Assembly (NCBI GenBank): GCA_017889705.1
Contig: JAGGAB010000014.1
Location: 1-64,000 of the forward strand
Source: Bacillota bacterium
GTDB taxonomy: Bacteria; Bacillota; Negativicutes; Sporomusales; Sporomusaceae
DNA: 64,000 nt
Reading direction: 5' to 3'
The notes beneath the pieces were generated by a model. That model did not search any database, had not been told where the DNA came from, and saw nothing but the letters and a program-made list of their open reading frames with translations. Shown here in pieces: positions 1 to 64,000 of this stretch (positions within the stretch are counted from its first letter, which is position 1; every line of letters starts with the position of its first letter). The position numbers and the translations under genes are program-made.

Positions 1-63
1 TAATTTATCGGTATTACCGCCTTTTCTAGGGCTGCCAGTTAAAACAAGTATATTTTTCGACAT
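1..63 (-). CDS. NADPH-dependent FMN reductase / flavodoxin-like protein, N-terminal fragment
   Basis: Only the first 21 codons lie in the window; the gene continues past the left edge. Reading leftwards from the ATG at 63 gives MSKNILVLTGSPRKGGNTDK, the beta-strand plus phosphate-binding loop (GSPRKGGNT) typical of NADPH-dependent FMN reductases and iron-sulfur flavoproteins, which bind FMN and reduce quinones or other acceptors. A good ribosome binding site (AAGGGAGG, about 71-80) precedes the start. It is divergent from the damaged hxlR-type gene at 237-544, the usual arrangement for a redox-stress flavoprotein and its regulator. The specific subfamily cannot be judged from so short a piece. 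Confidence 0.7.
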   Translation of the reverse strand, partial: MSKNILVLTGSPRKGGNTDKL

Positions 64-236
64 ATATAGATTCCTCCCTTACTTGTGTACTTAGGTTTTC
101 CGGAAGCGCTATCCGTGCTATAATAATACCCACTAATACTCTTTAACACAAGTACGTACTTATTTGTATTATAGTATCATTTTTTATACTATTGATGTTC
201 TATTTTTATTTCTATATGCAACAGGAGGGATTTTAC

Positions 237-544
237 TTGATAAAAATTCGCAATAATGAATATCACTGTCCTATGGAGTTAACGCTGGATCTAATCGGCG
301 GCAAATGGAAAGCGTTAATATTAAAATAACACAAAAAATGCTGACTCAACAACTTAGAGAATTAGAAGAAGGCGGCTTGGTCACAAGATTTATTTACAGA
401 CAAGTGCCGCCCAAGGTTGAGTATTCCCTTACCACCACCGGCAAGACATTATTGCCTATTTTAGCAACAATGTATCAGTGGGGAATTGATTATGCGAACA
501 TAGCCGAAGCAGTTCGCCCCTGCCACACTGAAACTAATGACTAA
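237..544 (+). pseudogene. HxlR-family transcriptional regulator, disrupted by an internal deletion and frameshift
   Basis: Translation from the TTG at 237 (RBS AGGAGGG just upstream) gives an intact HxlR N-terminus, including CPMELTLDLIGGKWKALIL, then reaches a stop at 327-329. The remainder, ITQKMLTQQLRELEEGG followed by the wing (PPKVEYSLTTTGK), continues in another frame from 326 to the stop at 542-544. Compared with ordinary HxlR proteins, about 19-20 residues between GGKWKALIL and ITQKML are missing. These are the second helix region before the recognition helix. The best reading is a small deletion of about 55-62 bases that also shifted the frame. A 79-residue product could still start at the internal ATG at 305, but it would lack half of the winged helix. 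Confidence 0.8.
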
Positions 545-609
545 AGATTTAGGCTTACTAACAGTTAAGGCCGCAGAATTTCTTCCAATAAACTGATATT
601 CTAACAAAG

Positions 610-651
610 AGCGCCGCTAGCGAGGGAATAACCCCAACTAACGGCGCTTTT
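610..651 (+). terminator. Rho-independent terminator after the hxlR pseudogene
   Basis: A GC-rich stem (AGCGCCG at 610-616 pairing with CGGCGCT at 642-648, extended by CTAG/CTAA) is followed by TTTT. It lies between the hxlR remnant and the convergent chemoreceptor gene. Confidence 0.6.
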
Positions 652-743
652 CATTAGCAACCTACAAACGAATATTTGTCTTTCTTAAGCAAAGTAGCTC
701 AACCTATAATCCTTACTACCTTAGGCATTTGCTTCAAAAATCT

Positions 744-1784
744 CTACTTTTCGTTAGCCATTGAGTGTAGCTGCTCAGCCATACTGGTCACTTCCTGAAT
801 GCTAGCGGTCACTTCTTCAATGGCGGCAGCCTGTTGTTCTACCGTAACTGAGGTGGCCTGTCCCATCGCAACAGTCTTCTCGACAGATTCCTGAATAATG
901 GTAGTAAATTCTTTAATCTTGCCGACCGTTTCCTTGGAATCACCGGATAATTTCCGGATTTCCTGGGCTACCACGCCAAAACCCAAACCGGCCTCTCCGG
1001 CCCGTGCGGCCTCGATTGCCGCATTAAGGCCAAGCAACCGGGTTTCATCGGCAATATCTTTAATAAAATCCATAACCTCATTGATTTTTCCGGAAACAAC
1101 ATTTACATTTTTAATCTCTTCATTAAGTGTAGTTTGGTTTTCACTGACATCATTGGCAGAAGCGGCAAGTTCCTCCATGGTGGCCGATATCTGAACAACA
1201 CTGTCATTGATTAAACCCGCCATATTCCTTAATTTATATTGCTGATACCCAATTTTCGAAAGAGTATTGGCAACCAGATACAACATATTGGCCGCCGCTT
1301 CCAGGTTCTTTCTCGATATTTGTTTTACATCACGCAAAGCAGCCACATATTCATCAGGATTTACCCCAATCTCCTGAGCAACTTTGCGGTAATAGTCCTC
1401 GTCAGGAGTTGAAGTCAACACTTGTCCCCCTATTATCGAACCAATTTGTCGTCCTTCTAACATGATGGGGGTACCAAAGTCCACCAAACCGGCATGACAG
1501 TCATAAATAGAAGGTTTACCTGTTCTTGCAGATTCTTCGCCGCCTTTGCGGTCACATTCGACACAGCGGGCTACTCCTACTTTTGATCCTCGGGTATAAT
1601 CCATGCAAAATCTTGTGAAGTTACTGGGTTTGGTTACCGGATTTCCTTCAATATCAACAGAAATACTTGCCACCCCTAGCGCGTCTGCAAAATAGTCTTG
1701 GAACTTCTGCAAAAAATCCAAATCAATAATATCTTGTAATGTAATAGTGCTGCTATCTACCATACCCTGGTTTTGTTTTTGCAT
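744..1784 (-). CDS. Soluble chemoreceptor-like protein with PocR ligand-binding domain
   Basis: A 346-residue protein with no predicted membrane segment or signal peptide. Residues about 15-180 match the PocR domain, the sensory domain of the propanediol regulator PocR, with a conserved cysteine set ([26 protein letters not shown]). Residues about 195-346 form a methyl-accepting chemotaxis signalling helix hairpin with the tip region ([19 protein letters not shown], then [10 protein letters not shown]). The protein therefore probably binds a small diol or related ligand in the cytoplasm and signals to a CheA/CheW array. It follows the pdu operon on the same strand but is separated from it by a strong terminator. 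A ribosome binding site (AAGGAGGC) precedes the ATG. The signalling part is short, without full methylation helices. The ligand is inferred from context. Confidence 0.85.
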
Positions 1785-2178
1785 AAAGGTGCCTCCTTCG
1801 CAAATTAGGAAATTGAGGATCTATTACTTAATTCTTCGTTTCCATAACAATTCCCTAGTTAAATTGCGAAAATAATGAATTTATTAAATAATTCATTATT
1901 TTTTTTTGGAATATTTAACACATACTCCCTTTCTTGCCAATTGAACCCACTTTTTTCATAAAAGGCTTCCACTATTCTTCTTGTATCCGAAAAGCAAAGC
2001 CACACCCACATAGTATTGACAATGTCAGCCTTTCCGTTAGAACCTACAAGCTGTATCAGAAGTAATAAAAGGATCAGTAAGCAATCGCTACTGATCCTTT
2101 TATTACCACATTAAAGATCAACTATTGCAAAAACGTGCATTAATCAGACAATTTCAGCCATTTTCGAACCACAATTCC
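1785..2178. other. Intergenic region between pduT and the PocR-chemoreceptor gene
   Basis: No gene is seen in this 394-base stretch. It contains the pdu operon terminator (2064-2104). It also has a second AT-rich hairpin, AATAATGAAT at 1871-1880 pairing with ATTCATTATT at 1891-1900, followed on the plus strand by a run of T. The promoter of the chemoreceptor gene must lie here on the minus strand, but no convincing -35/-10 pair was picked out. Confidence 0.6.
2064..2104 (-). terminator. Terminator at the end of the pdu operon
   Basis: A perfect 16-base inverted repeat (2064-2079 with 2089-2104, core GGATCAGTA) with a 9-base loop and A/T runs on both sides. It can act in either direction and lies 75 bases downstream of the pduT stop codon. 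Confidence 0.8.
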
Positions 2179-2730
2179 CTAAAATAACGCCTGATGCAGA
2201 CTATGATGCGGTGCCGGAATTACCAATTGATCAACAAGGAAACCGCTGTCTTTGATAACATTGCTGCCAGCCCTGACGGCTGCATTTACAGCGCCAACCT
2301 CGCCAGTCATGGAAACAACGGCTTTGCCGCCCATCCCCCGTGCCAGACGAACTTCCAGTAGTTGCACAGCAGCCGCTTTGGCTGCCGTATCGGCAGCAAT
2401 AACAGCAGACGCGACCGAGTAGCTTTCAATAACTCCCAAGGCTTTAATTTCTTTAACTTCCGTACAACCTGACAACGCTTGAAAAACATCGTCATGAATG
2501 TTAGGAATGACAAATTCATCAACTATATTTTCTGAACCGCCAACGCTTTTACCACTGCGTATAGCGCTCTGTACGGCACCAACATCACCGCCAACCATCA
2601 CAACATATTTGCCCGGACACAGGGGCTGCGACAGTATTAGTTCCACATTAGCAGCTTTTAGCATAGCATCGGCAGACAAAATACCTCTGGTGATATTCTT
2701 AAGTTCCAGTAACCCTATGGCACGTTTCAT
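2179..2730 (-). CDS. pduT: PduT, tandem-BMC trimeric shell protein with Fe-S site
   Basis: A 183-residue shell protein made of two BMC domains (about residues 1-90 and 95-183). The start is the ATG at 2730 (MKRAIGLLELKNI), where the family begins. A longer reading frame to 2787 would only overlap pduS. In Salmonella PduT a cysteine in the first domain carries a [4Fe-4S] cluster at the centre of the trimer pore. Here the equivalent position is kept in the LCPGKYVVMVGGDVG segment. It probably passes electrons across the shell together with PduS, whose gene is directly upstream. It is the last gene of the operon. Confidence 0.92.
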   Translation of the reverse strand: MKRAIGLLELKNITRGILSADAMLKAANVELILSQPLCPGKYVVMVGGDVGAVQSAIRSGKSVGGSENIVDEFVIPNIHDDVFQALSGCTEVKEIKALGVIESYSVASAVIAADTAAKAAAVQLLEVRLARGMGGKAVVSMTGEVGAVNAAVRAGSNVIKDSGFLVDQLVIPAPHHSLHQALF

Positions 2731-2749
2731 TTTAGTACCCCCTGCTCCA

Positions 2750-4081
2750 TTACTTTGTCCGAATATTGATTGACCCGTCCACAGCATATACCTGCCCTGA
2801 AATACTTGCGTGCAGATTGGTACCTACCGCAGCCCCTTCAGGAATCACAGCAATAATATCCCCCTTATTAACCGTTGCACCCACAGCAACAACAGGTTTA
2901 GCCGGAGCACCAATATGCTGCGATAAAAGTATTTCTACATTGTTGGTTGTAACTGGTGCTGCCTCCAGTGGCGCTTTGACATCATATTTATCCAGTCCCA
3001 ACCGATAGAGCAGCCGTTTGGTAGGAATCATATGATATTCCCGGTTAATACGAGATCTTTGAGGTTTGGCATTATGGGGATTTTTGATTTTAGCTTGCCC
3101 AAACTGCCGTTTGAGTTCAGCATTAACCCGGCGTGGTGATAATCCCATGGTACAACCAAAAGTTTCACAGGCACCACATTCCGAGCAAAGAAACGCTTTG
3201 GTAACCACGTCGCCTTCTTGATACTGCCCCCGCCCAATAGCCTGCATAATCCGATGAGGTTCCAAGCTATGACCCAAAAGATTACGCGGGCATACCTCGG
3301 TACAAGCCCGGCAATTACAGCAGACAGCTTTAGCCCGGTTGGCAATAGCCGCCCACGGAGTAGACTTTTGGATTACCAGTGAGTGATCGTGTGGCAGAAC
3401 AATAATGCCACCAGTGGTTTTAGTAACAGGCTTGTCATCAGTAGTAAGCTTGCCCATCATGGGTCCGCCATCAACAACCGCATAATTAGCAACTGTCGCA
3501 CCACCGGCTAATTGGATAAGTTCACGGATCGCCATCCCAATAGGCACTTTAAAGGTAGCAGGTTTGTTAACCGCCCCTGTGACGGTGACATATTTATCAA
3601 TAACCGGCTGACCGGTGAGCGCTTCAGCTACATTGATAAGGGTTTCCACATTGGCAACAACCACTCCCACATGTAACGGAATTCCGCCTTCAGGCACAAC
3701 TCTGCCGGTAACCTCATGCACAAGCACCTGCTCATCACCTGCCGGATAAATATCAGGCAGAAAGAAGAGTTCAATTCCCTGGTCACCTGTTTGCTTAAGT
3801 TCTGCTTGCAATTTGCTTACGGCATCTTCGTATTTGCGCTTTAGGCCGATAACGCCCCGCCGCGCACCGGTCGCTACCATAACAGTTTTCAAACCGGCAA
3901 TAAGCTTAGTGCTCTCGCTTGCCATAATAAGCTGGTGCGCTCTGAGCAGCGGCTCACATTCTGCGCCGTTAACAATAACGGTATCTACATTGGCATTAAT
4001 TTTTACATAAGTGGGGAAACCGGCGCCGCCGGCCCCCACTACTCCTGCCGCTTTAACAGCTGCAATGATTTCTTCCCGCAT
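2750..4081 (-). CDS. pduS: PduS, cobalamin reductase (RnfC-like flavo/iron-sulfur protein)
   Basis: A 443-residue protein, close to the usual PduS length. The N-terminal half has the RnfC/Nqo1-like FMN/NADH-binding fold (GAGGAGFPTYVK near residue 17, GAECEPLL near 39). Cysteines 254, 255, 257, 260, 264 and 299, 302, 305, 310 can hold two [4Fe-4S] clusters. A biotinyl-like C-terminal segment follows. In Salmonella, PduS reduces cob(III)alamin so that PduO can adenosylate it inside the microcompartment. Its gene sits between pduP and pduT, consistent with an electron path through PduT. Confidence 0.93.
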   Translation of the reverse strand: MREEIIAAVKAAGVVGAGGAGFPTYVKINANVDTVIVNGAECEPLLRAHQLIMASESTKLIAGLKTVMVATGARRGVIGLKRKYEDAVSKLQAELKQTGDQGIELFFLPDIYPAGDEQVLVHEVTGRVVPEGGIPLHVGVVVANVETLINVAEALTGQPVIDKYVTVTGAVNKPATFKVPIGMAIRELIQLAGGATVANYAVVDGGPMMGKLTTDDKPVTKTTGGIIVLPHDHSLVIQKSTPWAAIANRAKAVCCNCRACTEVCPRNLLGHSLEPHRIMQAIGRGQYQEGDVVTKAFLCSECGACETFGCTMGLSPRRVNAELKRQFGQAKIKNPHNAKPQRSRINREYHMIPTKRLLYRLGLDKYDVKAPLEAAPVTTNNVEILLSQHIGAPAKPVVAVGATVNKGDIIAVIPEGAAVGTNLHASISGQVYAVDGSINIRTK

Positions 4082-4114
4082 ACTGTCACCTACTCCTTTT
4101 GCGTATCATGTTAC

Positions 4115-5548
4115 TCACACGATGGAAAACGCATCAACAAGAACACAGCGACGCTGGCGGGTAAAGCTGCGCGCAGAGGTAAGTCCCTCACCGGTCGGCC
4201 CAGCAATAGTAAAGGTGGTAAACCCTTCGCCGCCCACACCGATTCCAGCAAATGACGGAGCGTTTTTCACAAAGATAGTGGTCTCGATAGCTTTTGCTAA
4301 TTTAGTTAGGTTATCTACATTTTTAGAATGCATGATCGCGGTATGTCTGTTGCCATGTTCTACTTTAACAGCAAGCTCAATAGCTTCGTCAATATCTTTG
4401 ACCTGCACAATCGGCAACACCGGCATCATCAATTCTTCAATAACAAAAGGATGATCCGCCGCCGTTTCACAAATAACGACCTTGATGCTGTCAGGCACAT
4501 TAATACCAATTTGACTTAGAATGTATTTAGCGTCTTTGCCAACATAATTTTTATTGACAGCATAAGATTTTTTAGGCTTTTCGGTACAACCGGCAGCTGC
4601 CAGTTCCTCTTTCTCAGTCAAGATGACTTTAGCCAAACGATCAATGTCCTGACCGGAAATCATGTAGCCGCCATAACGTTGCATATAAGACATCAGTTTG
4701 TCAGCAACTGAGCCTACAACAATAACTTCTTTTTCCGCAATACAAGGCAGGTTATTATCGAACGAACAGCCGGCAATAATGTCTCTGGCTGCTTTTTCAA
4801 TATCAGCTGTTTCATCAACAACAGCAGGCGGGTTACCGGCGCCGGCGCCAATCGCCTTTTTGCCGGAAGACATAACCGCTTTTACAACTGCAGGGCCTCC
4901 TGTTGCCGCAAGCAAGTTGATGTCCGGATGGCTCATCATAACATTGGTTGCTTCCAGTGACGGCTCGGCAACTGCTGTTAACAGATTCGCAGGGCCACCT
5001 GCTTTAACAATAGCTTCATTTAAAGTCTTAATAACGGTAAGCGACGTATTTTTTGCGGTCGGATGAGGACTAAAGACAACCGCATTGCCGGCGGCAATCA
5101 TGCCAATTCCGTTACAAATAACGGTGGCTGCCGGATTGGTTGTCGGTGTAATTGAACCAATTACACCATAAGGCCCCATCTCAATCAGGGTCAAACCACG
5201 GTCACCGCTCCAGGCTTGAGGATGAAGATCTTCTGTACCGGGAGTTTTGTCAGCAACCAAATGGTGCTTGATGACTTTATCAGCCACCCGCCCCATACCA
5301 GATTCCTGGACGGCCATCTCGGCCCAAAGCTGTGCATTATCCCGGGCAGCCAGACGCATGGCTTTAATAAGATTTTCTCTTTGCGCAATCGTTAGTTTTT
5401 TAAGCTGTTTATAGGCATTACGCGCTGCAGCTACAGCCTCGTCCATGGTATCATAAATGCCACCATTGCCAGCAGCATGCTTGTGTTCTTGAACTCTGGC
5501 CATGACTTCGGCTGTTATTTTTGCAACTAAACTTTGATCAATAGTCAT
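4115..5548 (-). CDS. pduP: PduP, CoA-acylating propionaldehyde dehydrogenase
   Basis: A 477-residue aldehyde dehydrogenase that converts propionaldehyde, NAD+ and CoA to propionyl-CoA inside the microcompartment. The catalytic cysteine is Cys269 in DNNLPCIAEKEV, the motif of the CoA-acylating EutE/PduP group. NAD-binding features are visible around GSITPTTNPAA. The first 20 residues form the amphipathic encapsulation helix (DQSLVAKITAEVMARVQ), separated from the body by a short linker. A strong ribosome binding site (GGAAGGAGG) supports the start. It follows pduO and precedes pduS. Confidence 0.95.
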   Translation of the reverse strand: MTIDQSLVAKITAEVMARVQEHKHAAGNGGIYDTMDEAVAAARNAYKQLKKLTIAQRENLIKAMRLAARDNAQLWAEMAVQESGMGRVADKVIKHHLVADKTPGTEDLHPQAWSGDRGLTLIEMGPYGVIGSITPTTNPAATVICNGIGMIAAGNAVVFSPHPTAKNTSLTVIKTLNEAIVKAGGPANLLTAVAEPSLEATNVMMSHPDINLLAATGGPAVVKAVMSSGKKAIGAGAGNPPAVVDETADIEKAARDIIAGCSFDNNLPCIAEKEVIVVGSVADKLMSYMQRYGGYMISGQDIDRLAKVILTEKEELAAAGCTEKPKKSYAVNKNYVGKDAKYILSQIGINVPDSIKVVICETAADHPFVIEELMMPVLPIVQVKDIDEAIELAVKVEHGNRHTAIMHSKNVDNLTKLAKAIETTIFVKNAPSFAGIGVGGEGFTTFTIAGPTGEGLTSARSFTRQRRCVLVDAFSIV

Positions 5549-5581
5549 TTATCTTCCTCCTTCCGTCCTATGCAGCCTTTG

Positions 5582-6550
5582 CTAAAAGGCCGCCAGACCG
5601 GCTTTGGCTACAGACATGTCTTCTTCGACTGAGCCGCCGCTTACACCGATACCACCAACTAAAACGCCGTTCTCCCAGATAGGGATGCCGCCGCCGAATA
5701 TAACAATCCGGCAATTGTCAGTGGTGTTGAGTCCATACAAACTCTGACCAGGCTGAGTTACAGCAGCCGCTTGGTCAGTGGACATTTTGAGAGCAACTGC
5801 CGTATACGCTTTATTTAGCGCAATGGAAACGCTGGCAAGCAGCGCATTGTCCATGCGTTCCTGAGCGACAAGATTACCACCGGCATCCACTACGGCAATA
5901 ACCATCGGTACACCAATTTCAACGGCTTTCTGTTCTGCAGCCGCAATCATTTTTTTTGCTTTTTCCAGCATATCGTTTTTCCCCCCGTCAACTTGATTTG
6001 AACCGTGAAGAACCTGCATTACCATTTGGGTAACTTTCGCAATCAGTTCTTCCTGCTCAACACACCTGGCCAAAACAAAGAGTAGGTCTGACAACCGATT
6101 TAGGTATAAGGCAACAGGTGGATTCACAGTTTCTGTGCGTCTAAGTCTGACAATACACCGTTCAGCACGCCGGACAATTGTCCGGGCCAAATCAAGGGCA
6201 GCACTTACCTGGGTTTCCCCGGGGGTAACGAAATATTTTTGTGGAATACGCTGCATCTCAAGTTTATCAATTATGTTTTCCAATCGCTCTACATGTCCGG
6301 GGGTAATTCGATAGTCTGAGTCAGCCCCGTCTGTCGCCAAATCGGCGTTCAAGAGTATTAATTCTTTTTGCACACCATGAATAATATCTATCGCCCATTG
6401 TTTATTAGTGAGCGACTTTGCCAGGCCCATGGCGGCATTAGCTTCATCCACCGTACCGTACGCATGAACCCGCACACTATCTTTAAATACCCGCTCCTTG
6501 CTGAGCAAACTGGTTTTTCCTTCATCACCGGTTTTGGTATACACTTTCAT
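5582..6550 (-). CDS. pduO: PduO, ATP:cob(I)alamin adenosyltransferase fused to a GlcG/HbpS domain
   Basis: A 322-residue two-domain protein. Residues 1 to about 185 are a PduO-type adenosyltransferase with the ATP-binding N-terminus (YTKTGDEGKTSLL), the arginine-rich RTIVRRAERC segment and NRLSDLLFVLARC. Residues about 195-322 are the GlcG/HbpS-like (DUF336) domain ending in GGGIPI and GGIGVSGG, which binds haem in some PduO proteins. It makes adenosylcobalamin for the diol dehydratase. It sits directly after pduN and before pduP. The full-length fusion matches Salmonella PduO, unlike the single-domain PduO-type enzymes elsewhere. Confidence 0.94.
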   Translation of the reverse strand: MKVYTKTGDEGKTSLLSKERVFKDSVRVHAYGTVDEANAAMGLAKSLTNKQWAIDIIHGVQKELILLNADLATDGADSDYRITPGHVERLENIIDKLEMQRIPQKYFVTPGETQVSAALDLARTIVRRAERCIVRLRRTETVNPPVALYLNRLSDLLFVLARCVEQEELIAKVTQMVMQVLHGSNQVDGGKNDMLEKAKKMIAAAEQKAVEIGVPMVIAVVDAGGNLVAQERMDNALLASVSIALNKAYTAVALKMSTDQAAAVTQPGQSLYGLNTTDNCRIVIFGGGIPIWENGVLVGGIGVSGGSVEEDMSVAKAGLAAF

Positions 6551-6556
6551 AGCATA

Positions 6557-6841
6557 TTACTCCTCGAGTAAAGCTTTATTAATCTCGATACTGTCAATTA
6601 TCCCGACAATAGCAGCGTCAACTGCCGAGTTCGGATTGCCAGTTACATGGCGGGCAGAACTTCCGTCAACAACAAGTACGGTTTCACCGGTGCCGGCGCC
6701 AATGGTGTCAACCGCAACGATAGGCCTTTCCGGAGCAGCATTACCAAAGCGTGTCGGTTGAACAATGAGCAGTTTGCTGCCTGTTAAGCTGTCATCTTTG
6801 GGTGTAGCTACAAGTGTGCCAATAATTTTTCCTACCCACAT
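6557..6841 (-). CDS. pduN: PduN, pentameric BMC vertex protein (EutN/CcmL family)
   Basis: A 94-residue EutN/CcmL-type protein, starting MWVGKIIGTLVATPKDDSLTG, with the family's KLLIVQP and GAGTGETVLVVDGSSAR segments. Pentamers of this family cap the vertices of the polyhedral shell. I chose the ATG at 6841, with GGAAGAG upstream, over the GTG at 6847. The gene lies 7 bases before pduO. Confidence 0.93.
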   Translation of the reverse strand: MWVGKIIGTLVATPKDDSLTGSKLLIVQPTRFGNAAPERPIVAVDTIGAGTGETVLVVDGSSARHVTGNPNSAVDAAIVGIIDSIEINKALLEE

Positions 6842-6979
6842 ATTCACTCTTCCTTTCCTTTATCCGCCTTGCACCAAGCCTATGGGTAAGGCGAAAACCG
6901 CTGTTGCCTTTATGTCCGCAGAATTTATTAGCAAATTCCGGCAGACCAAGAAAATGCTTCTACCGATATCACTTTCTGC

Positions 6980-7789
6980 TTATTCCCAAACGATATCCAC
7001 ATGGCATTCTCTCGCAACATCACGTGCCAGAGGAGTGATAATGGTACCTTGGGCAACACGCAGGGTCTTCATCCCTATCTGGGCAGCACCTCTAACAGCA
7101 GCCGCATCCAGTACCTGCTTTTTAAAATTATTCGCAGAAACAGCTGGTACATTAGTGCTTATAGTGTTCTGGTCTCTACTTAGCAGTTTTTTTGCTGAAG
7201 CTGCCAATTTGGTTACCGAAATAAGCTCTACGCCAAAAGCTGCTATTTTCTTTAAATTATTTTCGAGGGCTTCACAAAGCGCCGGTGATGATTGCCCCAT
7301 ATTTTTTTCAATCCGCCATCCGTCCTGCGGATCAGCTGCGTTGGCAGCCGCGATTACGTGTTTGCCAAGCATCAGTGCCTGCATTATCAAGGTACACACC
7401 ATGGTATCAGCCACGGTATGTGCCAATTTTGCGGCTGTATTTTGTGTTAATACCGGCACAAGCACTATATCGGCCATCCGGAGATACTTGCCTGGATAAG
7501 GGGATTGGCTTGTAAAAACCCGCACATCACTGCCTAGTTTTTCTTTTATCCAGTTTTCCCCGACAATGGTTTCTGCCGCCTGTGAAAGGACAACAGTAAT
7601 ATCTATGCCGTTAGCCTGCAGTGTTTTTAGTTCCTCCAGGCTTGTTTCAAGTCCAATACTTCCCCCTGTAAAAATAGCCAGCACATTATATTTTTGCGTG
7701 GGTATTTGCGTAGGGGCTTCGCCGGATACCTGCCTGAGACGCTTTAGTACCTCAGCGACAACTAGCTCCACGAGCTTTTCATTATCCAC
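6980..7789 (-). CDS. Microcompartment-associated flavoprotein (HFCD-like)
   Basis: A 269-residue protein lying between pduL and pduN, in the place where Salmonella has pduM, but not obviously PduM. Residues about 33-180 look like the flavoprotein (phosphopantothenoylcysteine decarboxylase-like) Rossmann fold, with LAIFTGGSIGLE, PYPGKYLRMADIVLVPVLTQNTAAKLAHTVADT and HVIAAANAAD segments. The extreme C-terminus (IITPLARDVARECHVDI) is a short motif of a type I associate with microcompartment cofactor proteins. The N-terminus (DNEKLVELVVAEVLKRLRQ) has the same pattern as the encapsulation peptides of PduP, PduL and PduD, so the protein is probably lumenal cargo. Its reaction is unknown; flavin binding and a redox role in cobalamin handling are inference. 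Confidence 0.75.
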   Translation of the reverse strand: MDNEKLVELVVAEVLKRLRQVSGEAPTQIPTQKYNVLAIFTGGSIGLETSLEELKTLQANGIDITVVLSQAAETIVGENWIKEKLGSDVRVFTSQSPYPGKYLRMADIVLVPVLTQNTAAKLAHTVADTMVCTLIMQALMLGKHVIAAANAADPQDGWRIEKNMGQSSPALCEALENNLKKIAAFGVELISVTKLAASAKKLLSRDQNTISTNVPAVSANNFKKQVLDAAAVRGAAQIGMKTLRVAQGTIITPLARDVARECHVDIVWE

Positions 7790-7801
7790 ACCAGTTCTCC
7801 C

Positions 7802-8452
7802 CTATTTACACAGAGTAACAGTATCACCATTTTTCAAAAAAGTGGCATTAGCTTCATCTGTGTCAATGTGAAATTCCAGTCGGAAGTTGGAGTTTACGCG
7901 TACCAGCACATCATTAAAGCTTCCGCCGCGCGGACCGCCAACTTTAACGGTGACGCGGTCGCCGTCAGCTACCTGAAAACGCCGGGCATCGGCTTCTTCC
8001 ATATGAATGTGCCTGGCGGCGCAAATAACGCCTTCAGCAAGAGTAACCGCCCCCTTAGGACCGACAATAACAATACCGGGTGAGCCCTCAATCTTGCCTG
8101 AATCCCTGAGTGGCGGCACTACCCCTAGTGCAAATCCGTCAGTCCGGGAAATTTCAATCTGGGTAAATTTACGCACAGGACCAAGTACTCTCACACCGCG
8201 CATTACACCTTTAGGACCAACCAGGGTAACTGTCTCCTTCGCGGCAAATTCGTTAATTTGTTTTAAGTCTTTGTCTTTGGTAAGTGTATAGCCGCTGCCA
8301 AACAAAACTTCCGTATGCTCAGCCGAGAGGTGGATGTGACGGTTGGATACGCCAACAGGTATTCCTTGCTCTGTCTTTGCCTCCTGGTTTAACTCAGGCA
8401 TGGCAGCCAATACTTGGCTTACAATCTGCTCCACTAGTTTTTGTTCCATCAT
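7802..8452 (-). CDS. pduL: PduL, phosphate propanoyltransferase
   Basis: A 216-residue PduL-type phosphotransacylase that converts propionyl-CoA and phosphate to propionyl-phosphate and CoA, recycling CoA within the compartment. The two metal-binding histidine motifs are present: VSNRHIHLS near residue 35 and CAARHIHME near residue 145. Residues 1-20 (MMEQKLVEQIVSQVLAAMPE) are an encapsulation helix. Two adjacent ATG codons (8452, 8449) follow GGGGTGAG, and either may be the start. It lies downstream of a 250-base structured gap. The kinase partner (PduW/AckA) is not in the window. Confidence 0.94.
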   Translation of the reverse strand: MMEQKLVEQIVSQVLAAMPELNQEAKTEQGIPVGVSNRHIHLSAEHTEVLFGSGYTLTKDKDLKQINEFAAKETVTLVGPKGVMRGVRVLGPVRKFTQIEISRTDGFALGVVPPLRDSGKIEGSPGIVIVGPKGAVTLAEGVICAARHIHMEEADARRFQVADGDRVTVKVGGPRGGSFNDVLVRVNSNFRLEFHIDTDEANATFLKNGDTVTLCK

Positions 8453-8703
8453 CTCACCCCGTTTATAACCAATTGCAATATTCGAGCAAATGAGCTTGCC
8501 ACGTTTTTGCTGTCCCCCGGAGCCGAGCGCACCCTACCGGCCGCTCGACTCTGGGTCAGACGTGGCGCTCACTATTTTTGTCCGATGACTAACCCGCTCT
8601 AAGACTCCCGCTTCTACAAGCGTGAGCAAGAGCGGCTAGACGTTAGGATAATTGCGACTAGAATTCAGACTACGTCAAAACGCCATCTGAATTAAGTCTC
8701 CAT
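8453..8703 (-). repeat. Structured palindromic element inside the pdu operon
   Basis: This 251-base gap between the second BMC-H gene and pduL is the only sizeable gap in the operon and has no open frame of note. It holds three inverted repeats in a row: GCCACGT 8498-8504 with ACGTGGC 8560-8566 (with further pairing inside), CCGCTCT 8594-8600 with AGAGCGG 8629-8635, and AATTCAGA 8662-8669 with TCTGAATT 8686-8693. The last hairpin resembles the one at 41988-42029 (shared AATTCAG...TCAAAACGCC...CTGAATT). It may be a dispersed intergenic repeat, or a processing or attenuation site that changes expression of the downstream genes. Confidence 0.6.
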
Positions 8704-8982
8704 TTATTCTACCTTGGGAAGAATTTTTTCGATATCTGTGTGGGGACGTGGAATTACATGTACAGATACCAGCTCTCCTACTCTTTGCGCTGCTGCTGCA
8801 CCGCTGTCAGTAGCTGCTTTTACAGCGCCAACATCACCGCGCACCATTACTGTAACTAATCCAGAACCGATTTTTTCATAGCCAACCAAGGCTACGTTTG
8901 CTGCTTTAACCATAGCATCAGCAGCTTCTATAGCACCAACCAAACCTTTGGTCTCAACCATTCCTAATGCTTCTCCGCGCAT
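8704..8982 (-). CDS. pduJ: BMC-H hexameric shell protein (PduA/PduJ type)
   Basis: A 92-residue single-BMC-domain protein. The start is ATG 8982 ([16 protein letters not shown]), 9 bases after AAGGAGG. The longer frame to 9144 overlaps pduK and is not used. It is nearly identical to PduA of this locus, differing mainly at the ends, and carries the typical pore loop region and the C-terminal [19 protein letters not shown]. Such hexamers tile the facets and conduct 1,2-propanediol. By position after pduK it is the PduJ equivalent; assignment between PduA and PduJ is by order rather than sequence. Confidence 0.9.
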
Positions 8983-8983
8983 A

Positions 8984-9547
8984 TTATTCATCCTCCTTAT
9001 TCTTGTCATTATGAATGCAGGTAACTCTGGGATCGCCTTTTTTCCGCGGACATGCAGGATCACCGCACAAATTGCAAACGTCCGCCGGATTAATGGGTTC
9101 CCGACTTGCTGCTTCCACAGCTTCTGCCGGCTTACCTCCTGCATCTTCTTTACCGGTATCTGTCAGCTTTGCGACTTCTTCGGCTTCAACTGCTGCCACA
9201 GGAGCAGCAGCCTGTTTTGTTGGCTTTTTTACATCTGCCGTTTTTGAAGCCGGCTTTTGGCCCACAGTGTCTTTGGTAATAACAATTCCACCCAGTTCAT
9301 TGTGTGGTCGTGGTATAACGTGTTTGGCATATACTTTGTTTACTTTTGCAGCCGCTGCCGCACCTGCGTCAACTGCCGCTTTTACTGCGCCAACGTCGCC
9401 AACTACTTTAATAACGACTAAGCCGCCGCCTTTAGTAAGCTCATAGCCAAGTAATTCCACATTTGCTGATTTGACAGCAGCATCAGCCGCTTCCATACCG
9501 GCAGCAAGACCTACTACTTCAATCAGACCTAATGCGTTTTTGACCAT
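8984..9547 (-). CDS. pduK: PduK-like BMC shell protein with C-terminal cysteine cluster
   Basis: A 187-residue protein. Residues 1 to about 90 are a canonical BMC domain ([20 protein letters not shown]). They are followed by a low-complexity Ala/Lys/Glu/Pro linker of about 60 residues, and then a terminal [20 protein letters not shown] motif (C-x2-C-x4-C-x10-C). PduK in Salmonella also ends in a cysteine motif thought to bind an Fe-S cluster. The start at 9547 follows GGGGAGGTG and lies inside the end of pduH, overlapping by 19 bases. The following shell gene begins just after its stop codon, so the genes are probably translationally coupled. Confidence 0.9.
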
Positions 9548-10017
9548 GTATTCACCTCCCCATGGCCTTGAGCATTTTCCTTCAATACTTTCAGGATCAT
9601 CTCTCGCACACTTTCATAAAGCTGGGCCATATTTTCACTACCAGCCGCAGCCGCTTGCACCGGATTTTCTTTAAAAGGCAATCCTTTTACCAATCGCGCG
9701 GCATTATAGCCGAAATATCGCCACTCTGTTAACGTTCCCTCACCTTGCAGAACAAACAGCGGCTGATTTTCAGGCAGTTTTTGATAATGGATACATAGTG
9801 CAGCCGAGCCAATTCCTACGCCTACTCCCAAGAACGAAGCCTGCGCCCCCTTATAAGCCAGGGCAACAGCATCTGCCGAACTGTCTGAGAGCAGTGAGCA
9901 CGGCACGCCTTCTTCTTCCATACCAGCCTGAAGTTCTCGTAATTTGGCCTCCAAACCGGTATGCTGCGAGGTACAAATAATTATGCTGGGCTTATTTAAA
10001 GTTGTAGCTGATTGCAT
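9529..10017 (-). CDS. pduH: PduH, diol dehydratase reactivase small subunit
   Basis: A 162-residue protein of the diol/glycerol dehydratase reactivase small-subunit family. These have a fold like the dehydratase beta subunit and swap with it during release of damaged cobalamin. Recognisable are [12 protein letters not shown] near the N-terminus and [19 protein letters not shown] in the centre. I chose ATG 10017, with GAGG 10 bases upstream inside the end of pduG, over the GTG at 10026. It overlaps pduK at its 3' end. Confidence 0.93.
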
Positions 10018-10022
10018 AATGA

Positions 10023-11846
10023 TCACGCCTCACTATCAAGATAAGAAAGTACCAAGCCTGTAGCAACCGCATTTCTGGGTCCTTCGCTGCCACGGATATT
10101 GCCGCGACCGCAAACAATCCCGTACTCAGCCAACGCATCGGTAACCATATCAGGCACTTCAAAATCCATTGCCGAACCGCCGACTAATACGACAAATTCA
10201 ATATGTCTGACATTGCCGGTAGGGGCAACCCGCTGCAAGGATCTAAGTGCATTGGTAACAAAAACACGTTTTTTCGCTTCCCGCCGTACATGGCGGATTC
10301 TGTCCAGTGCATGATCAGCAGGTATGGGAACCATACCGCCGTCTTTTAATATAACAACCCGGGCAAATACATGTGGCGGCAGATGATTATCATAAAACTT
10401 TACGGTTCCATCTTCCAGTCTCACATGAAACAGACTTTCAACCTTCGCCAGCGGATATTTTTTAATATCTTCCGCCAGGTCAAAATCATTGAGCCCTAGT
10501 TCCGAATTAATCAACATAGTTACCATATCACCGGCACCACCCAAATGGATTGAGTGGGTTTTACATTCCCGGGTAATGATGGCAGCATCTGTTGAGCCGC
10601 CCCCCATATCCAGGATAGCTAGCGGTGTATCTGTTCCGGGAGTGGTTAAGGCGCCGCGGATTGCCATATTGGCTTCTACGCCGGCAATTACTACATTCAC
10701 ACCCAGTTCTTCGTGGAGTTTGTTCGCGATTTGCTGCATAGGCAAACGGCTGGTTTTAACCATAGCCGCCAGTGCAACAGCACCTTCCAGGGCAAATTCA
10801 CCGGCTAAGCCCCCTTGCACTTTTTGCGGTACAAAGGTATCGACAGCTAATATATCCTGGATTTTCATCTCTGCTACCGGCTGCATGGTAAGTTCGGCCA
10901 TTACCTGACGCACTCTTTCCAGCATGCCATTTACATTAGTGCCTGCTTCGCCTTGAACATCCACAACCGGCTGCACTCGTTCCACAGCTTCCATAATTGC
11001 GGCCGCACCTGCTTCGACATCAATATCGGCTTTGCCCTTTTGTCCGATGACGGTAATGAAACCTGCCGGAATAGATCTAGCCTTTACATCACCTTCCGGA
11101 GTACGGACAACAACTGCTGAACGATTACCGATCAAAGCTCTGGCAATCGGCACCACCATTTTGGTTTCGTCAGGTGTCAAATCAAATACGGTAGCAATTC
11201 CGTAGGGATTTGATAATGTAGTAATTGTTTGACCGGCCTCCGCTACCTCAACAGCAGCTAACATTCCTACCGGAACTTTTTCAATTAAAGTAACTTCATC
11301 AACAACTGGTATGATTTGCTCCAGGCGGTTTACAATGAGTACAGCATCATCCTGCTGTGCTATTGCCCCCTGGATGACAATACCTCGCTTTATGGCATCG
11401 TTAATGCCTCTGGCAGCATCCTCAAAATCAACACCTTTAGGGATTAGGCAAATAACCTTTTCTCCTGGCCGAGTCCCGGGAAGCTGGGTAAAGTTGATGG
11501 TCATACCAACCCCTAAACCAATACCTCCCGGTGTAGACGGATTATGCCCGATCATGGTGGATTCGGTGATAATGGTTTCCGTAATGGTTTCCATCGCCAA
11601 ATCCCCGATAACCGGCGTAGCTTCATTAAGCCGTACCTGATCAATCTCACTTACACTCAACCCGGCTGTTTTCGCAGCCTCCTGAAGAGCAATAATAATG
11701 CCTGGTACATTTGCGAGTGTTCCCTTGATACCTGTTGTCTTGATAATACTGCTTGCCAGGTATTTTTTTATTTGACCCTGTTCTATCTGGGCCAAACAAA
11801 CTTCAGTTGTGGAGTTACCAATATCCACGCCTGCAATGATAGGCAT
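10023..11846 (-). CDS. pduG: PduG, diol dehydratase reactivase large subunit (ATPase)
   Basis: A 607-residue actin/Hsp70-like ATPase, the usual size for PduG/DdrA/GdrA. The phosphate-binding loops are visible as AGVDIGNSTTEVCLA at the N-terminus and LAILDMGGGSTDAAII in the second half, with ATGLVLSYL at the end. With PduH it exchanges inactivated, adenosyl-less cobalamin from the dehydratase at the cost of ATP. ATG 11846 with GGTGGGAG upstream is preferred to the in-frame GTG at 11858. It lies directly downstream of pduE. Confidence 0.95.
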   Translation of the reverse strand: MPIIAGVDIGNSTTEVCLAQIEQGQIKKYLASSIIKTTGIKGTLANVPGIIIALQEAAKTAGLSVSEIDQVRLNEATPVIGDLAMETITETIITESTMIGHNPSTPGGIGLGVGMTINFTQLPGTRPGEKVICLIPKGVDFEDAARGINDAIKRGIVIQGAIAQQDDAVLIVNRLEQIIPVVDEVTLIEKVPVGMLAAVEVAEAGQTITTLSNPYGIATVFDLTPDETKMVVPIARALIGNRSAVVVRTPEGDVKARSIPAGFITVIGQKGKADIDVEAGAAAIMEAVERVQPVVDVQGEAGTNVNGMLERVRQVMAELTMQPVAEMKIQDILAVDTFVPQKVQGGLAGEFALEGAVALAAMVKTSRLPMQQIANKLHEELGVNVVIAGVEANMAIRGALTTPGTDTPLAILDMGGGSTDAAIITRECKTHSIHLGGAGDMVTMLINSELGLNDFDLAEDIKKYPLAKVESLFHVRLEDGTVKFYDNHLPPHVFARVVILKDGGMVPIPADHALDRIRHVRREAKKRVFVTNALRSLQRVAPTGNVRHIEFVVLVGGSAMDFEVPDMVTDALAEYGIVCGRGNIRGSEGPRNAVATGLVLSYLDSEA

Positions 11847-11859
11847 GAAAGCTCCCACC

Positions 11860-12372
11860 TTAGTCCGCTCTGAGACGGTTCCGGCGCTCGTATACTTCTG
11901 CGGCCTCTCTCACGAAAGCGGCGTTAATTTTTGCGTTGTATTTTACTTCTAATTCATCTGCAATAGCAAACAGTTCTGGTTTAGTGGAACGATAGGGACG
12001 CATGGCATTGTAAATCTCGAGTACGCGGGCATCAGGAATGGCCACAAGTTCAGCAGCGCGACGGAGGTTGTTGGCAAATTGGTATCTGCCTACACCATCG
12101 GCAATTTCAGCTTGCATTTTGAGGGTTTCCGGGGTAATACGAACATCCTCGGATTTCACCTCGCCATTCATAATTTTATCTAATGTAATATCTGCCAGTG
12201 TCTTGCCGGTAGGAGTTTTTAATAACTCCGGACGTTTGCTGGCCAGCGGATAATCACGCTCCGGGCAAAGGCCTGTACCGCTTGAAACTGTCGGAGCAGC
12301 TGTTTGCGGTGCACCTGCCATGGATTTTAATACTTCACGCACGATATCTTCTAACATTTTATTCTCTGACAT
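11860..12372 (-). CDS. pduE: PduE, propanediol/glycerol dehydratase small subunit
   Basis: A 170-residue gamma subunit of the coenzyme-B12-dependent diol dehydratase. The conserved core YPLASKRPELLKTPTGK and LRRAAELVAIPDARVLEIYNAM are present. The N-terminus (MLEDIVREVLKSM) forms a short amphipathic helix followed by a Pro/Ala/Thr linker, as in other microcompartment-directed subunits. The start follows GACGGAGGTG. The gene sits 20 bases after pduD. Confidence 0.95.
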   Translation of the reverse strand: MSENKMLEDIVREVLKSMAGAPQTAAPTVSSGTGLCPERDYPLASKRPELLKTPTGKTLADITLDKIMNGEVKSEDVRITPETLKMQAEIADGVGRYQFANNLRRAAELVAIPDARVLEIYNAMRPYRSTKPELFAIADELEVKYNAKINAAFVREAAEVYERRNRLRAD

Positions 12373-12392
12373 ATACTTTCACCTCCGTCTAG

Positions 12393-13040
12393 TTAAAACT
12401 GTACTTCGAGTTCCACCGGTTTGGCACCAGGAACTACGTGTTCGGTTTCTTTGATATGAAGTACTGCCGCTTTGGCCTGGTACTTCGGACGAGCCATCTG
12501 GTCGTTTTTAGTCGGTACCGGTACCGGCGACTGACCTTTGGCATATTGAGCGGCGTTTTTGCCGATTTGCCGATAAGCCTCAAGGTCTAACAACGGAGAT
12601 TGAGAAAATAATTCAAGATTGCTCAGAGGCGGTAAGTCTTTTTGATGAATTACGGTTGTGCCTCTGGACTGGATACCAATAGAAATACCTGAACCACTGA
12701 GTTTTGTTGCGTCATGAGCGGCAAATGCCACGTCAGAGGTTCTGAGTACACGGATAACTCTTGCTTTTACGCCTTCTTCTTCAATACCGGCGATCATTTC
12801 GCGCAATACGTCGCTATGCGGCACATTGACGATGGTTTTATTTTGGTATTTGCCAAAAGCCGGAGCTATAGCAATGATTACTTCATCATTTCTGGTTCCC
12901 GGGCGGGCTTCACCCTTTTCCACCAGAGTCATGGAACGTCCGGTAGCCACGGCTGCTCTAGGAGCTGCAGGCTGTGCCATGCCGGCGAGAACTTGCCCAA
13001 CTATTTCGCGAATCAATTGTTCATTAATTTGCATTTCCAT
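12393..13040 (-). CDS. pduD: PduD, propanediol/glycerol dehydratase medium subunit
   Basis: A 215-residue beta subunit of diol dehydratase. Residues 1-20 ([20 protein letters not shown]) form the encapsulation helix known from Salmonella PduD, followed by an Ala/Pro linker. The body has [31 protein letters not shown] and [17 protein letters not shown], which help bind the cobalamin nucleotide loop. Starts at 13040 and 13034 are both near AGGAGAGGTGG; the first is listed. The longer frame to 13109 overlaps pduC and is rejected. Confidence 0.95.
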
Positions 13041-13056
13041 CCACCTCTCCTCTAGA

Positions 13057-14727
13057 TCAAACGTCAAAATCAGACGGTTTAATTGCCTGGCGTATGTCTT
13101 TGATTTCATCCCAACGTTCCTTGCTCAGGCGATAGCCTGTTCCAGGGCCAGCATAGTCGTTTTTGCAGTTAACGGCGCTGATAACGTTAAGATTCTTATC
13201 GAGAATAGCCGAGGTATGGAGATAGTCACCGGAAATACGCTGTTTAAGAGTGCCCAGTGCATTTTCAGCAACATCGACAAAGCCGTTTTTGGCAAGGGCT
13301 TTAACAATATCGACACCGGTAATGCCGCGCTTCATCATATCTTCGGCAGCCTTGAGGTCTTCTACGACATTACGTTTAATAATGTCTTTGGTGCCATGAG
13401 CGTAAGTGGCAGCTTCCACTTCTTCGTCAGTAATGGCCGGGAAGCCGAACTCTTTAAATACGGCCTGAATGGCTTTGGCTGCTTTGTTACGTACAGCGAT
13501 AACAGCTTCTTCAGAAACTGGTTTTAAGCCGCCGTCAACCATGAGGTCGCGCTGGATAATATTCCAGTCATCATAGTCGTCAACATCCCAGTTAGAACCG
13601 GCAAACATATTATCATAGTTCGGAGTTGCGCTGTAACCCGAGCAGATGAAGTCAGTGCCTGGCAGCATTTGCATCAGGGTACGGGCAGTACGCCGGATGT
13701 CGGAGTGAGTGAAGGTTTGGTCATTACTGGAGGCTACTTCAAGATCCAGCATGGCAGCTGTCAGGTTTTCACCAAGGATGGCACGAATACCGGAAGGAAC
13801 AGCAGCAGGTACACCAACGCAGCTTACAGAACCGTTTTGGAGACCTTGCACGCCGGCGCCGCGAGTCAGCATGATGCAGCGAACTTCCAGGTACAGCATG
13901 GATTTGCCTTCAGCATAACCCATTTGTACTTCAGAACCGGTACCTGAAGTGAAGCGCATTTTAAGTCCACGGGAAGCATAGGCAGAAGCCAGGAATGCTT
14001 TGGACCAAGGAGTGTCGTCACCATCAACAAATACGTTTTCAGTACCATATACAGAAATGGTTTCAGCATAAGCGGTAATGCCTCTCATGCCTAATAAGAG
14101 TTCGGTTGCTTCTTCGAGTGCGCACTGGATAAGTACGCCGCCGCGTCCAACCTGGCCGCCAACTTGTAGTGCCAAAGCATTGAACGGAGCATAACGCACA
14201 ACCGCAACTGTAGTTTCCATTTCATCAAAACCGCGCATAGCAGCTTCAGCAGCATCAGCGGCAATAAGTACAGGATTATCTTGCGGATTAGTTACATGGC
14301 ATTGGTTGGAAGGAATCTTCCGGGCCCGCATTTTTTGGAGAGCCATCATCATTTCTACTACGTTCATGGTATTGAGAACAGCAACAATTTTAGCAGCTGT
14401 CAGACCACGAATAATTTTTACCAGTTCGTCGCGGGATACATTAACGTCAACAAGCATTTTGGCAATTTCGGTATCAGACATAGCCATTGCTTTAGGGGCA
14501 ATAGTAGTGTCGATCGAATAATCAGCAATAAACTGATCGATAAAGTCGAACTGGCTGCGTGGAATACCATCCATTTCGACGATTTTACCGTTTTCAATCT
14601 TGATACTGGGTTTAGGATCGTTGGGGCTGCCCATAGCCATCAGACCAACTTCCGGCCACTCGACTACGAAACCATCCTGGTTCACAGGGCGGGCTTCCAA
14701 CATTTCAAAACGTTTTGATCTTTTCAT
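13057..14727 (-). CDS. pduC: PduC, propanediol/glycerol dehydratase large (catalytic) subunit
   Basis: A 556-residue alpha subunit with the TIM-barrel active site of the B12-dependent diol dehydratases. These convert 1,2-propanediol to propionaldehyde and often glycerol to 3-hydroxypropionaldehyde. Family-typical segments include [21 protein letters not shown] at the N-terminus, [38 protein letters not shown] and the C-terminal [13 protein letters not shown]. The ribosome binding site is GGGGGGAA. It starts the catalytic part of the operon after pduA and pduB. Whether diol or glycerol is preferred cannot be read from the sequence; the full Pdu shell context favours 1,2-propanediol. Confidence 0.96.
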
Positions 14728-14746
14728 CTCAAATTCCCCCCTGTTC

Positions 14747-15538
14747 TTAGATGTACGGCGATGTTACGGACGGAGCCGGGCCGGCCATAGCTTCTAGTAC
14801 TTTTTTGCCTACGTCTTTAGCAGAAATTACTGCCTGGCGAACAGCACCGGAATCACCGGTAATCATAAGAATAACCTCATTGGAGAAAGATGTGCCGCCT
14901 GCGGGGCTGGCATAGCCGATAACTTCAACACTGGCGGTTTTTACAGCAGTATCGGCCATTAATACGCCGATAGCAGCAGGTGCGCCTACAATCAGCCCAA
15001 ATGCTTTGCCAACCGGAGCGCCAAACGCTTTGTTAATGGCATAGCTGGCGCGGGCAGTATATTGAAGTTCAAGATGGCCGGCATCATTGGCATATACATC
15101 GCCGAAAGTGCGGTCAAGTTCTTTAAGGGCAACTTCGATAGCCCGGCGAGCGTCAGATACTTCTTCAGCTCCGAAGATGATTAAGCAGCCATGACCAGCG
15201 CCGCCTTTGGTATCACGGGCAAGTTCGATGGTTACGATTTCAGTATTGGTTGCTTTTACTGCTTCATCAGCAGCCATGATGTGCGGACCAGCACCGGTAC
15301 GGGCACCCAGGATGCCAATGGAACGGTATTTCGGATCAAGTTTCATTTTTTCATGCAGCATAGGATCAACATTGGCAATAACTAAACCTACCGAATCACC
15401 AATAGCGGTACCGACAAACTCGGTAATACCAGGGTTACAAGCTGCTTTGGCAGCTTCCTGGGCAGGGGCTGCCGGTGTTCCCGCTTCCATGCGCTTTTTA
15501 ATTTCATCCATGACCTTTTCAATCAATTGGTCTTGCAT
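14747..15538 (-). CDS. pduB: PduB, tandem-BMC trimeric shell protein
   Basis: A 263-residue trimeric shell protein with two BMC domains (about residues 45-145 and 155-255). The extended N-terminus (QDQLIEKVMDEIKKRM) corresponds to the PduB N-terminal segment that, in Salmonella, links the lumen cargo to the shell. TFGDVYANDAGHLELQYTAR joins the two domains. PduB-type trimers can open a gated pore and bind glycerol at subunit interfaces. The start follows TTGGAGGTG, 24 bases after pduA. Confidence 0.95.
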   Translation of the reverse strand: MQDQLIEKVMDEIKKRMEAGTPAAPAQEAAKAACNPGITEFVGTAIGDSVGLVIANVDPMLHEKMKLDPKYRSIGILGARTGAGPHIMAADEAVKATNTEIVTIELARDTKGGAGHGCLIIFGAEEVSDARRAIEVALKELDRTFGDVYANDAGHLELQYTARASYAINKAFGAPVGKAFGLIVGAPAAIGVLMADTAVKTASVEVIGYASPAGGTSFSNEVILMITGDSGAVRQAVISAKDVGKKVLEAMAGPAPSVTSPYI

Positions 15539-15562
15539 ATAATTACACCTCCAAATTTATGG

Positions 15563-15841
15563 CTATTTCACTTTAGGAAGAATTTGTTCGACATCGGTGT
15601 GAGGGCGAGGAATTACATGAACAGATACCACCTCTCCTACATTTCTGGCTGCGGCGGCACCAGCATCAACGGCCGCTTTGGTGGCACCTACATCGCCACG
15701 TACCATAACGGTCACCAGGCCGGAACCGATTTTTTCATAACCAACCAGTTCAACATTGGCCGCTTTTACCATAGCATCAGCAGCTTCAATGGCTCCTACC
15801 AAACCTTTTGTTTCAATCATGCCTAACGCTTCGCTCATCAT
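15563..15841 (-). CDS. pduA: PduA, BMC-H hexameric shell protein
   Basis: A 92-residue BMC-domain protein ([20 protein letters not shown], ending [18 protein letters not shown]). It is the major facet protein and substrate pore of Pdu compartments. Two adjacent ATGs (15841, 15838) follow AAAGGAGGTGTA. The first overlaps the pduV stop codon (TAATG), implying coupled translation. A near-copy sits at 8704-8982. Confidence 0.95.
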
Positions 15842-16272
15842 TACACCTCCTTTCGCGTGAGATATTCTGTCAACTCAGCCAAACCATCTCCTGTATGGGC
15901 AGAAACACAAAAAAATGGTTCTTTGATTCCTGCCTGTAAAAGACGAGTTTGGGCTTGTTCCTGGTCAGCGCCAGGGGCATCTATTTTGGTGACTACTCCC
16001 ACTACCGGGCGCGGAAACATGGCGGCAAAACCGGGTGGAAGAGTGATCCGACGATCGGTGGCATCCTGAACCATAACCACTAAAGTCGCCTTAGTAGCTG
16101 TTACGGCCAGTGCCGAATAAAAACGCGGCATCTGAGCATACTCGCCTGGTGTGTCAATAGCTCCGTCAGTAAAGCAAATATCTACTGTTTTTCTGGCTTT
16201 ACTGCAATCGTTATTGATGGCATTAATTAATGATGTTTTTCCTGCACCTACAGGTCCGACTAACATGATCAT
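15841..16272 (-). CDS. pduV: PduV/EutP-type small GTPase
   Basis: A 143-residue P-loop GTPase with [10 protein letters not shown] (Walker A, residues 6-15), DTPGEY-like switch II, and [12 protein letters not shown] supplying the TKxD guanine specificity motif. PduV/EutP proteins attach to the outside of microcompartments, in Salmonella through PduU, and have been linked to their movement or distribution. The gene sits between pduU and pduA, the same neighbour relationship. The frame begins almost immediately at the P-loop, as in the family. Confidence 0.9.
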
Positions 16273-16277
16273 GACTG

Positions 16278-16619
16278 CTACGACCTTGTCAGTTTGGCAG
16301 GTGAAAAACCCAGGCCTTCAGATAATAGATTGACGACCTGTTTCAACGCAGCCTCTACAGCCGAGACATTGCCTGTAATAACAACCGAACCGGTAAACCG
16401 ATCCATAAAACCGATTTGAACGGCCGCGGTCTTAGTTGCTGCGTCTGCTGCAATAATAGCTGCCTCACAAGGAGTAATTGTCAAGATGCCGATGGCACCT
16501 ATTTCAACAATACCCAGCTTTTCGCAAAGCTCTTTTTTAGGATTGGCAATCAGATGCGCTAACGTCACCTGTTTGCCAGGAACATATTCCTGCACTACTC
16601 TCGGTTTTTCTTGGAGCAT
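16278..16619 (-). CDS. pduU: PduU/EutS-type circularly permuted BMC shell protein
   Basis: A 113-residue shell protein closely resembling PduU ([19 protein letters not shown] at the N-terminus, [20 protein letters not shown], and [14 protein letters not shown]). The domain is circularly permuted and in Salmonella forms a hexamer capped by a small beta barrel, the probable dock for PduV. ATG 16619, with GAGG 7 bases upstream, fits the family start. The long frame to 16706 adds non-conserved residues. It is the first gene of the pdu operon here, whereas it is near the end in Salmonella. Confidence 0.92.
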
Positions 16620-16704
16620 GAGCATACCTCGCAATTCTACTTTTTGACTCCTCATAATAATTAGATTTTTTTGTAATTTCCCCTTGAGATGAACTTGCTG
16701 TAGC

Positions 16705-16775
16705 ACAGGACATATTTGCTGGCATTAGGGAAGAAATTGTCCTGTAACAATATTCTCGTTTCGGCCTTATAGCAA
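16705..16775 (-). promoter_or_regulatory. Candidate pdu operon promoter and inverted-repeat site
   Basis: On the minus strand TTGCTA (16770-16775) and TATTGT (16747-16752) are 17 bases apart, each matching the sigma-A hexamers at four of six positions. Just downstream lies an inverted repeat, ACAGGACA/TGTCCTGT (16738-16745 and 16705-16712), 25 bases apart. It could be an operator half-site pair or a leader hairpin. The upstream terminator at 16813-16843 isolates the operon from the regulator gene, so a promoter is expected here. This assignment is by eye only. Confidence 0.45.
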
Positions 16776-16812
16776 TTATTTGTGATATTTTGTTGTTCTT
16801 GCGAACCCAAAC

Positions 16813-16843
16813 AAAAAAAGACTGTTTTTCACAGTCTTTTTTT
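16813..16843 (-). terminator. Terminator between the REC-AraC regulator gene and the pdu operon
   Basis: A 13-base perfect stem (AAAAAAAGACTGT 16813-16825 with ACAGTCTTTTTTT 16831-16843) with long A and T flanks, able to work in either direction. It ends transcription of the regulator gene. Confidence 0.85.
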
Positions 16844-16926
16844 TATGTTTCGAGGACTCATATGTTATTAATATCACAATAGTATTTTTTCGTTATAGTC
16901 TAAAAATTTATTGTTATATCCTTATA

Positions 16927-18543
16927 TCATTTACTGCCCTTGTTCTTTGTGCGGTACTGGTTGGGTGTAACTCCGACTTCCTGCCGAAAAACCCGACAAA
17001 AATAACTAGCATCCTGATAACCGGCTTCGGCAGCCACTCGAATTACTGTCTGCTCCGGATCCTGTAGCATAATTTTTGCCTTATCAATCCGGACTTTGGT
17101 TAAAAACTCAACAAAGTTGCAGCCTTTCTCCGCTTTAAATATCCGGCTGAAATAGTAAGGACTCAAATGGACAGTTTGGGCAACCTCATCCAACGAAATG
17201 CTTTTATGGAAGTTCTCAGTTATATAGGCGCAAGCCTTATTGATTAGCCTTACATTCATACTGCTGCGATTCTCCAGCATGTTATCCATGAATTGATCCA
17301 GCGAATCAAGAATCCAGCGATGTACTTCCTCCCGGTCAGAGCAGCTGATCAGGTGATTGATACAGTTAAAATTAAGTAACGTTAACTTCTCCAGGTTGGC
17401 GCCGCCTTCCACAGCCGCCCGCGATAATACAATTAAGAGTTCCAGTACACATGCTTTGACAGTTTCCATACTAGCTTTAGCCACAAAAATTTCCTGTAAA
17501 AGCTGTTTTAAAATTTCCTTAGCCTGCTGCCGTTCACCACAGCGAACCTTATCCAGGAGATTGCGTTCATAATTAAAGGGATAGCGGAAAGATGCAGCGA
17601 CATTCAAATGCGGCACATCATCAATGTGGATAATTTGGTTGTCACCAATATAAAATTTCTGCTGTTCTGCGCTGACCGCTTCCAAATAAGACTTATGAAT
17701 CTGGAGCGGATCGGTATAATAGCGTCCAATACCAATGGTCAAGCTAATGCCAAGTTGAATGATGTCATCGCGGATTCTTCCGGCCATTTCCCGAACTTGC
17801 TTATCAACCTCTTGCTGGTCGACTTCGCCTTCATAGCCTATAAACAGAATAATTTCATCGCCGCCAAAAGGCACCACCAGCACCTCTTTACCGGCAATAT
17901 CACAGACATGTTGATACACCCGCTGCTTGACAACCTGCTTCTCAAGTTCCGAGGTTCTGCGGGTAAGCTGCTTAAAATTATCAATATTAGCAACCAAAAT
18001 TACGGCAGAATCTGCCTTGATTCCGAAAAAGCCCGCTCTATCCCGAAAGTTTTTTAAATCAGTCACCTTACCGGAAATCACATCATGAATAAATGAATTT
18101 TTGATAAAGGGCATTGCTTGGTCAAGGTTTTGCCTGAGTTCGGCTTCTTCCTGTTTCTTGCGGTTGCGCTGAGCAACTTTGTCAACGGCTGCCTGCAAGG
18201 TCTGCAACAAATCTTTGGGCCGCAGCGGTTTCAACAAATATTCTGCCGCCCCTAGTGAAAGCGCTTCTTTGGCATAGTTGAATTCATCAAAGGCAGTAAG
18301 CATGACTATAGTAGTATCAGGCAGCGCTGTCCTTATAACTCGCGCCGCCTCTAATCCGTTGAGTTCGGGCATACGAATGTCCATAAGCACAATATCAGGC
18401 TTTTCGGCAACAGCAAGAGCGACCGCGCTCTTACCGTCACCTGTTTCCGCAATGATACGCACTTCGGGACAATCATTTTCAATGATAAACCGCAACGCCT
18501 GCCGTTCTAATTGTTCATCATCAGCAATCATCAGTGTGTACAT
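16927..18543 (-). CDS. YesN-type response regulator (REC + degenerate GGDEF-like + AraC domain)
   Basis: A 538-residue regulator. Residues 1-120 are a receiver domain with acidic pocket ADDE (8-10), phosphoacceptor Asp55 in DIVLMDIRMPE and a conserved Lys near 105 (LLKPL). Residues about 165-310 look like a degenerate GGDEF fold (NIDNFK, PFGGDEIILFIG). Residues about 435-538 are the two-helix-turn-helix AraC domain (SLDEVAQTVHLSPYYFSRIFK). It probably activates the pdu promoter directly downstream, replacing PocR of enterobacteria. No sensor kinase gene is adjacent. The PocR-domain protein at 744-1784 is a possible functional partner, but that is speculation. Confidence 0.88.
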   Translation of the reverse strand: MYTLMIADDEQLERQALRFIIENDCPEVRIIAETGDGKSAVALAVAEKPDIVLMDIRMPELNGLEAARVIRTALPDTTIVMLTAFDEFNYAKEALSLGAAEYLLKPLRPKDLLQTLQAAVDKVAQRNRKKQEEAELRQNLDQAMPFIKNSFIHDVISGKVTDLKNFRDRAGFFGIKADSAVILVANIDNFKQLTRRTSELEKQVVKQRVYQHVCDIAGKEVLVVPFGGDEIILFIGYEGEVDQQEVDKQVREMAGRIRDDIIQLGISLTIGIGRYYTDPLQIHKSYLEAVSAEQQKFYIGDNQIIHIDDVPHLNVAASFRYPFNYERNLLDKVRCGERQQAKEILKQLLQEIFVAKASMETVKACVLELLIVLSRAAVEGGANLEKLTLLNFNCINHLISCSDREEVHRWILDSLDQFMDNMLENRSSMNVRLINKACAYITENFHKSISLDEVAQTVHLSPYYFSRIFKAEKGCNFVEFLTKVRIDKAKIMLQDPEQTVIRVAAEAGYQDASYFCRVFRQEVGVTPNQYRTKNKGSK

Positions 18544-18622
18544 ATTTGCGTCTCCCTATATCTTCTCCTCAGCAACCAGCAGACAGCCATTTATTCAGCA
18601 AAGCTAGCTTATATGGCGTATA

Positions 18623-19657
18623 TTACATACCTGCTACTTGCTGCGGTTCTGGTGTACTTAATTCAAAATCTGAAAGTCTTGCCATATTATACATAGTATA
18701 TGTCATGGTTTTAAGCATGGCAACCATCAATATGGCGCCAGTTCCCTCACCTAATGCCATATTGGCCTTTATAGGTATATCATCGGCCAATATATTACCT
18801 AGTAGCATCGCATATGACATTCCTGGCTCTTTCGACATATGAGAAGGCAGCCCACAGTGTTCCACCTCTTTATGAATCCTTGAAGCACAAGCAAAGGCAA
18901 CTGCCGTGATAAACCCGTCAATAACAAACGGAGTTTTGCGTTTAGCGCACTCAATCATGGCCGAGCAAATGGCAACAATATCAAAACCACCGACTGAGCG
19001 TAAAATATCCTCAATACTGCGGAAGCTTTCCCGGTGCTGTTCAACACCTTTGGCCACGACAATGCATTTCCTTCTAATAACTTCATTGGTCGGCGTGCTG
19101 GCACCATAGCCCACTACAAATTCAGGCAGTATTCCGGTCATGGCATGCAGCACAGCCGAGGAAGTGGTTGTATTGCCAATTCCCATTTCACCAAACGATA
19201 GGAGATTAGCGCCGTGGGTATCAACAACATAACTGACCATCTCTTCGCCGACACGCCAGGCCTGCTCAAATTCAGCCTGCGTCATGGCTTCCTCTTTCAT
19301 AAAATTTTTGGTGCCATTCGCGATCCGGCGGTTAATACCTGTCGTATTTTTATGATTGATGCCGATATCTACAACAGAATAAGGCACCTGATTTGCCTGA
19401 CAAAAACAACTGATGGTGGCATGTCCGGCTACCATATTAGCCGCCTGGAGGTAGGTAATTTCTTGTGGGAAATTCACAACACCTTCTTCCACAACACCAT
19501 TATCTGAGGCAAAAATTAAATGATAGGGTTTTATTTCCGGATGCATTGTTCCCCAGGCCAGTAACATTTTCTTGAAAATCTTCTCCATTAGTCCCAGGCT
19601 ATTTACCGGTTTGGCTGCACCATCAACTAATTCCTCAACTGTTGCCTGATAATTCAT
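18623..19657 (-). CDS. cobT: CobT, nicotinate-nucleotide:base phosphoribosyltransferase
   Basis: A 344-residue CobT-family enzyme that activates the cobamide lower ligand by transferring ribose phosphate from nicotinate mononucleotide. The start is ATG 19657 after ATAGGAGG; the longer frame runs back into the riboswitch terminator. The catalytic glutamate is Glu304 in ALGEGTGAIL. Segments such as SDNGVVEEGV and GEMGIGNTTTSSAV are typical. Sporomusa species use a CobT pair (ArsAB) to attach phenolic bases; here a single gene is seen, so the base used cannot be predicted. A cobalamin riboswitch controls it. Confidence 0.93.
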   Translation of the reverse strand: MNYQATVEELVDGAAKPVNSLGLMEKIFKKMLLAWGTMHPEIKPYHLIFASDNGVVEEGVVNFPQEITYLQAANMVAGHATISCFCQANQVPYSVVDIGINHKNTTGINRRIANGTKNFMKEEAMTQAEFEQAWRVGEEMVSYVVDTHGANLLSFGEMGIGNTTTSSAVLHAMTGILPEFVVGYGASTPTNEVIRRKCIVVAKGVEQHRESFRSIEDILRSVGGFDIVAICSAMIECAKRKTPFVIDGFITAVAFACASRIHKEVEHCGLPSHMSKEPGMSYAMLLGNILADDIPIKANMALGEGTGAILMVAMLKTMTYTMYNMARLSDFELSTPEPQQVAGM

Positions 19658-19704
19658 GCCTATTCCTCCTATTTTAAATTCTGCGCCAATAAAATAAATA
19701 GAAT

Positions 19705-19733
19705 AAACCCTAGCCCAAAAGGGCCAGGGTTTT
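19705..19733 (-). terminator. Riboswitch-controlled terminator before cobT
   Basis: AAACCCTAGCCC (19705 onward) pairs with GGGCCAGGGTTT across an AAAA loop. On the minus strand the stem is followed by TTTATTC. It is the likely expression platform of the adjacent cobalamin aptamer, stopping transcription when coenzyme B12 is plentiful. Confidence 0.75.
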
Positions 19734-19784
19734 AATTTCAAAAAAGTCCTGTCCTTCCGGTACTACCCCTGGCGCGGAGGTAAA

Positions 19785-19975
19785 TAACAGCCAAAACAGG
19801 CAGGTCTCCTGGCTTACGGATCGTAAGAATACCTCGCCTTCCCGAATTACCGGTGGCATATTAAAAGCATTCTTCCCCGATTACAGTGGCGCGACCGCGT
19901 CGTTTAAGGATTTTCTATTGCAATCCTTCCGATCTTCCCTATTCTCCTCTTGTTGTACTAAGAGGCACCTGTATG
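19785..19975 (-). ncRNA. Adenosylcobalamin riboswitch upstream of cobT
   Basis: On the minus strand the conserved cobalamin aptamer elements appear in order: GGTGCCTCTTA (P2 region, near 19962), GGGAAGATCGGAAG, GCGCCACTGTAATCGGGGAAG, GCCACCGGTAATTCGGGAAGG and the B12 box GCCAGGAGACCTGCC (19799-19813). It directs cobT, 130 bases further on. A nearly identical copy is at 22730-22920. Confidence 0.95.
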
Positions 19976-20313
19976 GTGGCGATTATTAAGTTTTACTTTC
20001 TGTATATATTCTATTCTGCAGAGAAAACTATTCTCCTGTTAGTATATGTACAGTTCGCAAGATGTTGAAGTATTTAGTCAAAAAAGTTCTATTTTATCTT
20101 ATTTGCGCAACCCAAGCCAGCTCAGCCTAAAAAACCGCGTCATAGTAAAGCCAGCTGGTGTAATCATCCCTGCAATTATTACCGGATAGGTAACCCTTGT
20201 TATTATTTGTCATTTTTTTGCCAATGTCTTGTTTCTTCACCGCTCTCACCTTGCACAACAAGCAAAATAATGTTACTCTTTTAAGAATCCAAGTATAAGG
20301 AGGCTATAGTTTG
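19976..20313. other. Divergent intergenic region between the cobT riboswitch and the alcohol dehydrogenase gene
   Basis: No gene is seen here. It must hold the leftward promoter of the riboswitch-cobT unit and the rightward promoter of the dehydrogenase. The segment 20060-20095 (GCAAGATGTTGAAGTATTTAG) is repeated at 22999-23036 upstream of the second riboswitch, so the duplicated block includes sequence upstream of the aptamer. A weak rightward TTGCAC element occurs near 20253. Confidence 0.5.
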
Positions 20314-21471
20314 ATGGAAAAGGTTCATGAATATTTTATGACACCGATTAGTATCCTGGGCACAAGCTGCCTGGAACGAATTGTCACTTACATAAAACCA
20401 ATGATGTTTAGAAAAGCCTTGATTGTCAGCGACAAAGTCCTTGTCGATACCGGATTGATTGACAAGCTGTTGACCTTGCTTGACGGCGAGGGAATTTTCT
20501 ACATTATTTATAAAGATGTTTCACCCAACCCCACGGTGAACCAGGTAAATTATGGTCTAAAGCTCCTAAGGGACAACGGCTGTGACTTTTTAATATCCTT
20601 TGGCGGCGGCTCGCCGCACGATTGCGCCAAAGCCATTGCTCTATTAGCCACCAATGGCGGTGAAATTGCCGACTACGAGGGCTTGAACAAGTCGCAAAAA
20701 CGGGCAACCCCACTTATTGCCATTAACACAACTGCTGGTACAGGCAGTGAACTTACCCGCTTTTGCGTCATTACCGATGAAGAACGCCATGTAAAAATGA
20801 CCATTAATGACTGGCATGTTACCCCTATTATTGCCGTCAGCGACGCCGAACTTATGCTGGGTATGCCGCCCGGTCTTACGGCAACAACCGGCATGGATGC
20901 TCTGACCCATGCCATCGAAGCTTATGTATCAACAAACGCCAGCCCCGTAACTGATTGCAAAGCAGTAAAGGCCGTTGAATTAATTACCGGCAGTTTAGCT
21001 ACTGCCTATAGTAACGGCAGTGATTTAAAATCACGCGAAGCCATGGTTTTCGCCGAATACCTGGCCGGTATCGCCTTTAATAATGCCAGCCTTGGTTATG
21101 TACATGCCCTGGCTCACCAGCTTGGCGGCTTATACAATCTGCCGCACGGTTTATGTAATGCCATTTTGCTGCCAGCCGTCATGAAATTCAACCTGCCGGC
21201 AGCCATCACCAAATATGCCGACCTTGCTCGTGCCGCCGACATTGATACTGCCAATCTGTCAGCCGAAAAAAGCGCCGAACACTTCATCGCCTTGGTACAG
21301 CAGCTTAACCACGCATTAGGCTTGCCAGCCCGCTTATCAGAGCTCCGCGGCTTTAAGGCCGAAGACATTCCCCTGTTGGCTGAAAATGCGCTTAAAGATG
21401 TATGCTGCCTGACAAACCCCCGTCAGGGATCACAGGAAGATATTGAAGCTATCTACAAGTCAATATTATAA
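20314..21471 (+). CDS. Iron-containing alcohol dehydrogenase (PduQ/DhaT-like)
   Basis: A 385-residue group III alcohol dehydrogenase. The NAD-binding loop GGGSPHDCAKAIALL and the metal-binding histidines in TGMDALTHAIEAYVS and YVHALAHQLGGLYNLPHG are all present. It most likely reduces propionaldehyde to 1-propanol, or 3-hydroxypropionaldehyde to 1,3-propanediol, regenerating NAD+ for the pdu pathway, since no pduQ is present in the operon itself. AAGGAGG lies before both a TTG (20311) and the ATG (20314). No encapsulation peptide is obvious. It is on the opposite strand to the pdu operon and behind its own promoter. The exact aldehyde is inferred. Confidence 0.85.
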   Translation: MEKVHEYFMTPISILGTSCLERIVTYIKPMMFRKALIVSDKVLVDTGLIDKLLTLLDGEGIFYIIYKDVSPNPTVNQVNYGLKLLRDNGCDFLISFGGGSPHDCAKAIALLATNGGEIADYEGLNKSQKRATPLIAINTTAGTGSELTRFCVITDEERHVKMTINDWHVTPIIAVSDAELMLGMPPGLTATTGMDALTHAIEAYVSTNASPVTDCKAVKAVELITGSLATAYSNGSDLKSREAMVFAEYLAGIAFNNASLGYVHALAHQLGGLYNLPHGLCNAILLPAVMKFNLPAAITKYADLARAADIDTANLSAEKSAEHFIALVQQLNHALGLPARLSELRGFKAEDIPLLAENALKDVCCLTNPRQGSQEDIEAIYKSIL

Positions 21472-21487
21472 CACGGGAAGTAAGTAA

Positions 21488-21524
21488 TGCCCTGCAGTCC
21501 AAACATGAACTGCAGGGCATTTAT
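21488..21524. terminator. Bidirectional terminator between adh and the NCS2 permease gene
   Basis: A perfect 11-base stem, TGCCCTGCAGT (21488-21498) with ACTGCAGGGCA (21509-21519), followed by TTTATT, sits between two convergent genes. Confidence 0.85.
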
Positions 21525-21529
21525 TGTTC

Positions 21530-22615
21530 CTACATCCCAAACATACTAATAAGCCATTTTACCAACAAACCCGAAACCATACCGACAAACGGATCAGATA
21601 TGGCTGTCACCGTCATGGTTACACCGCCGACAATGGAATCCGCACTGCCCACACCGCCGCTCAGCGCCAACGTGGCGTTAATAGGTACGGTTACAATCCC
21701 GCCCAACACCAGCAGGAAACCGGCTATCGATTCGTTTGGTACATATTTGCCGATCTTAACCAGCAAACCAGCACCTAAGATTGCCGCCATAATAACCATC
21801 ATCAAAACACCGGCAGCCAGCGGATGTGGCGCAGCTCCGGTAGCGGAAATAATGGCTTGTACCGGTGCGCCGCCGAACAGGGAAGATACAATATCGGCAA
21901 TACTGCTGATAATTGTCAGATGATCTAGATTGACTTCAGTCTTGGCCAGTGTCTGGGCAGTAATATTGCCGAAAGCAATATTGGCGCCAATATTAAGCGC
22001 ACTTAACCCCAGCGCACCACGCACCACGTTTTTCGTAAAACCTAGTTTTTGCAGGGCAAACCGTTCACGCGCTTCTTCAACTGCCACCTGATGATTCTTC
22101 TTTAACCAGACACTAACAAGCGACGATACAGCCACACAGCTAATAATCGCATATACAAGTTTGTCGGCCGGATTGGGAGTACCATAATAACTTATAAGAG
22201 CTGTAATAATCGAAACACTGCCAACAATAGGATTTCTTATTGTCATTTCCACAGCAACTTTCGCCAAAACAATACCCACACCGGCCATCATGGCATTGGT
22301 TATCACCGGGCCGATAAAGGCAACAATCACCTTAAACAGCCCCAACAGCCCGACAGCGAGCAAAATGACACCTTCGAGAAAAATCATAGAAATTCGTTCC
22401 TGAATATTGCGGCCCATAGTTCCAACCAGAGTTAAGGTCTCGGCCTGAAAGGAAATGGGCGCTACAACCCCCAGCACACCACAGCCGACAGCTCCGATAA
22501 TAAACCCGGCAGCTGTTGGGACAGACGCAAACCCAAAGGTCAACGCATATAGACCTCCCGGTATGGCATTGATTACTACGCCCAACGCTACAATCAGATC
22601 CTGCATACTTAGCAT
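21530..22615 (-). CDS. NCS2-family nucleobase-type permease under cobalamin riboswitch control
   Basis: A 361-residue, highly hydrophobic protein with about 10-12 membrane segments. It is of the nucleobase:cation symporter-2/sulfate-permease-like fold: IPGGLYALTFGFASVPTAAGFIIGAVGCGVLG at the start, FGGAPVQAIISATGAAP in the second half. The start is ATG 22615 after AGAGGAG. Members normally carry uracil, xanthine or related bases. Because a B12 riboswitch sits directly upstream, it may take up a base used as the cobamide lower ligand, feeding CobT next door. That role is an inference; a general purine role remains possible. Confidence 0.8.
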   Translation of the reverse strand: MLSMQDLIVALGVVINAIPGGLYALTFGFASVPTAAGFIIGAVGCGVLGVVAPISFQAETLTLVGTMGRNIQERISMIFLEGVILLAVGLLGLFKVIVAFIGPVITNAMMAGVGIVLAKVAVEMTIRNPIVGSVSIITALISYYGTPNPADKLVYAIISCVAVSSLVSVWLKKNHQVAVEEARERFALQKLGFTKNVVRGALGLSALNIGANIAFGNITAQTLAKTEVNLDHLTIISSIADIVSSLFGGAPVQAIISATGAAPHPLAAGVLMMVIMAAILGAGLLVKIGKYVPNESIAGFLLVLGGIVTVPINATLALSGGVGSADSIVGGVTMTVTAISDPFVGMVSGLLVKWLISMFGM

Positions 22616-22647
22616 ATTTGTCTCCTCTTTTCTGCGCCGACACATAT

Positions 22648-22678
22648 AAAACTCCCAGCCCAAAAGGGCTAGGAGTTT
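22648..22678 (-). terminator. Riboswitch-controlled terminator before the NCS2 permease gene
   Basis: AAACTCC-C-AGCCC pairs with GGGCT-A-GGAGTTT over an AAAA loop. On the minus strand it ends in a short T run. The design matches the terminator before cobT. Confidence 0.75.
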
Positions 22679-22729
22679 ACTTTTTCGTGAAATCCTATCC
22701 TTCTGGTACTACCCCTGGCGCGGAGGTAA

Positions 22730-22920
22730 ATAACAGCCAAAACAGGCAGGTCTCCTGGCTTACGGATCGTAAGAATACCTCGCCTTCCCGGATTGCCGGT
22801 GGCATACTAAAGGCATTCTTCCCCGATTACAGTGGCGCGACCGCGTCGTTTAAGGATTTGCTATTGCAATCCTTCCGATCTTCCCTATTCTCCTCTTGGT
22901 TAAGAGGCACCTGTATGGTG
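22730..22920 (-). ncRNA. Second adenosylcobalamin riboswitch, upstream of the NCS2 permease
   Basis: It has all the conserved aptamer elements of the first copy, with the B12 box at 22745-22759 and the GGTGCCTCTTA element near 22904. It differs from the cobT copy at only a small number of positions, mostly in peripheral loops. It directs the permease gene. Confidence 0.95.
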
Positions 22921-23037
22921 GCGTTATTAAGTTTTACTTCTTACTTTGCAACTCGTTCCACAATGATAATTATTTTCCTGCCACGCTAGGTTACGTTGGC
23001 AAGATGTTAAAGTATTTAGTCTAAAAAATCCTATTTT

Positions 23038-23856
23038 TTAGCCAAACATAGCAATGCCAAGCGGAGTCACCAATAGCGGATGGGGCGGTACATGCACCTT
23101 ACGTCCAAAAGCTTTGCCAAACTCGTTCTCAAACCCTTGCAAATAGGCAGTGCCGCCTACCACATAAACAGGATAATCATTAAATTCTTCATATCCAACC
23201 AGCATCTCTTTTACGACAGTGGCCATTTTTTCCACAACCGGCAAAATTACCGGCATAATTTTGCGGTGCTGGGCATAATCACGCTTCAATAACTCGGCTT
23301 CTTCAAAGGAAATCTTGTAGGCACCGGCAAGCACCAAGGAAACATGAGTGCCACCTGTCGGTTCATCAGCCGTAAAGACCAATTCACCATTGCGCAATAC
23401 GGCAATTCCGGTTGTACCGCCGCCGATATCGACCACAATGCCATGGGTGATTCCTAGTGCCTCAGCTGCTGCCACCGGTTCATCTACCTGACAGATAGGT
23501 TCAAGGCCAGCTCCGGCAATAACGTGACCACAGGCTGCCGCATTTCGCCCCACTGTTCCAGGCGGAATGGCAGTAGCGCCCTTATCCAGGCTAATCCCCA
23601 TGCGTTCTTCGACCTCTGCCTTAAGTTCTTCGACAATAACCATGGCCCCCCGGAAATCCACCACCAAGCCATCCTTAACCACCGAGGCCCAGCGCATACT
23701 GCCGGCAACCGGGTTACCTGCCTCATCAATAACAACCAACACGACATCAGCTGTTCCCAAGTCCACTCCTACCTTGTAGGGGCCTGGCAAATCAGCAACC
23801 GTTTTGGTTTCAATTAAATCGTATAATTTATGAATTTTCTCATAAGCTTCCACGTA
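23038..23856 (-). CDS. eutJ: EutJ-like actin-fold chaperone
   Basis: A 272-residue Hsp70/actin-like protein matching EutJ of ethanolamine operons: GVDLGTADVVLVVID for phosphate 1, DFRGAMVIVEELKAEVE, VDIGGGTTGIAVLRNGELV for phosphate 2, and VYVVGGTAYLQGFE near the end. The best start is GTG 23856, with GAGGGGG 8-10 bases upstream; an ATG at 23925 is possible but adds non-conserved residues. EutJ is thought to assist assembly or reactivation in ethanolamine compartments, yet no other eut-specific gene is visible. It ends 37 bases before the block holding the permease riboswitch promoter. Confidence 0.85.
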   Translation of the reverse strand, partial: YVEAYEKIHKLYDLIETKTVADLPGPYKVGVDLGTADVVLVVIDEAGNPVAGSMRWASVVKDGLVVDFRGAMVIVEELKAEVEERMGISLDKGATAIPPGTVGRNAAACGHVIAGAGLEPICQVDEPVAAAEALGITHGIVVDIGGGTTGIAVLRNGELVFTADEPTGGTHVSLVLAGAYKISFEEAELLKRDYAQHRKIMPVILPVVEKMATVVKEMLVGYEEFNDYPVYVVGGTAYLQGFENEFGKAFGRKVHVPPHPLLVTPLGIAMFG

Positions 23857-23959
23857 GTAGTCCCCCTCACCCGCATTCCCATCACTCGGGATTATGTGTA
23901 TTTGACTTCCCCAAACCCCAGTCAAATACCTGTCACCTTAATTTTAAATAAGTGCCAAA

Positions 23960-24562
23960 TTATTTTAATTTTTTGCGCAAAATACTTAAATACCAGATTA
24001 AAACGCCAGCAAGTACAACTCCTACTAAGTAAAACCCCATAGAATTGCCAAATTCGGTTATCTGCCGCCAGTTGTTTCCCAGCCCCATTCCCAGATAAAT
24101 AAGCGCGCTGCACCAAATGATTGAACTTACAGCACTTCCCAGCATATAGACTTTTCCCGGCATATGGACGAAGCCCGCGGAAACCGGAACTGCACCACGG
24201 ATTACAGGTAAAACTCTCCCGACAACTACTGCAAAAGCACCATATTTATTCAGCCAGTCTTCTATAGCGACCAATTTAGATTCGGCAGGTATAAGAAAAG
24301 AAAAATACCGGGCTATGATCTTGTTCCTGCCAAACCGTCCTAATTGATAACTAATGACTGCCCCCAGCAAGTCTCCTAATGCAGTCGCTAAGACAGCAGG
24401 CGTTAAATCCATTTGACCACTATACACTAAATAACCGGTTAAACCCAAAGTTAATTCACCAGGTAAAGGCAGTCCGATACCGGTAAGCAGCATTGCCGAA
24501 AATACAGCGAAATATCTATATGTCTCGATGTTACCAGAAATTTGCTGTAGTGATTGTTCCAT
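23960..24562 (-). CDS. DedA-family membrane protein
   Basis: A 200-residue protein with about five hydrophobic segments and the DedA/SNARE-associated motifs: GIGLPLPGELTLGLTGYL, GDLLGAVISYQLGRFG and VVVGRVLPVIRGAVPVSAGF, the last carrying the conserved R-x3-R. DedA proteins are inner-membrane transporters linked to lipid carrier recycling and membrane potential. It is transcribed in the same direction as eutJ, about 100 bases upstream of it, and probably independently. Confidence 0.88.
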   Translation of the reverse strand: MEQSLQQISGNIETYRYFAVFSAMLLTGIGLPLPGELTLGLTGYLVYSGQMDLTPAVLATALGDLLGAVISYQLGRFGRNKIIARYFSFLIPAESKLVAIEDWLNKYGAFAVVVGRVLPVIRGAVPVSAGFVHMPGKVYMLGSAVSSIIWCSALIYLGMGLGNNWRQITEFGNSMGFYLVGVVLAGVLIWYLSILRKKLK

Positions 24563-24703
24563 AGTTACCTATACCTTAGGCAAATAAATTTGCCTCTATT
24601 TTTATTTAGCCTACTTCACAAAATTAGTATTTCCTGTAAAATTAAATACAAGCACCCATTTAGAATTAAAAATATACGCAGTTACTTGTCAGGAGTGGTT
24701 TTA

Positions 24704-25282
24704 ATGATAAAAATAGGTATAGTACTATTCCCCCAGGTGGAGGAGCTGGATTTTGTCGCTCCTTTTGAAGTGTTAAGCTATATAAATAAGCTTAAACCCG
24801 GCAGCACTCAGGTTATGCTGGCAGCCGAAACCCTTGAACCCATTACCGCGTTTAACGGCCTGAAAGTAATCCCTGATATAACCCTTGCTGAAGCTCCTCA
24901 GTTTGACATCATCGTTATCCCCGGTGGCAAAGGCCGAATAGCTGCCATGAAAAATCCGGCTATCTGTCAGTTTGTCCAAAAACAATCGGCGCAAACCCTG
25001 TATACCACATCAGTCTGCACCGGCGCATTCATTCTGGCCGGAGCCGGTTTACTGACAAATAAAAAAGCCACTACCTATCACACGGCGCTGGATGAATTAG
25101 CGGCCTATTCTGTAAAAGTCAAACAACAGAAGGTTGTACAGGACGGTAACATCATTACCGCTGCCGGCGTAAGTTCCGGACTTGAATTGGGGCTATATGT
25201 ACTTAAACTTTTATTTGGCCTGGCACTTTCCCAGGAAGTTGCAAATAAAATTGAATACCCAATTGATGTATCCCTACTGTAA
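24704..25282 (+). CDS. DJ-1/PfpI-family protein (isonitrile hydratase-like)
   Basis: A 192-residue DJ-1/PfpI protein. The nucleophilic-elbow cysteine is Cys105 in TTSVCTGAFILAGAGLL, the version found in isonitrile hydratase-type and AraC-associated members. The acidic residue pair near 14-15 (VEELD) completes the usual site. The start is ATG 24704 after CAGGAGTGG; the longer frame back to 24554 is not supported. Its substrate is unknown. Confidence 0.88.
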   Translation: MIKIGIVLFPQVEELDFVAPFEVLSYINKLKPGSTQVMLAAETLEPITAFNGLKVIPDITLAEAPQFDIIVIPGGKGRIAAMKNPAICQFVQKQSAQTLYTTSVCTGAFILAGAGLLTNKKATTYHTALDELAAYSVKVKQQKVVQDGNIITAAGVSSGLELGLYVLKLLFGLALSQEVANKIEYPIDVSLL

Positions 25283-25334
25283 AATAAAAATGACGCTGCT
25301 AAGTAATATAACTTAACAGCGTCATCTTTATTTT
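25281..25334. terminator. Bidirectional terminator between DJ-1/PfpI and nitroreductase genes
   Basis: A 24-base stem with two mismatches (25281-25304 with 25311-25334) spans both stop codons of the convergent genes. Confidence 0.85.
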
Positions 25335-25968
25335 ACTTAATGAATGTTACCACTTCTTCCACCGGTTTACGCGGCGGTGATGATAATTTATCCGAAGCAG
25401 GTACTCCCAGCGGCGTCATGGCTGCCAAATAGTAGCCTTCCTTCTTGAATCCGATGTATTCGGAAATCTCTTTATCAGCATAGGTCGGACCTGTCATCCA
25501 GCAAGTGCCATACCCCTTGTCGGCAGCTGCCAACAGCAGATTTTCCAGCGCGGCGGCAATGTTTTGGACACCGGGATTGGGTTTAGCATATTGGGCAACT
25601 TCCTCTGGCGGCATAACACCATCAGCCAACAGCATATCAGCTATCGTATCATACTTGCCGGCATATACAAGGATTAGCACCGGCGCACCTTTAAAAACAG
25701 TCTGATAACCCACCATACCTGTAAAACCCTTAATTTTTGCCTCATCACGTAAAGACTTGCTCAGTTCAACATTCTTTCTTTCGACAATCCTGGCAATCTC
25801 AGCAATCTTTTCCTTGTTGCTGACAACAACAAAATGCCAGTTCTGCTGGTTTTTCCCTGAAGGTGCATAGGTAGCTGCTTTAACGAGTTCTTTAATTGTT
25901 TGTTCTGGAATCTCTTCCTCAGTAAATTTCCTTACGCTGTGACGTTTGTAAATAAATTCCATGTCCAC
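25333..25968 (-). CDS. Nitroreductase-family flavoprotein
   Basis: A 211-residue FMN-dependent oxidoreductase. The N-terminal FMN phosphate-binding arginines (KRHSVRKF), APSGKNQQNWHFVVV and GYGTCWMTGP motifs place it in the nitroreductase family, which reduces nitro compounds, flavins or quinones. The GTG at 25968 lies 9 bases after AAGGAGG and seems the best start; ATG 25962 is the alternative. It is a single-gene unit ended by the shared hairpin. Confidence 0.88.
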   Translation of the reverse strand: MDMEFIYKRHSVRKFTEEEIPEQTIKELVKAATYAPSGKNQQNWHFVVVSNKEKIAEIARIVERKNVELSKSLRDEAKIKGFTGMVGYQTVFKGAPVLILVYAGKYDTIADMLLADGVMPPEEVAQYAKPNPGVQNIAAALENLLLAAADKGYGTCWMTGPTYADKEISEYIGFKKEGYYLAAMTPLGVPASDKLSSPPRKPVEEVVTFIK

Positions 25969-25977
25969 CTTAATCAA

Positions 25978-26330
25978 CCTCCTTAACTAGATGTCTCACA
26001 TAATATTTATACATTACCAGAATTTGTCCTGCTATGCAAATGCGAACTTAACGCCAACAACAGATTGACTGCCACACTGCCCCGACTAGTTTACTTACGT
26101 ATGAAAATAATCCGATTCACTGGCCTTTCCTTTTGAGGAAACTATATTTTTTATTGCAGACTATACTTTTAGATAGTGCGATTCCATGAAGTTTCTGGTA
26201 TAATTTGTCTAATAGTACCCAATATTGTTAATTTCGTTACAAAAGTGTTGGAATCATAAGCACGATTTAAAGCGTAAGTAAAATATTAGTTATGTTGTAA
26301 CTATACTTAGTTAGATAGGCGGGTATATTA
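25978..26330. other. AT-rich divergent intergenic region before the first KAS III gene
   Basis: No gene is seen in these 353 bases. It should hold the promoter of the plus-strand KAS III group and that of the nitroreductase gene. A short palindrome, TAGTTA-TGTTG-TAACTA (26287-26303), lies about 30 bases before the KAS III start and could be an operator. It does not resemble a FapR site. Confidence 0.4.
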
Positions 26331-27326
26331 GTGGACAAAAAAAATGCAGCTATTACCGGGGTAGGTATCTGTGTTCCTAATCAAGTGCTCACTAATGATG
26401 AAGTGGCCAAATACACGAAAACCACAGCTGAGTGGATAGAGAGCCGGACGGGAATCAGCAAACGGCGTATTGCTAGTCCTGAGCAAGCAGCTTCTGATTT
26501 AGGGGTAATTGCGGCCGAACAGGCGTTAACTAATGCCGGACTATCTGCCAAAGACGTGGATTTAATCATTGCGGCAACTGCTACGCCTGATATGTTATTT
26601 CCTGCGACTGCCTGCATTATTCAGCATAAGCTCGGACTTAAAAACACAGCCGCCTTTGATTTAGAAGCAGGCTGCTCTGGTTTTATATATGCGCTCAATG
26701 TAGGCTCTCATTTTATTACCAGCGGGCAGTACCGCACCGTTTTAGTTATTGGTACAGAAGTACTGTCCCGATTGCTAGATTGGGAGGATCGTGAAACCAG
26801 TGTAATTATGGGTGACGGTGCAGGTGCTGTTGTGCTGCAACCGGCGCTGCCGGGCTATGGCATCTTGTCCTGCTGTCTGGGCGCCGATGGTTCCGGCGGC
26901 GAATATCTCCGGCTTCCTGCCGGCGGTTCCCGTATGCCAATTACGCATCAGGCGATTGACCAAAAAATGCATCTGTTTAAAATGAATGGCCCGGAGGTCT
27001 TTCGTTTTGCTATGCAAAAAGTACCGGAAGCTATTAATCAGGTTCTTGCCTTATCACAAACTTCGTTGGAAGAAGTATCGCTCATTGTTCCCCATCAAGC
27101 CAATCTGCGGATTTTGGAGGCGGTTGCCAGAGTCATGGATATTTCCATGGATAAATTTATAGTAAATATGGACAGGTATGGCAATACCTCTTCCGCCTCT
27201 ATTCCCATTGCATTATATGAGGCTTTGGCAGAAGGTCGAATCAACCATGGCGATCACATTGTCCTTACCGGCTTCGGGGCTGGCTTAACATGGGGTTCAA
27301 TTCATATGTGCTGGCAAGCTAAATAG
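26331..27326 (+). CDS. Beta-ketoacyl-ACP synthase III (first copy in the acyl cluster)
   Basis: A 331-residue KAS III-type thiolase-fold enzyme starting at GTG 26331. The catalytic triad is Cys115 (EAGCSGFIY), His255 (VPHQANLRI) and Asn285 (RYGNTSSAS). It condenses an acyl-CoA starter with malonyl-ACP. It is clearly paralogous to the KAS III at 28921-29919. It is not in a fatty-acid (fab) operon but beside a GNAT-like gene and a stand-alone acyl carrier protein, which suggests a specialised pathway. The ribosome binding site is weak (GGCGGG). Confidence 0.92.
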   Translation: MDKKNAAITGVGICVPNQVLTNDEVAKYTKTTAEWIESRTGISKRRIASPEQAASDLGVIAAEQALTNAGLSAKDVDLIIAATATPDMLFPATACIIQHKLGLKNTAAFDLEAGCSGFIYALNVGSHFITSGQYRTVLVIGTEVLSRLLDWEDRETSVIMGDGAGAVVLQPALPGYGILSCCLGADGSGGEYLRLPAGGSRMPITHQAIDQKMHLFKMNGPEVFRFAMQKVPEAINQVLALSQTSLEEVSLIVPHQANLRILEAVARVMDISMDKFIVNMDRYGNTSSASIPIALYEALAEGRINHGDHIVLTGFGAGLTWGSIHMCWQAK

Positions 27327-27401
27327 AGACTAGCATTCAGATAAAGGAGTTCTTAGTTTGCTTTACCCTCACTGGCACTAGCTGCAAGGAAGGAGCCTAG
27401 G

Positions 27402-28403
27402 ATGACTGAATGGTCAATTGTTCCTGTTGATAAAAATAATATTGGACAAGTTCCCGCTTTATTCCGAAAAGTATATGATGATGAGTATTTGCACAAAAAA
27501 GTATACCAGCCAGACATATTATGGCAGCAAATACAAACCGGAAATTTAGCGGCTGTGCTGGCTTATTCTCCGTCAGGCTTGCCGATTGGCTATGTGGCAT
27601 TAGGCAGATTGCATTCCAATCCTCGCCTTTGGGAAGAGCAAGGGCTGATTGTTGATCCGGCACACAAGGATTCGGGTGTAGCAGTTCCCTTGGCAGAATA
27701 CTTCACGAAACGGGAAAACCACCGAAATATCGAAATTGACGGCATATTTTCTTATGCGGTCTGTTATCATTATTTTACCCAGATAATTTGTGCAAAAGCC
27801 GGCTGGAATGATTGTTTTTTATTGCTGGATTATATCAACAAATCGCTTTATACCCGCCAACCAGCTGCTGACAGAGTAGCTTGCGTCATGATGTATTCGG
27901 AATTTATAGAGCAGACAAATGTCTCCTATTTACCACGCTGTTATGAAGAATTCATTCGTCAAATTTCCCAGCCTTTGTATCCAAGAGATTTTCAATTGGG
28001 AAAAGCTCTCTTGCCAAACAACCAAACGACCATTTGGGAAGAAGTCGGTCATCTGCCAACAGGCAGCAGGCAGATAGCAGTTCAAACCCTTGGCAGCGAT
28101 TGGTCAGAGGTAGCAGGAAACATTCTGGAGCATGCAAAGCAGCATAAGCTAATCAGCCTGCAGGTAATTCTTAATATGGCTTGTCCTTGTATTGATACGG
28201 CTGTAACTATCTTGCGGCAACAGGGATTTTTTCTTGGCGGTTTGGCACCTCGCTGGTTTGGCAGTGATGGTATTGTAATGCAAAGAATTCTGGATAAGGA
28301 GCCGGATTACAATACGATTAAACTATATACCAAAACCGGCAAAAATTTATTAGCTGCAATCCAAGCCGATCAGCAAACCGTGCAACAGCAATCTTTCCTG
28401 TAA
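27402..28403 (+). CDS. GNAT-like acyltransferase paralogue 1
   Basis: A 333-residue protein I place in the GNAT superfamily with moderate confidence. Residues about 5-110 have the alternation expected for motif D/A of GNAT (LFRKVYDDEYL, then AVLAYSPSGLPIGYVALG and EEQGLIVDPAHKDSGVAVPLAEY). The usual Q/R-x-x-G-x-G/A acceptor loop is replaced by HKDSGV. The C-terminal third has GFFLGGLAPRWFGSDGIVMQ, shared with two other proteins of the window (29930-30931 and 34647-35669) and weakly with 38211-39512. Start: AAGGAGCC then ATG 27402. Substrate and reaction are unknown. Confidence 0.65.
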   Translation: MTEWSIVPVDKNNIGQVPALFRKVYDDEYLHKKVYQPDILWQQIQTGNLAAVLAYSPSGLPIGYVALGRLHSNPRLWEEQGLIVDPAHKDSGVAVPLAEYFTKRENHRNIEIDGIFSYAVCYHYFTQIICAKAGWNDCFLLLDYINKSLYTRQPAADRVACVMMYSEFIEQTNVSYLPRCYEEFIRQISQPLYPRDFQLGKALLPNNQTTIWEEVGHLPTGSRQIAVQTLGSDWSEVAGNILEHAKQHKLISLQVILNMACPCIDTAVTILRQQGFFLGGLAPRWFGSDGIVMQRILDKEPDYNTIKLYTKTGKNLLAAIQADQQTVQQQSFL

Positions 28404-28406
28404 TCG

Positions 28407-28444
28407 AAAAAATCATTTAGAAAAAATGATTTTGTTTGTATAAT
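28407..28444 (+). promoter_or_regulatory. Terminator of GNAT-like gene 1 followed by a candidate promoter for the acyl carrier protein gene
   Basis: AAAATCATTT and AAATGATTTT form a hairpin (about 28408-28432) followed by a T-rich run. Directly after it is a perfect TATAAT (28439-28444) with a weak -35 (TTAGAA). The acyl carrier protein gene starts about 90 bases further on. Confidence 0.45.
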
Positions 28445-28535
28445 AGTAAACTATTACCTTTTCTCTGCTCACCACGGTACACCGAGCAATTGGGGGTGAT
28501 AGCACTATAGAATAATGTTGAGAGGAGAATTAACA

Positions 28536-28778
28536 ATGGCAACAATGGAAAGATTAAGCGGTGTAATTCTGAAGTTTAAAAAAGGTAAAATTTCGGAGGA
28601 AGCCCTTAAACCGGAAGCTTTGTTTGTAGAAAACCTAGGCTTTGATTCTCTGGATTTTAGCGAATTGCTTGTTCTGGTTGAGAATGAGTTTGGGTTGGAA
28701 TTGGAATTGGACGGTCTGAGACAGTATACTACGCTCCAATCTATGGTCAGCTATATTGACAGCCGTCTTGCTGGCTAA
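28536..28778 (+). CDS. Acyl carrier protein
   Basis: An 80-residue acyl/peptidyl carrier protein with the phosphopantetheine attachment serine Ser38 in NLGFDSLDFSELL. It starts at ATG 28536 after AGAGGAG. The usual fatty-acid ACP motif (DSLD) is kept, but the rest differs from housekeeping ACPs (a Lys-rich helix 1, FKKGKIS). It lies between two KAS III genes and probably carries the growing or starter acyl group of a specialised pathway. Confidence 0.9.
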   Translation: MATMERLSGVILKFKKGKISEEALKPEALFVENLGFDSLDFSELLVLVENEFGLELELDGLRQYTTLQSMVSYIDSRLAG

Positions 28779-28805
28779 ATTTATTGACTCTGTGGTAATG
28801 AAATG

Positions 28806-28857
28806 ACAAAAACCTCCGCTATTAGGTACAAAAAGGCTTGATAGAGGAGGTTTTTGT
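28806..28857 (+). terminator. Terminator after the acyl carrier protein gene
   Basis: ACAAAAACCTCC (28806-28817) pairs with GGAGGTTTTTGT (28846-28857), with CTAT/ATAG extending the stem, and ends in TTTTTGTT. Confidence 0.75.
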
Positions 28858-28920
28858 TATAACCATATATAATTGCTTATACGTTTTTCAGCCATACAAA
28901 ACTACCGTGGGGTGAAGAAT

Positions 28921-29919
28921 ATGTCTAAAAATAAGCTTCGGTCAGGTATTGCCGGCGTTGGTATGTATGTTCCCGACAAAACAGTGACCAATGCCGAATT
29001 GGAAAAAATTGTAGAAACCAGTGATGAGTGGATTCAATCCCGTACTGGAATTAAGGAGCGACATATTGCCAGTACCGAACAGGCGGCATCCGATCTGGGA
29101 GTTATTGCTGCAAAACAAGCCCTGGCAAACGCAAAAATTTCACCGTCAGAAGTAGATCTAATTATTGTTGCGACAGCAACTAGTGACATGCAATTCCCCT
29201 CTACTGCCTGCATCATACAGGCCGCTCTGGGGCTAAATGACGTTCCGGCTTTCGACGTGACAGCAGGATGTGCCGGCTTTATTTATGGGCTGTCTATAGG
29301 AAGTCAGTTCATTGAAAATGGGACATATGAAAATGTATTGGTAATAGGAACCGAAGTGTTATCGAAAATAACCAATTGGACAGATCGGGAAACCTGTGTA
29401 CTACTGGCTGACGGTGCTGGCGCAGTTGTGCTGCGTCCTGCTTTGCCGGGATACGGATTACTGGCTTTGCGTTTGGGGGCTGACGGCTCCGGTGGCAAAC
29501 ACTTATTGATGCCGGCGGGGGGGTCGCGTATGCCGGTAACGTCGGAGGCTATTGAGAAGAACCTAAATACCTTACATATGAATGGGCACGAAGTATTTAA
29601 GTTTGCCATGAAAAAACTGCCGGAAGCAGTGGAACAGGTATTGATGGCAGCCCAGATAGACAAGAACGAGGTTGCTCTAGTAATACCTCATCAGGCCAAC
29701 CGGCGCATCATTGAAGCTGCGGCTCGCAACTTAGAGATGCCTATTGAAAAGTTTATGATAAATTTAGACAGATACGGCAATACTTCTTCGGCCTCTATCC
29801 CGATTGCTTTGTATGAAGCTCTTGAGAATTACCTGATAAAACCAGGTGATAACATTGTTCTGGTTGGTTTTGGCGCAGGATTGACCTGGGGCGCTGTTGC
29901 CATGCGCTGGGGCATGTAA
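28921..29919 (+). CDS. Beta-ketoacyl-ACP synthase III (second copy)
   Basis: A 332-residue KAS III with catalytic Cys117 (TAGCAGFIYG), His257 (IPHQANRRI) and Asn287 (RYGNTSSAS). The start is ATG 28921 after GGGGTGAAG; the longer frame to 28873 lacks support. It resembles the first copy along its whole length, so a local gene duplication followed by specialisation is likely. Its stop codon is only 10 bases from the end of the convergent gene at 29930, leaving no room for a terminator between them. Confidence 0.92.
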   Translation: MSKNKLRSGIAGVGMYVPDKTVTNAELEKIVETSDEWIQSRTGIKERHIASTEQAASDLGVIAAKQALANAKISPSEVDLIIVATATSDMQFPSTACIIQAALGLNDVPAFDVTAGCAGFIYGLSIGSQFIENGTYENVLVIGTEVLSKITNWTDRETCVLLADGAGAVVLRPALPGYGLLALRLGADGSGGKHLLMPAGGSRMPVTSEAIEKNLNTLHMNGHEVFKFAMKKLPEAVEQVLMAAQIDKNEVALVIPHQANRRIIEAAARNLEMPIEKFMINLDRYGNTSSASIPIALYEALENYLIKPGDNIVLVGFGAGLTWGAVAMRWGM

Positions 29920-29929
29920 GAATGGCGCC

Positions 29930-30931
29930 TCAGCGATTTACTGCTTCGCGATCAGCACGGATAAAAGCCAGCAAATCTTTGGCTGTTTTGCTGTATAGCT
30001 TAATCTGCTCATAATCAGGTTCTGTCTCCAGTAATTTTTGCAGCAGCAATCCGTCGCTGCCAAACCACTGTGGCAGCAAGCCACCCAGGAAAAACCCACG
30101 GTCCCGCATAGCTTTTACAGCTGCACCCAAAGCAGGGTAAGCTGTATTGACAGCAATTTGCAGACTGATTACCTTTCTGCTGGCAGCTTCATGTAATAGT
30201 TCATCTAGGCAAGCCAGCCAGTCGGCACCAATTTCCCGGACAGAAATCTTCCAAGTCTGAGCTGCTGCGTAATAATTTTCCTCTCTGACAGTCAAGCCAG
30301 TCATAGGCAGGGGGCCATCGGCTGGCAAAATTGCTCTCGGTTTCAAAGACTGAACTAAACTACCCACAATCCCTACATATTCTGGCGGAACATAAACAGG
30401 GGTAATTGGCTCCGACTTTTCCTGAAAACTCATCACACAGGATATTCGTTGGGAAGACACAGCACGATGATCTTTGAAACTTTCAGCTGAGAGTTGCAAC
30501 AATTCTATGGCGCAATCATGCAGTCCTGATTTGGCGGCACCAATTTGCGTAACATAATGGTGGCACACGGCTTCGCAAAAAATACCGTTGTAGTCAGTAA
30601 GACCGATAACTGCTGGCTCAAAGTAAATTTTTGTTAACAGTGACGATAAATTACTATATTTGAAAGCAGGATGTATTACCATATTTCCGGCCTCCCACAA
30701 CCGGGGGTTAGGAGCATTTTTAAACATAGAAACATAACCTGCCGGCTGCCCCTGCCAGTCAAAAGCCAAAGCAGCATTTACGCGGCCGGCAGAAATTTCC
30801 TGCCATAAGATGTCCGGATCATATACATCTTTAACCGGAAAATCGTTACCATATACTGACTGGAATACAGTACTAACGTGTCTGACATTAATACTGTCTA
30901 CCGGCACAATCTGAAATTCCTCAGCAACCAA
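29930..30931 (-). CDS. GNAT-like acyltransferase paralogue 2
   Basis: A 333-residue protein, the last gene of the minus-strand operon. It starts with TTG 30931, six bases after GGAGGGG. It is the closest relative of the protein at 27402-28403 (VYDPDILWQEISAGRVNAAL near residue 40; GFFLGGLLPQWFGSDGLLLQ near residue 290; PDYEQIKLYSKTAKDLLA near the end). GNAT-like strands appear in the N-terminal half, with ALAFDWQGQPAGYVSMF and AGNMVIHPAFKYSNLSSLL. The acyl-CoA loop is again non-canonical. Function unknown. Confidence 0.65.
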   Translation of the reverse strand: MVAEEFQIVPVDSINVRHVSTVFQSVYGNDFPVKDVYDPDILWQEISAGRVNAALAFDWQGQPAGYVSMFKNAPNPRLWEAGNMVIHPAFKYSNLSSLLTKIYFEPAVIGLTDYNGIFCEAVCHHYVTQIGAAKSGLHDCAIELLQLSAESFKDHRAVSSQRISCVMSFQEKSEPITPVYVPPEYVGIVGSLVQSLKPRAILPADGPLPMTGLTVREENYYAAAQTWKISVREIGADWLACLDELLHEAASRKVISLQIAVNTAYPALGAAVKAMRDRGFFLGGLLPQWFGSDGLLLQKLLETEPDYEQIKLYSKTAKDLLAFIRADREAVNR

Positions 30932-30996
30932 CCATTTCCCCTCCAGTACCTGTGTGTTATAAAATGTACAAACCTCTATTTATATATTTCTAAACT

Positions 30997-31842
30997 TTAC
31001 CGTGATTGCAAATGTGAGCTTAATGACAACAGCAAATTGCCTGCTACTTGCCGCCGGTAGGCGGCACCAGCCCGGACATCATTAATCGGACTGACACCGT
31101 CAGCTGCCAACTTCGCAGCCTGCCGTAAAACATCTGTTGTCAAAACTTTTCCCTTGAGAAAGGCTTCCACTTCCGGCAGCATGACAATAGTTTTTCCCAC
31201 ACTGCCCCAGGCTAGTTTAATTTGATTCAATCTGTTATCCTGCCCTAATTCCAGTAAAACAGCCAAACTGACAACGGCAATCGCCAACGCTTGGCGTTTG
31301 CCAACCTTATAATAATGAGACTGCACCGCTTCTGCCGGCAGCGGCAAGCTAACTCCAGTCACAATTTCGCCTGGCTGCAATACTGTACTGCCAGGTCCCA
31401 GAATAAACTCCACAATAGGCACCCTGCGCAATCCCCGTACACTTGCCACCACTACTACCGCACCAAAAACATAAAGTGGTGCCAGCGTATCGCCTGCCGG
31501 CGAGGCTGTGCAAAGATTGCCGCCCAAGGTAGCACAATGCCTGATGGGCGGAGATGCAAATACATTCAACGCCTCCCACAATGCCCGAAAACGTTTCTGA
31601 ATGATTTCATGCTCCAGCAACTGCTGAATAGTTACACCGGCTCCGATAAAAAGCCCATCTTGCTCCTGGGTTATTGTTTGCAGATTAGGTAATTTTTCGA
31701 GGGCAAACAGCACCGGCACCTTTTCACCGCTTTTGCGCAGCCGCACTAAAAGGTCGGTTCCCCCTGCTAGTATTTGCCCGGCAGGGTACTGCTCAAACTG
31801 ACGCCACAACTCTTCCAGCGAGGTCGGAAAGAAAATGTGCAT
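30997..31842 (-). CDS. Molybdenum hydroxylase FAD-binding (medium) subunit
   Basis: A 281-residue CoxM/XdhB-type flavoprotein subunit. FAD-binding motifs QILAGGTDLLV and ATLGGNLCTASPAGDTLAPL are clear. It starts at ATG 31842, overlapping the stop of the 2Fe-2S subunit gene (TAATG), so the pair is translationally coupled. It passes electrons from the Fe-S subunit to NAD+ or another acceptor. The order large, small, medium in the direction of transcription (32312-34666, 31842-32315, here) is one of the usual arrangements. Confidence 0.93.
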   Translation of the reverse strand: MHIFFPTSLEELWRQFEQYPAGQILAGGTDLLVRLRKSGEKVPVLFALEKLPNLQTITQEQDGLFIGAGVTIQQLLEHEIIQKRFRALWEALNVFASPPIRHCATLGGNLCTASPAGDTLAPLYVFGAVVVVASVRGLRRVPIVEFILGPGSTVLQPGEIVTGVSLPLPAEAVQSHYYKVGKRQALAIAVVSLAVLLELGQDNRLNQIKLAWGSVGKTIVMLPEVEAFLKGKVLTTDVLRQAAKLAADGVSPINDVRAGAAYRRQVAGNLLLSLSSHLQSR

Positions 31843-32315
31843 TAACTCTCCCTCCCTTGCAGCTGGCGGGCTGCCATTAATACGGCTTCCACAATTTTTT
31901 GATAACCAGTACAGCGGCAAAGGTTGCCACTCAACCCTACCCGCACCTGGTCTGGCGTCGGATCAGGGCAGCGATTTAGTAAATCAAGCGAGGCCAAAAT
32001 CATACCAGGGATGCAAAAACCGCACTGTACGGCACCGCAATCAATAAAGGCCTGCTGCATAACATGTAGCCTTTCTTCAATAGCTACGCCTTCCGCTGTG
32101 AGAATTTGGCGATTTTCGAGCTGTGCTGCCAGCATAAGGCAAGACAGGCGGCTTTCGCCGTCAACCAAAATTGTGCAAGCACCGCACTCGCCAGCCCCAC
32201 AGCATTCTTTTACACCGGTAAGCCCCAGATCTTCCCGCAGCAAATCCACCACCCGGCGGTCAGGTTTGGTTTCTATCGTAGTTTCTTTGCCATTGAGTAT
32301 AAATGTCAGCTTCAT
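31842..32315 (-). CDS. Molybdenum hydroxylase 2Fe-2S (small) subunit
   Basis: A 157-residue CoxS/XdhC-type protein with two [2Fe-2S] sites: the plant-ferredoxin type CCGAGECGACTILVDGESRLSC near residues 38-58 and the helical-domain type CGFCIPGM...CRCTGY near residues 98-138. It links the molybdopterin site with FAD. Its start overlaps the stop of the large subunit gene by four bases. Confidence 0.95.
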   Translation of the reverse strand: MKLTFILNGKETTIETKPDRRVVDLLREDLGLTGVKECCGAGECGACTILVDGESRLSCLMLAAQLENRQILTAEGVAIEERLHVMQQAFIDCGAVQCGFCIPGMILASLDLLNRCPDPTPDQVRVGLSGNLCRCTGYQKIVEAVLMAARQLQGRES

Positions 32316-34666
32316 GAATTGCCCGCCTTTCTGTTTTTTTCCATTGCCAGCAAAATCTTTTCAGCTGTCAGCGGGCCGCCGGCAATTCTTGTTCCGGTTA
32401 TGGAAGCAATAGCATTTGCCAGCGCCGGCAAAATACCGTTAACCCCAATCTCGCCGACACCTTTCATGCCAAACGGGCCGTCATCCTGATTAAGCGGAAC
32501 AACAATCGTCTCCATCGGGGGTAAATCAAGTGCAGTCGGCAAAATATAGGTGGAAAAATCACCTGTCACAATTTTGCCCTCTTTGACGATAAAATCTTCA
32601 AACAAAGCATATCCCAGCCCCTGCGCCGCACCGCCCTGGATTTGCTGTTCAAATAGTTGCGGATTAAGCACCCGTCCAGCTTCCACACAGGTTAATAAAT
32701 CACAGACTCTAACACTACCTGTCAGTTGGTCAACCTCTATCCGGACCAATTGAACGGCAAAAGAAAATATCTTATGGGGATAGCCATGTATGCGAAGATT
32801 AGCGCCAGTAGCAGGAATCTGCGCAGCAGGTTCACAGGTATAGCTATAGGTTGCCACACGCTCGGTCGCATCCATCATACTTGCGGCCAGCGCAATTGGT
32901 ATTCCCTTACCGGAAGCACCGTGTACAATCCGGCCCGGCAAAAGCAGCAAATCATCTCGCTTAACCGCTGTAAGCATTTGGAATGATAAGATTAACGCCG
33001 CCCTGTCAAGCAACTTGTTTTTTAACAATTCAGCCGCACCAATCAAAGCATTACCATAGGTAAACGTCGTCCGGCTGGCCGAAGAGGACGCGGACGGCAG
33101 TGTCAGCGAAGTATCAGGTAAAATCAATTCCATAGCCTCATAAGGCTGGCATAAAATGTGGCTGACAATCTGCAAACAAGTTGTCGCATTACCCTGCCCC
33201 ATATCAGCCACCCCGGAGTATACACTGATGGTTCCATTAGCCTTGAGTTCTAGCTTGGCATTAGCATAATCGGCAACACTGGGGCCAAAGCCCTGACAAT
33301 GATGACAAGCAGCTAGGCCAACACTCCGTTTTGTGAAAGGCGGAGCCGCCTGTTCCCATTCCTCCCGTTCTAACCAAAGTCTATGCTTATGCACAGTTTC
33401 CAGACATTCGGTAAACCCGGCTGCACTAGTAAGCACTACACCAGCCGGAGTGGTATCGCCACGCCGCAAGGCGTTTTTCAACCGGAACTCAAGCGGATCA
33501 AAGCTACCCAGTTTAACCAATTCATCAACAGCCTGTTCAATCCCGGCAGTAGCCTGCGGCACACCAAAACCGCGGAAAGCACTGGCCACCGGATTATTGG
33601 TATATACGGCCATCCCCTGAATAGAAGTATGCTCAATGCGATAAGGTCCGCCGGCATGTTCCATCGCCAATGCCAACACCTGCCCGCCTAAGGCTGAATA
33701 AGCTCCGCTGTCAAACACCAACCTGCAGTCGAGAGCGCGCAAATATCCGTCCTTATCACAACCCAATCGGTAAGTAAGTTCTCCCGGATGCCGCTTGGTT
33801 CCGGCAAGTATGCTCTCTTCCCGTGAATACCATATCTTTACCGGTCGGCCGCCGGAATGAAAAGCAGCCAGTGCCAAAAAACCTTGAACAGTAACCCCGT
33901 CCTTGCCGCCAAACCCACCTCCAAGATAAGGGGCCGTCACCCGCATTTTCATCGGCGAAATGCCTAATGCCTCAGCCAGCTCCAGCCGGTCACGAAACGG
34001 CGTTTGAGTCGATACAATCATATGTAATAGTCCTGCTTCATCAAGCCAGGCAACCCCAGTCTGCGTTTCCAAAAAAGCGTGTTCCTGCCAGTTAACCGTC
34101 ACAGTCACTTCTGCTACTAAATCACACTCAGACAAATAAGCGGCTCCCCGACCACAGCTAATTTCGCCGCTAAGCAAAATATTGCCATCAGGCCGCCCTT
34201 CATGCAGCAGGGGCGCATCTTGTTTTAACGCATCCTTGGCCGCAAACACCGTCGGTATTGGTTCATACTCAACGACTACAGCCGCCAAACCCTGTGACAA
34301 AGCCGTTTGGGTTTCTGCAATAACCAGCGCCACTGCATCCCCTAAATGCCGCACCTTATCATCCGCCAAAATGGGCTGGTCTTTTTCAAAAATCCCCAGG
34401 CGATTACTGCCCTTAATATCTTTAGAAGTTAGTACGGCAACAATCCCAGGCACCTGCTCGGCAGCAGCAATGTCGATATGCTTAATATAGGCATGCGCGT
34501 GTTCTGAGCGCTTTACTCCCGCCCAGACGAAGTTTTCAGGATAATAGTCTGCTGCATATTTCTCTTGTCCGGTAACCTTGCCCACGGCATCTACTCTTGG
34601 CGCATTGCGCCCAATCTCAAATTGGCCGCCGACAGCCTGCTCCAATTTATATTGTAGTGTTTCCAC
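32312..34666 (-). CDS. Molybdenum hydroxylase molybdopterin-binding (large) subunit
   Basis: A 784-residue xanthine-dehydrogenase-family large subunit. GGGFGGKDGVTVQGFLALAA, SAFRGFGVPQATAGIE (the substrate arginine region) and the catalytic glutamate in MKGVGEIGVNGILPALANA are visible. It lacks the CO-dehydrogenase active-site loop with its cysteine, so it is not an aerobic CO dehydrogenase. Such enzymes hydroxylate N-heterocycles or aldehydes with water. The likely start is GTG 34666, downstream of AAGGAGG and overlapping the end of the upstream GNAT-like gene. Its location inside the acyl/aminotransferase cluster suggests a heterocyclic substrate; the specific one is unknown. Confidence 0.93.
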   Translation of the reverse strand: METLQYKLEQAVGGQFEIGRNAPRVDAVGKVTGQEKYAADYYPENFVWAGVKRSEHAHAYIKHIDIAAAEQVPGIVAVLTSKDIKGSNRLGIFEKDQPILADDKVRHLGDAVALVIAETQTALSQGLAAVVVEYEPIPTVFAAKDALKQDAPLLHEGRPDGNILLSGEISCGRGAAYLSECDLVAEVTVTVNWQEHAFLETQTGVAWLDEAGLLHMIVSTQTPFRDRLELAEALGISPMKMRVTAPYLGGGFGGKDGVTVQGFLALAAFHSGGRPVKIWYSREESILAGTKRHPGELTYRLGCDKDGYLRALDCRLVFDSGAYSALGGQVLALAMEHAGGPYRIEHTSIQGMAVYTNNPVASAFRGFGVPQATAGIEQAVDELVKLGSFDPLEFRLKNALRRGDTTPAGVVLTSAAGFTECLETVHKHRLWLEREEWEQAAPPFTKRSVGLAACHHCQGFGPSVADYANAKLELKANGTISVYSGVADMGQGNATTCLQIVSHILCQPYEAMELILPDTSLTLPSASSSASRTTFTYGNALIGAAELLKNKLLDRAALILSFQMLTAVKRDDLLLLPGRIVHGASGKGIPIALAASMMDATERVATYSYTCEPAAQIPATGANLRIHGYPHKIFSFAVQLVRIEVDQLTGSVRVCDLLTCVEAGRVLNPQLFEQQIQGGAAQGLGYALFEDFIVKEGKIVTGDFSTYILPTALDLPPMETIVVPLNQDDGPFGMKGVGEIGVNGILPALANAIASITGTRIAGGPLTAEKILLAMEKNRKAGNS

Positions 34667-35669
34667 CGTTGTCTTTAACCTCCTTCCAATCCTGCTTAAC
34701 CAATTCCAATATTCTTTCAGACCGTTTGGTATAGAGCAATATTCCATCAAAGTTGGGGGTTCCGACTATCTTCTGCATTAAACAACCATCCTCATCAAAC
34801 CAGCGTGGCAAACAACCGCTAATAAAATACCCTCGCTGCCGCAAAACATTGACAACCGCGCCTGTCCACGGTTGAGTTAATCGGAAGAAAACCTGTTTCA
34901 CTACTATCCCGTCAACGCTAGTCTCTTGCTCCATTTTATCCAAACAAGCCGCAAAATCAGCGCCAATTTCGATGAAAGTAATACGTGCCACCCCGGCACT
35001 GACAAATAAGTCACACTTGCCCACGGTCACCACATCTTGAGGCAAATCACCGACACCACGCATAAAGGCATGACCATAGTCAGGCCCTTCATATAAAAAT
35101 GGAAGCACTTTTTCATATACCGACGGTACATAAATAGTCTGCGGCTTTGGTTTATACGTGCGGAAAAGCAGTAGTGCCGATACCCGCGTAGCAACCTCGG
35201 GCGAATTCTTCAAAGAGCTGGCAGATGCATTACCCGGCATCAAGTCAATCTCCATACCTGTTTCACAAAAACCTTGCTGCAAACCTACCTTTTGGGAGAA
35301 AATATGATTGGAAACAGCCTCCAGCCAGACTGTTTCCATTGCATGTTGGACTGGTATTTTTTCCAAAGCATACTTGCACAATTGCAGAGAAATCCTACTT
35401 TTCCGGTAATCAGGTCTCACCATCAGCTGACCATGTTCATATAACTCACGATTTGGCGGAGAAGAACTAAAAAAGGCAACCATACCAATCACCTTACCTG
35501 ATTGTGTACGAGCTACAACCCGATATGCATCACCTTGGCTTTGCCGGATATATTCTGCCGAGTCATATACTGTCTTAATCGGGTAATTTTCGCCATAAAC
35601 CGCCCTATAAAGTTCAACAACTCCTGCAGCATCCTCCGGGCTAAACATGTCGATTTCCCAATCCTCCAT
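34647..35669 (-). CDS. GNAT-like acyltransferase paralogue 3
   Basis: A 340-residue protein starting at ATG 35669, five bases after AGGAGG. The N-terminal half is the most GNAT-like of the set (VVELYRAVYGENYPIKTVYD, then RVVARTQSGKVIGMVAFF and HGQLMVRPDYRKSRISLQLC), with RKSRIS at the acyl-CoA loop instead of the usual glycine-rich loop. The C-terminal GYFISGCLPRWFDEDGCLMQ aligns with the two closer paralogues. Its 3' end overlaps the start of the molybdenum hydroxylase gene by about 20 bases, so the two are probably co-translated. Confidence 0.68.
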   Translation of the reverse strand: MEDWEIDMFSPEDAAGVVELYRAVYGENYPIKTVYDSAEYIRQSQGDAYRVVARTQSGKVIGMVAFFSSSPPNRELYEHGQLMVRPDYRKSRISLQLCKYALEKIPVQHAMETVWLEAVSNHIFSQKVGLQQGFCETGMEIDLMPGNASASSLKNSPEVATRVSALLLFRTYKPKPQTIYVPSVYEKVLPFLYEGPDYGHAFMRGVGDLPQDVVTVGKCDLFVSAGVARITFIEIGADFAACLDKMEQETSVDGIVVKQVFFRLTQPWTGAVVNVLRQRGYFISGCLPRWFDEDGCLMQKIVGTPNFDGILLYTKRSERILELVKQDWKEVKDNGGNTTI

Positions 35670-35689
35670 AGAATCCTCCTCTTCTCCTA

Positions 35690-37081
35690 TCATTGGCAAA
35701 CAGCCGTCTTGTCCGTTTCGCATTTTTTTTCACCTTTAGCAAGCAGCTTAATTAATAGTCCAATAGCCACTAGCCCGGCAATAAACGTAGACGCCGGATG
35801 GCTCCAAAACACGCCCTGGCCGCCCCATAGTCCGGCAAGCCAATAAGCCAGGGGAAGCCGCAATACAACAATATATAAAATAATCATAGTCAACATATAA
35901 ACCGGACGTTTTAATCCTTGCGCCATGCTATTCAGAGCAATTAGCAACGGCGCAAACACCATGGATACCCCTGCAGCATGAACAGCAACGCTGGCCAAAA
36001 CCAAAAGTTCAGGAACTGGTTTATAAATATACAATAACTCATGGGAGAAGAAAAAAAAGAGTAACGCCGCTGGCATAATGATACAGCAAGCCAATATAAG
36101 AAAAGTCTTCAATCCGGCTCGTATCCGATTATAATCCTGTCGTCCCATATTAAAACCGGCGAACACAGCCAATGCATTGCCCATACCCGCTACAGGCAAT
36201 AACACCATCATCTCCATGCGTGACATCATATTCCAAGCACCAATTGCGTTTGGCCCAAACTTAGCAAGTATACCGTTTAGCACCATTATCCCTATCGGGC
36301 TAACCAAAAAACCTACTGTAATAAATAGTCCCTGTTTAAGAATCTGCCCCCATGCGCTAAGCATGGTTTTATCCGGAATAAAGGACAACGCAGTTCCGGT
36401 TAGCTTGCAGTACTTTCTTCCTAAATACAAAGCTGCTGCAAATTGGGCGATGAAAGTAGCGCCGCCTGCCCCGGCTACTCCCCATTTCAATCCAAAGATG
36501 AACAGCGGATCAAGACAGATATTGATGATATTGCCTAAAATCATGCCCTTCATAGGTGTTACGGTATCACCGTTACTCATCAGCAGTGCTTCCACCGCCA
36601 TCGAATAACCGAGCACGGGAAACCCCAATACCATCCAGACAGTAAACCAGTAAACCTGCTCTAAAATCTCTCCACTGGCACCTAGCAAAGAAAAAAAGCG
36701 ATTACATACCTCAACTGATAATAGCGGCAATAGCAAACACATAACCATTGTCATCAGAGGCAGTACCGCGCGGCTTACCGCCTCTGCCCCAGCCTGATCG
36801 CCAGCACCGCGTGCGTACCCAATGATGACGGCGCTTCCCATTCCAACTCCCTTGGCCAGCGAAAAAGCTACATAAGTAAGCGGAACAGCCATCGATATAG
36901 CTGCTAAAGGAACTCCACCCAACCAAGATACAAAGATTGTATTAATGAAGGAATATAGGTTTTGAAAGAACATGGAAAGCATCATTGGCACTGCTAAGCA
37001 AATAATTACGCCTGATACTGAACCGCTTGCCATATCTACCTGACTACCGCCTGCCAATAGCCGTTGCACCTTATTTAACAT
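35690..37081 (-). CDS. MATE-family efflux transporter
   Basis: A 463-residue membrane protein with about twelve hydrophobic segments and MATE/NorM features (FQNLYSFINTIFVSWLGGVP in segment 1-2, YARGAGDQAGAEAVSRA, GFNMGRQDYNRIRAG in the second half). MATE proteins export cationic or amphiphilic small molecules using H+ or Na+. It lies 10 bases from the aminotransferase gene and 20 bases from GNAT-like gene 3, and is likely the exporter of whatever this operon makes. Confidence 0.92.
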   Translation of the reverse strand: MLNKVQRLLAGGSQVDMASGSVSGVIICLAVPMMLSMFFQNLYSFINTIFVSWLGGVPLAAISMAVPLTYVAFSLAKGVGMGSAVIIGYARGAGDQAGAEAVSRAVLPLMTMVMCLLLPLLSVEVCNRFFSLLGASGEILEQVYWFTVWMVLGFPVLGYSMAVEALLMSNGDTVTPMKGMILGNIINICLDPLFIFGLKWGVAGAGGATFIAQFAAALYLGRKYCKLTGTALSFIPDKTMLSAWGQILKQGLFITVGFLVSPIGIMVLNGILAKFGPNAIGAWNMMSRMEMMVLLPVAGMGNALAVFAGFNMGRQDYNRIRAGLKTFLILACCIIMPAALLFFFFSHELLYIYKPVPELLVLASVAVHAAGVSMVFAPLLIALNSMAQGLKRPVYMLTMIILYIVVLRLPLAYWLAGLWGGQGVFWSHPASTFIAGLVAIGLLIKLLAKGEKKCETDKTAVCQ

Positions 37082-37090
37082 AGTACACCA

Positions 37091-38209
37091 TCATTTCTTC
37101 AGTACTTCAGTCAAAGCTTTGATAAATCCTTCCATCACCGGCAATGGCTGTAAGGTTACTCGGATATGATTGGGAAAACGAAATCCTGTCATGGTTCTCA
37201 CCATGTATCCTAAACGCATGAGTTTACGATAAATAAGCATGTCACTCATTGGCAGGCGAATAATAACATAACTGCCTTCCCCAGCTATAAAAGGTATATT
37301 GAGACACGTTAATTCACTCGTAAGATAATTCCTGGACTCCCGAATCATGGCCCGGGTTTTAGCCATATGCTCATCTGCATCAATTAGCGTTGCCAAAGCA
37401 GCTGTCTGCGCCAAGGCATTTACCGAATATACCACACATGTGCGCCGAATAACATCAACCACTTCCAGACTTCCTGCCAAATAGCCAATCCTAAGTGCCG
37501 CCAAACCAAACATCTTGGAAAATGTCCGAAACACTACCAGATTAGGGTAATCCTTAATCAGTTCCATACAATCCGGGAAATCAGGTGCTTCCACAAACTC
37601 AGAATAGGCTTCATCGACAACAACGATCGTGCGCCCGTCTATTTTATCAAGAAAAGCCTTTAGCCTCTCTTTGTTCCAATAAGTCCCGGTCGGATTATTG
37701 GGGTTGCAGACAAACACGATTTTGGTACGTTCATCAATCGCTGATAACATTGCCTGGTCATCAAAACCATAATCCTTAAGTGGTATGAGCTTGGCTTCAA
37801 ATCCAGAAAACTCAGCTACCCACTCATATACCGCAAAGGTCTTATCAGCAGTAATAATATTGTCACCTTTCTGGCAAAAGGCATTAATTGCAAAAGCAAT
37901 AACCTCATTGGCGCCATTACCTACCAAAAAAGCATCTGGTGACAAGCCAAACCGTTCGCCTAAACGGCAGCGCAAGAAGTAGGCATCACCGCTTGGATAT
38001 ACAGCCGCCTGTACCGGGTCAAAATTCTTAATCGCCGCTAAGGCAGCAGTGGTTGGCCCCAAGGCATTTTCGTTATTATTAAGGCGATGCAGCGTACTGC
38101 AGCCATACATTTCCTTAAGCACCGCATCAGGTTTACTGGGAATATAGGGCTCAATTTTCCTAATATGGGGTGGAACCAGTACATCAAGTGCAGGAAACTT
38201 TCCCGGCAT
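37091..38209 (-). CDS. Class I/II PLP aminotransferase, HisC-like
   Basis: A 372-residue fold-type I aminotransferase resembling histidinol-phosphate aminotransferase: RLNNNENALGPTTAALAAI at the N-terminus, NPNNPTGTYW for the cofactor-binding Asn, VVDEAYSEF, and the Schiff-base lysine in FRTFSKMFGLAALRIGYL. The start is ATG 38209 after GGGGAGG; a longer frame exists but overlaps the upstream gene. No other his gene is nearby, and its position in the acyl cluster suggests it supplies or removes an amino group on a pathway intermediate rather than making histidine. Confidence 0.9.
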   Translation of the reverse strand: MPGKFPALDVLVPPHIRKIEPYIPSKPDAVLKEMYGCSTLHRLNNNENALGPTTAALAAIKNFDPVQAAVYPSGDAYFLRCRLGERFGLSPDAFLVGNGANEVIAFAINAFCQKGDNIITADKTFAVYEWVAEFSGFEAKLIPLKDYGFDDQAMLSAIDERTKIVFVCNPNNPTGTYWNKERLKAFLDKIDGRTIVVVDEAYSEFVEAPDFPDCMELIKDYPNLVVFRTFSKMFGLAALRIGYLAGSLEVVDVIRRTCVVYSVNALAQTAALATLIDADEHMAKTRAMIRESRNYLTSELTCLNIPFIAGEGSYVIIRLPMSDMLIYRKLMRLGYMVRTMTGFRFPNHIRVTLQPLPVMEGFIKALTEVLKK

Positions 38210-38210
38210 A

Positions 38211-39512
38211 CTAAAATACCTCCCCCTGCTGAAACAACACCAAATCACCATATCCTCCCCAGGGAAGAACCAAACGGGGAGTAAAACCAGCACCAAGTAA
38301 TGCCGGCACCAAAAGAGCTTCCTCAGCTTTACCGGCATCTAAATAAAAGAATAGGTTAACTATGCCTTCTTGCCGCAAAAACACTACATGTTCTTTCAGG
38401 TTATTAAGGGCATCTTGTCCCACTGCCAACACTGACAAAAAGGCCTGACCCCGCGGCCAGTCGAGCGCCACCGAAAAGGCTGAGTGCGCGAGGATAGCTT
38501 CGCCCGCATACTCTGTTGTCAGCAAAGTGCGCGGCAAAACCAGACGATCATAACTTTCTTCCATAAATCCTGCTATTTTAGGGTGCACAAACACCTTAGC
38601 ACCATTATCCTCTTCCAGCTGCCGATATAGCACCTGATGTTTGACATCCTCTTTCTCGACATCGCCGGCTGTAATAGCAATCTCGCCCAAGGTCTCAAAA
38701 TAATCTTGCGGCACTTCTGTTGTCGGCTGCAAATTGACCATGCAGAGCGCCTGGCTCCGTGCCAATTTAATCAGCGCTTGATCGGTAACTGCCTGAGCAA
38801 GGTCTTCCTGACCAATAAACATATAGGGACCAAAGAACTCTATCATTTTACCGGTTTGCCGCCAAAATATACCGCCACCGACATATCCCTGCTTGTTTAC
38901 CGCCAGTACCGCATCATATTCGCCACTGGCGACCATGTCAACGACTTTGCCGGGAAATGCAAAAAAAGCGGGGGCAATTTTTGCATAGGCCTTACTTACC
39001 CGCTTGGCAAACTGTTTCAATATTTCATGACTGGTGGCCTGCACAACATAACCGTCCTGTTCAACAAGCGGTTCAAGGCCAGTTGACGCCGCCGGATACT
39101 CTTTTTCCACCACCAACCGCAATTCCAGGAATTCACGGTTTTCCCGCACAACCTCTAAACGGTCAACCGCCCGTGCAGCGAGCAGCAGCCCCATTTCTTC
39201 CAACGAGGCATCATCATCCAAACTGACCTTAGCTGTTATATTAAAAGCTGCCGCAGGCAGGATATGCAAAGGAAATAAACAGGCCAGTACCACATAATAT
39301 CCTCCATTGCGGCAAGTCACTCGCACAGTACTTTGCTGTTCATCTTGTTTAGCCAAAAAAACAAATAACTCTTCCATCGCCAGCACCAGTTTATGCTGCT
39401 GCGCCTGGGTTAATCCGAAAGCCTTTCCTGTCTGTTCAGCAAAACCTGTCACTACCGGCAGCATTTCAGTTATCAGTAGAACTGATATTTCAGCAGTCAT
39501 TATATTGCTCAT
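38211..39512 (-). CDS. HATPase (anti-sigma-factor-like) domain fused to a GNAT-like module
   Basis: A 433-residue protein and the first gene of the minus-strand operon. Residues about 1-130 resemble the RsbW/SpoIIAB-type HATPase_c_2 fold, with AFGLTQAQQHKLVLAMEEL at the N-box position and LEEMGLLLAARAVDRLEVV at the G2 box. The N-box asparagine needed for kinase activity is missing. Residues about 150-433 follow the plan of the GNAT-like paralogues nearby (AVLAVNKQGYVGGGIFW, KVFVHPKIAGFM, then GAGFTPRLVLPWGGYGDLVL at the C-terminus). It starts at ATG 39512 after GGAGGG. It could sense nucleotide or act as a scaffold. The function is unknown. Confidence 0.65.
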   Translation of the reverse strand: MSNIMTAEISVLLITEMLPVVTGFAEQTGKAFGLTQAQQHKLVLAMEELFVFLAKQDEQQSTVRVTCRNGGYYVVLACLFPLHILPAAAFNITAKVSLDDDASLEEMGLLLAARAVDRLEVVRENREFLELRLVVEKEYPAASTGLEPLVEQDGYVVQATSHEILKQFAKRVSKAYAKIAPAFFAFPGKVVDMVASGEYDAVLAVNKQGYVGGGIFWRQTGKMIEFFGPYMFIGQEDLAQAVTDQALIKLARSQALCMVNLQPTTEVPQDYFETLGEIAITAGDVEKEDVKHQVLYRQLEEDNGAKVFVHPKIAGFMEESYDRLVLPRTLLTTEYAGEAILAHSAFSVALDWPRGQAFLSVLAVGQDALNNLKEHVVFLRQEGIVNLFFYLDAGKAEEALLVPALLGAGFTPRLVLPWGGYGDLVLFQQGEVF

Positions 39513-39586
39513 TAATTGCCCTCCAAATCTGTAAATACCAGGACATTCCTATCTTTACATTACTTTCCTTGCCGGTTCTTGTCAAT

Positions 39587-39631
39587 AGAAAAAGCAGCTC
39601 ATCGAAACTTCCATTCCAATACAGCTGCTTT
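39587..39631 (-). terminator. Terminator after the gamma-carbonic anhydrase gene
   Basis: AAAGCAGCT (39591-39599) pairs with AGCTGCTTT (39623-39631); on the minus strand the stem is followed by TTTTTCT. Confidence 0.7.
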
Positions 39632-39644
39632 CGTAATTCAACAA

Positions 39645-40193
39645 TTATACTATTTTTTCACCGTGATAGCGTTCGCCGCCTGCATCTGGCATATGATTAT
39701 AGCGTTCGCTCCACAGCGTTTTGTATTTTACCGCCTGGGAATGAATGCTGTCCCAATCCTCAGGTACAAATTTCACTACTTTTCCCGGTACACCGACCAC
39801 CAACGAATGCGGCGAAATTACTTGTTTCTCTTTAACTACCGCGCCGGCAGCAATGATACTGCCCTTGCCGATCACCGCTCCATTAAGAACAATGGCCCCC
39901 ATGCCAATTAAACAATGTTCTTCAATGGTACAGCCATGGATGATAGCATTGTGCCCGATCGTCACATAGTCGCCAATTATGGTGGGATAATCGTCTGCTA
40001 CATGCACCACACTATTATCCTGAACATTGGTGTAGCGGCCAATCTCAATATGGCTGACGTCACCTCTAACAACCACATTAGGCCACAGACTGCTATATTC
40101 TTTCATCGTAACTTTTCCAATAACCTTAGCTCCGTCAGCTATGTAAGTTTTCTCATCAATATTGGGCTTAACGCCTTCAAATTCTTTAATCAT
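39645..40193 (-). CDS. Gamma-carbonic anhydrase family protein
   Basis: A 182-residue left-handed beta-helix protein made of hexapeptide repeats (V/I at every sixth position through residues 20-140). The metal-binding histidines are in DNSVVHVADD and IGHNAIIHGCTI. GVPGKVVKFV closes the helix. Proteins of this type, such as YrdA, bind zinc or iron and some hydrate CO2. A CO2-related role would suit an acetogen, but many family members lack proven activity. Start: ATG 40193 after GAGGAG. It is a single-gene unit. Confidence 0.9.
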   Translation of the reverse strand: MIKEFEGVKPNIDEKTYIADGAKVIGKVTMKEYSSLWPNVVVRGDVSHIEIGRYTNVQDNSVVHVADDYPTIIGDYVTIGHNAIIHGCTIEEHCLIGMGAIVLNGAVIGKGSIIAAGAVVKEKQVISPHSLVVGVPGKVVKFVPEDWDSIHSQAVKYKTLWSERYNHMPDAGGERYHGEKIV

Positions 40194-40346
40194 AACTACA
40201 TCTCCTCGTTGTTAGGAACTATATCTGATTTCTTCTATAGATTGCCTATCTTTATTGCAGTAATTTTACATATATAGGAAGGGCATTTTGATTATTTTTT
40301 ATTAGAATACCACACAAGCTATTTAATGTCAAAATTATGCACTCTT

Positions 40347-41750
40347 TTAGTACCACAAGCCAAGCAATTTCCAATAAACAACTCCAACCGTCAGATAAAG
40401 TGCAACATGCAGCAAGGTAATCACCGTGCCGGTACTCCACCACCTTTTTTTATCATTATAACCTTTTTCCATCAATAATGGGCCTAAAGCATTGCCATAG
40501 TGGGTCATCGTACAGGACACAACCATTAGATAAGCCAAAATAAAAAACGCCGGATATCTTGGCACATCGGTTGCCGCAACAAACGAAAAGGCCAGTGGCG
40601 AAAAAGCGACCACATAACCGGTAAACGACACAAAAAAGTAGTGCGGCACAATAGCCAGCACCGCTATTACCAGCAAAATACTATAAGCCCCTAGTCCGGC
40701 CGTTGGTAGCAGCAGCTTAATGATACCGGCAAACCAGTTGAAAAAGCCCAGTTTGGTTAAAGCCGCCGAAAATCCCAAAATCGCACCAAACCAGATGAGA
40801 AATGACCACATTTCCTTGTTTTCGGCTAAATCATCCCATTCGAGAACTCCCGTTATCAGCATTAGTGATATGCCAATAAAAGCAACCAGCGTACTGTCTA
40901 TTTTGGTTACTGTGCTTGTAGACCATAAAAGCAATATTGTCAAAAATATACCGGCGGCTGTCAATTCACTACTGCCGAGCCGCCCCATAGCAAATAACTC
41001 GCTACCAGCTCGCGCCCTTACCTCCAGCATAGATGTGCTATCTGGCGGACACAATTTATATACAACATAAGGTGTCAGTAAAAAACCGATAAATCCTGGC
41101 AAGGCCGCCAACGTCCATAATGGCCAACTAACACTGATGCCAAGCACATCTTGTGCCAGTTTAACATTAATCAGATTAGGCCCCATACCGGTCATAAACA
41201 GACTGCCGCTAAGCATGCTGGCCATAAAAGCCAATAGCGTAAAATAAGCGCCTGTCCGCGCTTTGCCTTCTTTACTTGAGCTGCCAACATCAATAACTCC
41301 TTCGGCCAGCGGGTACACCAAACCGCCTGTCCGGGCCGGCGAAGCCGGTGTGCTGGTAGCCAAAACTAGGTCAATAAAACTTAAAATATAACCAATCCTA
41401 AGTGTCGTCTTGCCAAACTTACTGATTAACATCAGACCTATACGCTTGGTCAAGCCTGACTTCTTTAAGCCAATACCAATCATCATGGCAATTAAGGTCA
41501 GCCACAACATAGTGTCTGTATACCCGACTAATATCTCCTGCACCGGCAATACAAACATACCTGCCAGTGTTGTAATCACAGTTAGCAGCGTAGGCTCCGG
41601 ATAAGGCTGTAATATAAGGCCAAGTATTAACGCAATAAATACACCAAACAAATGCCACGCCGTCACACTTAAGCCACCAGGAGCCGGATATAAAAAGAAT
41701 ATGCCGGCAACAGCTAATAGCGCAGCAATTTTGGTAAAGCGCACATTCAT
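40347..41750 (-). CDS. DASS-family sodium/dicarboxylate (SLC13) symporter
   Basis: A 467-residue transporter with about twelve membrane segments. The two family signatures are visible: a first hairpin region with LATSTPASPARTGGLVYPL (the S-x-T/P substrate loop) and a second with MTHYGNALGPLL near the end. Such proteins import succinate, malate, citrate or tartrate with Na+. It starts at ATG 41750 after GGGAG and stands alone. Confidence 0.9.
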   Translation of the reverse strand: MNVRFTKIAALLAVAGIFFLYPAPGGLSVTAWHLFGVFIALILGLILQPYPEPTLLTVITTLAGMFVLPVQEILVGYTDTMLWLTLIAMMIGIGLKKSGLTKRIGLMLISKFGKTTLRIGYILSFIDLVLATSTPASPARTGGLVYPLAEGVIDVGSSSKEGKARTGAYFTLLAFMASMLSGSLFMTGMGPNLINVKLAQDVLGISVSWPLWTLAALPGFIGFLLTPYVVYKLCPPDSTSMLEVRARAGSELFAMGRLGSSELTAAGIFLTILLLWSTSTVTKIDSTLVAFIGISLMLITGVLEWDDLAENKEMWSFLIWFGAILGFSAALTKLGFFNWFAGIIKLLLPTAGLGAYSILLVIAVLAIVPHYFFVSFTGYVVAFSPLAFSFVAATDVPRYPAFFILAYLMVVSCTMTHYGNALGPLLMEKGYNDKKRWWSTGTVITLLHVALYLTVGVVYWKLLGLWY

Positions 41751-42043
41751 GTACTCATCTCCCTAAAACCAAAAACTTCTTTAATCCTATCACTTTCTAA
41801 GTGAATTTACAAAACTATTTTTACCTGTTTTGCGGCACTTCCACAAAACCACTGCCTACCAGCTAGCATTATCATTTTCAAACTCCGGTGATTTATTCCC
41901 CAATAAAGAAAACACGGCGTGCGCCGAGCGTTAGTGAAAGCGGAAGCCGATGTTGCCCTTATCCTGTTTCTGTTAGGGTAAATATAAACAAGAATTCAGG
42001 CGGCATCAAAACGCCGCCTGAATTCTTGTCATCGAATAAAGAT
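41751..42043. repeat. Intergenic region with palindromic repeat and terminator
   Basis: No gene is seen. A perfect 17-base inverted repeat (41988-42004 with 42013-42029, core GAATTCAGGCGGC, loop ATCAAAAC) is the likely terminator of the racemase operon. It resembles the hairpin at 8662-8693 in the pdu operon. The stretch 41940-41964 (GCGGAAGCCGATGTTGCCC and following) also resembles 6891-6917. A further GC-rich palindrome, CGGCGTGCGCCG, lies near 41916. The block may be a dispersed repeat. Confidence 0.6.
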
Positions 42044-42739
42044 CTAGTTTTCCAAGGCAAACCTAACAGCAGCCTCGGCATGCAGGGTCATAGTATCAAA
42101 AACCGGCACAGTTACATCAGCCTGCTTAATGAGGAGTGGAATTTCGGTGCAGCCCAGCACAATTCCCTCAGCCCCTTGCACTACCAGGTTATTGATAATC
42201 TTTTGAAACTCTTCTTTCGATTGCTGACTAAGGATACCCAAACACAGTTCCTGGAAGATTACGTTGTTAATCCTATGCCGCTCAGCTTCTTCCGGTATGA
42301 TAACTTCAATTCCATGCTGTTCATTAAGACGTTGCCGATAGAAATCCTCTTCCATGACAAATCGCGTTCCCAAGAGGCCCACTTTCTTGACGCCTTGTTC
42401 TTTACTCTTTTGTGCAGCCGCATCGGCAATATGGATAAGCTGCATTCCAGTCTGTTCTCTTATACTGTCAGCGCATTTATGCATGGTATTGGAACAAATC
42501 ATAAGAAACTCTGCCCCGCCTCGCTGCAGCCGCAGTGCCACATCAACAAGCAGCTTGTCAATCTGCTGCCAGTCTCCCTGCCGCATGTGTTCTTCAACAG
42601 GTCCAAAATCAACCGAATACAGCAAACTTTGTGCCGAATGAAGCCCGCCTAACCGATCTTTTATGCCTTCATTAATCAGCCGGTAATATTCTACCGAAGA
42701 TTCCCAGCTCAGTCCGCCAATAAGGCCTATTGTCTTCAA
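42044..42739 (-). CDS. Aspartate/glutamate racemase family protein
   Basis: A 231-residue racemase with the two catalytic cysteines in MICSNTMHKCAD and VLGCTEIPLLIK and the N-terminal IGLIGGLSWESSVEYYR typical of the aspartate racemase group. It interconverts L- and D-amino acids, probably aspartate or glutamate, without PLP. Its start overlaps the phzF stop by four bases (ATGA), so the two genes form one operon with the upstream mocR-type regulator. Confidence 0.9.
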   Translation of the reverse strand: MKTIGLIGGLSWESSVEYYRLINEGIKDRLGGLHSAQSLLYSVDFGPVEEHMRQGDWQQIDKLLVDVALRLQRGGAEFLMICSNTMHKCADSIREQTGMQLIHIADAAAQKSKEQGVKKVGLLGTRFVMEEDFYRQRLNEQHGIEVIIPEEAERHRINNVIFQELCLGILSQQSKEEFQKIINNLVVQGAEGIVLGCTEIPLLIKQADVTVPVFDTMTLHAEAAVRFALEN

Positions 42740-43626
42740 AACCGCAGCTCTCCTTCCAGTACAGCCACTGCGCTGCCGCCGACTTTAACAGTCGTGACCT
42801 TGTCAGCCTGTTTACTGACAAGGATACTGACTTTGCCGGGGCGTCCCACTTCCAGACCGGCTTCCCCCACCCAGGCAGTCTCCCCATCCACACTTAGTAG
42901 ATTATGAGCGGCAATATAGGCAGTTGCCGAACCGTTTCCAGTCCCACAAACCGGATCTTCATTGATGCCATCCATTGGACAAAATGCTCGGGAATGGAAA
43001 CTGCAATCCGGCTGCGCCGTTTCCAGGCAAAACGGTACAAAACCTTCAAACCCGCATTTTTTACTCATAGCAGTAATTGCGGAAAAGTCGGGCTGCGCCT
43101 GACTTAATTTTGCAAGGCTTTTGACACCGATTACCAGCCACCACAAACCGGTAGACACTTTTAACGGTTTTTCAGCAATCAAATCCTCAGCCGCAAGCCC
43201 TAAGCCAGCAGCAATTTCTTCTCTTGTCAGTTCGACTTCAGCCAGCTGCGGCACCGCCTGAGTCATCATAAAAGTCACCTGGTTTCCCGCTTTTATGACT
43301 TCAACCGGCAGAACCCCAGCTTTGGTTTCCTGATAAAAAACATTTTTGGACTGATCAAGTTTTCCCTCTGCATATAGTGTGGCAAATGTAGCAATAGTCG
43401 CATGCCCGCATAGCGGCACTTCAGTATTGGGCGTAAAAAACTGCACTTTAAAATCAGCCACAGCAGACTGAGAGACAAACGCGGTTTCCGACAGATTCAT
43501 CTCGCGAGCAATCTTTTGTTTCTGCTCATCATTGAGATTATTGGCATCAGTGACTACTCCAGCCGGGTTGCCACCAAACGCTTGGGTTGTAAACGCATCC
43601 ACCTGTTTAATTTTCACAGTATTCAT
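42736..43626 (-). CDS. PhzF-family isomerase
   Basis: A 296-residue PhzF-like protein with QVDAFTTQAFGGNPAGVV at the N-terminus, the catalytic Glu in NLSETAFV, PLCGHATIATFA, and DPVCGTGNGSATAY in the second half. The family has a diaminopimelate-epimerase-like fold and performs isomerisations; most members have no known substrate. It starts after CAGGAGGCG, 24 bases from the regulator gene. Together with an amino-acid racemase and a MocR regulator it may act on a D-amino acid or amino-acid-derived compound. Confidence 0.9.
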   Translation of the reverse strand: MNTVKIKQVDAFTTQAFGGNPAGVVTDANNLNDEQKQKIAREMNLSETAFVSQSAVADFKVQFFTPNTEVPLCGHATIATFATLYAEGKLDQSKNVFYQETKAGVLPVEVIKAGNQVTFMMTQAVPQLAEVELTREEIAAGLGLAAEDLIAEKPLKVSTGLWWLVIGVKSLAKLSQAQPDFSAITAMSKKCGFEGFVPFCLETAQPDCSFHSRAFCPMDGINEDPVCGTGNGSATAYIAAHNLLSVDGETAWVGEAGLEVGRPGKVSILVSKQADKVTTVKVGGSAVAVLEGELRF

Positions 43627-43649
43627 CCAAGATCGCCTCCTGGTATTAT

Positions 43650-45164
43650 TTACACCAACGGTTTACTATTGTGACTACTCAGCTGGCCACTGCCAGCACT
43701 CACAGTTTCTTTTACCGCCTGCATTAGCAGTTTTATGCCGGTTTCAAGCTTTTCGATATCGGCAAAAGTATAATTTAATCTGACATGGGTATCGCCTTGC
43801 GTGCCATCAGGATAGAAAACCTCACCTGGCAAAAATACAACGCCTTTTTTTCCAGCACTCGCCACCAATTTGTGCCTGACAATATTGTCAGGCAGCCGAC
43901 ACCAGATATAATAACCGCCGGCCGGCTTATTCCAACTGGTTCCGGGAACTTTATACCTATCTAGAGCATGCAGCATAACTTCTCGGCGTTTAGCATATTC
44001 GCTGCGCAGCAGCCCAAGATGTTGTTCATAATGCCCCTTGCGAATAAATGCATCTAAAAGCAGTTGCGCCGGTGTATTGACATGTAGGTCGGTCATTTGC
44101 TTAAGCTGGGCGAATTTAGCAAGCACCTGTGGCGCAGCCGTTATCCACCCCACCCGCAAGCCCAAAAACAGCGATTTAGAAAAAGTACTTAAATACATGA
44201 CATAACCATGTTTATCAAGAGCTTTGAGCGGCGGAATCGGCACACTGTCATAATACAACTCGCCATAAGGATCATCTTCCAGTATGGGCAGTTGGTACTG
44301 ATAAGCCAGCTTCAACAGTTGATAACGCCGCTCTAAGCTCATGGTAACTCCTGACGGATTTTGAAAGGTAGGCAGTGTATAAATAAATTTAGGCTTGTGG
44401 CGCGAGAGCAAAGCTTCCAGCACATCAGTCCGCAGGCCATCCTTATCAATAGGCACACCAATAACCCGTGCACCGGCAGCCCGGAATATCTGGATTGCCC
44501 CAAAGAAAGTTGGTTCTTCTACAAGCACAGTATCACCTGGCCGAATAAAGATTCTTGCCGCAAAATCCAGTCCTTGCTGGGAACCTGAAAGCACGACAAT
44601 ATCTTTTGCTGCTGCCGTTATTTGACGTTGCCGCAGTAAATAGCCAATACTTTCTCTCAGCGGATAATAGCCTTCAACTGAGCTGTGTAGAAACAGTTCT
44701 CGGCCAGCAGTTTGGAATAATTCAGCTTGAATTTCCCGCATACTTTCTACCGGATACAAATCCGGAGTTGGAATACCACCGGCAAAAGAGATGATATTGT
44801 CGCCACTATTGATTGCCATAATATCACCGATAACATTGTCATTACTAGCAGCAATAGGTTCAGTAAAAAGCTGATACCAAGGCAGTGGATTAATATATCC
44901 CTCTGACAGCGATGTTTTTTCTCCGGCCTGTGACACAACTACTGTACCTTTGCCGACATAAGAAGCCACCAGTCCGTCAGCCTTAAGTTCCTGGTAAGCT
45001 TTAATCACTGTGCTGCGGTTAACATCCAGTTCTTTGGCCAAACTTCGTTCAGGCGGCAATATCATGCCTTCCGGTAATACATCGGAAAAAATCATCTCTC
45101 TTAATTGATTTTTTATTTGCAAATACACCGGGGTATCTGCATTACGATTAATTATGATGCGCAT
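43650..45164 (-). CDS. MocR-type regulator (GntR wHTH fused to an aminotransferase domain)
   Basis: A 504-residue MocR-like regulator. Residues 1-75 are a GntR winged helix (VYLQIKNQLREM, ILPPERSLAKELDVNRSTVIKAYQEL). Residues about 120-490 are a fold-type I aminotransferase domain with the PLP-binding lysine in YLSTFSKSLFLGLRVGWI. Such proteins sense amino acids or vitamin B6. I chose ATG 45164 (MRIIINRNADTPVY); the frame can start at 45206. It heads the operon with phzF and the racemase and probably controls it. Confidence 0.9.
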   Translation of the reverse strand: MRIIINRNADTPVYLQIKNQLREMIFSDVLPEGMILPPERSLAKELDVNRSTVIKAYQELKADGLVASYVGKGTVVVSQAGEKTSLSEGYINPLPWYQLFTEPIAASNDNVIGDIMAINSGDNIISFAGGIPTPDLYPVESMREIQAELFQTAGRELFLHSSVEGYYPLRESIGYLLRQRQITAAAKDIVVLSGSQQGLDFAARIFIRPGDTVLVEEPTFFGAIQIFRAAGARVIGVPIDKDGLRTDVLEALLSRHKPKFIYTLPTFQNPSGVTMSLERRYQLLKLAYQYQLPILEDDPYGELYYDSVPIPPLKALDKHGYVMYLSTFSKSLFLGLRVGWITAAPQVLAKFAQLKQMTDLHVNTPAQLLLDAFIRKGHYEQHLGLLRSEYAKRREVMLHALDRYKVPGTSWNKPAGGYYIWCRLPDNIVRHKLVASAGKKGVVFLPGEVFYPDGTQGDTHVRLNYTFADIEKLETGIKLLMQAVKETVSAGSGQLSSHNSKPLV

Positions 45165-45263
45165 CAAATCACTCTTCTTTGTACTTTTAGGATTGGTACC
45201 ATCCAATTATCATTTTACCAGATATATTATTAAAAGAAACCGCCAATTGGTATATCTTGCAGC

Positions 45264-45318
45264 CATCCAATATGATACGTTGCAAACAAAAAACACCAGT
45301 TGAGCATTGCCCAAACTG
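45264..45318 (-). terminator. Terminator after the 34-residue peptide gene
   Basis: CACCAGTT and AACTGGTG form a stem around GAGCATTGCCC (about 45294-45320). On the minus strand it is followed by GTTTTTTGTTT. The hairpin closes a short transcription unit. Confidence 0.7.
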
Positions 45319-45348
45319 GTGCTTTCTTCATAAACCACTTCGTACCAA

Positions 45349-45453
45349 TTAATGTTTCGAATTAAGTCCGAGAAGCTTACATGACTGATGGTAAAGACCT
45401 GCAACCCAGGCAACTCCCACCATAGCCAAAAGTAAAAATTCCTGTCCGTTCAT
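45349..45453 (-). CDS. 34-residue single-span membrane peptide
   Basis: A short frame starting at ATG 45453 after CGGAGGTG with proper spacing: MNGQEFLLLAMVGVAWVAGL and then YHQSCKLLGLNSKH. Residues 6-21 form one hydrophobic span, followed by a short basic tail. It is flanked by a well-formed leader on one side and a terminator on the other, so it is probably a real gene. I do not recognise it. A toxin, a transporter partner or a leader-controlled stress peptide are all possible. Confidence 0.6.
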   Translation of the reverse strand: MNGQEFLLLAMVGVAWVAGLYHQSCKLLGLNSKH

Positions 45454-45461
45454 ACGAATGC

Positions 45462-45620
45462 ACCTCCGTTTTATTTGAAGGCGGACATCCGGTTAGAAGG
45501 AGCTTCCCAGGGATTTTACTACTAGAATTATTGAGCCTTTCTTTCGCTTCAAAAGGTTCCGTCCTTCTAGACCTACCAGGAAGTTATTCTTGTTGGTTGG
45601 CCGTAATACTTAAATTATAC
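45462..45620 (-). ncRNA. Candidate structured leader RNA before the 34-residue peptide gene
   Basis: On the minus strand a long stem forms between GGTCTAGAAGGA (complement of 45562-45573) and TCCTTCTAACC (complement of 45491-45501). Inside it is a hairpin with CCTTTT and GAAAGG arms. CTTCC (complement of 45579-45583) could instead pair with GGAAG (complement of 45503-45507), giving an alternative fold, and CCGGATGTCCGCC precedes the ribosome binding site. The elements do not match T-box, SAM, cobalamin, TPP, c-di-GMP or guanidine-I leaders that I know. It may be a regulatory RNA of unknown type. Confidence 0.4.
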
Positions 45621-45664
45621 CATACTTTTTTCATTTTGCAACTATCCATTCAGATTATTTGCCA

Positions 45665-46516
45665 TTAAATCTGTCTACTTCCTGGCAACGTAAAGCCTCG
45701 TCCCATAACCTCTGCGGCATCCTGCACAATCATAAAAGCTTGCGGATCAACTTCATCCACCAGTTGTTTGATCTTCGCAATTTGCATTAAGCTGACAACA
45801 ACAAACAGCACTTGTTTGGACTGGCGGGTATATGCACCTTGTCCGTGCAAAATAGTAACACCCCGACCCACTTCTTTTAAGATAACATCCACAATAGCAT
45901 CTGTATTATAAGAAACTATAAAGATTGTTTTTTTGCGGTTGAAACCCTCTACTACCTTATCTGTGAGATTGGCACCAATAAACATGGAAATCAACGTCAA
46001 GATCGCCAGCTTGAGGCCAAACAACCCCGCAGCCACAACCATAATTAAGCAGTTAATGCCAAACCCAACAGCCCCAAAATTAAGCGAATAAAACTTCCGT
46101 ACAATAGCTGCAACAATATCTAGCCCGCCGGCGCTGCCATTCACGCGAAAAATAAGACCACTGCCGATACCGGAGACAACACCGCCGGTAATGGCGGAAA
46201 TCATGGGATCATCAATAAGATTTAACTGCGACACATACCTGGTAGCATCAACTGCCAGAGAAAATAGTATGGTCCCGTAAATAGTGCCAATGGTGTATTC
46301 TTTGCCTAAAAACCGGTAGGCCGCATATAAAAGCGGCAGATTCATCACCAGAATTTGCATACCAATCGGCAAACCAAAAAGAAAGTAAAAGATAATAGCC
46401 AGACCCGAAACTCCACCACTCAATAAATGGTGCGGCACCAAAAACGCATTGATTGAGATAGCACTAATCAAGCATCCGATTGCTACCCACACATATTGAT
46501 TGATTGTTTTTTTCAT
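45665..46516 (-). CDS. YitT-family (DUF161/DUF2179) membrane protein
   Basis: A 283-residue protein with five or six hydrophobic segments in residues 1-190 and a soluble C-terminal DUF2179 domain (VEGFNRKKTIFIVSYNTDAI, GVTILHGQGAYTRQSKQVLF). The N-terminal INAFLVPHHLLSGGVSGLAI is the family signature. The start is ATG 46516 after CGGAGG. The family function is not established; transport is generally suspected. Confidence 0.88.
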   Translation of the reverse strand: MKKTINQYVWVAIGCLISAISINAFLVPHHLLSGGVSGLAIIFYFLFGLPIGMQILVMNLPLLYAAYRFLGKEYTIGTIYGTILFSLAVDATRYVSQLNLIDDPMISAITGGVVSGIGSGLIFRVNGSAGGLDIVAAIVRKFYSLNFGAVGFGINCLIMVVAAGLFGLKLAILTLISMFIGANLTDKVVEGFNRKKTIFIVSYNTDAIVDVILKEVGRGVTILHGQGAYTRQSKQVLFVVVSLMQIAKIKQLVDEVDPQAFMIVQDAAEVMGRGFTLPGSRQI

Positions 46517-46666
46517 AGAACCTCCGTTACATTTGTCTTCACTGCACACATATTAATCAAATTTTACCATACTATTGGTATATCGTGAATATCTTTGGTT
46601 ATTATCAGTCGCAATTACTATTATAATATCCAAATGTATTGTACTCTAGTTTGCTGATAACAAGAA

Positions 46667-46727
46667 CGGGATTGCCCCGTTACTGCATACAATAATGTCA
46701 TTGCAGCAGTGACTGGAGGCAATCCCG
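46667..46727 (-). terminator. Terminator after cooS
   Basis: CGGGATTGCC (46667-46676) pairs with GGCAATCCCG (46718-46727), with a second inner stem (ACTGC/GCAGT). It lies just downstream of the cooS stop codon. Confidence 0.65.
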
Positions 46728-46741
46728 CACTTGACTTTTGG

Positions 46742-48862
46742 CTAATTTAATCCTAATTCTTTGCGTTTTCCTTCAATATGATTTACATAGATTTGCACGG
46801 TTTTATCGGCGCTGGTTTCCACAGTAAGCTTACCCAGCCCCAGTGTTTCGGTAGTTTCCGTTAAGGTTTTGACAACAAGGTCACTGCCGGTAACCGACGG
46901 AACTGGAGCCACATGCACCAGCCAGCCGAGCGCAATCGCCGTACAGGCATCGGCAACAGCCTTTTGCTCCAGATATTCAGGAGCGCCGATTACCAGCGGC
47001 AATTTATTGGTATCTACATCTAATGCGTCTGCAATCTCTTTTGCCGTGTGGGTCATTTTTCCAATATCAACACAGGCGCCATAAGAAAGTACCGGTGGAA
47101 TGCCTAGTGCCTTACAGACTTCCTTAAGCCCAGGGCCACATTCCTCAGCAGCCGTCGGATTGGTAAGTCCGGTATATTGCATAACAGATGAGGTGCAGCC
47201 GCCTGAGAGTACCAAAATGTCTTTTTCAATGAGACCTTTGGTGATCCGGAATATGTTGCTGCCCCCTTGGCCATAGCGGGCAGTTGTGCAACCGACAATA
47301 GTAGCAATACCACGGATCTTACCGGCCGCGATAGCATCAATCAACGGTTTCCAGGAGCCACCCAAGGCTTCCTTGACCGATTCGGTACTAAAGCCAATCA
47401 CGCAACCTTCAGAAATATGAGGCGGAATATAGACTTCCCGATTTTCGGCTTTGCGTTTGCCAAATGCTTCAATAGCCATATCTAGAATCTTTTCTGCCTG
47501 TTTTTTCATTTCTTCAGGTTTAAACTCGACAACCTCAGTACCTGGCATACGAATAACCTCATGGGTGCTGACCATTCTTGTCCCAAACCGCTCAGCATAA
47601 AGCGGTAAGGTTGGGATTGTGCAGTTATAATCAAACATAAAAAGATCAACTGCACCTGTGGCAAACAAATATTCTTCGCTCAGCCATTCGCCTTCCTGAC
47701 CGCCATACGCACTCATTTCACCGGTATCTTTGTAATTGAGGAGCTGCTGCCCTTCACAGACATGCCCTAGTATCTGCATGCCAGAAGCTCCCGCCTTTTT
47801 GGCTTTTTCCTGCCATTCAGGCATAGAGGCCAGTTCAATTACAATATGAGCAGTCAAAGGCATATGACCATTAGTAATGATATTAACCATATCCTTTTTC
47901 AGCAAACCCATATTTTGCTTGGCTGTACGAATTTTTTGGGTACCCATGAGAATTTCCTGTAGAATATCAAGTGCAAACAGTCCCTGATATTCGTTAATCA
48001 CCCCGAGCCGCACCGAAGTCAGCAAAAAGTCAATCGGATCGGCATTGAGGTTTGTCATGCATTTGGTTTGGGCAAACCCCACTTCACTAAAACCGCCCCC
48101 CGGATAAACATTAAGTTTGCGCCACAATTCCTGACGTTTAGGCGGAGCAAAAGTTTGCACTAAAGCCGACTCTTCCCAATAGGGTTTTCCCATATCCTCC
48201 AGCACCCAATTGGCAAAATTAACAGCAACCTTATTGACATCTTCATGACTGTTGAGCCCCGCCATTTCCGCATATTTAAGGAGTTTTTCCTTATCCCGGA
48301 TTTTAAGACCGCTTTCCGGTTTCTCAGCAGCCGCCTTGAGGGTTCTGGCAGCTTGCTGGGCATGGAATATATTCGCCGAGGTTCCAATAGTCACATGGCG
48401 ATAAACAAAGTTTCTGGCCACCATAACATCGGCATCAACGCCGCAGTTGCCACGCGGTGCTTTGGGACTGATGCGGCACGGCCCATTCGCACACAGCTGG
48501 CAGGATAAACCTGAGGAGCAAAAACTACAGCGAATTTTCTCCTGTTGCTCAAAACGGTCAAAGACATTGGTCAGCCCTTGAGCATGTACATGCTGGTACA
48601 TTTCTCGCATAGCCGGATCAACAATCACATTTAACGGAAAGCCGTCTTGGCTTTGATCGTGAACTTTAATATGTTCTCGCTGCCATTTATGCACTTCAGG
48701 CATAGCGGCAGGGGCTTTTTCAATTTCATAATACTTTTTAGCATTCTTATGCACGTCAAAATGCTCGTCCGGGTTATTAGTGCCACTGGCATCCCCTTTA
48801 TTTAGAACTGATTCAACATCGCCCTGGCTGGTAGTATCGTCGCTTTTAATTAACGTAGGCAT
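46742..48862 (-). CDS. cooS: CooS, anaerobic Ni-containing carbon monoxide dehydrogenase
   Basis: A 706-residue Ni-CODH catalytic subunit that oxidises CO to CO2. The B/D-cluster cysteines are in CSFCSSGLSCQLCANGPCRI. The C-cluster ligands appear in order as GHMPLTAHIVIE, LGHVCEGQQLL, FDYNCTIPTL, VGCTTARYGQGG, LSGGCTSSVMQ and SYGACVDIGKM, matching all six expected His/Cys positions. The N-terminus is about 60 residues longer than in short CooS proteins. No cooC, cooF, acs or hydrogenase gene is adjacent, so it is an orphan; its electron acceptor is unknown. It starts after AAAGGAGG. Confidence 0.96.
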   Translation of the reverse strand: MPTLIKSDDTTSQGDVESVLNKGDASGTNNPDEHFDVHKNAKKYYEIEKAPAAMPEVHKWQREHIKVHDQSQDGFPLNVIVDPAMREMYQHVHAQGLTNVFDRFEQQEKIRCSFCSSGLSCQLCANGPCRISPKAPRGNCGVDADVMVARNFVYRHVTIGTSANIFHAQQAARTLKAAAEKPESGLKIRDKEKLLKYAEMAGLNSHEDVNKVAVNFANWVLEDMGKPYWEESALVQTFAPPKRQELWRKLNVYPGGGFSEVGFAQTKCMTNLNADPIDFLLTSVRLGVINEYQGLFALDILQEILMGTQKIRTAKQNMGLLKKDMVNIITNGHMPLTAHIVIELASMPEWQEKAKKAGASGMQILGHVCEGQQLLNYKDTGEMSAYGGQEGEWLSEEYLFATGAVDLFMFDYNCTIPTLPLYAERFGTRMVSTHEVIRMPGTEVVEFKPEEMKKQAEKILDMAIEAFGKRKAENREVYIPPHISEGCVIGFSTESVKEALGGSWKPLIDAIAAGKIRGIATIVGCTTARYGQGGSNIFRITKGLIEKDILVLSGGCTSSVMQYTGLTNPTAAEECGPGLKEVCKALGIPPVLSYGACVDIGKMTHTAKEIADALDVDTNKLPLVIGAPEYLEQKAVADACTAIALGWLVHVAPVPSVTGSDLVVKTLTETTETLGLGKLTVETSADKTVQIYVNHIEGKRKELGLN

Positions 48863-49014
48863 GTATATTATAACCTCCTTTGGTTTCTCTGGTTAGTTTG
48901 ATACCAAAAGAGGAAAACTATAACTACCTTTGTATTTCTTTAGCTTAAAAGTTAATAATCCTTGCTCCCATCCGGTCTATCTGGTAGAATTTTAATATTG
49001 GGAGGAATTCAAAA

Positions 49015-49578
49015 ATGAAATTACTTAAAGAAATTGCTGACTGGGCCTACAGTCTAGCCATAGCCCTGGCGTTAGCCATCGTAATTAATGCCTTCGTATT
49101 TCAGCCAACCCGTGTTGTGGGCAGCTCCATGGAACCAAACCTCCACAACAACGATTACGTTTTTGTGTCTAAATTAGCTCATACCTTTGTGGGCACACCG
49201 GATTATAACGATATTGTGATTATCGACAGCCGGGTTCTCCGTGAGCGCAACGTAAAAGATGATCTTGCTGACCCGGTTTCTACGTATCTAAGCGTAGTAA
49301 AACTGGCCGAAGTTGACAATCATATCTGGATTAAGCGAGTTATTGGCAAGCCTGGCGATACCATTGAAATTAAAGACGGCCAAGTATATCGCAATGGCAC
49401 AGTCCTGGAAGAATCTTATATTAAGGAGCCAATGCGTCCTGCCGCTTCTAAGAAAATCATTGTGCCTCCAAGTCAAGTCTATGTCCTTGGCGATAACCGC
49501 AACAACTCCAGCGACAGCCGTTATATTGGCCCGGTTCCTGTTAGTCATGTATTAGGCAAAGTAGTAATGGTACTATAG
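49015..49578 (+). CDS. lepB: Signal peptidase I
   Basis: A 187-residue type I signal peptidase. One N-terminal membrane span (residues 11-29) is followed by the catalytic Ser38 (VVGSSMEPNL) and the general-base Lys107 (HIWIKRVIGKPGDT). GDNRNNSSDSR is the last conserved box. It cleaves signal peptides of exported proteins outside the membrane. It is a single-gene unit with GGGAGG before the ATG. Confidence 0.94.
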   Translation: MKLLKEIADWAYSLAIALALAIVINAFVFQPTRVVGSSMEPNLHNNDYVFVSKLAHTFVGTPDYNDIVIIDSRVLRERNVKDDLADPVSTYLSVVKLAEVDNHIWIKRVIGKPGDTIEIKDGQVYRNGTVLEESYIKEPMRPAASKKIIVPPSQVYVLGDNRNNSSDSRYIGPVPVSHVLGKVVMVL

Positions 49579-49597
49579 CCTATTAGTCCGATAAACC

Positions 49598-49636
49598 AAA
49601 AATCCGGTATCACTTTTACAGTGATACCGGATTTTT
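49598..49636. terminator. Bidirectional terminator between lepB and the ABC-2 permease gene
   Basis: A perfect 16-base stem (49598-49613 with 49621-49636, core AATCCGGTATCAC) with A/T ends, overlapping the stop codon of the convergent permease gene. Confidence 0.85.
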
Positions 49637-50379
49637 CAGTCTCTCACCCGAATCATCGTCCAGGCGCCGACAGCCAATAATGCTATCGTATAAACAGCCA
49701 AAACCCCAACAGACAGCCACGGTGTCTCCAGCCCTGCACCAATTGCCCTGAGCGCATAAGTCGCATGTGTCAGCGGCAGTAAATCAATAAACCATCTGAC
49801 CACACTAGGCAACCGGTCTGGCAAAAAAAAGGTTGCACATAAAAAAGACATCGGTAAAAGCACATACGTATTAAAGCTGGCCATATCCTCATGGGAGTTT
49901 ATCAACATAGCAGCCACCAGTCCCATAGCAGCAAACAACAGACAAGTCAAAGCCAATGTCAAAATAAAGCCCGCATTAACCGCAAGGTTAGCGCCAAACA
50001 CATATGCCAATACAAAAATTACTGCACAGGATATCAGCCCTCTTAGTGCCCCTGCCAGCACTTTGCCGGCAACAAAGGAACCCGGACTGACAGGTGCAAT
50101 CAAATATTCTTCCAGTGTTTTATGATATAGGCGGCTCATATTAAGCGGCGATCCCACTGCGCTAAAACTGATATTCATGGCATTTAGCGCCATAATCCCG
50201 GGAAGAATAAAATCCAGATAATTGCCACCATTAACCGGCAAACTGCGCCCAATCCCCCAGCCAAAAGCCACTAAATATAATACCGGACTTATCATCCGAG
50301 ACAAAACAAACTTGACCAGCCGCCGGTTTAACACCACCCAGTCCCGCCAAAATACCGTGTATACATCTTCCAATCGCAA
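49636..50379 (-). CDS. ABC-2 type transporter permease (orphan)
   Basis: A 247-residue membrane protein with about six spans of the NodJ/DrrB-like ABC-2 permease family (TVFWRDWVVLNRRLVKFVL at the start, YHKTLEEYLIAPVSPGSFVAGK, PLTHATYALRAIG near the end). It starts with TTG 50379 after GGAG. Such permeases export drugs, polysaccharides or lipids, but no ATPase gene lies next to it. The partner must be elsewhere. Confidence 0.85.
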   Translation of the reverse strand: MRLEDVYTVFWRDWVVLNRRLVKFVLSRMISPVLYLVAFGWGIGRSLPVNGGNYLDFILPGIMALNAMNISFSAVGSPLNMSRLYHKTLEEYLIAPVSPGSFVAGKVLAGALRGLISCAVIFVLAYVFGANLAVNAGFILTLALTCLLFAAMGLVAAMLINSHEDMASFNTYVLLPMSFLCATFFLPDRLPSVVRWFIDLLPLTHATYALRAIGAGLETPWLSVGVLAVYTIALLAVGAWTMIRVRD

Positions 50380-50506
50380 TTTGTCTCCAACCTTTCAATA
50401 GTAGGGTAAGAAATAAGGTATATAATCCCGGCAAGGACTATATACCTTATACTATGGCCGTCCAACTATGCTTCTGTCAAGAATAATTTGCTAACTAACA
50501 TCAGAC

Positions 50507-50674
50507 TCAGGACCAAACGGCATTCTTCCAAAACTCCTTTGTCCGTGTAATATCTAAGGCAGCCGGAATTAACGTTTTTGTGTCCCGGCCATCATTAGGT
50601 ATTTTTTCTTTAATTATTTTCTTACTGCTGCCAGGATATTTGCTCTGAGGTACTTGGGTATATGGGCTCTGCAT
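50507..50674 (-). CDS. Small hypothetical protein
   Basis: A 55-residue basic, soluble protein starting at ATG 50674 behind a strong GAGGAGGTGAGG site: MQSPYTQVPQSKYPGSSKKI, ending with RTKEFWKNAVWS. I do not recognise it. The good ribosome binding site and position in an otherwise empty stretch support it as a gene. A longer reading to 50767 is less likely. Confidence 0.5.
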   Translation of the reverse strand: MQSPYTQVPQSKYPGSSKKIIKEKIPNDGRDTKTLIPAALDITRTKEFWKNAVWS

Positions 50675-50787
50675 GACCTCACCTCCTCGCGCCGTACTTG
50701 CATATTCTCTTATAGTATATGCAACAATGGCGCGAGGTATCCTGTTATCCGACATAATAAAGCACACATATTTATAAAAGCTTATCC

Positions 50788-52005
50788 TTAGTTGGAAACA
50801 GCCTCATACTGTAGTTTTGGTACAAGCCGCGCTCCCAAATAAGCCAGATTGGAAGCCCGGAAATGAATCCATTGCCTGCGCGGTACCGTACCGGCAACCG
50901 GCAAAGGCTTATTAATAAAGTCAACAAGGATTGGACGCAACAATTGGAAATCTATCAAAAACCCATCATGTCCATGTGGACTATCGATAACTGCAAAATT
51001 TGTCCGCACTCCTACCCGGCGCATGGTTTCGGCCAATTCTTTCTGCTGGTGCAGCGGATACAAAATATCTGAGCTTACGCCCACAATCAATACCCGTGCT
51101 TTAATACAGGCCAAAGCCTGTTCACAGGATTCATACCCTGAGCTTATATCAAATAAATCCAGTGCACGCAACAGGCAGAGATACGAGTTGGCATCAAACC
51201 TTCTAACAAGACTTGTTCCCTGATGATCCAGATAATTCTCCACTTCAAACTGTCCTTTACGGGTACGGCGGCCAAATTTATATTCCATTGAGTCTTCGCT
51301 CTGATAGGTAATCATGCCTAATGCCCGGGCAGCCGCCAAGCCCTTTTTCGGTCCTGCTTCTCCATAGTACTCGCCGTTTTTCCAGTCGGCATCAAGCATG
51401 ATAGCCTGGCGTCCCACGCGATTATAGGCAATGGCTTGTGGCGAAGAGTACGCTGGCGCGGCAATCACCACAACAGTATCCATAAAATCCGGATAATTAA
51501 CCGCCCACTCCAATGCCTGCATACCTCCCATGGAGCCACCAATTACCATCGCTAAATGCTTGATTCCGAGCTGTTCCAATAACCGCTTCTGTACCTGAAC
51601 AATATCACTAATAGTAATCTCCGGAAAACTTGTCCCGTAAGCCTTACCAGTAGACGGATCAAGTGACGCCGGGCCTGTTGTTCCTTGACAACCGCCCAAT
51701 ACATTAGCACAAATGACAAAAAACCGGTCAGTATCAATTGACCGTCCAGAGCCGATTAGCGGCTCCCACCAGCCTTTTTCATCATAAGGGTCATGAGATG
51801 CTGCATGGCTGTCACCAGTCAGGGCGTGCGCAATTAATACGACGTTATCCGCAGTAGCCGACAACGTACCATACGTTTCATAAGCCACGGTAACATCATT
51901 CAGGCAACCGCCTTGCTTTAAGACAAGCGGATTTTTCGGACTGGCTACCTGAACCAGGTTGAGCTGTTTGCGCCATTTAAAACCCGAAAAAAAGGTAACT
52001 ACCAT
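50788..52005 (-). CDS. metX: MetX, homoserine O-acetyltransferase
   Basis: A 405-residue alpha/beta-hydrolase-fold enzyme that makes O-acetyl (or succinyl) homoserine for methionine synthesis. The nucleophile serine is in VIGGSMGGMQALEW, with the acid and base in the segment ending DSPHGHDGFLI. YGTSFPEITISDIVQVQ is typical of MetX. ATG 52005 follows AGGGAGG. A SAM-I riboswitch is directly upstream, so expression falls when S-adenosylmethionine is abundant. Confidence 0.94.
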   Translation of the reverse strand: MVVTFFSGFKWRKQLNLVQVASPKNPLVLKQGGCLNDVTVAYETYGTLSATADNVVLIAHALTGDSHAASHDPYDEKGWWEPLIGSGRSIDTDRFFVICANVLGGCQGTTGPASLDPSTGKAYGTSFPEITISDIVQVQKRLLEQLGIKHLAMVIGGSMGGMQALEWAVNYPDFMDTVVVIAAPAYSSPQAIAYNRVGRQAIMLDADWKNGEYYGEAGPKKGLAAARALGMITYQSEDSMEYKFGRRTRKGQFEVENYLDHQGTSLVRRFDANSYLCLLRALDLFDISSGYESCEQALACIKARVLIVGVSSDILYPLHQQKELAETMRRVGVRTNFAVIDSPHGHDGFLIDFQLLRPILVDFINKPLPVAGTVPRRQWIHFRASNLAYLGARLVPKLQYEAVSN

Positions 52006-52036
52006 ACGCTCGCCTCCCTTCACTATTTGTATACAT

Positions 52037-52071
52037 TAAAAATGCCCCCTCAAATAAGAGGGGGCATTTAT
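52037..52071 (-). terminator. SAM riboswitch-controlled terminator before metX
   Basis: AAATGCCCCCTC (52040-52051) pairs perfectly with GAGGGGGCATTT (52058-52069); on the minus strand a T run follows. It forms the expression platform. Confidence 0.85.
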
Positions 52072-52082
52072 TCTAGATTGAA

Positions 52083-52197
52083 TCCCCTCTCATCTCCCAG
52101 GAATACTCTGCTTCCTGCTGGAATTAGCACCACTGCATAAAATGCCGGTTGCCGGGTGTCATCGGGCCAGTCCCTCGACCTCTCTGGATAAGAGTTA
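52083..52197 (-). ncRNA. SAM-I riboswitch upstream of metX
   Basis: On the minus strand the S-box elements are clear: CTCTTATCCAGAGAGGTCGA, GGGACTGGCCC, GATGACACCCGGCAACC, GGTGCTAATTCCAGC and the closing GAGATGAGAG. Confidence 0.95.
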
Positions 52198-52223
52198 GCT
52201 ATTTAATTTTTAGTATTGTATAC

Positions 52224-52252
52224 ATGATACTCAACCAGAATACATTTGTCAA
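52224..52252 (-). promoter_or_regulatory. Promoter of the metX riboswitch unit
   Basis: A consensus TTGACA (52247-52252) and TATCAT (52224-52229) are 17 bases apart on the minus strand, placing the transcript start just ahead of the SAM-I aptamer. Confidence 0.75.
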
Positions 52253-52278
52253 GAATATCCTGTCCACAAAATTACAAG

Positions 52279-53388
52279 TTACCCCATCATTTCAAGAAAA
52301 GCCTGTACTCTTGTTTTAATTTGTTCCACATCACCTTGCGAATAATCGGTCTCTACCTGCAGGAACGGTGTATTACCATTTTTCTTTAAGAACTCTTTGA
52401 CTACCCGGCTTTCTACATTATAGGTATGACAGCCCTGCCAGGTGATATCGACAACACCGTCAATCTGATATTCCTCAATCAATTTGGCCAGATTCTCCAG
52501 ACGGATAGGATTGGGGCTCATACAGGAGCAAGGAGTTGCCAGGTATTTCTCGGCAATGGCTTCAAGCGGCGGTTTGGTTTCATCAACAAGTGTGACAAAT
52601 TGCTTCATGCCTGAACAGTTTTCAATATAGACAACCGCTGCACCACAGTCTTCAATGATTTTAATAACTTTTTCCGAACCTACGCCGGTCGGCACTCCAG
52701 TAACCAAAATGCGTTTCGCGCCTTGTGGCATAGCAGCTTCGCCTTTGGCAATGCTTTCCTTCATATCAACGGTAATATCTTTAATTTGTTGAGCAAAATC
52801 TGCCCGGTCAGTAACAAAATTCCGGCCCCACATGAGTTTTAAAAAGTCCTGGCCATTCATAGGAACAGGATCATGCTTCATACATTCGGACAATTCCTGC
52901 ATCAGGCGGCGTTCCTCATTAAGCACTTTTATGGCTTCTTTGAGCTTATCATCAGTAATCTCGGTACCCAGCTCTTTCTCCAGCAATTCCTTTAAGATTT
53001 TCACTTCATTTAGCCAATACGCCTTATCACTGTCATCCAGATAAGTCTGCGGCAGTTTCATAACATGCACAGGTTTAAAGTCCTTCATAAGCTCAAACAT
53101 TTTCTTTTTGCCATCACAGGTCGTTTCGCCAATAATAATATCCGAATAGAGGAAATACGGACACTTATCGGTTACCGCAAAGCCATATGAAGATTTGATA
53201 AGCGGACAAAAATTACGCGGCAATGTTTTTTCCCCGTCAGGAATGGCTTCTTCCTTGGTAGCGCACAACGCAAAGCCCAACGCGTCAGCAGCCAGCACCA
53301 ATTCCTGCGGCGCATACACACAGTAAAACCCGACTACTTTTTTCCCTGTTTCTTTAATACCCTTGAGCATAGTAAATGCATCAGCCAT
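52279..53388 (-). CDS. Double-cubane-cluster protein / 2-hydroxyacyl-CoA dehydratase family
   Basis: A protein of about 369 residues in the HgdB/FldB/BcrB superfamily. Conserved cysteines occur in NFCPLIKSS, ETTCDGKKKMFEL, ATPCSCMSPNP and TWQGCHTYN. This set in a single-subunit protein encoded beside its activator matches the double-cubane-cluster proteins, which hold an [8Fe-9S] cluster and reduce small molecules, rather than two-subunit acyl-CoA dehydratases. Start ATG 53388 follows GGGGAAGAG; ATG 53403 is possible. The physiological substrate of the family is unknown. Confidence 0.82.
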   Translation of the reverse strand: MADAFTMLKGIKETGKKVVGFYCVYAPQELVLAADALGFALCATKEEAIPDGEKTLPRNFCPLIKSSYGFAVTDKCPYFLYSDIIIGETTCDGKKKMFELMKDFKPVHVMKLPQTYLDDSDKAYWLNEVKILKELLEKELGTEITDDKLKEAIKVLNEERRLMQELSECMKHDPVPMNGQDFLKLMWGRNFVTDRADFAQQIKDITVDMKESIAKGEAAMPQGAKRILVTGVPTGVGSEKVIKIIEDCGAAVVYIENCSGMKQFVTLVDETKPPLEAIAEKYLATPCSCMSPNPIRLENLAKLIEEYQIDGVVDITWQGCHTYNVESRVVKEFLKKNGNTPFLQVETDYSQGDVEQIKTRVQAFLEMMG

Positions 53389-53412
53389 AGTCTCTTCCCC
53401 CATATCTATAGT

Positions 53413-54195
53413 TTATTTAGTTCGAACGGCATCCCACGCATACAGCGCGGCACCGATAGACCCGGCAAAAATCGCTTGTTCGTGAGTAATAACCGTGAGT
53501 CCCAGCCTGTCGGCAAGTTCACGCCCAAGTGCCTGATTCCGAGCAACACCGCCAGTAAAGGCAACAGGCGACGTTGGCTGAATACCTGCAGCCATAGCCG
53601 CAACCCGTTTAGCGATGGAAGTGTACAACGCACCAATAATCGCCTCTCGGGGAACTCCGCGATTAACAAGCCCAATAACCTCAGATTCTGCAAATACGGT
53701 ACACATCGCGTTGATCGTACATTCCTGGTTTGGCGCACCCACTTCAAGCTGACCGATCTCAGCCACATCAAGCCCTAGGGCATTCGCCATAACCTGTAGA
53801 AATCGGCCTGTCCCAGCAGCGCATTTGTCATTCATAACAAAATCCAACACTTTGCCGCTGTCATCGGTTCGAATAGCCTTGGCATCTTGCCCACCAATAT
53901 CCAAAACGGTTTTAGCCGCAGGCAGCAAATAAGAAGCACCGCGAGCATGGCAGGTTATTTCGGTCATGGCTTTAGTCACAAACGGCAGATTGGAACGTCC
54001 GTACCCTGTACCAACAATATAGGCCGGTGTATCGGCATTCTGAGCGCCAAGCGCGGCTGCCAGCAGGTTTGCAGCCTGCTCCTTGGGATTCCAGCCCGAA
54101 GGACAGCTTATGTTTTCCATTTGTCTGCCATCATACAAACTTAGTTTTATTGCGGAAGAACCGGCATCAATACCGGCAACCAGTATTTGGTTCAT
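53413..54195 (-). CDS. Activator ATPase (acyl-CoA dehydratase activase family)
   Basis: A 260-residue ASKHA-fold ATPase of the HgdC type. VAGIDAGSSAIKLSLYDG and VLDIGGQDAKAI are the nucleotide-binding loops, and the cysteines in NDKCAAGTGRFLQ and NAMCTVFAESE bind the [4Fe-4S] cluster shared across the dimer. It drives single low-potential electrons onto its partner with ATP. The stop codon lies 9 bases from the annotated end of the double-cubane protein's longest start, so the two are one operon. Confidence 0.92.
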   Translation of the reverse strand: MNQILVAGIDAGSSAIKLSLYDGRQMENISCPSGWNPKEQAANLLAAALGAQNADTPAYIVGTGYGRSNLPFVTKAMTEITCHARGASYLLPAAKTVLDIGGQDAKAIRTDDSGKVLDFVMNDKCAAGTGRFLQVMANALGLDVAEIGQLEVGAPNQECTINAMCTVFAESEVIGLVNRGVPREAIIGALYTSIAKRVAAMAAGIQPTSPVAFTGGVARNQALGRELADRLGLTVITHEQAIFAGSIGAALYAWDAVRTK

Positions 54196-54298
54196 CTGAC
54201 ACCCACCAAATTTATTATAGACTAATTGTAATGCGTCAATCTAAATATTCTATATAGCTATTCGTCGCCAGACTGTGTATTCCTGTTCGGCAAACAAA

Positions 54299-54338
54299 AA
54301 AGCATTCCAGCCGCATAACTGCGTGCCTGGAATGCTTT
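54299..54338 (-). terminator. Terminator after the first cysK gene
   Basis: AAGCATTCCAG (54300-54310) pairs with CTGGAATGCTT (54327-54337); on the minus strand it is followed by TTTTTTGTTTG. Confidence 0.85.
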
Positions 54339-54361
54339 AAGTCATTTAATTATTTTTACGT

Positions 54362-55297
54362 TTATTCTTCCCCAAACAGTGGAGTCGATAAGTAGCGTTC
54401 ACCGGTATCTGGCAGAATAACAACAATGTTTTTGCCTTTGTTTTCCGGACGTTTTGCTAGTTCAGCAGCAGCATGAAGTGCTGCACCGCTAGAAATACCT
54501 ACAAGCAAACCTTCGGTGGTAGCCGCATCTCTGGCAGCCTGGAAAGCTTCGTCAGTCTCAACTTTGAAGATCTCGTCAATGGCTTTGCTATTGAATACAT
54601 CAGGGACAAAACCAGCACCAATACCTTGAATCTTATGCGGACCAGGATTGCCACCAGACAATACTGGAGAATCAGCAGGTTCAACGGCAACTGCCTTTAG
54701 CTGAGGATTACGCTGTTTCAGTACTTCGGCAATACCGGTAATGGTACCGCCCGTACCTACCCCGCCGACAACGATATCAACATTACCGTCAGTGTCACGC
54801 CAGATTTCTTCAGCAGTCGTTTTCCGGTGAACTTCAGGATTAGCCGGGTTTTTGAATTGTTGTGGAATCCAGGCGTTAGGAGTAGTTTTTTGAAGCTCTT
54901 CGGCACGTTCAATGGCACCTTTCATACCTTTGGCACCAGGAGTAAGATCAAGCTGCGCCCCAAGAGCTTTGAGCAGTTTACGGCGTTCAATGCTCATGGT
55001 TTCCGGCATGGTAAGAATAAGTTTGTAGCCCCGGGCTGCTGCCACAAAGGCCAAGCCAACACCAGTGTTACCACTTGTAGGTTCAACAATAACGGTATCT
55101 TTATTGATAAGCCCTTTATCTTCGGCATCTTTAATCATGGCATAACCAATGCGGTCTTTAACACTGCCTAATGGATTAAAATATTCCACTTTTGCAATAA
55201 CTTTGGCGCTCACTTGTCTTTTAGCACCATAATTCTTGAGTTCTACCAGCGGTGTGTTACCAATAAGTTCTGTCAGACTTCCGTAAATTTTAGCCAT
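54362..55297 (-). CDS. cysK: Cysteine synthase (O-acetylserine sulfhydrylase), first copy
   Basis: A 311-residue fold-type II PLP enzyme that makes cysteine from O-acetylserine and sulfide. Lys47 ([11 protein letters not shown]) binds [15 protein letters not shown] contacts the substrate, [12 protein letters not shown] holds the phosphate, and [12 protein letters not shown] carries the Ser that contacts the pyridine nitrogen. ATG 55297 follows AAGGGGATGG. A second, similar enzyme is encoded at 62020-62949. Confidence 0.94.
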
Positions 55298-55378
55298 AAT
55301 ATCCATCCCCTTAACTTTAATTAATAATATACTACCCTTGTTTACAGCAAATAAGTATAGCGACCCTAAAAAACAAAA

Positions 55379-55416
55379 GGAGGCAATCGAAGCTGACTCA
55401 GCGATCGATTGCCTCC
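55379..55416 (-). terminator. Terminator after the binding-lipoprotein gene
   Basis: GGAGGCAATCGA (55379-55390) pairs perfectly with TCGATTGCCTCC (55405-55416). On the minus strand it is followed by TTTTGTTTTTT. Confidence 0.85.
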
Positions 55417-55499
55417 GGTTTTCCGGTCAGCAAGGAAATATTTACATCGTGTTTTTATACTAGCACGAATATATTTACCTGTCAACCAAAATTTCTAAA

Positions 55500-56669
55500 T
55501 TATAGTTTTGGAGTAATTTTTTCCTTAAACAATTGCTTGCCGTCTTTCATTTCCAGAACAACAGCACTCTTAATCGGATTATGGTTGGCATCAATTGTCA
55601 TCATGCCTGTGCTTAATTGCAAGTTTTTAGTTTGTTCTAGCGCCTCACGGATTTTTTCAGGTTCAGTGCTGTTTGCCCGTTTAATTGCGTCAATCAGAAG
55701 CAAACCGGCATCATAGCCAAGAGCCGAGAAAACGCTAGGTTCTTGATTGTATTCTTTCTTATAGGCTTCAATGAATTTAACCACATTAGGATCAGTATCT
55801 TGAGACGAATAATGGCTGCTGAAATAGGTATTATTCAGCGGAGCTGCTCCGGCGATTTCTACTACTTTCGCATCATCCCAGCCATCAGTTCCAAGGAACG
55901 GCATATTCATACCCATTTCGCGGGCTTGCTTAACGATTTTGCCAACTTCTTCATAATAAGCCGGTAAGAATACGACATCCGGATTCATAGCTTTAATCTT
56001 GGTAAGGGTGGATTTAAAGTCTTGATCTTTTTGCAGGAAAGCTTCCTGACCTAAAATTTTACCACCGTTTTTGGTAAATACTTCAGTAAAAGATTGGGCA
56101 AGACCTTTAGAATAGTCGGAACTGCTGTCAATATAAATAGCTGCGGTTTTCACTTTCAGGGTATTGCTGGCGAAATTAGCCATGATTGTACCTTGAAGCG
56201 GATCGATAAAACAGGATCTAAATGCATAAGGACGGGTTTTGCCATTATCAACGGTAATCTTTTCACTGGTACCGGTTGGGGTAATTACCGGAATTTTGTT
56301 ATCTTGTGATACTTGTAGGGTTGCAATTGTATTGGAGCTTGTTGCCGGACCAAATACGGCTACAACCTTGTCCTGGGTAATTAATTTCGTAATTGCATTG
56401 GTAGCCTCAGCGGCCTCTGACTTGTTGTCAGCCAATACTAATTTGATTTGTTTACCCAAAACACCGCCAGATGCATTAGCTTGCTTAATAGCCAGTTGAA
56501 TACCGTTAACTGCTTGTTTACCGTAGTTGGCTACGCCACCGGTTAACTCAAAGTTGCCGCCAATTTTAATTTCATTAGACGCTTCCTGTTTAGCGCCACC
56601 GCCACAACCGGCTAATGCGCCAGCCATGAGCAATGTGCTTATCGCTACTGCTAACATTTTTTTACGCAT
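55500..56669 (-). CDS. ABC transporter substrate-binding lipoprotein (LivJ/LivK family)
   Basis: A 389-residue type I periplasmic binding protein. A lipoprotein signal peptide is clear: KK, a hydrophobic core and the lipobox LAGC with Cys22. The body has IKIGGNFELTGGVANYGKQA and AVFGPATSSNTIATLQVSQD, typical of branched-chain amino-acid binding proteins. No permease or ATPase gene (livHMGF) is in the window, so the cognate transporter lies elsewhere. The substrate is inferred only at family level. Confidence 0.9.
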   Translation of the reverse strand: MRKKMLAVAISTLLMAGALAGCGGGAKQEASNEIKIGGNFELTGGVANYGKQAVNGIQLAIKQANASGGVLGKQIKLVLADNKSEAAEATNAITKLITQDKVVAVFGPATSSNTIATLQVSQDNKIPVITPTGTSEKITVDNGKTRPYAFRSCFIDPLQGTIMANFASNTLKVKTAAIYIDSSSDYSKGLAQSFTEVFTKNGGKILGQEAFLQKDQDFKSTLTKIKAMNPDVVFLPAYYEEVGKIVKQAREMGMNMPFLGTDGWDDAKVVEIAGAAPLNNTYFSSHYSSQDTDPNVVKFIEAYKKEYNQEPSVFSALGYDAGLLLIDAIKRANSTEPEKIREALEQTKNLQLSTGMMTIDANHNPIKSAVVLEMKDGKQLFKEKITPKL

Positions 56670-56938
56670 ATTTCTTCAATCCCCTCTTTTTCCCCGTATC
56701 AATACACAACTTCTTTCTTACGGTTCCGTTCGCCTGGAGTGTACTGTACTAAGGACTGTACTTTTTCTACTCTCATTGAATATACACCTTTACACGTTTG
56801 TTGTCAATGGACTTTTGCGGGTCTATTTTTAAGAGATTAATGTACGCGATACAAACACATGAAGTTCTGCATAATTCTTCTTTTTCCTGATAATGTAAAA
56901 AACTGCGATGAGTCAACGTAGGCTCACCGCAGTCTATA
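56670..56938. other. Intergenic region between the lipoprotein gene and the first DUF2292 gene
   Basis: No gene is seen. A hairpin at 56902-56933 (ACTGCG/CGCAGT with GAG/CTC) followed on the minus strand by TTTTTTA is the terminator of the DUF2292/HydE unit. The rest is expected to hold the lipoprotein promoter. Confidence 0.6.
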
Positions 56939-57268
56939 TTAAATTCCGTCACCATTGAGTCCAGTAAGTTTGCCAACCCGGTATTTTTCGGTTCTTTCAA
57001 CTTGCATAATCTGGCCTGATTGAATTTGGATAGCCACCTTGCCATACTCCATACCGCTGACAGCCTGTAAAACCCGTGTCTTACAACTGCCTGCATCAGC
57101 CGGCTTATTTACACATTTAGCAGGTTTTTCACCAAAACGGATTTTTTCAAGTTTTTCCATTTGAATAATCCGCGCATCCTGCAATACCAAGGTAACCGAG
57201 CCAAAACCTATTTCTTTAATGGCTTGTTCAATGAGAGCAAGCACTTCTTCTGTTATATCTTTACTCAT
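56939..57268 (-). CDS. Tandem DUF2292 (YezD-like) protein
   Basis: A 109-residue protein built of two YezD-like units: VLALIEQAIKEIGFGSVTLV...QMEKLEKIRFG and RVLQAVSGMEYGKVAIQI...QVERTEKYRVG, joined by a segment with two cysteines. Ordinary YezD is a single unit of about 55 residues, often encoded near sulfur genes. It lies downstream of hydE on the same strand and ends in GDGI, as does its relative at 60502-60855. The function is unknown. Confidence 0.8.
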   Translation of the reverse strand: MSKDITEEVLALIEQAIKEIGFGSVTLVLQDARIIQMEKLEKIRFGEKPAKCVNKPADAGSCKTRVLQAVSGMEYGKVAIQIQSGQIMQVERTEKYRVGKLTGLNGDGI

Positions 57269-57291
57269 TCCTACAATCCCCTCTGTGGCTG

Positions 57292-58344
57292 TTAGGCACG
57301 TTTAGCCCGGAAACCATGAGTCTCCGATACCCTCCGGCCAATACCCGTAATTTTGCCGGTAATGCAAGAACGACAGTGAGCCGGCGTGTCATTAATACAG
57401 ATTTTTCCCGGATACAGCATATATTTCTGGCGGTATTCGCCTTCGGTTACATTTGGCATAACAACATTAGCGCCCCGTTGCAAGGCCAGCACCCGCCCCT
57501 GTGGGTTTAGTGATTCCATAGCTGTTGTTGCCGGAATATTAATATCAGGCAACAACAGACGAGTGAGCGCCATGACTTTGGTACTCAATTCAAACGTACC
57601 GCCGGCCTCTCCCGCCAAGGGCGTATCAGGATTAGGAATAAATGGGCCTACGCCAATCATGTCGGCATCCATAGTTTTAAAAAAGAGAATATCATCAGCC
57701 AACGACTCCACTGTTTGACCGGGAATTCCGACAAGACAGCCTGTTCCCAGCTCAAAACCCAGCTCTTTTAAATCCTGCAAACATCGCACCCGGTTATCCC
57801 AGTTCATACCTGGGTCAAGTTTCTCGTATAATTCTTTATCTGTTGTCTCAATTCTCAGGAGGTAACGATCAGCGCCGGCATCACGATAGGCCTGGTACAC
57901 TTCTCTTGGCTTCTCACCAACACTAACCGTAATCGCCAAACCAAGTTCTTTGATTTTTTTAATGATCGATACCATTTTATCCACATCAAACCATTCGTCT
58001 TCGCCTGACTGCAGCACCACGGTGCGGTAGCCATACGCTTTGGCCTTAGTAGCAAAATCTATAATAGTGTCTTCATCCAGGCGATACCGACTAACTTTCG
58101 GATTATCGCGCCGTAGACCACAATATAAGCAGTTTTGCTTGCACTTGTTAGAAAACTCAATAAGCCCACGCAAATGCACTTCATCGCCCACATATTTCTG
58201 GCGTACCCGGTCGGCGGCAGCAAATAGTTCCGCCTCATACTGCCGATCTTTCAGCAGAGCAACAAGTTCATCTTTAGTAAGTTCATGAGTTGTTTCCGCT
58301 TTATTAATTAGCGCCTCAATGCCGCTATATTTATTCACAGACAT
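57292..58344 (-). CDS. hydE: HydE, [FeFe]-hydrogenase maturase radical SAM protein
   Basis: A 350-residue radical SAM protein of the HydE/BioB branch. The cluster motif is Cys68, Cys72, Cys75 (NKCKQNCLYCGLRR). RTVVLQSGEDEW, MIGVGPFIPNPDTPLAG and the C-terminal NVTEGEYRQKYMLYPGK match HydE, which works on a cysteine-derived Fe precursor for the H-cluster. Neither hydF nor hydG is in the window. A close alternative would be a PylB-type or other BioB-like enzyme, which seems less likely. Confidence 0.85.
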   Translation of the reverse strand: MSVNKYSGIEALINKAETTHELTKDELVALLKDRQYEAELFAAADRVRQKYVGDEVHLRGLIEFSNKCKQNCLYCGLRRDNPKVSRYRLDEDTIIDFATKAKAYGYRTVVLQSGEDEWFDVDKMVSIIKKIKELGLAITVSVGEKPREVYQAYRDAGADRYLLRIETTDKELYEKLDPGMNWDNRVRCLQDLKELGFELGTGCLVGIPGQTVESLADDILFFKTMDADMIGVGPFIPNPDTPLAGEAGGTFELSTKVMALTRLLLPDINIPATTAMESLNPQGRVLALQRGANVVMPNVTEGEYRQKYMLYPGKICINDTPAHCRSCITGKITGIGRRVSETHGFRAKRA

Positions 58345-58443
58345 TGCCTCCTCTCTGACACCCGATTGTTTCTTTTAAATCATCATATATGGTTTTTTTA
58401 GCAGCGTCAATAAAAAATATATGCAATACTTTTAGAATGTCTA

Positions 58444-58472
58444 TTGACAAACCAGGTTGAACTATGTAAAAA
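58444..58472 (+). promoter_or_regulatory. Candidate promoter of the metB/metC riboswitch unit
   Basis: TTGACA (58444-58449) is followed after 17 bases by TAAAAA (58467-58472), about 35 bases before the SAM-I aptamer. Confidence 0.55.
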
Positions 58473-58507
58473 TAGGATTCAATAAATTCTCAACTGAATA
58501 CTGAAAC

Positions 58508-58604
58508 TTATCAAGAGTGGTCGAGGGACTGGCCCTATGACACCCGGCAACCGGCATTTTATGCAAGGTGCTAAATCCAGCGGAGCAATCCGGAAGATGA
58601 GTTA
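58508..58604 (+). ncRNA. SAM-I riboswitch upstream of the metB/metC gene
   Basis: S-box elements in order: CTTATCAAGAGTGGTCGAGG, GACTGGCCC, ATGACACCCGGCAACC, GGTGCTAAATCCAGC and GGAAGATGAG. The core is nearly the same as in the metX riboswitch. Confidence 0.95.
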
Positions 58605-58618
58605 TTTGCGCACATAGG

Positions 58619-58646
58619 CGACTCTTCTTACGGAAGAGTCGTTTTT
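58619..58646 (+). terminator. SAM riboswitch-controlled terminator before metB/metC
   Basis: CGACTCTT (58619-58626) pairs with AAGAGTCG (58634-58641), followed by TTTTT. It is the expression platform. Confidence 0.85.
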
Positions 58647-58672
58647 AATTTTAAACCAGGAGATGATAGTTC

Positions 58673-59815
58673 ATGAAAATTTCTACTAAAGCCGTCCAAG
58701 CAGGTCTGGTCACTGACAAAACTACCGGTGCCATCAGCACTCCTATCTATCAAACAGCTACCTTTCGTCATCCCGAACTTGGCCAAAGCACCGGTTATGA
58801 TTATTCCCGCACACAAAACCCCACCCGCAAAGCAGTTGAAGATGCTTTGGCATCGCTGGAAGAGGGCCATGCGGGCTTTGCCTTTGCCTCTGGCATGGCT
58901 GCAATTACCGCACTGCTTATGCTTTACCGTCCCGGCGATCATCTTATTATTACTGAAGATTGTTATGGCGGAACTTACCGCCTGCTTGACAAACTATTTA
59001 TCCAATTTGGCTTATCTGCCACTTTTGTCGACACCAGCGACATTGAAGAGGTACGCCATGCCCTGCAGCCGTCAACCAAAGCTATTCTCCTGGAAACACC
59101 CACTAACCCGCTGATGAAAATTGCCGATATTAAGGCAATAACATCACTGGCCTGTAAAACCACTTCTCCCATTCATGTCATTGTTGACAACACCTTTCTT
59201 TCTCCCTACCTGCAGCGCCCCCTGACACTTGGGGCTGATATTGTCATCCACAGCGGCAGCAAATACTTGTCCGGCCATAATGATGTGGTCTGCGGCCTGG
59301 TAACAGCTAAAGATCCTGCGCTCTGCGAAAAAATCGGCTTTATCCAAAATGCCACCGGCGCTATTCTCGGCCCACAGGACAGCTGGCTGCTCCTGCGCGG
59401 ATTGAAAACACTGGCAATCCGCATACGCCAGCAGCAGGAAAATGCGCTGGCTGTTGCCAAGTGGCTTACCACTCACCCTAGTGTGACTAAAGTCTATTAT
59501 CCGGGTCTGACCGACCATCCTGGCAGAGCTATTCAAGAATCCCAAGCCTCAGGCTATGGCGGCATGCTGTCTTTTGTTGTCGATCATCCCCGTTTGCCGG
59601 CCCAGGTATTACGCAAGGTAAAAGTACTGCAGTTCGCAGAAAGCCTTGGTGGTGTAGAGTCACTCATTACCTTTCCGTCCGTTCAGACCCATGCCGACAT
59701 CCCGGCAGATGTACGCGAGCGCTTAGGCATCAGTGATTGTTTGCTGCGTTTGTCTGTTGGCATAGAAGATGTTGAAGATATTATTGCCGATTTGGCCCAA
59801 GCCTTAGAACAATAA
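58673..59815 (+). CDS. Cystathionine gamma-synthase / beta-lyase family PLP enzyme
   Basis: A 380-residue Cys/Met-metabolism enzyme of the MetB/MetC fold. The PLP lysine is in HSGSKYLSGHNDVVCG, with YSRTQNPTRKAVEDALASLE near the N-terminus and ESLGGVESLITFPSVQTH in the C-terminal part. The SAM-I riboswitch upstream shows that it serves methionine biosynthesis. Synthase (MetB), cystathionine beta-lyase (MetC/PatB type) or O-acetylhomoserine sulfhydrylase-like roles cannot be separated by eye. ATG 58673 follows AGGAGATG. Confidence 0.9.
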   Translation: MKISTKAVQAGLVTDKTTGAISTPIYQTATFRHPELGQSTGYDYSRTQNPTRKAVEDALASLEEGHAGFAFASGMAAITALLMLYRPGDHLIITEDCYGGTYRLLDKLFIQFGLSATFVDTSDIEEVRHALQPSTKAILLETPTNPLMKIADIKAITSLACKTTSPIHVIVDNTFLSPYLQRPLTLGADIVIHSGSKYLSGHNDVVCGLVTAKDPALCEKIGFIQNATGAILGPQDSWLLLRGLKTLAIRIRQQQENALAVAKWLTTHPSVTKVYYPGLTDHPGRAIQESQASGYGGMLSFVVDHPRLPAQVLRKVKVLQFAESLGGVESLITFPSVQTHADIPADVRERLGISDCLLRLSVGIEDVEDIIADLAQALEQ

Positions 59816-59822
59816 ATTAATG

Positions 59823-59865
59823 AAAATAAAATGAGTCAGAGAGCATCTCTGACTCGTTTTATTTT
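59823..59865. terminator. Bidirectional terminator between metB/metC and the radical SAM gene
   Basis: A 20-base nearly perfect stem around GAGTCAGAGA/TCTCTGACTC with AAAATAAAA and TTTTATTTTT arms, between two convergent genes. Confidence 0.85.
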
Positions 59866-60470
59866 TCATTAGCTTTAACATAATGCCGAACTTTGAATCC
59901 AACCCCAATTTCATCGGCAATTTTCCGGCAAACTTCAATATCTTTTGGCGGCATAATATCAACAACCGATAGTTGTACTTGCGGCACGTATTTTTTGCAT
60001 TTAACGGCAAAGTCCAGCATAGCGTCATACGCTTTTTCACCATACTGAGACAGACATATCTGTTGATACTCTTTGCCATTTTTGGCATTCATGCTTATAG
60101 ATACAGCGTCCACAAATCCTGCTAACATGGGAGTAACATCCCTGCTGCAAATCAAATTAGCATGCCCGTTTGTATTTATGCGAATAGGTATTTTGTACAG
60201 TTCTTTGAGTTTCTCACAAATCCTAATAACAGTATAAGTCCGTGTCATGGGTTCCCCATATCCGCAAAAGACAAACTCCCGATACTTTTTAGCATCCCAT
60301 TTCTGAATATCTTCCAAAACCTCATCAATAGTAGGCTCTTTTTCCAGCCATAAATCAATACCCGGCAATAGTCCCACCTGACTATTTCTTACGCAAAAGG
60401 AGCAATTGTTGGTACAACGGTTAGTGATATTAAGATATAGTGCATCACCGATCTCATAAGTAATCGCCAT
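59859..60470 (-). CDS. Radical SAM protein (TatD-associated type)
   Basis: A 203-residue short radical SAM protein with cluster cysteines 19, 23 and 26 (NRCTNNCSFCVRN) and VFCGYGEPMTR for the SAM-binding GGE-like motif. It resembles the TatD-associated radical SAM family, whose reaction is unknown. The start is ATG 60470 after AAAGGAGAGG; a longer frame to 60536 overlaps the upstream gene and is not needed. It follows the second tandem DUF2292 gene and probably shares its transcript. Confidence 0.85.
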   Translation of the reverse strand: MAITYEIGDALYLNITNRCTNNCSFCVRNSQVGLLPGIDLWLEKEPTIDEVLEDIQKWDAKKYREFVFCGYGEPMTRTYTVIRICEKLKELYKIPIRINTNGHANLICSRDVTPMLAGFVDAVSISMNAKNGKEYQQICLSQYGEKAYDAMLDFAVKCKKYVPQVQLSVVDIMPPKDIEVCRKIADEIGVGFKVRHYVKANEK

Positions 60471-60501
60471 GTTATACCTCTCCTTTTCAGTTTCCGGCAA
60501 C

Positions 60502-60855
60502 TTAGATACCATCTCCATATGTTCCTTCATATTCATTGATACGGCGTTTTTCAGTTTTTTCTATTTGTTCGACCTTACCATCTTCAATCCGAATAATCAA
60601 TTGTCCATACATCAACCCTTTAAGCTGGGCGAGAATTTTGGGCTGAAGCGAGTGTTGTTCTGCCGGAATATTATGCATGATATAACCTGATTTGTTTTTC
60701 GATGAAAATATGAATTTTTCCGTTCGTTCCATCTTTATTACACAGCCGTCTTGCACTGTCAAGATCAAATATCCGTACTGGATAGTATGCAGCGAATGCC
60801 GGAGTAACTCAATAACTTGCGGCAATAAGTTTCTTTGGGGATGTAGTTTTTCCAT
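60502..60855 (-). CDS. Second tandem DUF2292 (YezD-like) protein
   Basis: A 117-residue protein with two YezD-like units: LRHSLHTIQYGYLILTV...KMERTEKF and AQLKGLMYGQLIIRI...QIEKTEKRRI, ending in GDGI. ATG 60855 follows CGGAGGTG. It is directly upstream of a radical SAM gene, while the other copy (56939-57268) is directly downstream of hydE. The repeated link to radical SAM proteins may mean a shared accessory role. Function unknown. Confidence 0.8.
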   Translation of the reverse strand: MEKLHPQRNLLPQVIELLRHSLHTIQYGYLILTVQDGCVIKMERTEKFIFSSKNKSGYIMHNIPAEQHSLQPKILAQLKGLMYGQLIIRIEDGKVEQIEKTEKRRINEYEGTYGDGI

Positions 60856-60921
60856 ACATTGCACCTCCGAACAAATTTTAATATACAACCCATCAGCTAA
60901 ATAAGCTGCACAAATACGAAA

Positions 60922-61070
60922 AAGGCTAAGAGACTTTCCATTAAGATAAAATCAAACTTGTCATCCTTGCTCAAGGTTAACAACAGCCTGATTTTCCTTT
61001 TGTACCATTAGAAAAGGTCTAACCTCTAATGATAAAAGTCTCTTAGCCTTCAGTATATCTGATCAGCTAA
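60922..61070 (-). repeat. Long inverted repeat and terminator after the SsuB-like gene
   Basis: AAGGCTAAGAGACTTT (60922-60937) pairs perfectly with AAAGTCTCTTAGCCTT (61035-61050), enclosing about 97 bases with further pairing. On the minus strand it ends in TTTTTC, so it may terminate the ABC unit. The end segment CTTAGCCTTCAGTATATC...TCAGCTAA (61042-61070) recurs at 63033-63061. Confidence 0.65.
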
Positions 61071-61100
61071 TGCAATTATTTAATTTACTGAACATCAAGC

Positions 61101-61982
61101 TTATAAAGCTGCAGACGAAGATATGGAGTCAGCTACATTTTGGTTAGCCACTTTGGTTTTGTCTGCTGTAAAATGTTCATTTTGCAACAGTTCCCATATC
61201 TTATGACGAATCCAGCCAAAATCGGCTGATGAACGAATACCATCCCGCGGTCTAGGCAAATTGATATCGACAATCTCCTTAATGGTTCCGGGATTTGCCG
61301 TCATTACCGCTACCCGGTCTGCCAAAAATACCGCTTCATCAATGCCATGAGTTACAAAAATTATGGTCTTCTTGGTGGTCTCCCAGATGCGCAGCAATTC
61401 TTCCTGCAAGGTTTCCCTGGTCTGCGCGTCCACTGCTGCAAAAGGTTCATCCATAAGTAAAACTTCTGGATCATACGCTAACGCCCTGGCAATGGCCACA
61501 CGCTGTTTCATACCGCCAGATAACTCATGCGGATATCGGTCCCCAAAATTTTTCAGTCCGACTAATTCAAGATATTGCTCACTAATTTCCTGGCGTTCCT
61601 TTTGCGGTACTTTTTTGATCTCAAGACCAAATTCAACATTTTTTCTCACTGTTCGCCAGGGAAACAGCGCATACCCTTGCATTACAATTCCTCTATCCAA
61701 GGCTGGGCCGGTTATGGGCTTACCATCCATAAATATTTCGCCAGAACTTGGTTTAGCCAATCCCGCAATCATATCCAGAAAAGTGGATTTTCCACAGCCG
61801 CTTGGTCCGACAATCGCCAAAAATTCCCCTTGTTTAACCGACAGATCTAGCTTCTTAATGGCCTCGAATTCTGTAGCTTCTTCATTTGGGTTGCGTTTAA
61901 TTTGGTATACACGCCGTATATTGCGGGCAATGATTTTATCATTTGTTCCAGCAACTGCCGTCGCATCCTGATTGTTGGACAT
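61101..61982 (-). CDS. ABC transporter ATPase, SsuB/TauB-like
   Basis: A 293-residue ATPase of the nitrate/sulfonate/taurine group with Walker A GPSGCGKST, signature LSGGMKQRVAIARAL and Walker B VLLMDEPFAAVD, plus the H-loop FVTHGIDEAVFLADRV. It has an N-terminal extension of about 25 residues. It lies directly downstream of a cysK gene, which fits import of an organosulfur compound for cysteine synthesis. No permease or binding protein gene is present in the window. Confidence 0.92.
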   Translation of the reverse strand: MSNNQDATAVAGTNDKIIARNIRRVYQIKRNPNEEATEFEAIKKLDLSVKQGEFLAIVGPSGCGKSTFLDMIAGLAKPSSGEIFMDGKPITGPALDRGIVMQGYALFPWRTVRKNVEFGLEIKKVPQKERQEISEQYLELVGLKNFGDRYPHELSGGMKQRVAIARALAYDPEVLLMDEPFAAVDAQTRETLQEELLRIWETTKKTIIFVTHGIDEAVFLADRVAVMTANPGTIKEIVDINLPRPRDGIRSSADFGWIRHKIWELLQNEHFTADKTKVANQNVADSISSSAAL

Positions 61983-62019
61983 AAAGTTTCCTCCTTTATA
62001 GTTAAACTAAAATCCCTAG

Positions 62020-62949
62020 CTAACTCTCTGAAAAAAGCACGGTACTAAGGTATCGCTCCCCTGTGTCCGGCAAAATAGCCACTACGACTTTTCCTTTGTT
62101 GCTCTGCCGCTTAGCAAGCTGCAAAGCGGCAAAAGTCGCAGCCCCTGATGATATACCTACTAATATACCTTCTTCTTTTGCCAACCGCTGCGCGGTAATG
62201 AGCGCTTCTTCATTTTTGACTTTAAAGATTTCATCTACAATATCTAAATTCAATACGTTAGGAACAAAGCCGGCACCAATTCCCTGAATTTTATGCGGTC
62301 CCGGCTGACCACCTGAAAGAACGGGAGAATCAAAAGGTTCCACTGCTACCACTTGGATTTTAGGGTTGCGCTTTTTAAGCACTTCGCCAACACCGGTAAT
62401 GGTACCGCCTGTACCGACACCACCAACAATAACATCCACCTTACCATCGGTGTCCTGCCAGATCTCCTCGGCGGTAATAGCCCGGTGAATCGCCGGATTG
62501 GCTGGATTATTAAATTGTTGCGGAATAAATGAATTGGGTGTTACAGCCGCTAGTTCCTCTGCCTTTAGAACAGCACCTTTCATACCTGCAGCTCCCGGAG
62601 TCAACACTAATTCCGCCCCATACGCTTTTAACAGACTGCGTCGTTCCACACTCATGGTCTCCGGCATGGTCAGAATTAATCGATAGCCTTTTGCCGCGGC
62701 AATATAGGCCAGAGCAATACCGGTATTGCCGCTGGTAGGCTCAATAATTACCGTATCCTTATTAATAAGTCCTTTTTCCTCGGCATCTTTGATCATACTA
62801 AAACCAATACGGTCTTTAATGCTTCCTCCCGGGTTAAACGACTCGAGTTTGACCACTACCTCAGCCTGATTATCTTCAGCAACTTTATTCAGGCGGAGTA
62901 AAGGTGTACTGCCGATCAATGCAGTTATACTGTTGGCAATCTTAGCCAT
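62020..62949 (-). CDS. cysK: Cysteine synthase, second copy
   Basis: A 309-residue O-acetylserine sulfhydrylase with PLP Lys45 ([11 protein letters not shown]), [24 protein letters not shown] and [11 protein letters not shown]. It shares long stretches with the copy at 54362-55297, for example [17 protein letters not shown] and [14 protein letters not shown], showing common ancestry. It starts after AAGGAGGG and is followed by the SsuB-like ATPase gene 37 bases later, so the two probably form a sulfur-acquisition operon. Confidence 0.94.
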
Positions 62950-63002
62950 AGCATACCCTCCTTAATAAAAATCCTCTAAAAACATCTTATGTTTACATAC
63001 AG

Positions 63003-63062
63003 AAAGGCTAAGGCATATCCTCGCGGAAATACCTTAGCCTTCAGTCTTTCTGATCAGCTAAC
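63003..63062 (-). terminator. Hairpin between nifB and the second cysK gene
   Basis: AAGGCTAAGG (63004-63013) pairs with CCTTAGCCTT (63032-63041), with partial pairing further in. On the minus strand it precedes TTTCTG and could be the nifB terminator. Its outer flank (CTTAGCCTTCAGTCTTTC...TCAGCTAA, 63033-63061) matches the one at 61042-61070 at 26 of 29 bases. Confidence 0.55.
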
Positions 63063-63130
63063 CACTACTATTCCTAATAACTACAATTATACTTATAGGG
63101 AAATATTTGTCAATCTGCTTTTCTTGCTAG

Positions 63131-64000
63131 TTACAGGGCCTGTCGGCGTGACAGTTCCTCTATCTGGGTAGCTGTATACCGGAGACCAGTTTCTACGGTA
63201 TCGCAGTATTCCGAAATATAAATTCCCTTTTTCCCTAACTGTTCTTTTGCATGATATCCGATACGCATAGTCAATACTGCATTACAATCCTGTAATGCTT
63301 CCAGAATTTTATCCCGTCCGCAATCTTCCCCTGTGTCACATTCGGTCATGCCGGCACAATACTGATTTACAGTCCTAGTTTCACGGAGTTCAAATTCCTT
63401 CCCATCACCCTGGTAAATAAGCAATTGCGTAGCATGGCCGAAATGCTGATCAACCAGTTTTCCATGCTTCGATGTCACGGCAATTTGATAGACTTTACTA
63501 GTTTCAGTTTTCGGCACCATACTCTCAGTTATGCGGTTGCACATACGAAATTCCTGGGAACGGTCTTGACCCAGCAAACCAATGGCATCGGCCCGGCATT
63601 GCTGGCAGTGACGCATTTGCTGAATATCCAGTTGACACACATCCCGCAGTGCATTGAGTTCCTTCATGCTGGTTTGGGGCAGATGTTCAAAAGCACTGCC
63701 TGAAGCAGGAATAAGCGGCATAATATTAGTGACAAAGACCCCTAATTCTTTTACCTTTTTGACAACGGCCGGTATATGGCTGTCATTAATTCCTTTAATC
63801 ATGACAATATTGATCTTGACTAAAATACCATGTTTTACCAGGTACTCAATGCCGGCTAGCTGATTGACTAACAGCAGTTCTGCCGCTTGAACACCCTCAT
63901 AGCGTTTTCCTTGGTAGGTCACAAATTTATAGATTTTTGCCCCAATAACCGGATCTAGTGTATTAACGGTCACAGTAACATGCTTGATACCTAAAGCAAC
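63131..64000 (-). CDS. nifB: NifB, nitrogenase FeMo-cofactor biosynthesis radical SAM protein, C-terminal part
   Basis: The gene runs off the right edge; 289 codons of its 3' end are present. The first visible residues (VALGIKHVTVTVNTLDPVIG) continue the radical SAM domain, followed by LLVNQLAGIEYLVKHGILVKI and IMPLIPASGSAFEH. The RHCQQCRADAIGLLGQD motif is the NifB C-terminal cluster-binding segment. Residues beyond about 165 form a NifX/NafY-like cofactor-binding domain (VTSKHGKLVDQHFGHATQLL). NifB makes the [8Fe-9S-C] precursor of the nitrogenase cofactor. Its presence implies a nif cluster to the right. Confidence 0.95.
   Translation of the reverse strand, partial: VALGIKHVTVTVNTLDPVIGAKIYKFVTYQGKRYEGVQAAELLLVNQLAGIEYLVKHGILVKINIVMIKGINDSHIPAVVKKVKELGVFVTNIMPLIPASGSAFEHLPQTSMKELNALRDVCQLDIQQMRHCQQCRADAIGLLGQDRSQEFRMCNRITESMVPKTETSKVYQIAVTSKHGKLVDQHFGHATQLLIYQGDGKEFELRETRTVNQYCAGMTECDTGEDCGRDKILEALQDCNAVLTMRIGYHAKEQLGKKGIYISEYCDTVETGLRYTATQIEELSRRQAL

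Follow-up and report, generated by a model that had tools for sequence, protein, structure and literature searches.

A putative accessory biosynthetic and export gene cluster with tandem GNATs, KAS III enzymes and a molybdenum hydroxylase in a Sporomusa-like bacterium

A 13-kb block within the window, the whole stretch of 64,000 nucleotides analyzed here, is probably a single accessory biosynthetic cluster by which a Sporomusa-like lineage makes, modifies and exports an acylated small molecule. The block recurs in other anaerobes, as matching pieces and, in a few genomes, nearly whole, and thus most likely encodes one pathway. A first-pass annotation had proposed twelve genes between positions 26331 and 39512 that form one biosynthetic and export locus; all twelve open reading frames (ORFs) are present (Table 1), and conserved clustering across genomes strongly supports the proposal of a single locus. 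An acylated amine or heterocycle may be the product and could act as a signal or a respiration-active compound. We found no description of such a cluster in the portions of the literature that were searched.

Table 1. Genes of the cluster, with positions in the window and the basis of each assignment.
Feature	Position	Strand	Remarks
KAS III (FabH family) 1	26331..27326	+	Wing module; Cys-His-Asn triad present; family models, tree
Tandem GNAT, wing clade	27402..28403	+	Without Pfam or NCBIfam match; tree
Stand-alone acyl carrier protein	28536..28778	+	GFDSLD Ser site; PP-binding; ORF opens at 28515
KAS III (FabH family) 2	28921..29919	+	Wing module; Cys-His-Asn triad present; ORF opens at 28873
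Tandem GNAT, wing clade	29930..30931	-	On core strand; AlphaFold model, tree
Mo hydroxylase FAD subunit (CoxM/XdhB-like)	30997..31842	-	Profile matches; ORF opens at 31920
Mo hydroxylase 2Fe-2S subunit (CoxS-like)	31842..32315	-	Profile matches
Mo hydroxylase Mo-cofactor subunit (CoxL/XdhA-like)	32312..34666	-	GTG start behind GGAGG; ORF opens at 34750
Tandem GNAT, core clade	34647..35669	-	PF00583, tree; ORF opens at 35723
MATE efflux transporter	35690..37081	-	Pfam/NCBIfam
HisC-like PLP aminotransferase	37091..38209	-	NCBIfam, tree; ORF opens at 38338
Pseudo-RsbW (HATPase fold without N-box Asn) fused to tandem GNAT-like region	38211..39512	-	Model, alignment

ORFs were called mechanically, and homolog length and ribosome-binding sites point to corrected starts at 28536 (ACP), 28921 (second KAS III), 31842 (CoxM), 34666 (CoxL, GTG), 35669 (third GNAT) and 38209 (aminotransferase). 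The start codons of CoxL, CoxS and CoxM each overlap the end of the preceding gene. The strands are convergent, with 10 bases separating their stop codons, and are thus separate transcription units, each needing its own promoter. We draw no inference from a promoter and terminator scan, in which promoter-like sites numbered 33 (shuffled mean 23.9, sd 5.4) and terminator-like sites 28 (15.5, sd 4.8). The assembly is listed with 8.78% contamination, so that the owner of the contig is slightly doubtful.

Recurrence and the relation of wing and core modules

Genes of the cluster recur 6 to 61 times in 70 loci of other genomes, and 45 of the 48 flanking ORFs of the window occur in none of them, with the remaining three in 1, 2 and 4; because the flanks recur rarely and the cluster genes often, both edges of the block are sharp. 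The aminotransferase is found in 34 of these loci, coxS in 31, the fusion gene in 29, and coxL and coxM in 27 each; the loci were found by tandem-GNAT query, and tandem GNATs (dGNATs) are therefore counted there by construction. Because several loci come from the same genome or contig as another (L056/L064/L068, L059/L063, L100/L117, L067/L114, L082/L089, L088/L090, L075/L079, L054/L061 and L085/L115), locus counts are not genome counts; many of the loci are from metagenome-assembled genomes (MAGs), and many contigs are short. Co-occurrence in other Negativicutes, proposed in the first-pass annotation as a check, is confirmed and extends to other phyla. That annotation had recognized neither the division of the block into two modules nor the wider reach of one of them, nor that the HATPase part has the fold of an anti-sigma factor in degenerate form, with genes for partner switching nearby in relatives.

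The core module comprises the HATPase/tandem-GNAT fusion, HisC-like aminotransferase, transporter, tandem GNAT and three-subunit Mo hydroxylase, and is found in Negativicutes, Clostridium, Pelotomaculum, Geobacter and many Desulfo- and Syntropho-named lineages. In 34 of 35 loci, among which L056 and L064 count one pair twice, its fusion gene adjoins the aminotransferase; the sole exception, L040, is truncated where the stretch stops, and hisC follows in its continuation, L157. The wing module comprises KAS III, ACP and wing-type tandem GNATs. Both ACP and KAS III are present in 8/8 relative loci whose wing dGNATs entered the tree; L061, which has an ACP and lacks KAS III, lies outside the tree on account of a broken dGNAT frame.

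Six other genomes (L055; L056/L064; L057; L040; L041; L060), one of them a Geobacter MAG, have the wing joined to the whole core or some of it, and in two the modules form one same-strand run. Of the core, the 7.4-kb contig L055 shows only the fusion, aminotransferase and MATE genes. Genomes G022 (L039) and G025 (L040 plus L157) carry a single run of fabH-dGNAT-ACP-dGNAT-fabH-MATE-dGNAT-ligase-ACP-coxL-coxS-coxM-HATPase/dGNAT-hisC. In G021 the first fabH stands about 5 kb away from the rest, across other ORFs, and the core dGNAT is 0.9 Mb distant. The scattering among relatives, or assignment to known separate pathways, that would speak against one locus is not seen, yet the modules also occur apart: in the DNA fetched around each locus (at most 10 kb per side), the wing stands without the core in L054, L058, L059 and L062, and the core without the wing in most loci, S. 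malonica included.

Apparently dedicated paralogs and the tandem GNATs

The two predicted KAS III enzymes, 62% identical to each other, pass the FabH models with 415.6 and 439.6 bits against a cut-off of 249. Their catalytic triad is shared by 18 of 19 aligned KAS III proteins, the window pair included, with L059 having Ser for His. Wing KAS III proteins are not monophyletic in the tree: five (L054, L058, L060, L062) stand apart from the window group, and a FabH of the source genome branches between the two. The aminotransferase is HisC-like as first annotated, just passing the hisC model (280.6 bits against 276.55), and the cluster aminotransferases form a clade (99/98) apart from two relatives in the source genome, which are the sole outgroups and sit on very long branches. 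These relatives are a HisC-like protein in the his operon (G000:C111) and a CobD-like protein in the cobalamin operon; a further, apparently housekeeping FabH lies in the fab operon, the operon neighbors being named by eye in each case. The cluster protein was rejected as the histidinol-phosphate aminotransferase of histidine synthesis, as the apparently genuine HisC of the genome sits in the his operon and the cluster protein in a different clade. Since separate HisC and FabH are kept in the his and fab operons, the cluster copies are apparently dedicated to the cluster.

The molybdenum hydroxylase is complete, as had been claimed, and by profile matches is a three-subunit Mo/2Fe-2S/FAD enzyme of the XDH family. 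Two named identities were rejected on scores below curated cut-offs: 4-hydroxybenzoyl-CoA reductase (alpha 436.6 of 994.55, beta 135.4 of 404.55 and gamma 164.6 of 257.8 bits) and xanthine dehydrogenase (Xdh/Puc; pucD 533.5 of 783.65, XdhB 199.7 of 310 and XdhC 172.6 of 217). Pfam and NCBIfam scans found no dedicated adenylating ligase in the window cluster; several relatives have one, and the best matches of one of these include feruloyl- and coumaroyl-CoA ligases. The best ligase homolog elsewhere in the source genome (C152) was rejected as the missing ligase, since it matches at only 43% and carries an N-terminal fusion partner that looks unrelated.

The proteins starting at 27402, 29930 and 34647 are tandem (double) GNATs, the first two of about 333 residues each. 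That at 34647 matches GNAT PF00583 (E 4.8e-7), whereas those at 27402 and 29930 have no family match in Pfam or NCBIfam at E up to 0.01 and were recognized as GNATs because of their identity to 34647 (26% and 29% respectively, with 39% between the two) and because the AlphaFold model of 29930 (mean pLDDT 94.3) matches GNAT structures. Searched as profiles against PDB sequences, the tandem GNATs gave marginal matches only (best E 0.035). The dGNATs fall into wing and core clades with support of 100/100, and a candidate general base, Glu80, is present in 54/54 aligned GNATs. Both 29930 and 34647 have a degenerate P-loop, which makes the donor, or even catalysis, uncertain. In L064 and L068 the core dGNAT and ligase matches share one open frame.

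An anti-sigma-like domain fused to tandem GNATs

The predicted HATPase-GNAT fusion is borne out by its structural model, with an anti-sigma fold at the N-terminus and GNATs behind it; the best structure matches of the N-terminus are the anti-sigma factors UsfX, RsbW and SpoIIAB, and its HATPase_c_2 score (18.2 of 27.4 bits) lies under the Pfam cut-off. The N-box Asn of such proteins acts in Mg-ATP binding. It is absent in 29/29 fusions, residue 52 being Y, F, H, S or V (two, L119 and L123, have Asn in the preceding column), and the same column is Asn in 4/4 stand-alone RsbW-like neighbors, with which 12 of the 29 fusions were aligned. The kinase function of this domain has probably been lost, and the Glu of the fusion's GNAT is conserved in just 22/29.

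Matches to STAS or SpoIIE-like (PP2C-sensor) proteins occur in 12 of the 24 full-core loci, a three-gene count out of 75 loci, five of them added from whole-genome searches; Pfam SpoIIE is shown for L056 and L071 only. Searches with six C. thailandense queries found no STAS, RsbW-kinase or SpoIIE-like gene in the window, and no sigma factor was recognized among the genes scanned. A STAS-like gene at C152 was rejected as the regulator, its match being 38% over 99 residues only and without a demonstrated link. The arrangement resembles the partner switching of RsbW/SpoIIAB, RsbV/SpoIIAA and RsbU/SpoIIE in the fold of the fusion N-terminus and in the STAS- and SpoIIE-like genes near the core in relatives, but differs by the replaced N-box Asn and by the tandem GNAT attached to the domain. 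Most likely, the fusion would serve as an adaptor by which STAS proteins gate the pathway.

Proposed pathway, rival readings and known systems

We infer a pathway with acyl-ACP as donor, in which the KAS III enzymes would condense acyl-CoA with malonyl on the cluster ACP, the aminotransferase would supply an amine, and the tandem GNATs would move acyl groups to it from the carrier protein. The Mo hydroxylase would oxidize the scaffold or an intermediate, and the product would leave through the MATE transporter, with the fusion perhaps acting as a STAS-dependent gate. The core GNAT of relatives is probably supplied by an adenylate-forming ligase together with a second ACP.

It is unlikely that wing and core instead make two separate acylated products and are adjacent through shared regulation or joint transfer. 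Each module does stand alone in the DNA fetched from several genomes, in UBA1444 they lie on different contigs (L059, L063), the dGNATs of the two are separate clades, and the wing KAS III proteins are not a single clade; yet the modules are joined in the window as well as in the six other genomes, and a wing-clade dGNAT (29930) lies on the core strand of the window, tying both strands together. Somewhat less likely again is a catabolic or detoxifying locus, in which the Mo hydroxylase and the relatives' ligase would activate aromatic acids or N-heterocycles, the GNATs would conjugate them, and a MATE or MFS transporter would expel them. Among PDB entries the Mo subunit matches 4-hydroxybenzoyl-CoA reductase and nicotinate dehydrogenase best; this, the ligase matches of the relative, and the anaerobic character of the named hosts fit such a role, but two extra KAS III enzymes with an ACP suggest building rather than breaking, no ring-cleavage- or beta-oxidation-like gene is seen among those scanned in or near the cluster, and the Mo subunits fall far below the cut-offs of known families. 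That the genes are unconnected housekeeping paralogs for histidine synthesis, fatty-acid initiation, purine breakdown and multidrug efflux is very improbable: the passing hisC and fabH scores agree with it, but separate his, cobalamin and fab operons exist and the gene set recurs across phyla, and ordinary HisC and FabH paralogs are refuted as far as synteny and extra copies reach.

Beyond the preferred reading of one biosynthetic cluster, it is possible, if rather doubtful, that it typifies a cross-phylum pathway class of anaerobes, in which tandem GNATs assemble an exported acyl-amine from carrier-protein thioesters and the pseudo-anti-sigma/tandem-GNAT fusion puts metabolite assembly, not transcription, under a STAS/SpoIIE switch driven by extracytoplasmic sensors. 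To our knowledge, few metabolites are known from Sporomusa-like acetogens, sulfate reducers and syntrophs. A conserved, regulated and exported product common to them might serve as a signal, redox carrier or protectant that acts among the partners of anoxic communities. The locus names candidate genes and enzymes, and raises the question of whether enzymes can take the place of sigma factors as targets of partner switching.

FeeM-type N-acyl amino acid synthases make amides from acyl-ACP within the GNAT superfamily, as proposed here, but have an autoinducer-synthase-like single domain, unlike the tandem GNATs of this cluster, and we know of no Mo hydroxylase or HisC-like gene associated with them. 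Mycothiol acetyltransferase is a tandem GNAT. The available text of one report names FeeM-type enzymes and describes the SB-203208/altemicidin (sbz) cluster, in which the GNATs SbzI and SbzC, the latter reported as similar to mycothiol acetyltransferase, take acyl groups from ACPs (SbzG, SbzK) loaded by adenylate-forming SbzB and SbzL (PMC6331615). Both clusters encode GNAT-family acyltransferases and stand-alone ACPs, with adenylating ligases also in relatives of ours, but sbz is a Streptomyces cluster of known product, and the same text mentions no KAS III, Mo hydroxylase or anti-sigma-like fusion (PMC6331615). A role for a cluster GNAT as a malonyl-ACP decarboxylase, after MadA, was rejected, because in the available text on that protein the chemistry is performed by a hot-dog domain, not the GNAT (PMC8666670). 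The Mo hydroxylase shares the three-subunit Mo/2Fe-2S/FAD architecture of PucD, nicotinate dehydrogenase and 4-hydroxybenzoyl-CoA reductase, and all three of its subunits lie below each curated cut-off of the named XDH-family NCBIfam subfamilies listed.

Gene content, limits and proposed chemistry of the cluster

The biosynthetic and export cluster is real and conserved, and it contains an unusual, putatively regulatory fusion; it is apparently undescribed, and our searches of open-access literature found no description of such a cluster. All twelve genes that the first-pass annotation had assigned to it were found in the window by ORF and family checks, with several start codons corrected relative to the ORF openings. 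Contig C113 of a 5.0 Mb genome (G000) holds the window; Sporomusa malonica (G011) is a congener. The two strands of the cluster are convergent, with stop codons 10 bases apart.

Positions of the cluster genes and of associated features
Feature	Location	Strand	Content
Plus-strand genes, in order		+	KAS III, tandem GNAT, ACP, KAS III
Minus-strand genes, in order	window, descending from 39512	-	HATPase/GNAT fusion, HisC-like aminotransferase, MATE, tandem GNAT, CoxL, CoxS, CoxM, tandem GNAT
Antisense ORF	window, 31924	+	opposite coxS
Adjoining pair	window, 42736-45206		PhzF-family isomerase, MocR-like PdxR-type regulator
S. malonica gene	L043, 12608-13396		ThiF-family (E1-like) enzyme
Sensor trio	L165 (G000:C26:36000-50050), 7565-12540		D-Ala-D-Ala-ligase-like ATP-grasp (by eye), Cache/HAMP/PP2C sensor, Cache-MFS
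Other fusion protein	L171, 8001-9545		RsbW-like domain (29%) and tandem GNAT (25%), 514 aa

Recurrence was scored in 70 loci retrieved from a GTDB collection with a tandem-GNAT query, using complete window ORFs of at least 90 aa that were picked mechanically with overlaps settled by length, plus the ACP and coxS added by hand; a match required at least 30% identity, at least 60% query coverage and E <= 1e-10. Among the cluster genes, matches were counted for the aminotransferase (34), coxS (31), the fusion (29), coxL (27), coxM (27), each KAS III (8), the ACP (8) and the MATE (6); the counts for the three window tandem GNATs (14, 30 and 61) follow by construction from the query. Among flanking ORFs, 45 of 48 had no match in the 70 loci, and the remaining three (744-, 40347- and 61101-) matched 1, 2 and 4 respectively; the antisense ORF inside the cluster, with 29 matching loci, was excluded from this count. 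Because cluster genes recur and flanking ORFs nearly never do, the boundaries first placed at 26331 and 39512 are real. The PhzF/MocR-like pair just beyond the cluster does not recur in the 70 loci.

Gene content and evolution are shown; from the gene families we infer a chemistry in which KAS III and the ACP would build a beta-ketoacyl thioester, GNATs would move acyl groups from carriers to amines, the aminotransferase would supply the amine, the Mo hydroxylase would carry out an oxidation and the MATE would export the product. SbzI and SbzC (PMC6331615) provide a precedent for GNAT acyl transfer from carrier to amine.

Two modules and their distribution

The tandem-GNAT tree separates a wing clade (13), named for the module of KAS III genes and ACP, from a core clade (41) associated with the fusion, aminotransferase, transporter and Mo hydroxylase, with support of 100/100. 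Although encoded on the minus strand, the window protein 29930 groups in the wing clade and so connects the two strands. In G022 and G025, from another family of the order, the entire set forms a single same-strand run, fabH-dGNAT-ACP-dGNAT-fabH-MATE-dGNAT-ligase-ACP-coxL-coxS-coxM-HATPase/dGNAT-hisC (dGNAT, tandem GNAT). The G021 set is nearly the same, but ~5 kb of other ORFs separate the first fabH from the remainder, and its core tandem GNAT is ~0.9 Mb distant, adjoining another ligase-like gene. The 7.4-kb contig L055 carries fusion, aminotransferase and MATE, then the wing, and the modules are also joined in L056/L064 and L060 (a Geobacter MAG). Loci L054, L058, L059 and L062 have the wing without the core in the fetched DNA; the core occurs without the wing in S. 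malonica, Clostridium thailandense, Pelotomaculum and many Desulfo- and Syntropho-named MAGs, usually with an MFS transporter where the MATE would be.

Fusion, aminotransferase and coxL occur together in 24 of 75 loci, with a MATE or MFS match in 20 of these; many of the 75 have a tandem GNAT only. Of 35 loci with the fusion, 34 have the aminotransferase adjoining it, one such pair appearing twice; the sole exception, L040, is truncated where its stretch stops, and hisC follows in L157. The aminotransferase lacks a fusion in L069, L093 and L101.

Of 28 genomes from the order, 12 have a match to any of the three window tandem GNATs (E <= 0.001). Among nine genomes of the window's genus, matches are strong in the window genome and S. 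malonica only, and weak in two others. A sample of 398 genomes from the phylum contains five that match at E <= 1e-10; one is the window's own, and three of the remaining four (G042, G161, G410) have the core. Given this patchy presence, the cluster looks like accessory metabolism.

The S. malonica ThiF-family gene lies between MATE and aminotransferase. A 3.2-kb contig binned as Methanoculleus (L123), with fusion, aminotransferase and partial tandem GNAT, is probably mis-binned, since its aminotransferase groups with Firmicutes. The 4.3-kb contig L045 (G024:C36) is perhaps foreign to its bin: its ligase shares 77% identity, and its tandem GNAT 71%, with the counterparts in the Geobacter MAG L060.

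Tandem GNATs and the putative regulatory fusion

The 29930 protein model (mean pLDDT 94.3) matches single GNATs in structure searches; against a histidine acetyltransferase, among the best matches, the alignment is full-length but poor (TM 0.33). Invariant residues in 54 tandem-GNAT homologs include Glu80, Gln129, Gly284, Phe290 and Asp293. Glu80 sits in the strand of residues 78-86, where the usual GNAT general base is a Glu. The 29930 and 34647 proteins have an incomplete pyrophosphate loop. Loci L064 and L068, from one MAG, have core tandem-GNAT and ligase matches within one open frame.

The N-terminus of the fusion model (pLDDT 89.5) matches UsfX, RsbW and SpoIIAB, and the part that follows matches GNATs. 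Residue 52 of the window fusion falls in the alignment column that holds the N-box Asn in four stand-alone RsbW-like proteins, whose genes lie near the core in relatives. All 29 fusions have Y, F, H, S or V in this column, those of L119 and L123 with Asn one column earlier; the fused HATPase-fold domain is therefore probably not a kinase. The GNAT Glu is retained in 22 of 29. Of the 24 full-core loci, 12, including that of S. malonica, contain a match to STAS or to the Cache/HAMP/SpoIIE sensor, Pfam SpoIIE being confirmed only in the two loci scanned (L056, L071). Six C. thailandense queries found neither within the window; the trio on C26, a contig of the same genome other than the cluster's, is 74-78% identical to one just upstream of the C. 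thailandense core. Given the L171 protein and the ~490-600-aa proteins of several relatives (L047-L053) that end in a tandem GNAT, fusions of anti-sigma and GNAT domains may form a broader family.

Paralogs of cluster enzymes

Judged by the look of neighboring proteins, the same genome has a HisC-like gene in a his operon (C111), a CobD-like protein in a cobalamin operon (C36) and a FabH in a fab operon (C64); its fourth FabH is on C5. In the aminotransferase tree the cluster proteins are separated as a clade (99/98) from the own-genome HisC-like and CobD-like proteins; these two, both on very long branches, are the only outgroups. Both cluster KAS III keep Cys-His-Asn and group with Negativicutes wing KAS III (12 rows, 100/99); the other two FabH of this genome fall outside the group. 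Wing KAS III as a whole do not form a single clade, since five of them (L054, L058 twice, L060, L062) branch elsewhere; in the L059 enzyme Ser replaces the catalytic His. The subunits of the cluster Mo hydroxylase score under the curated cut-offs of all NCBIfam subfamilies listed. Counting this enzyme, the genome has seven of the XDH family; two of the seven molybdenum-subunit matches lie ~10 kb apart on C152.
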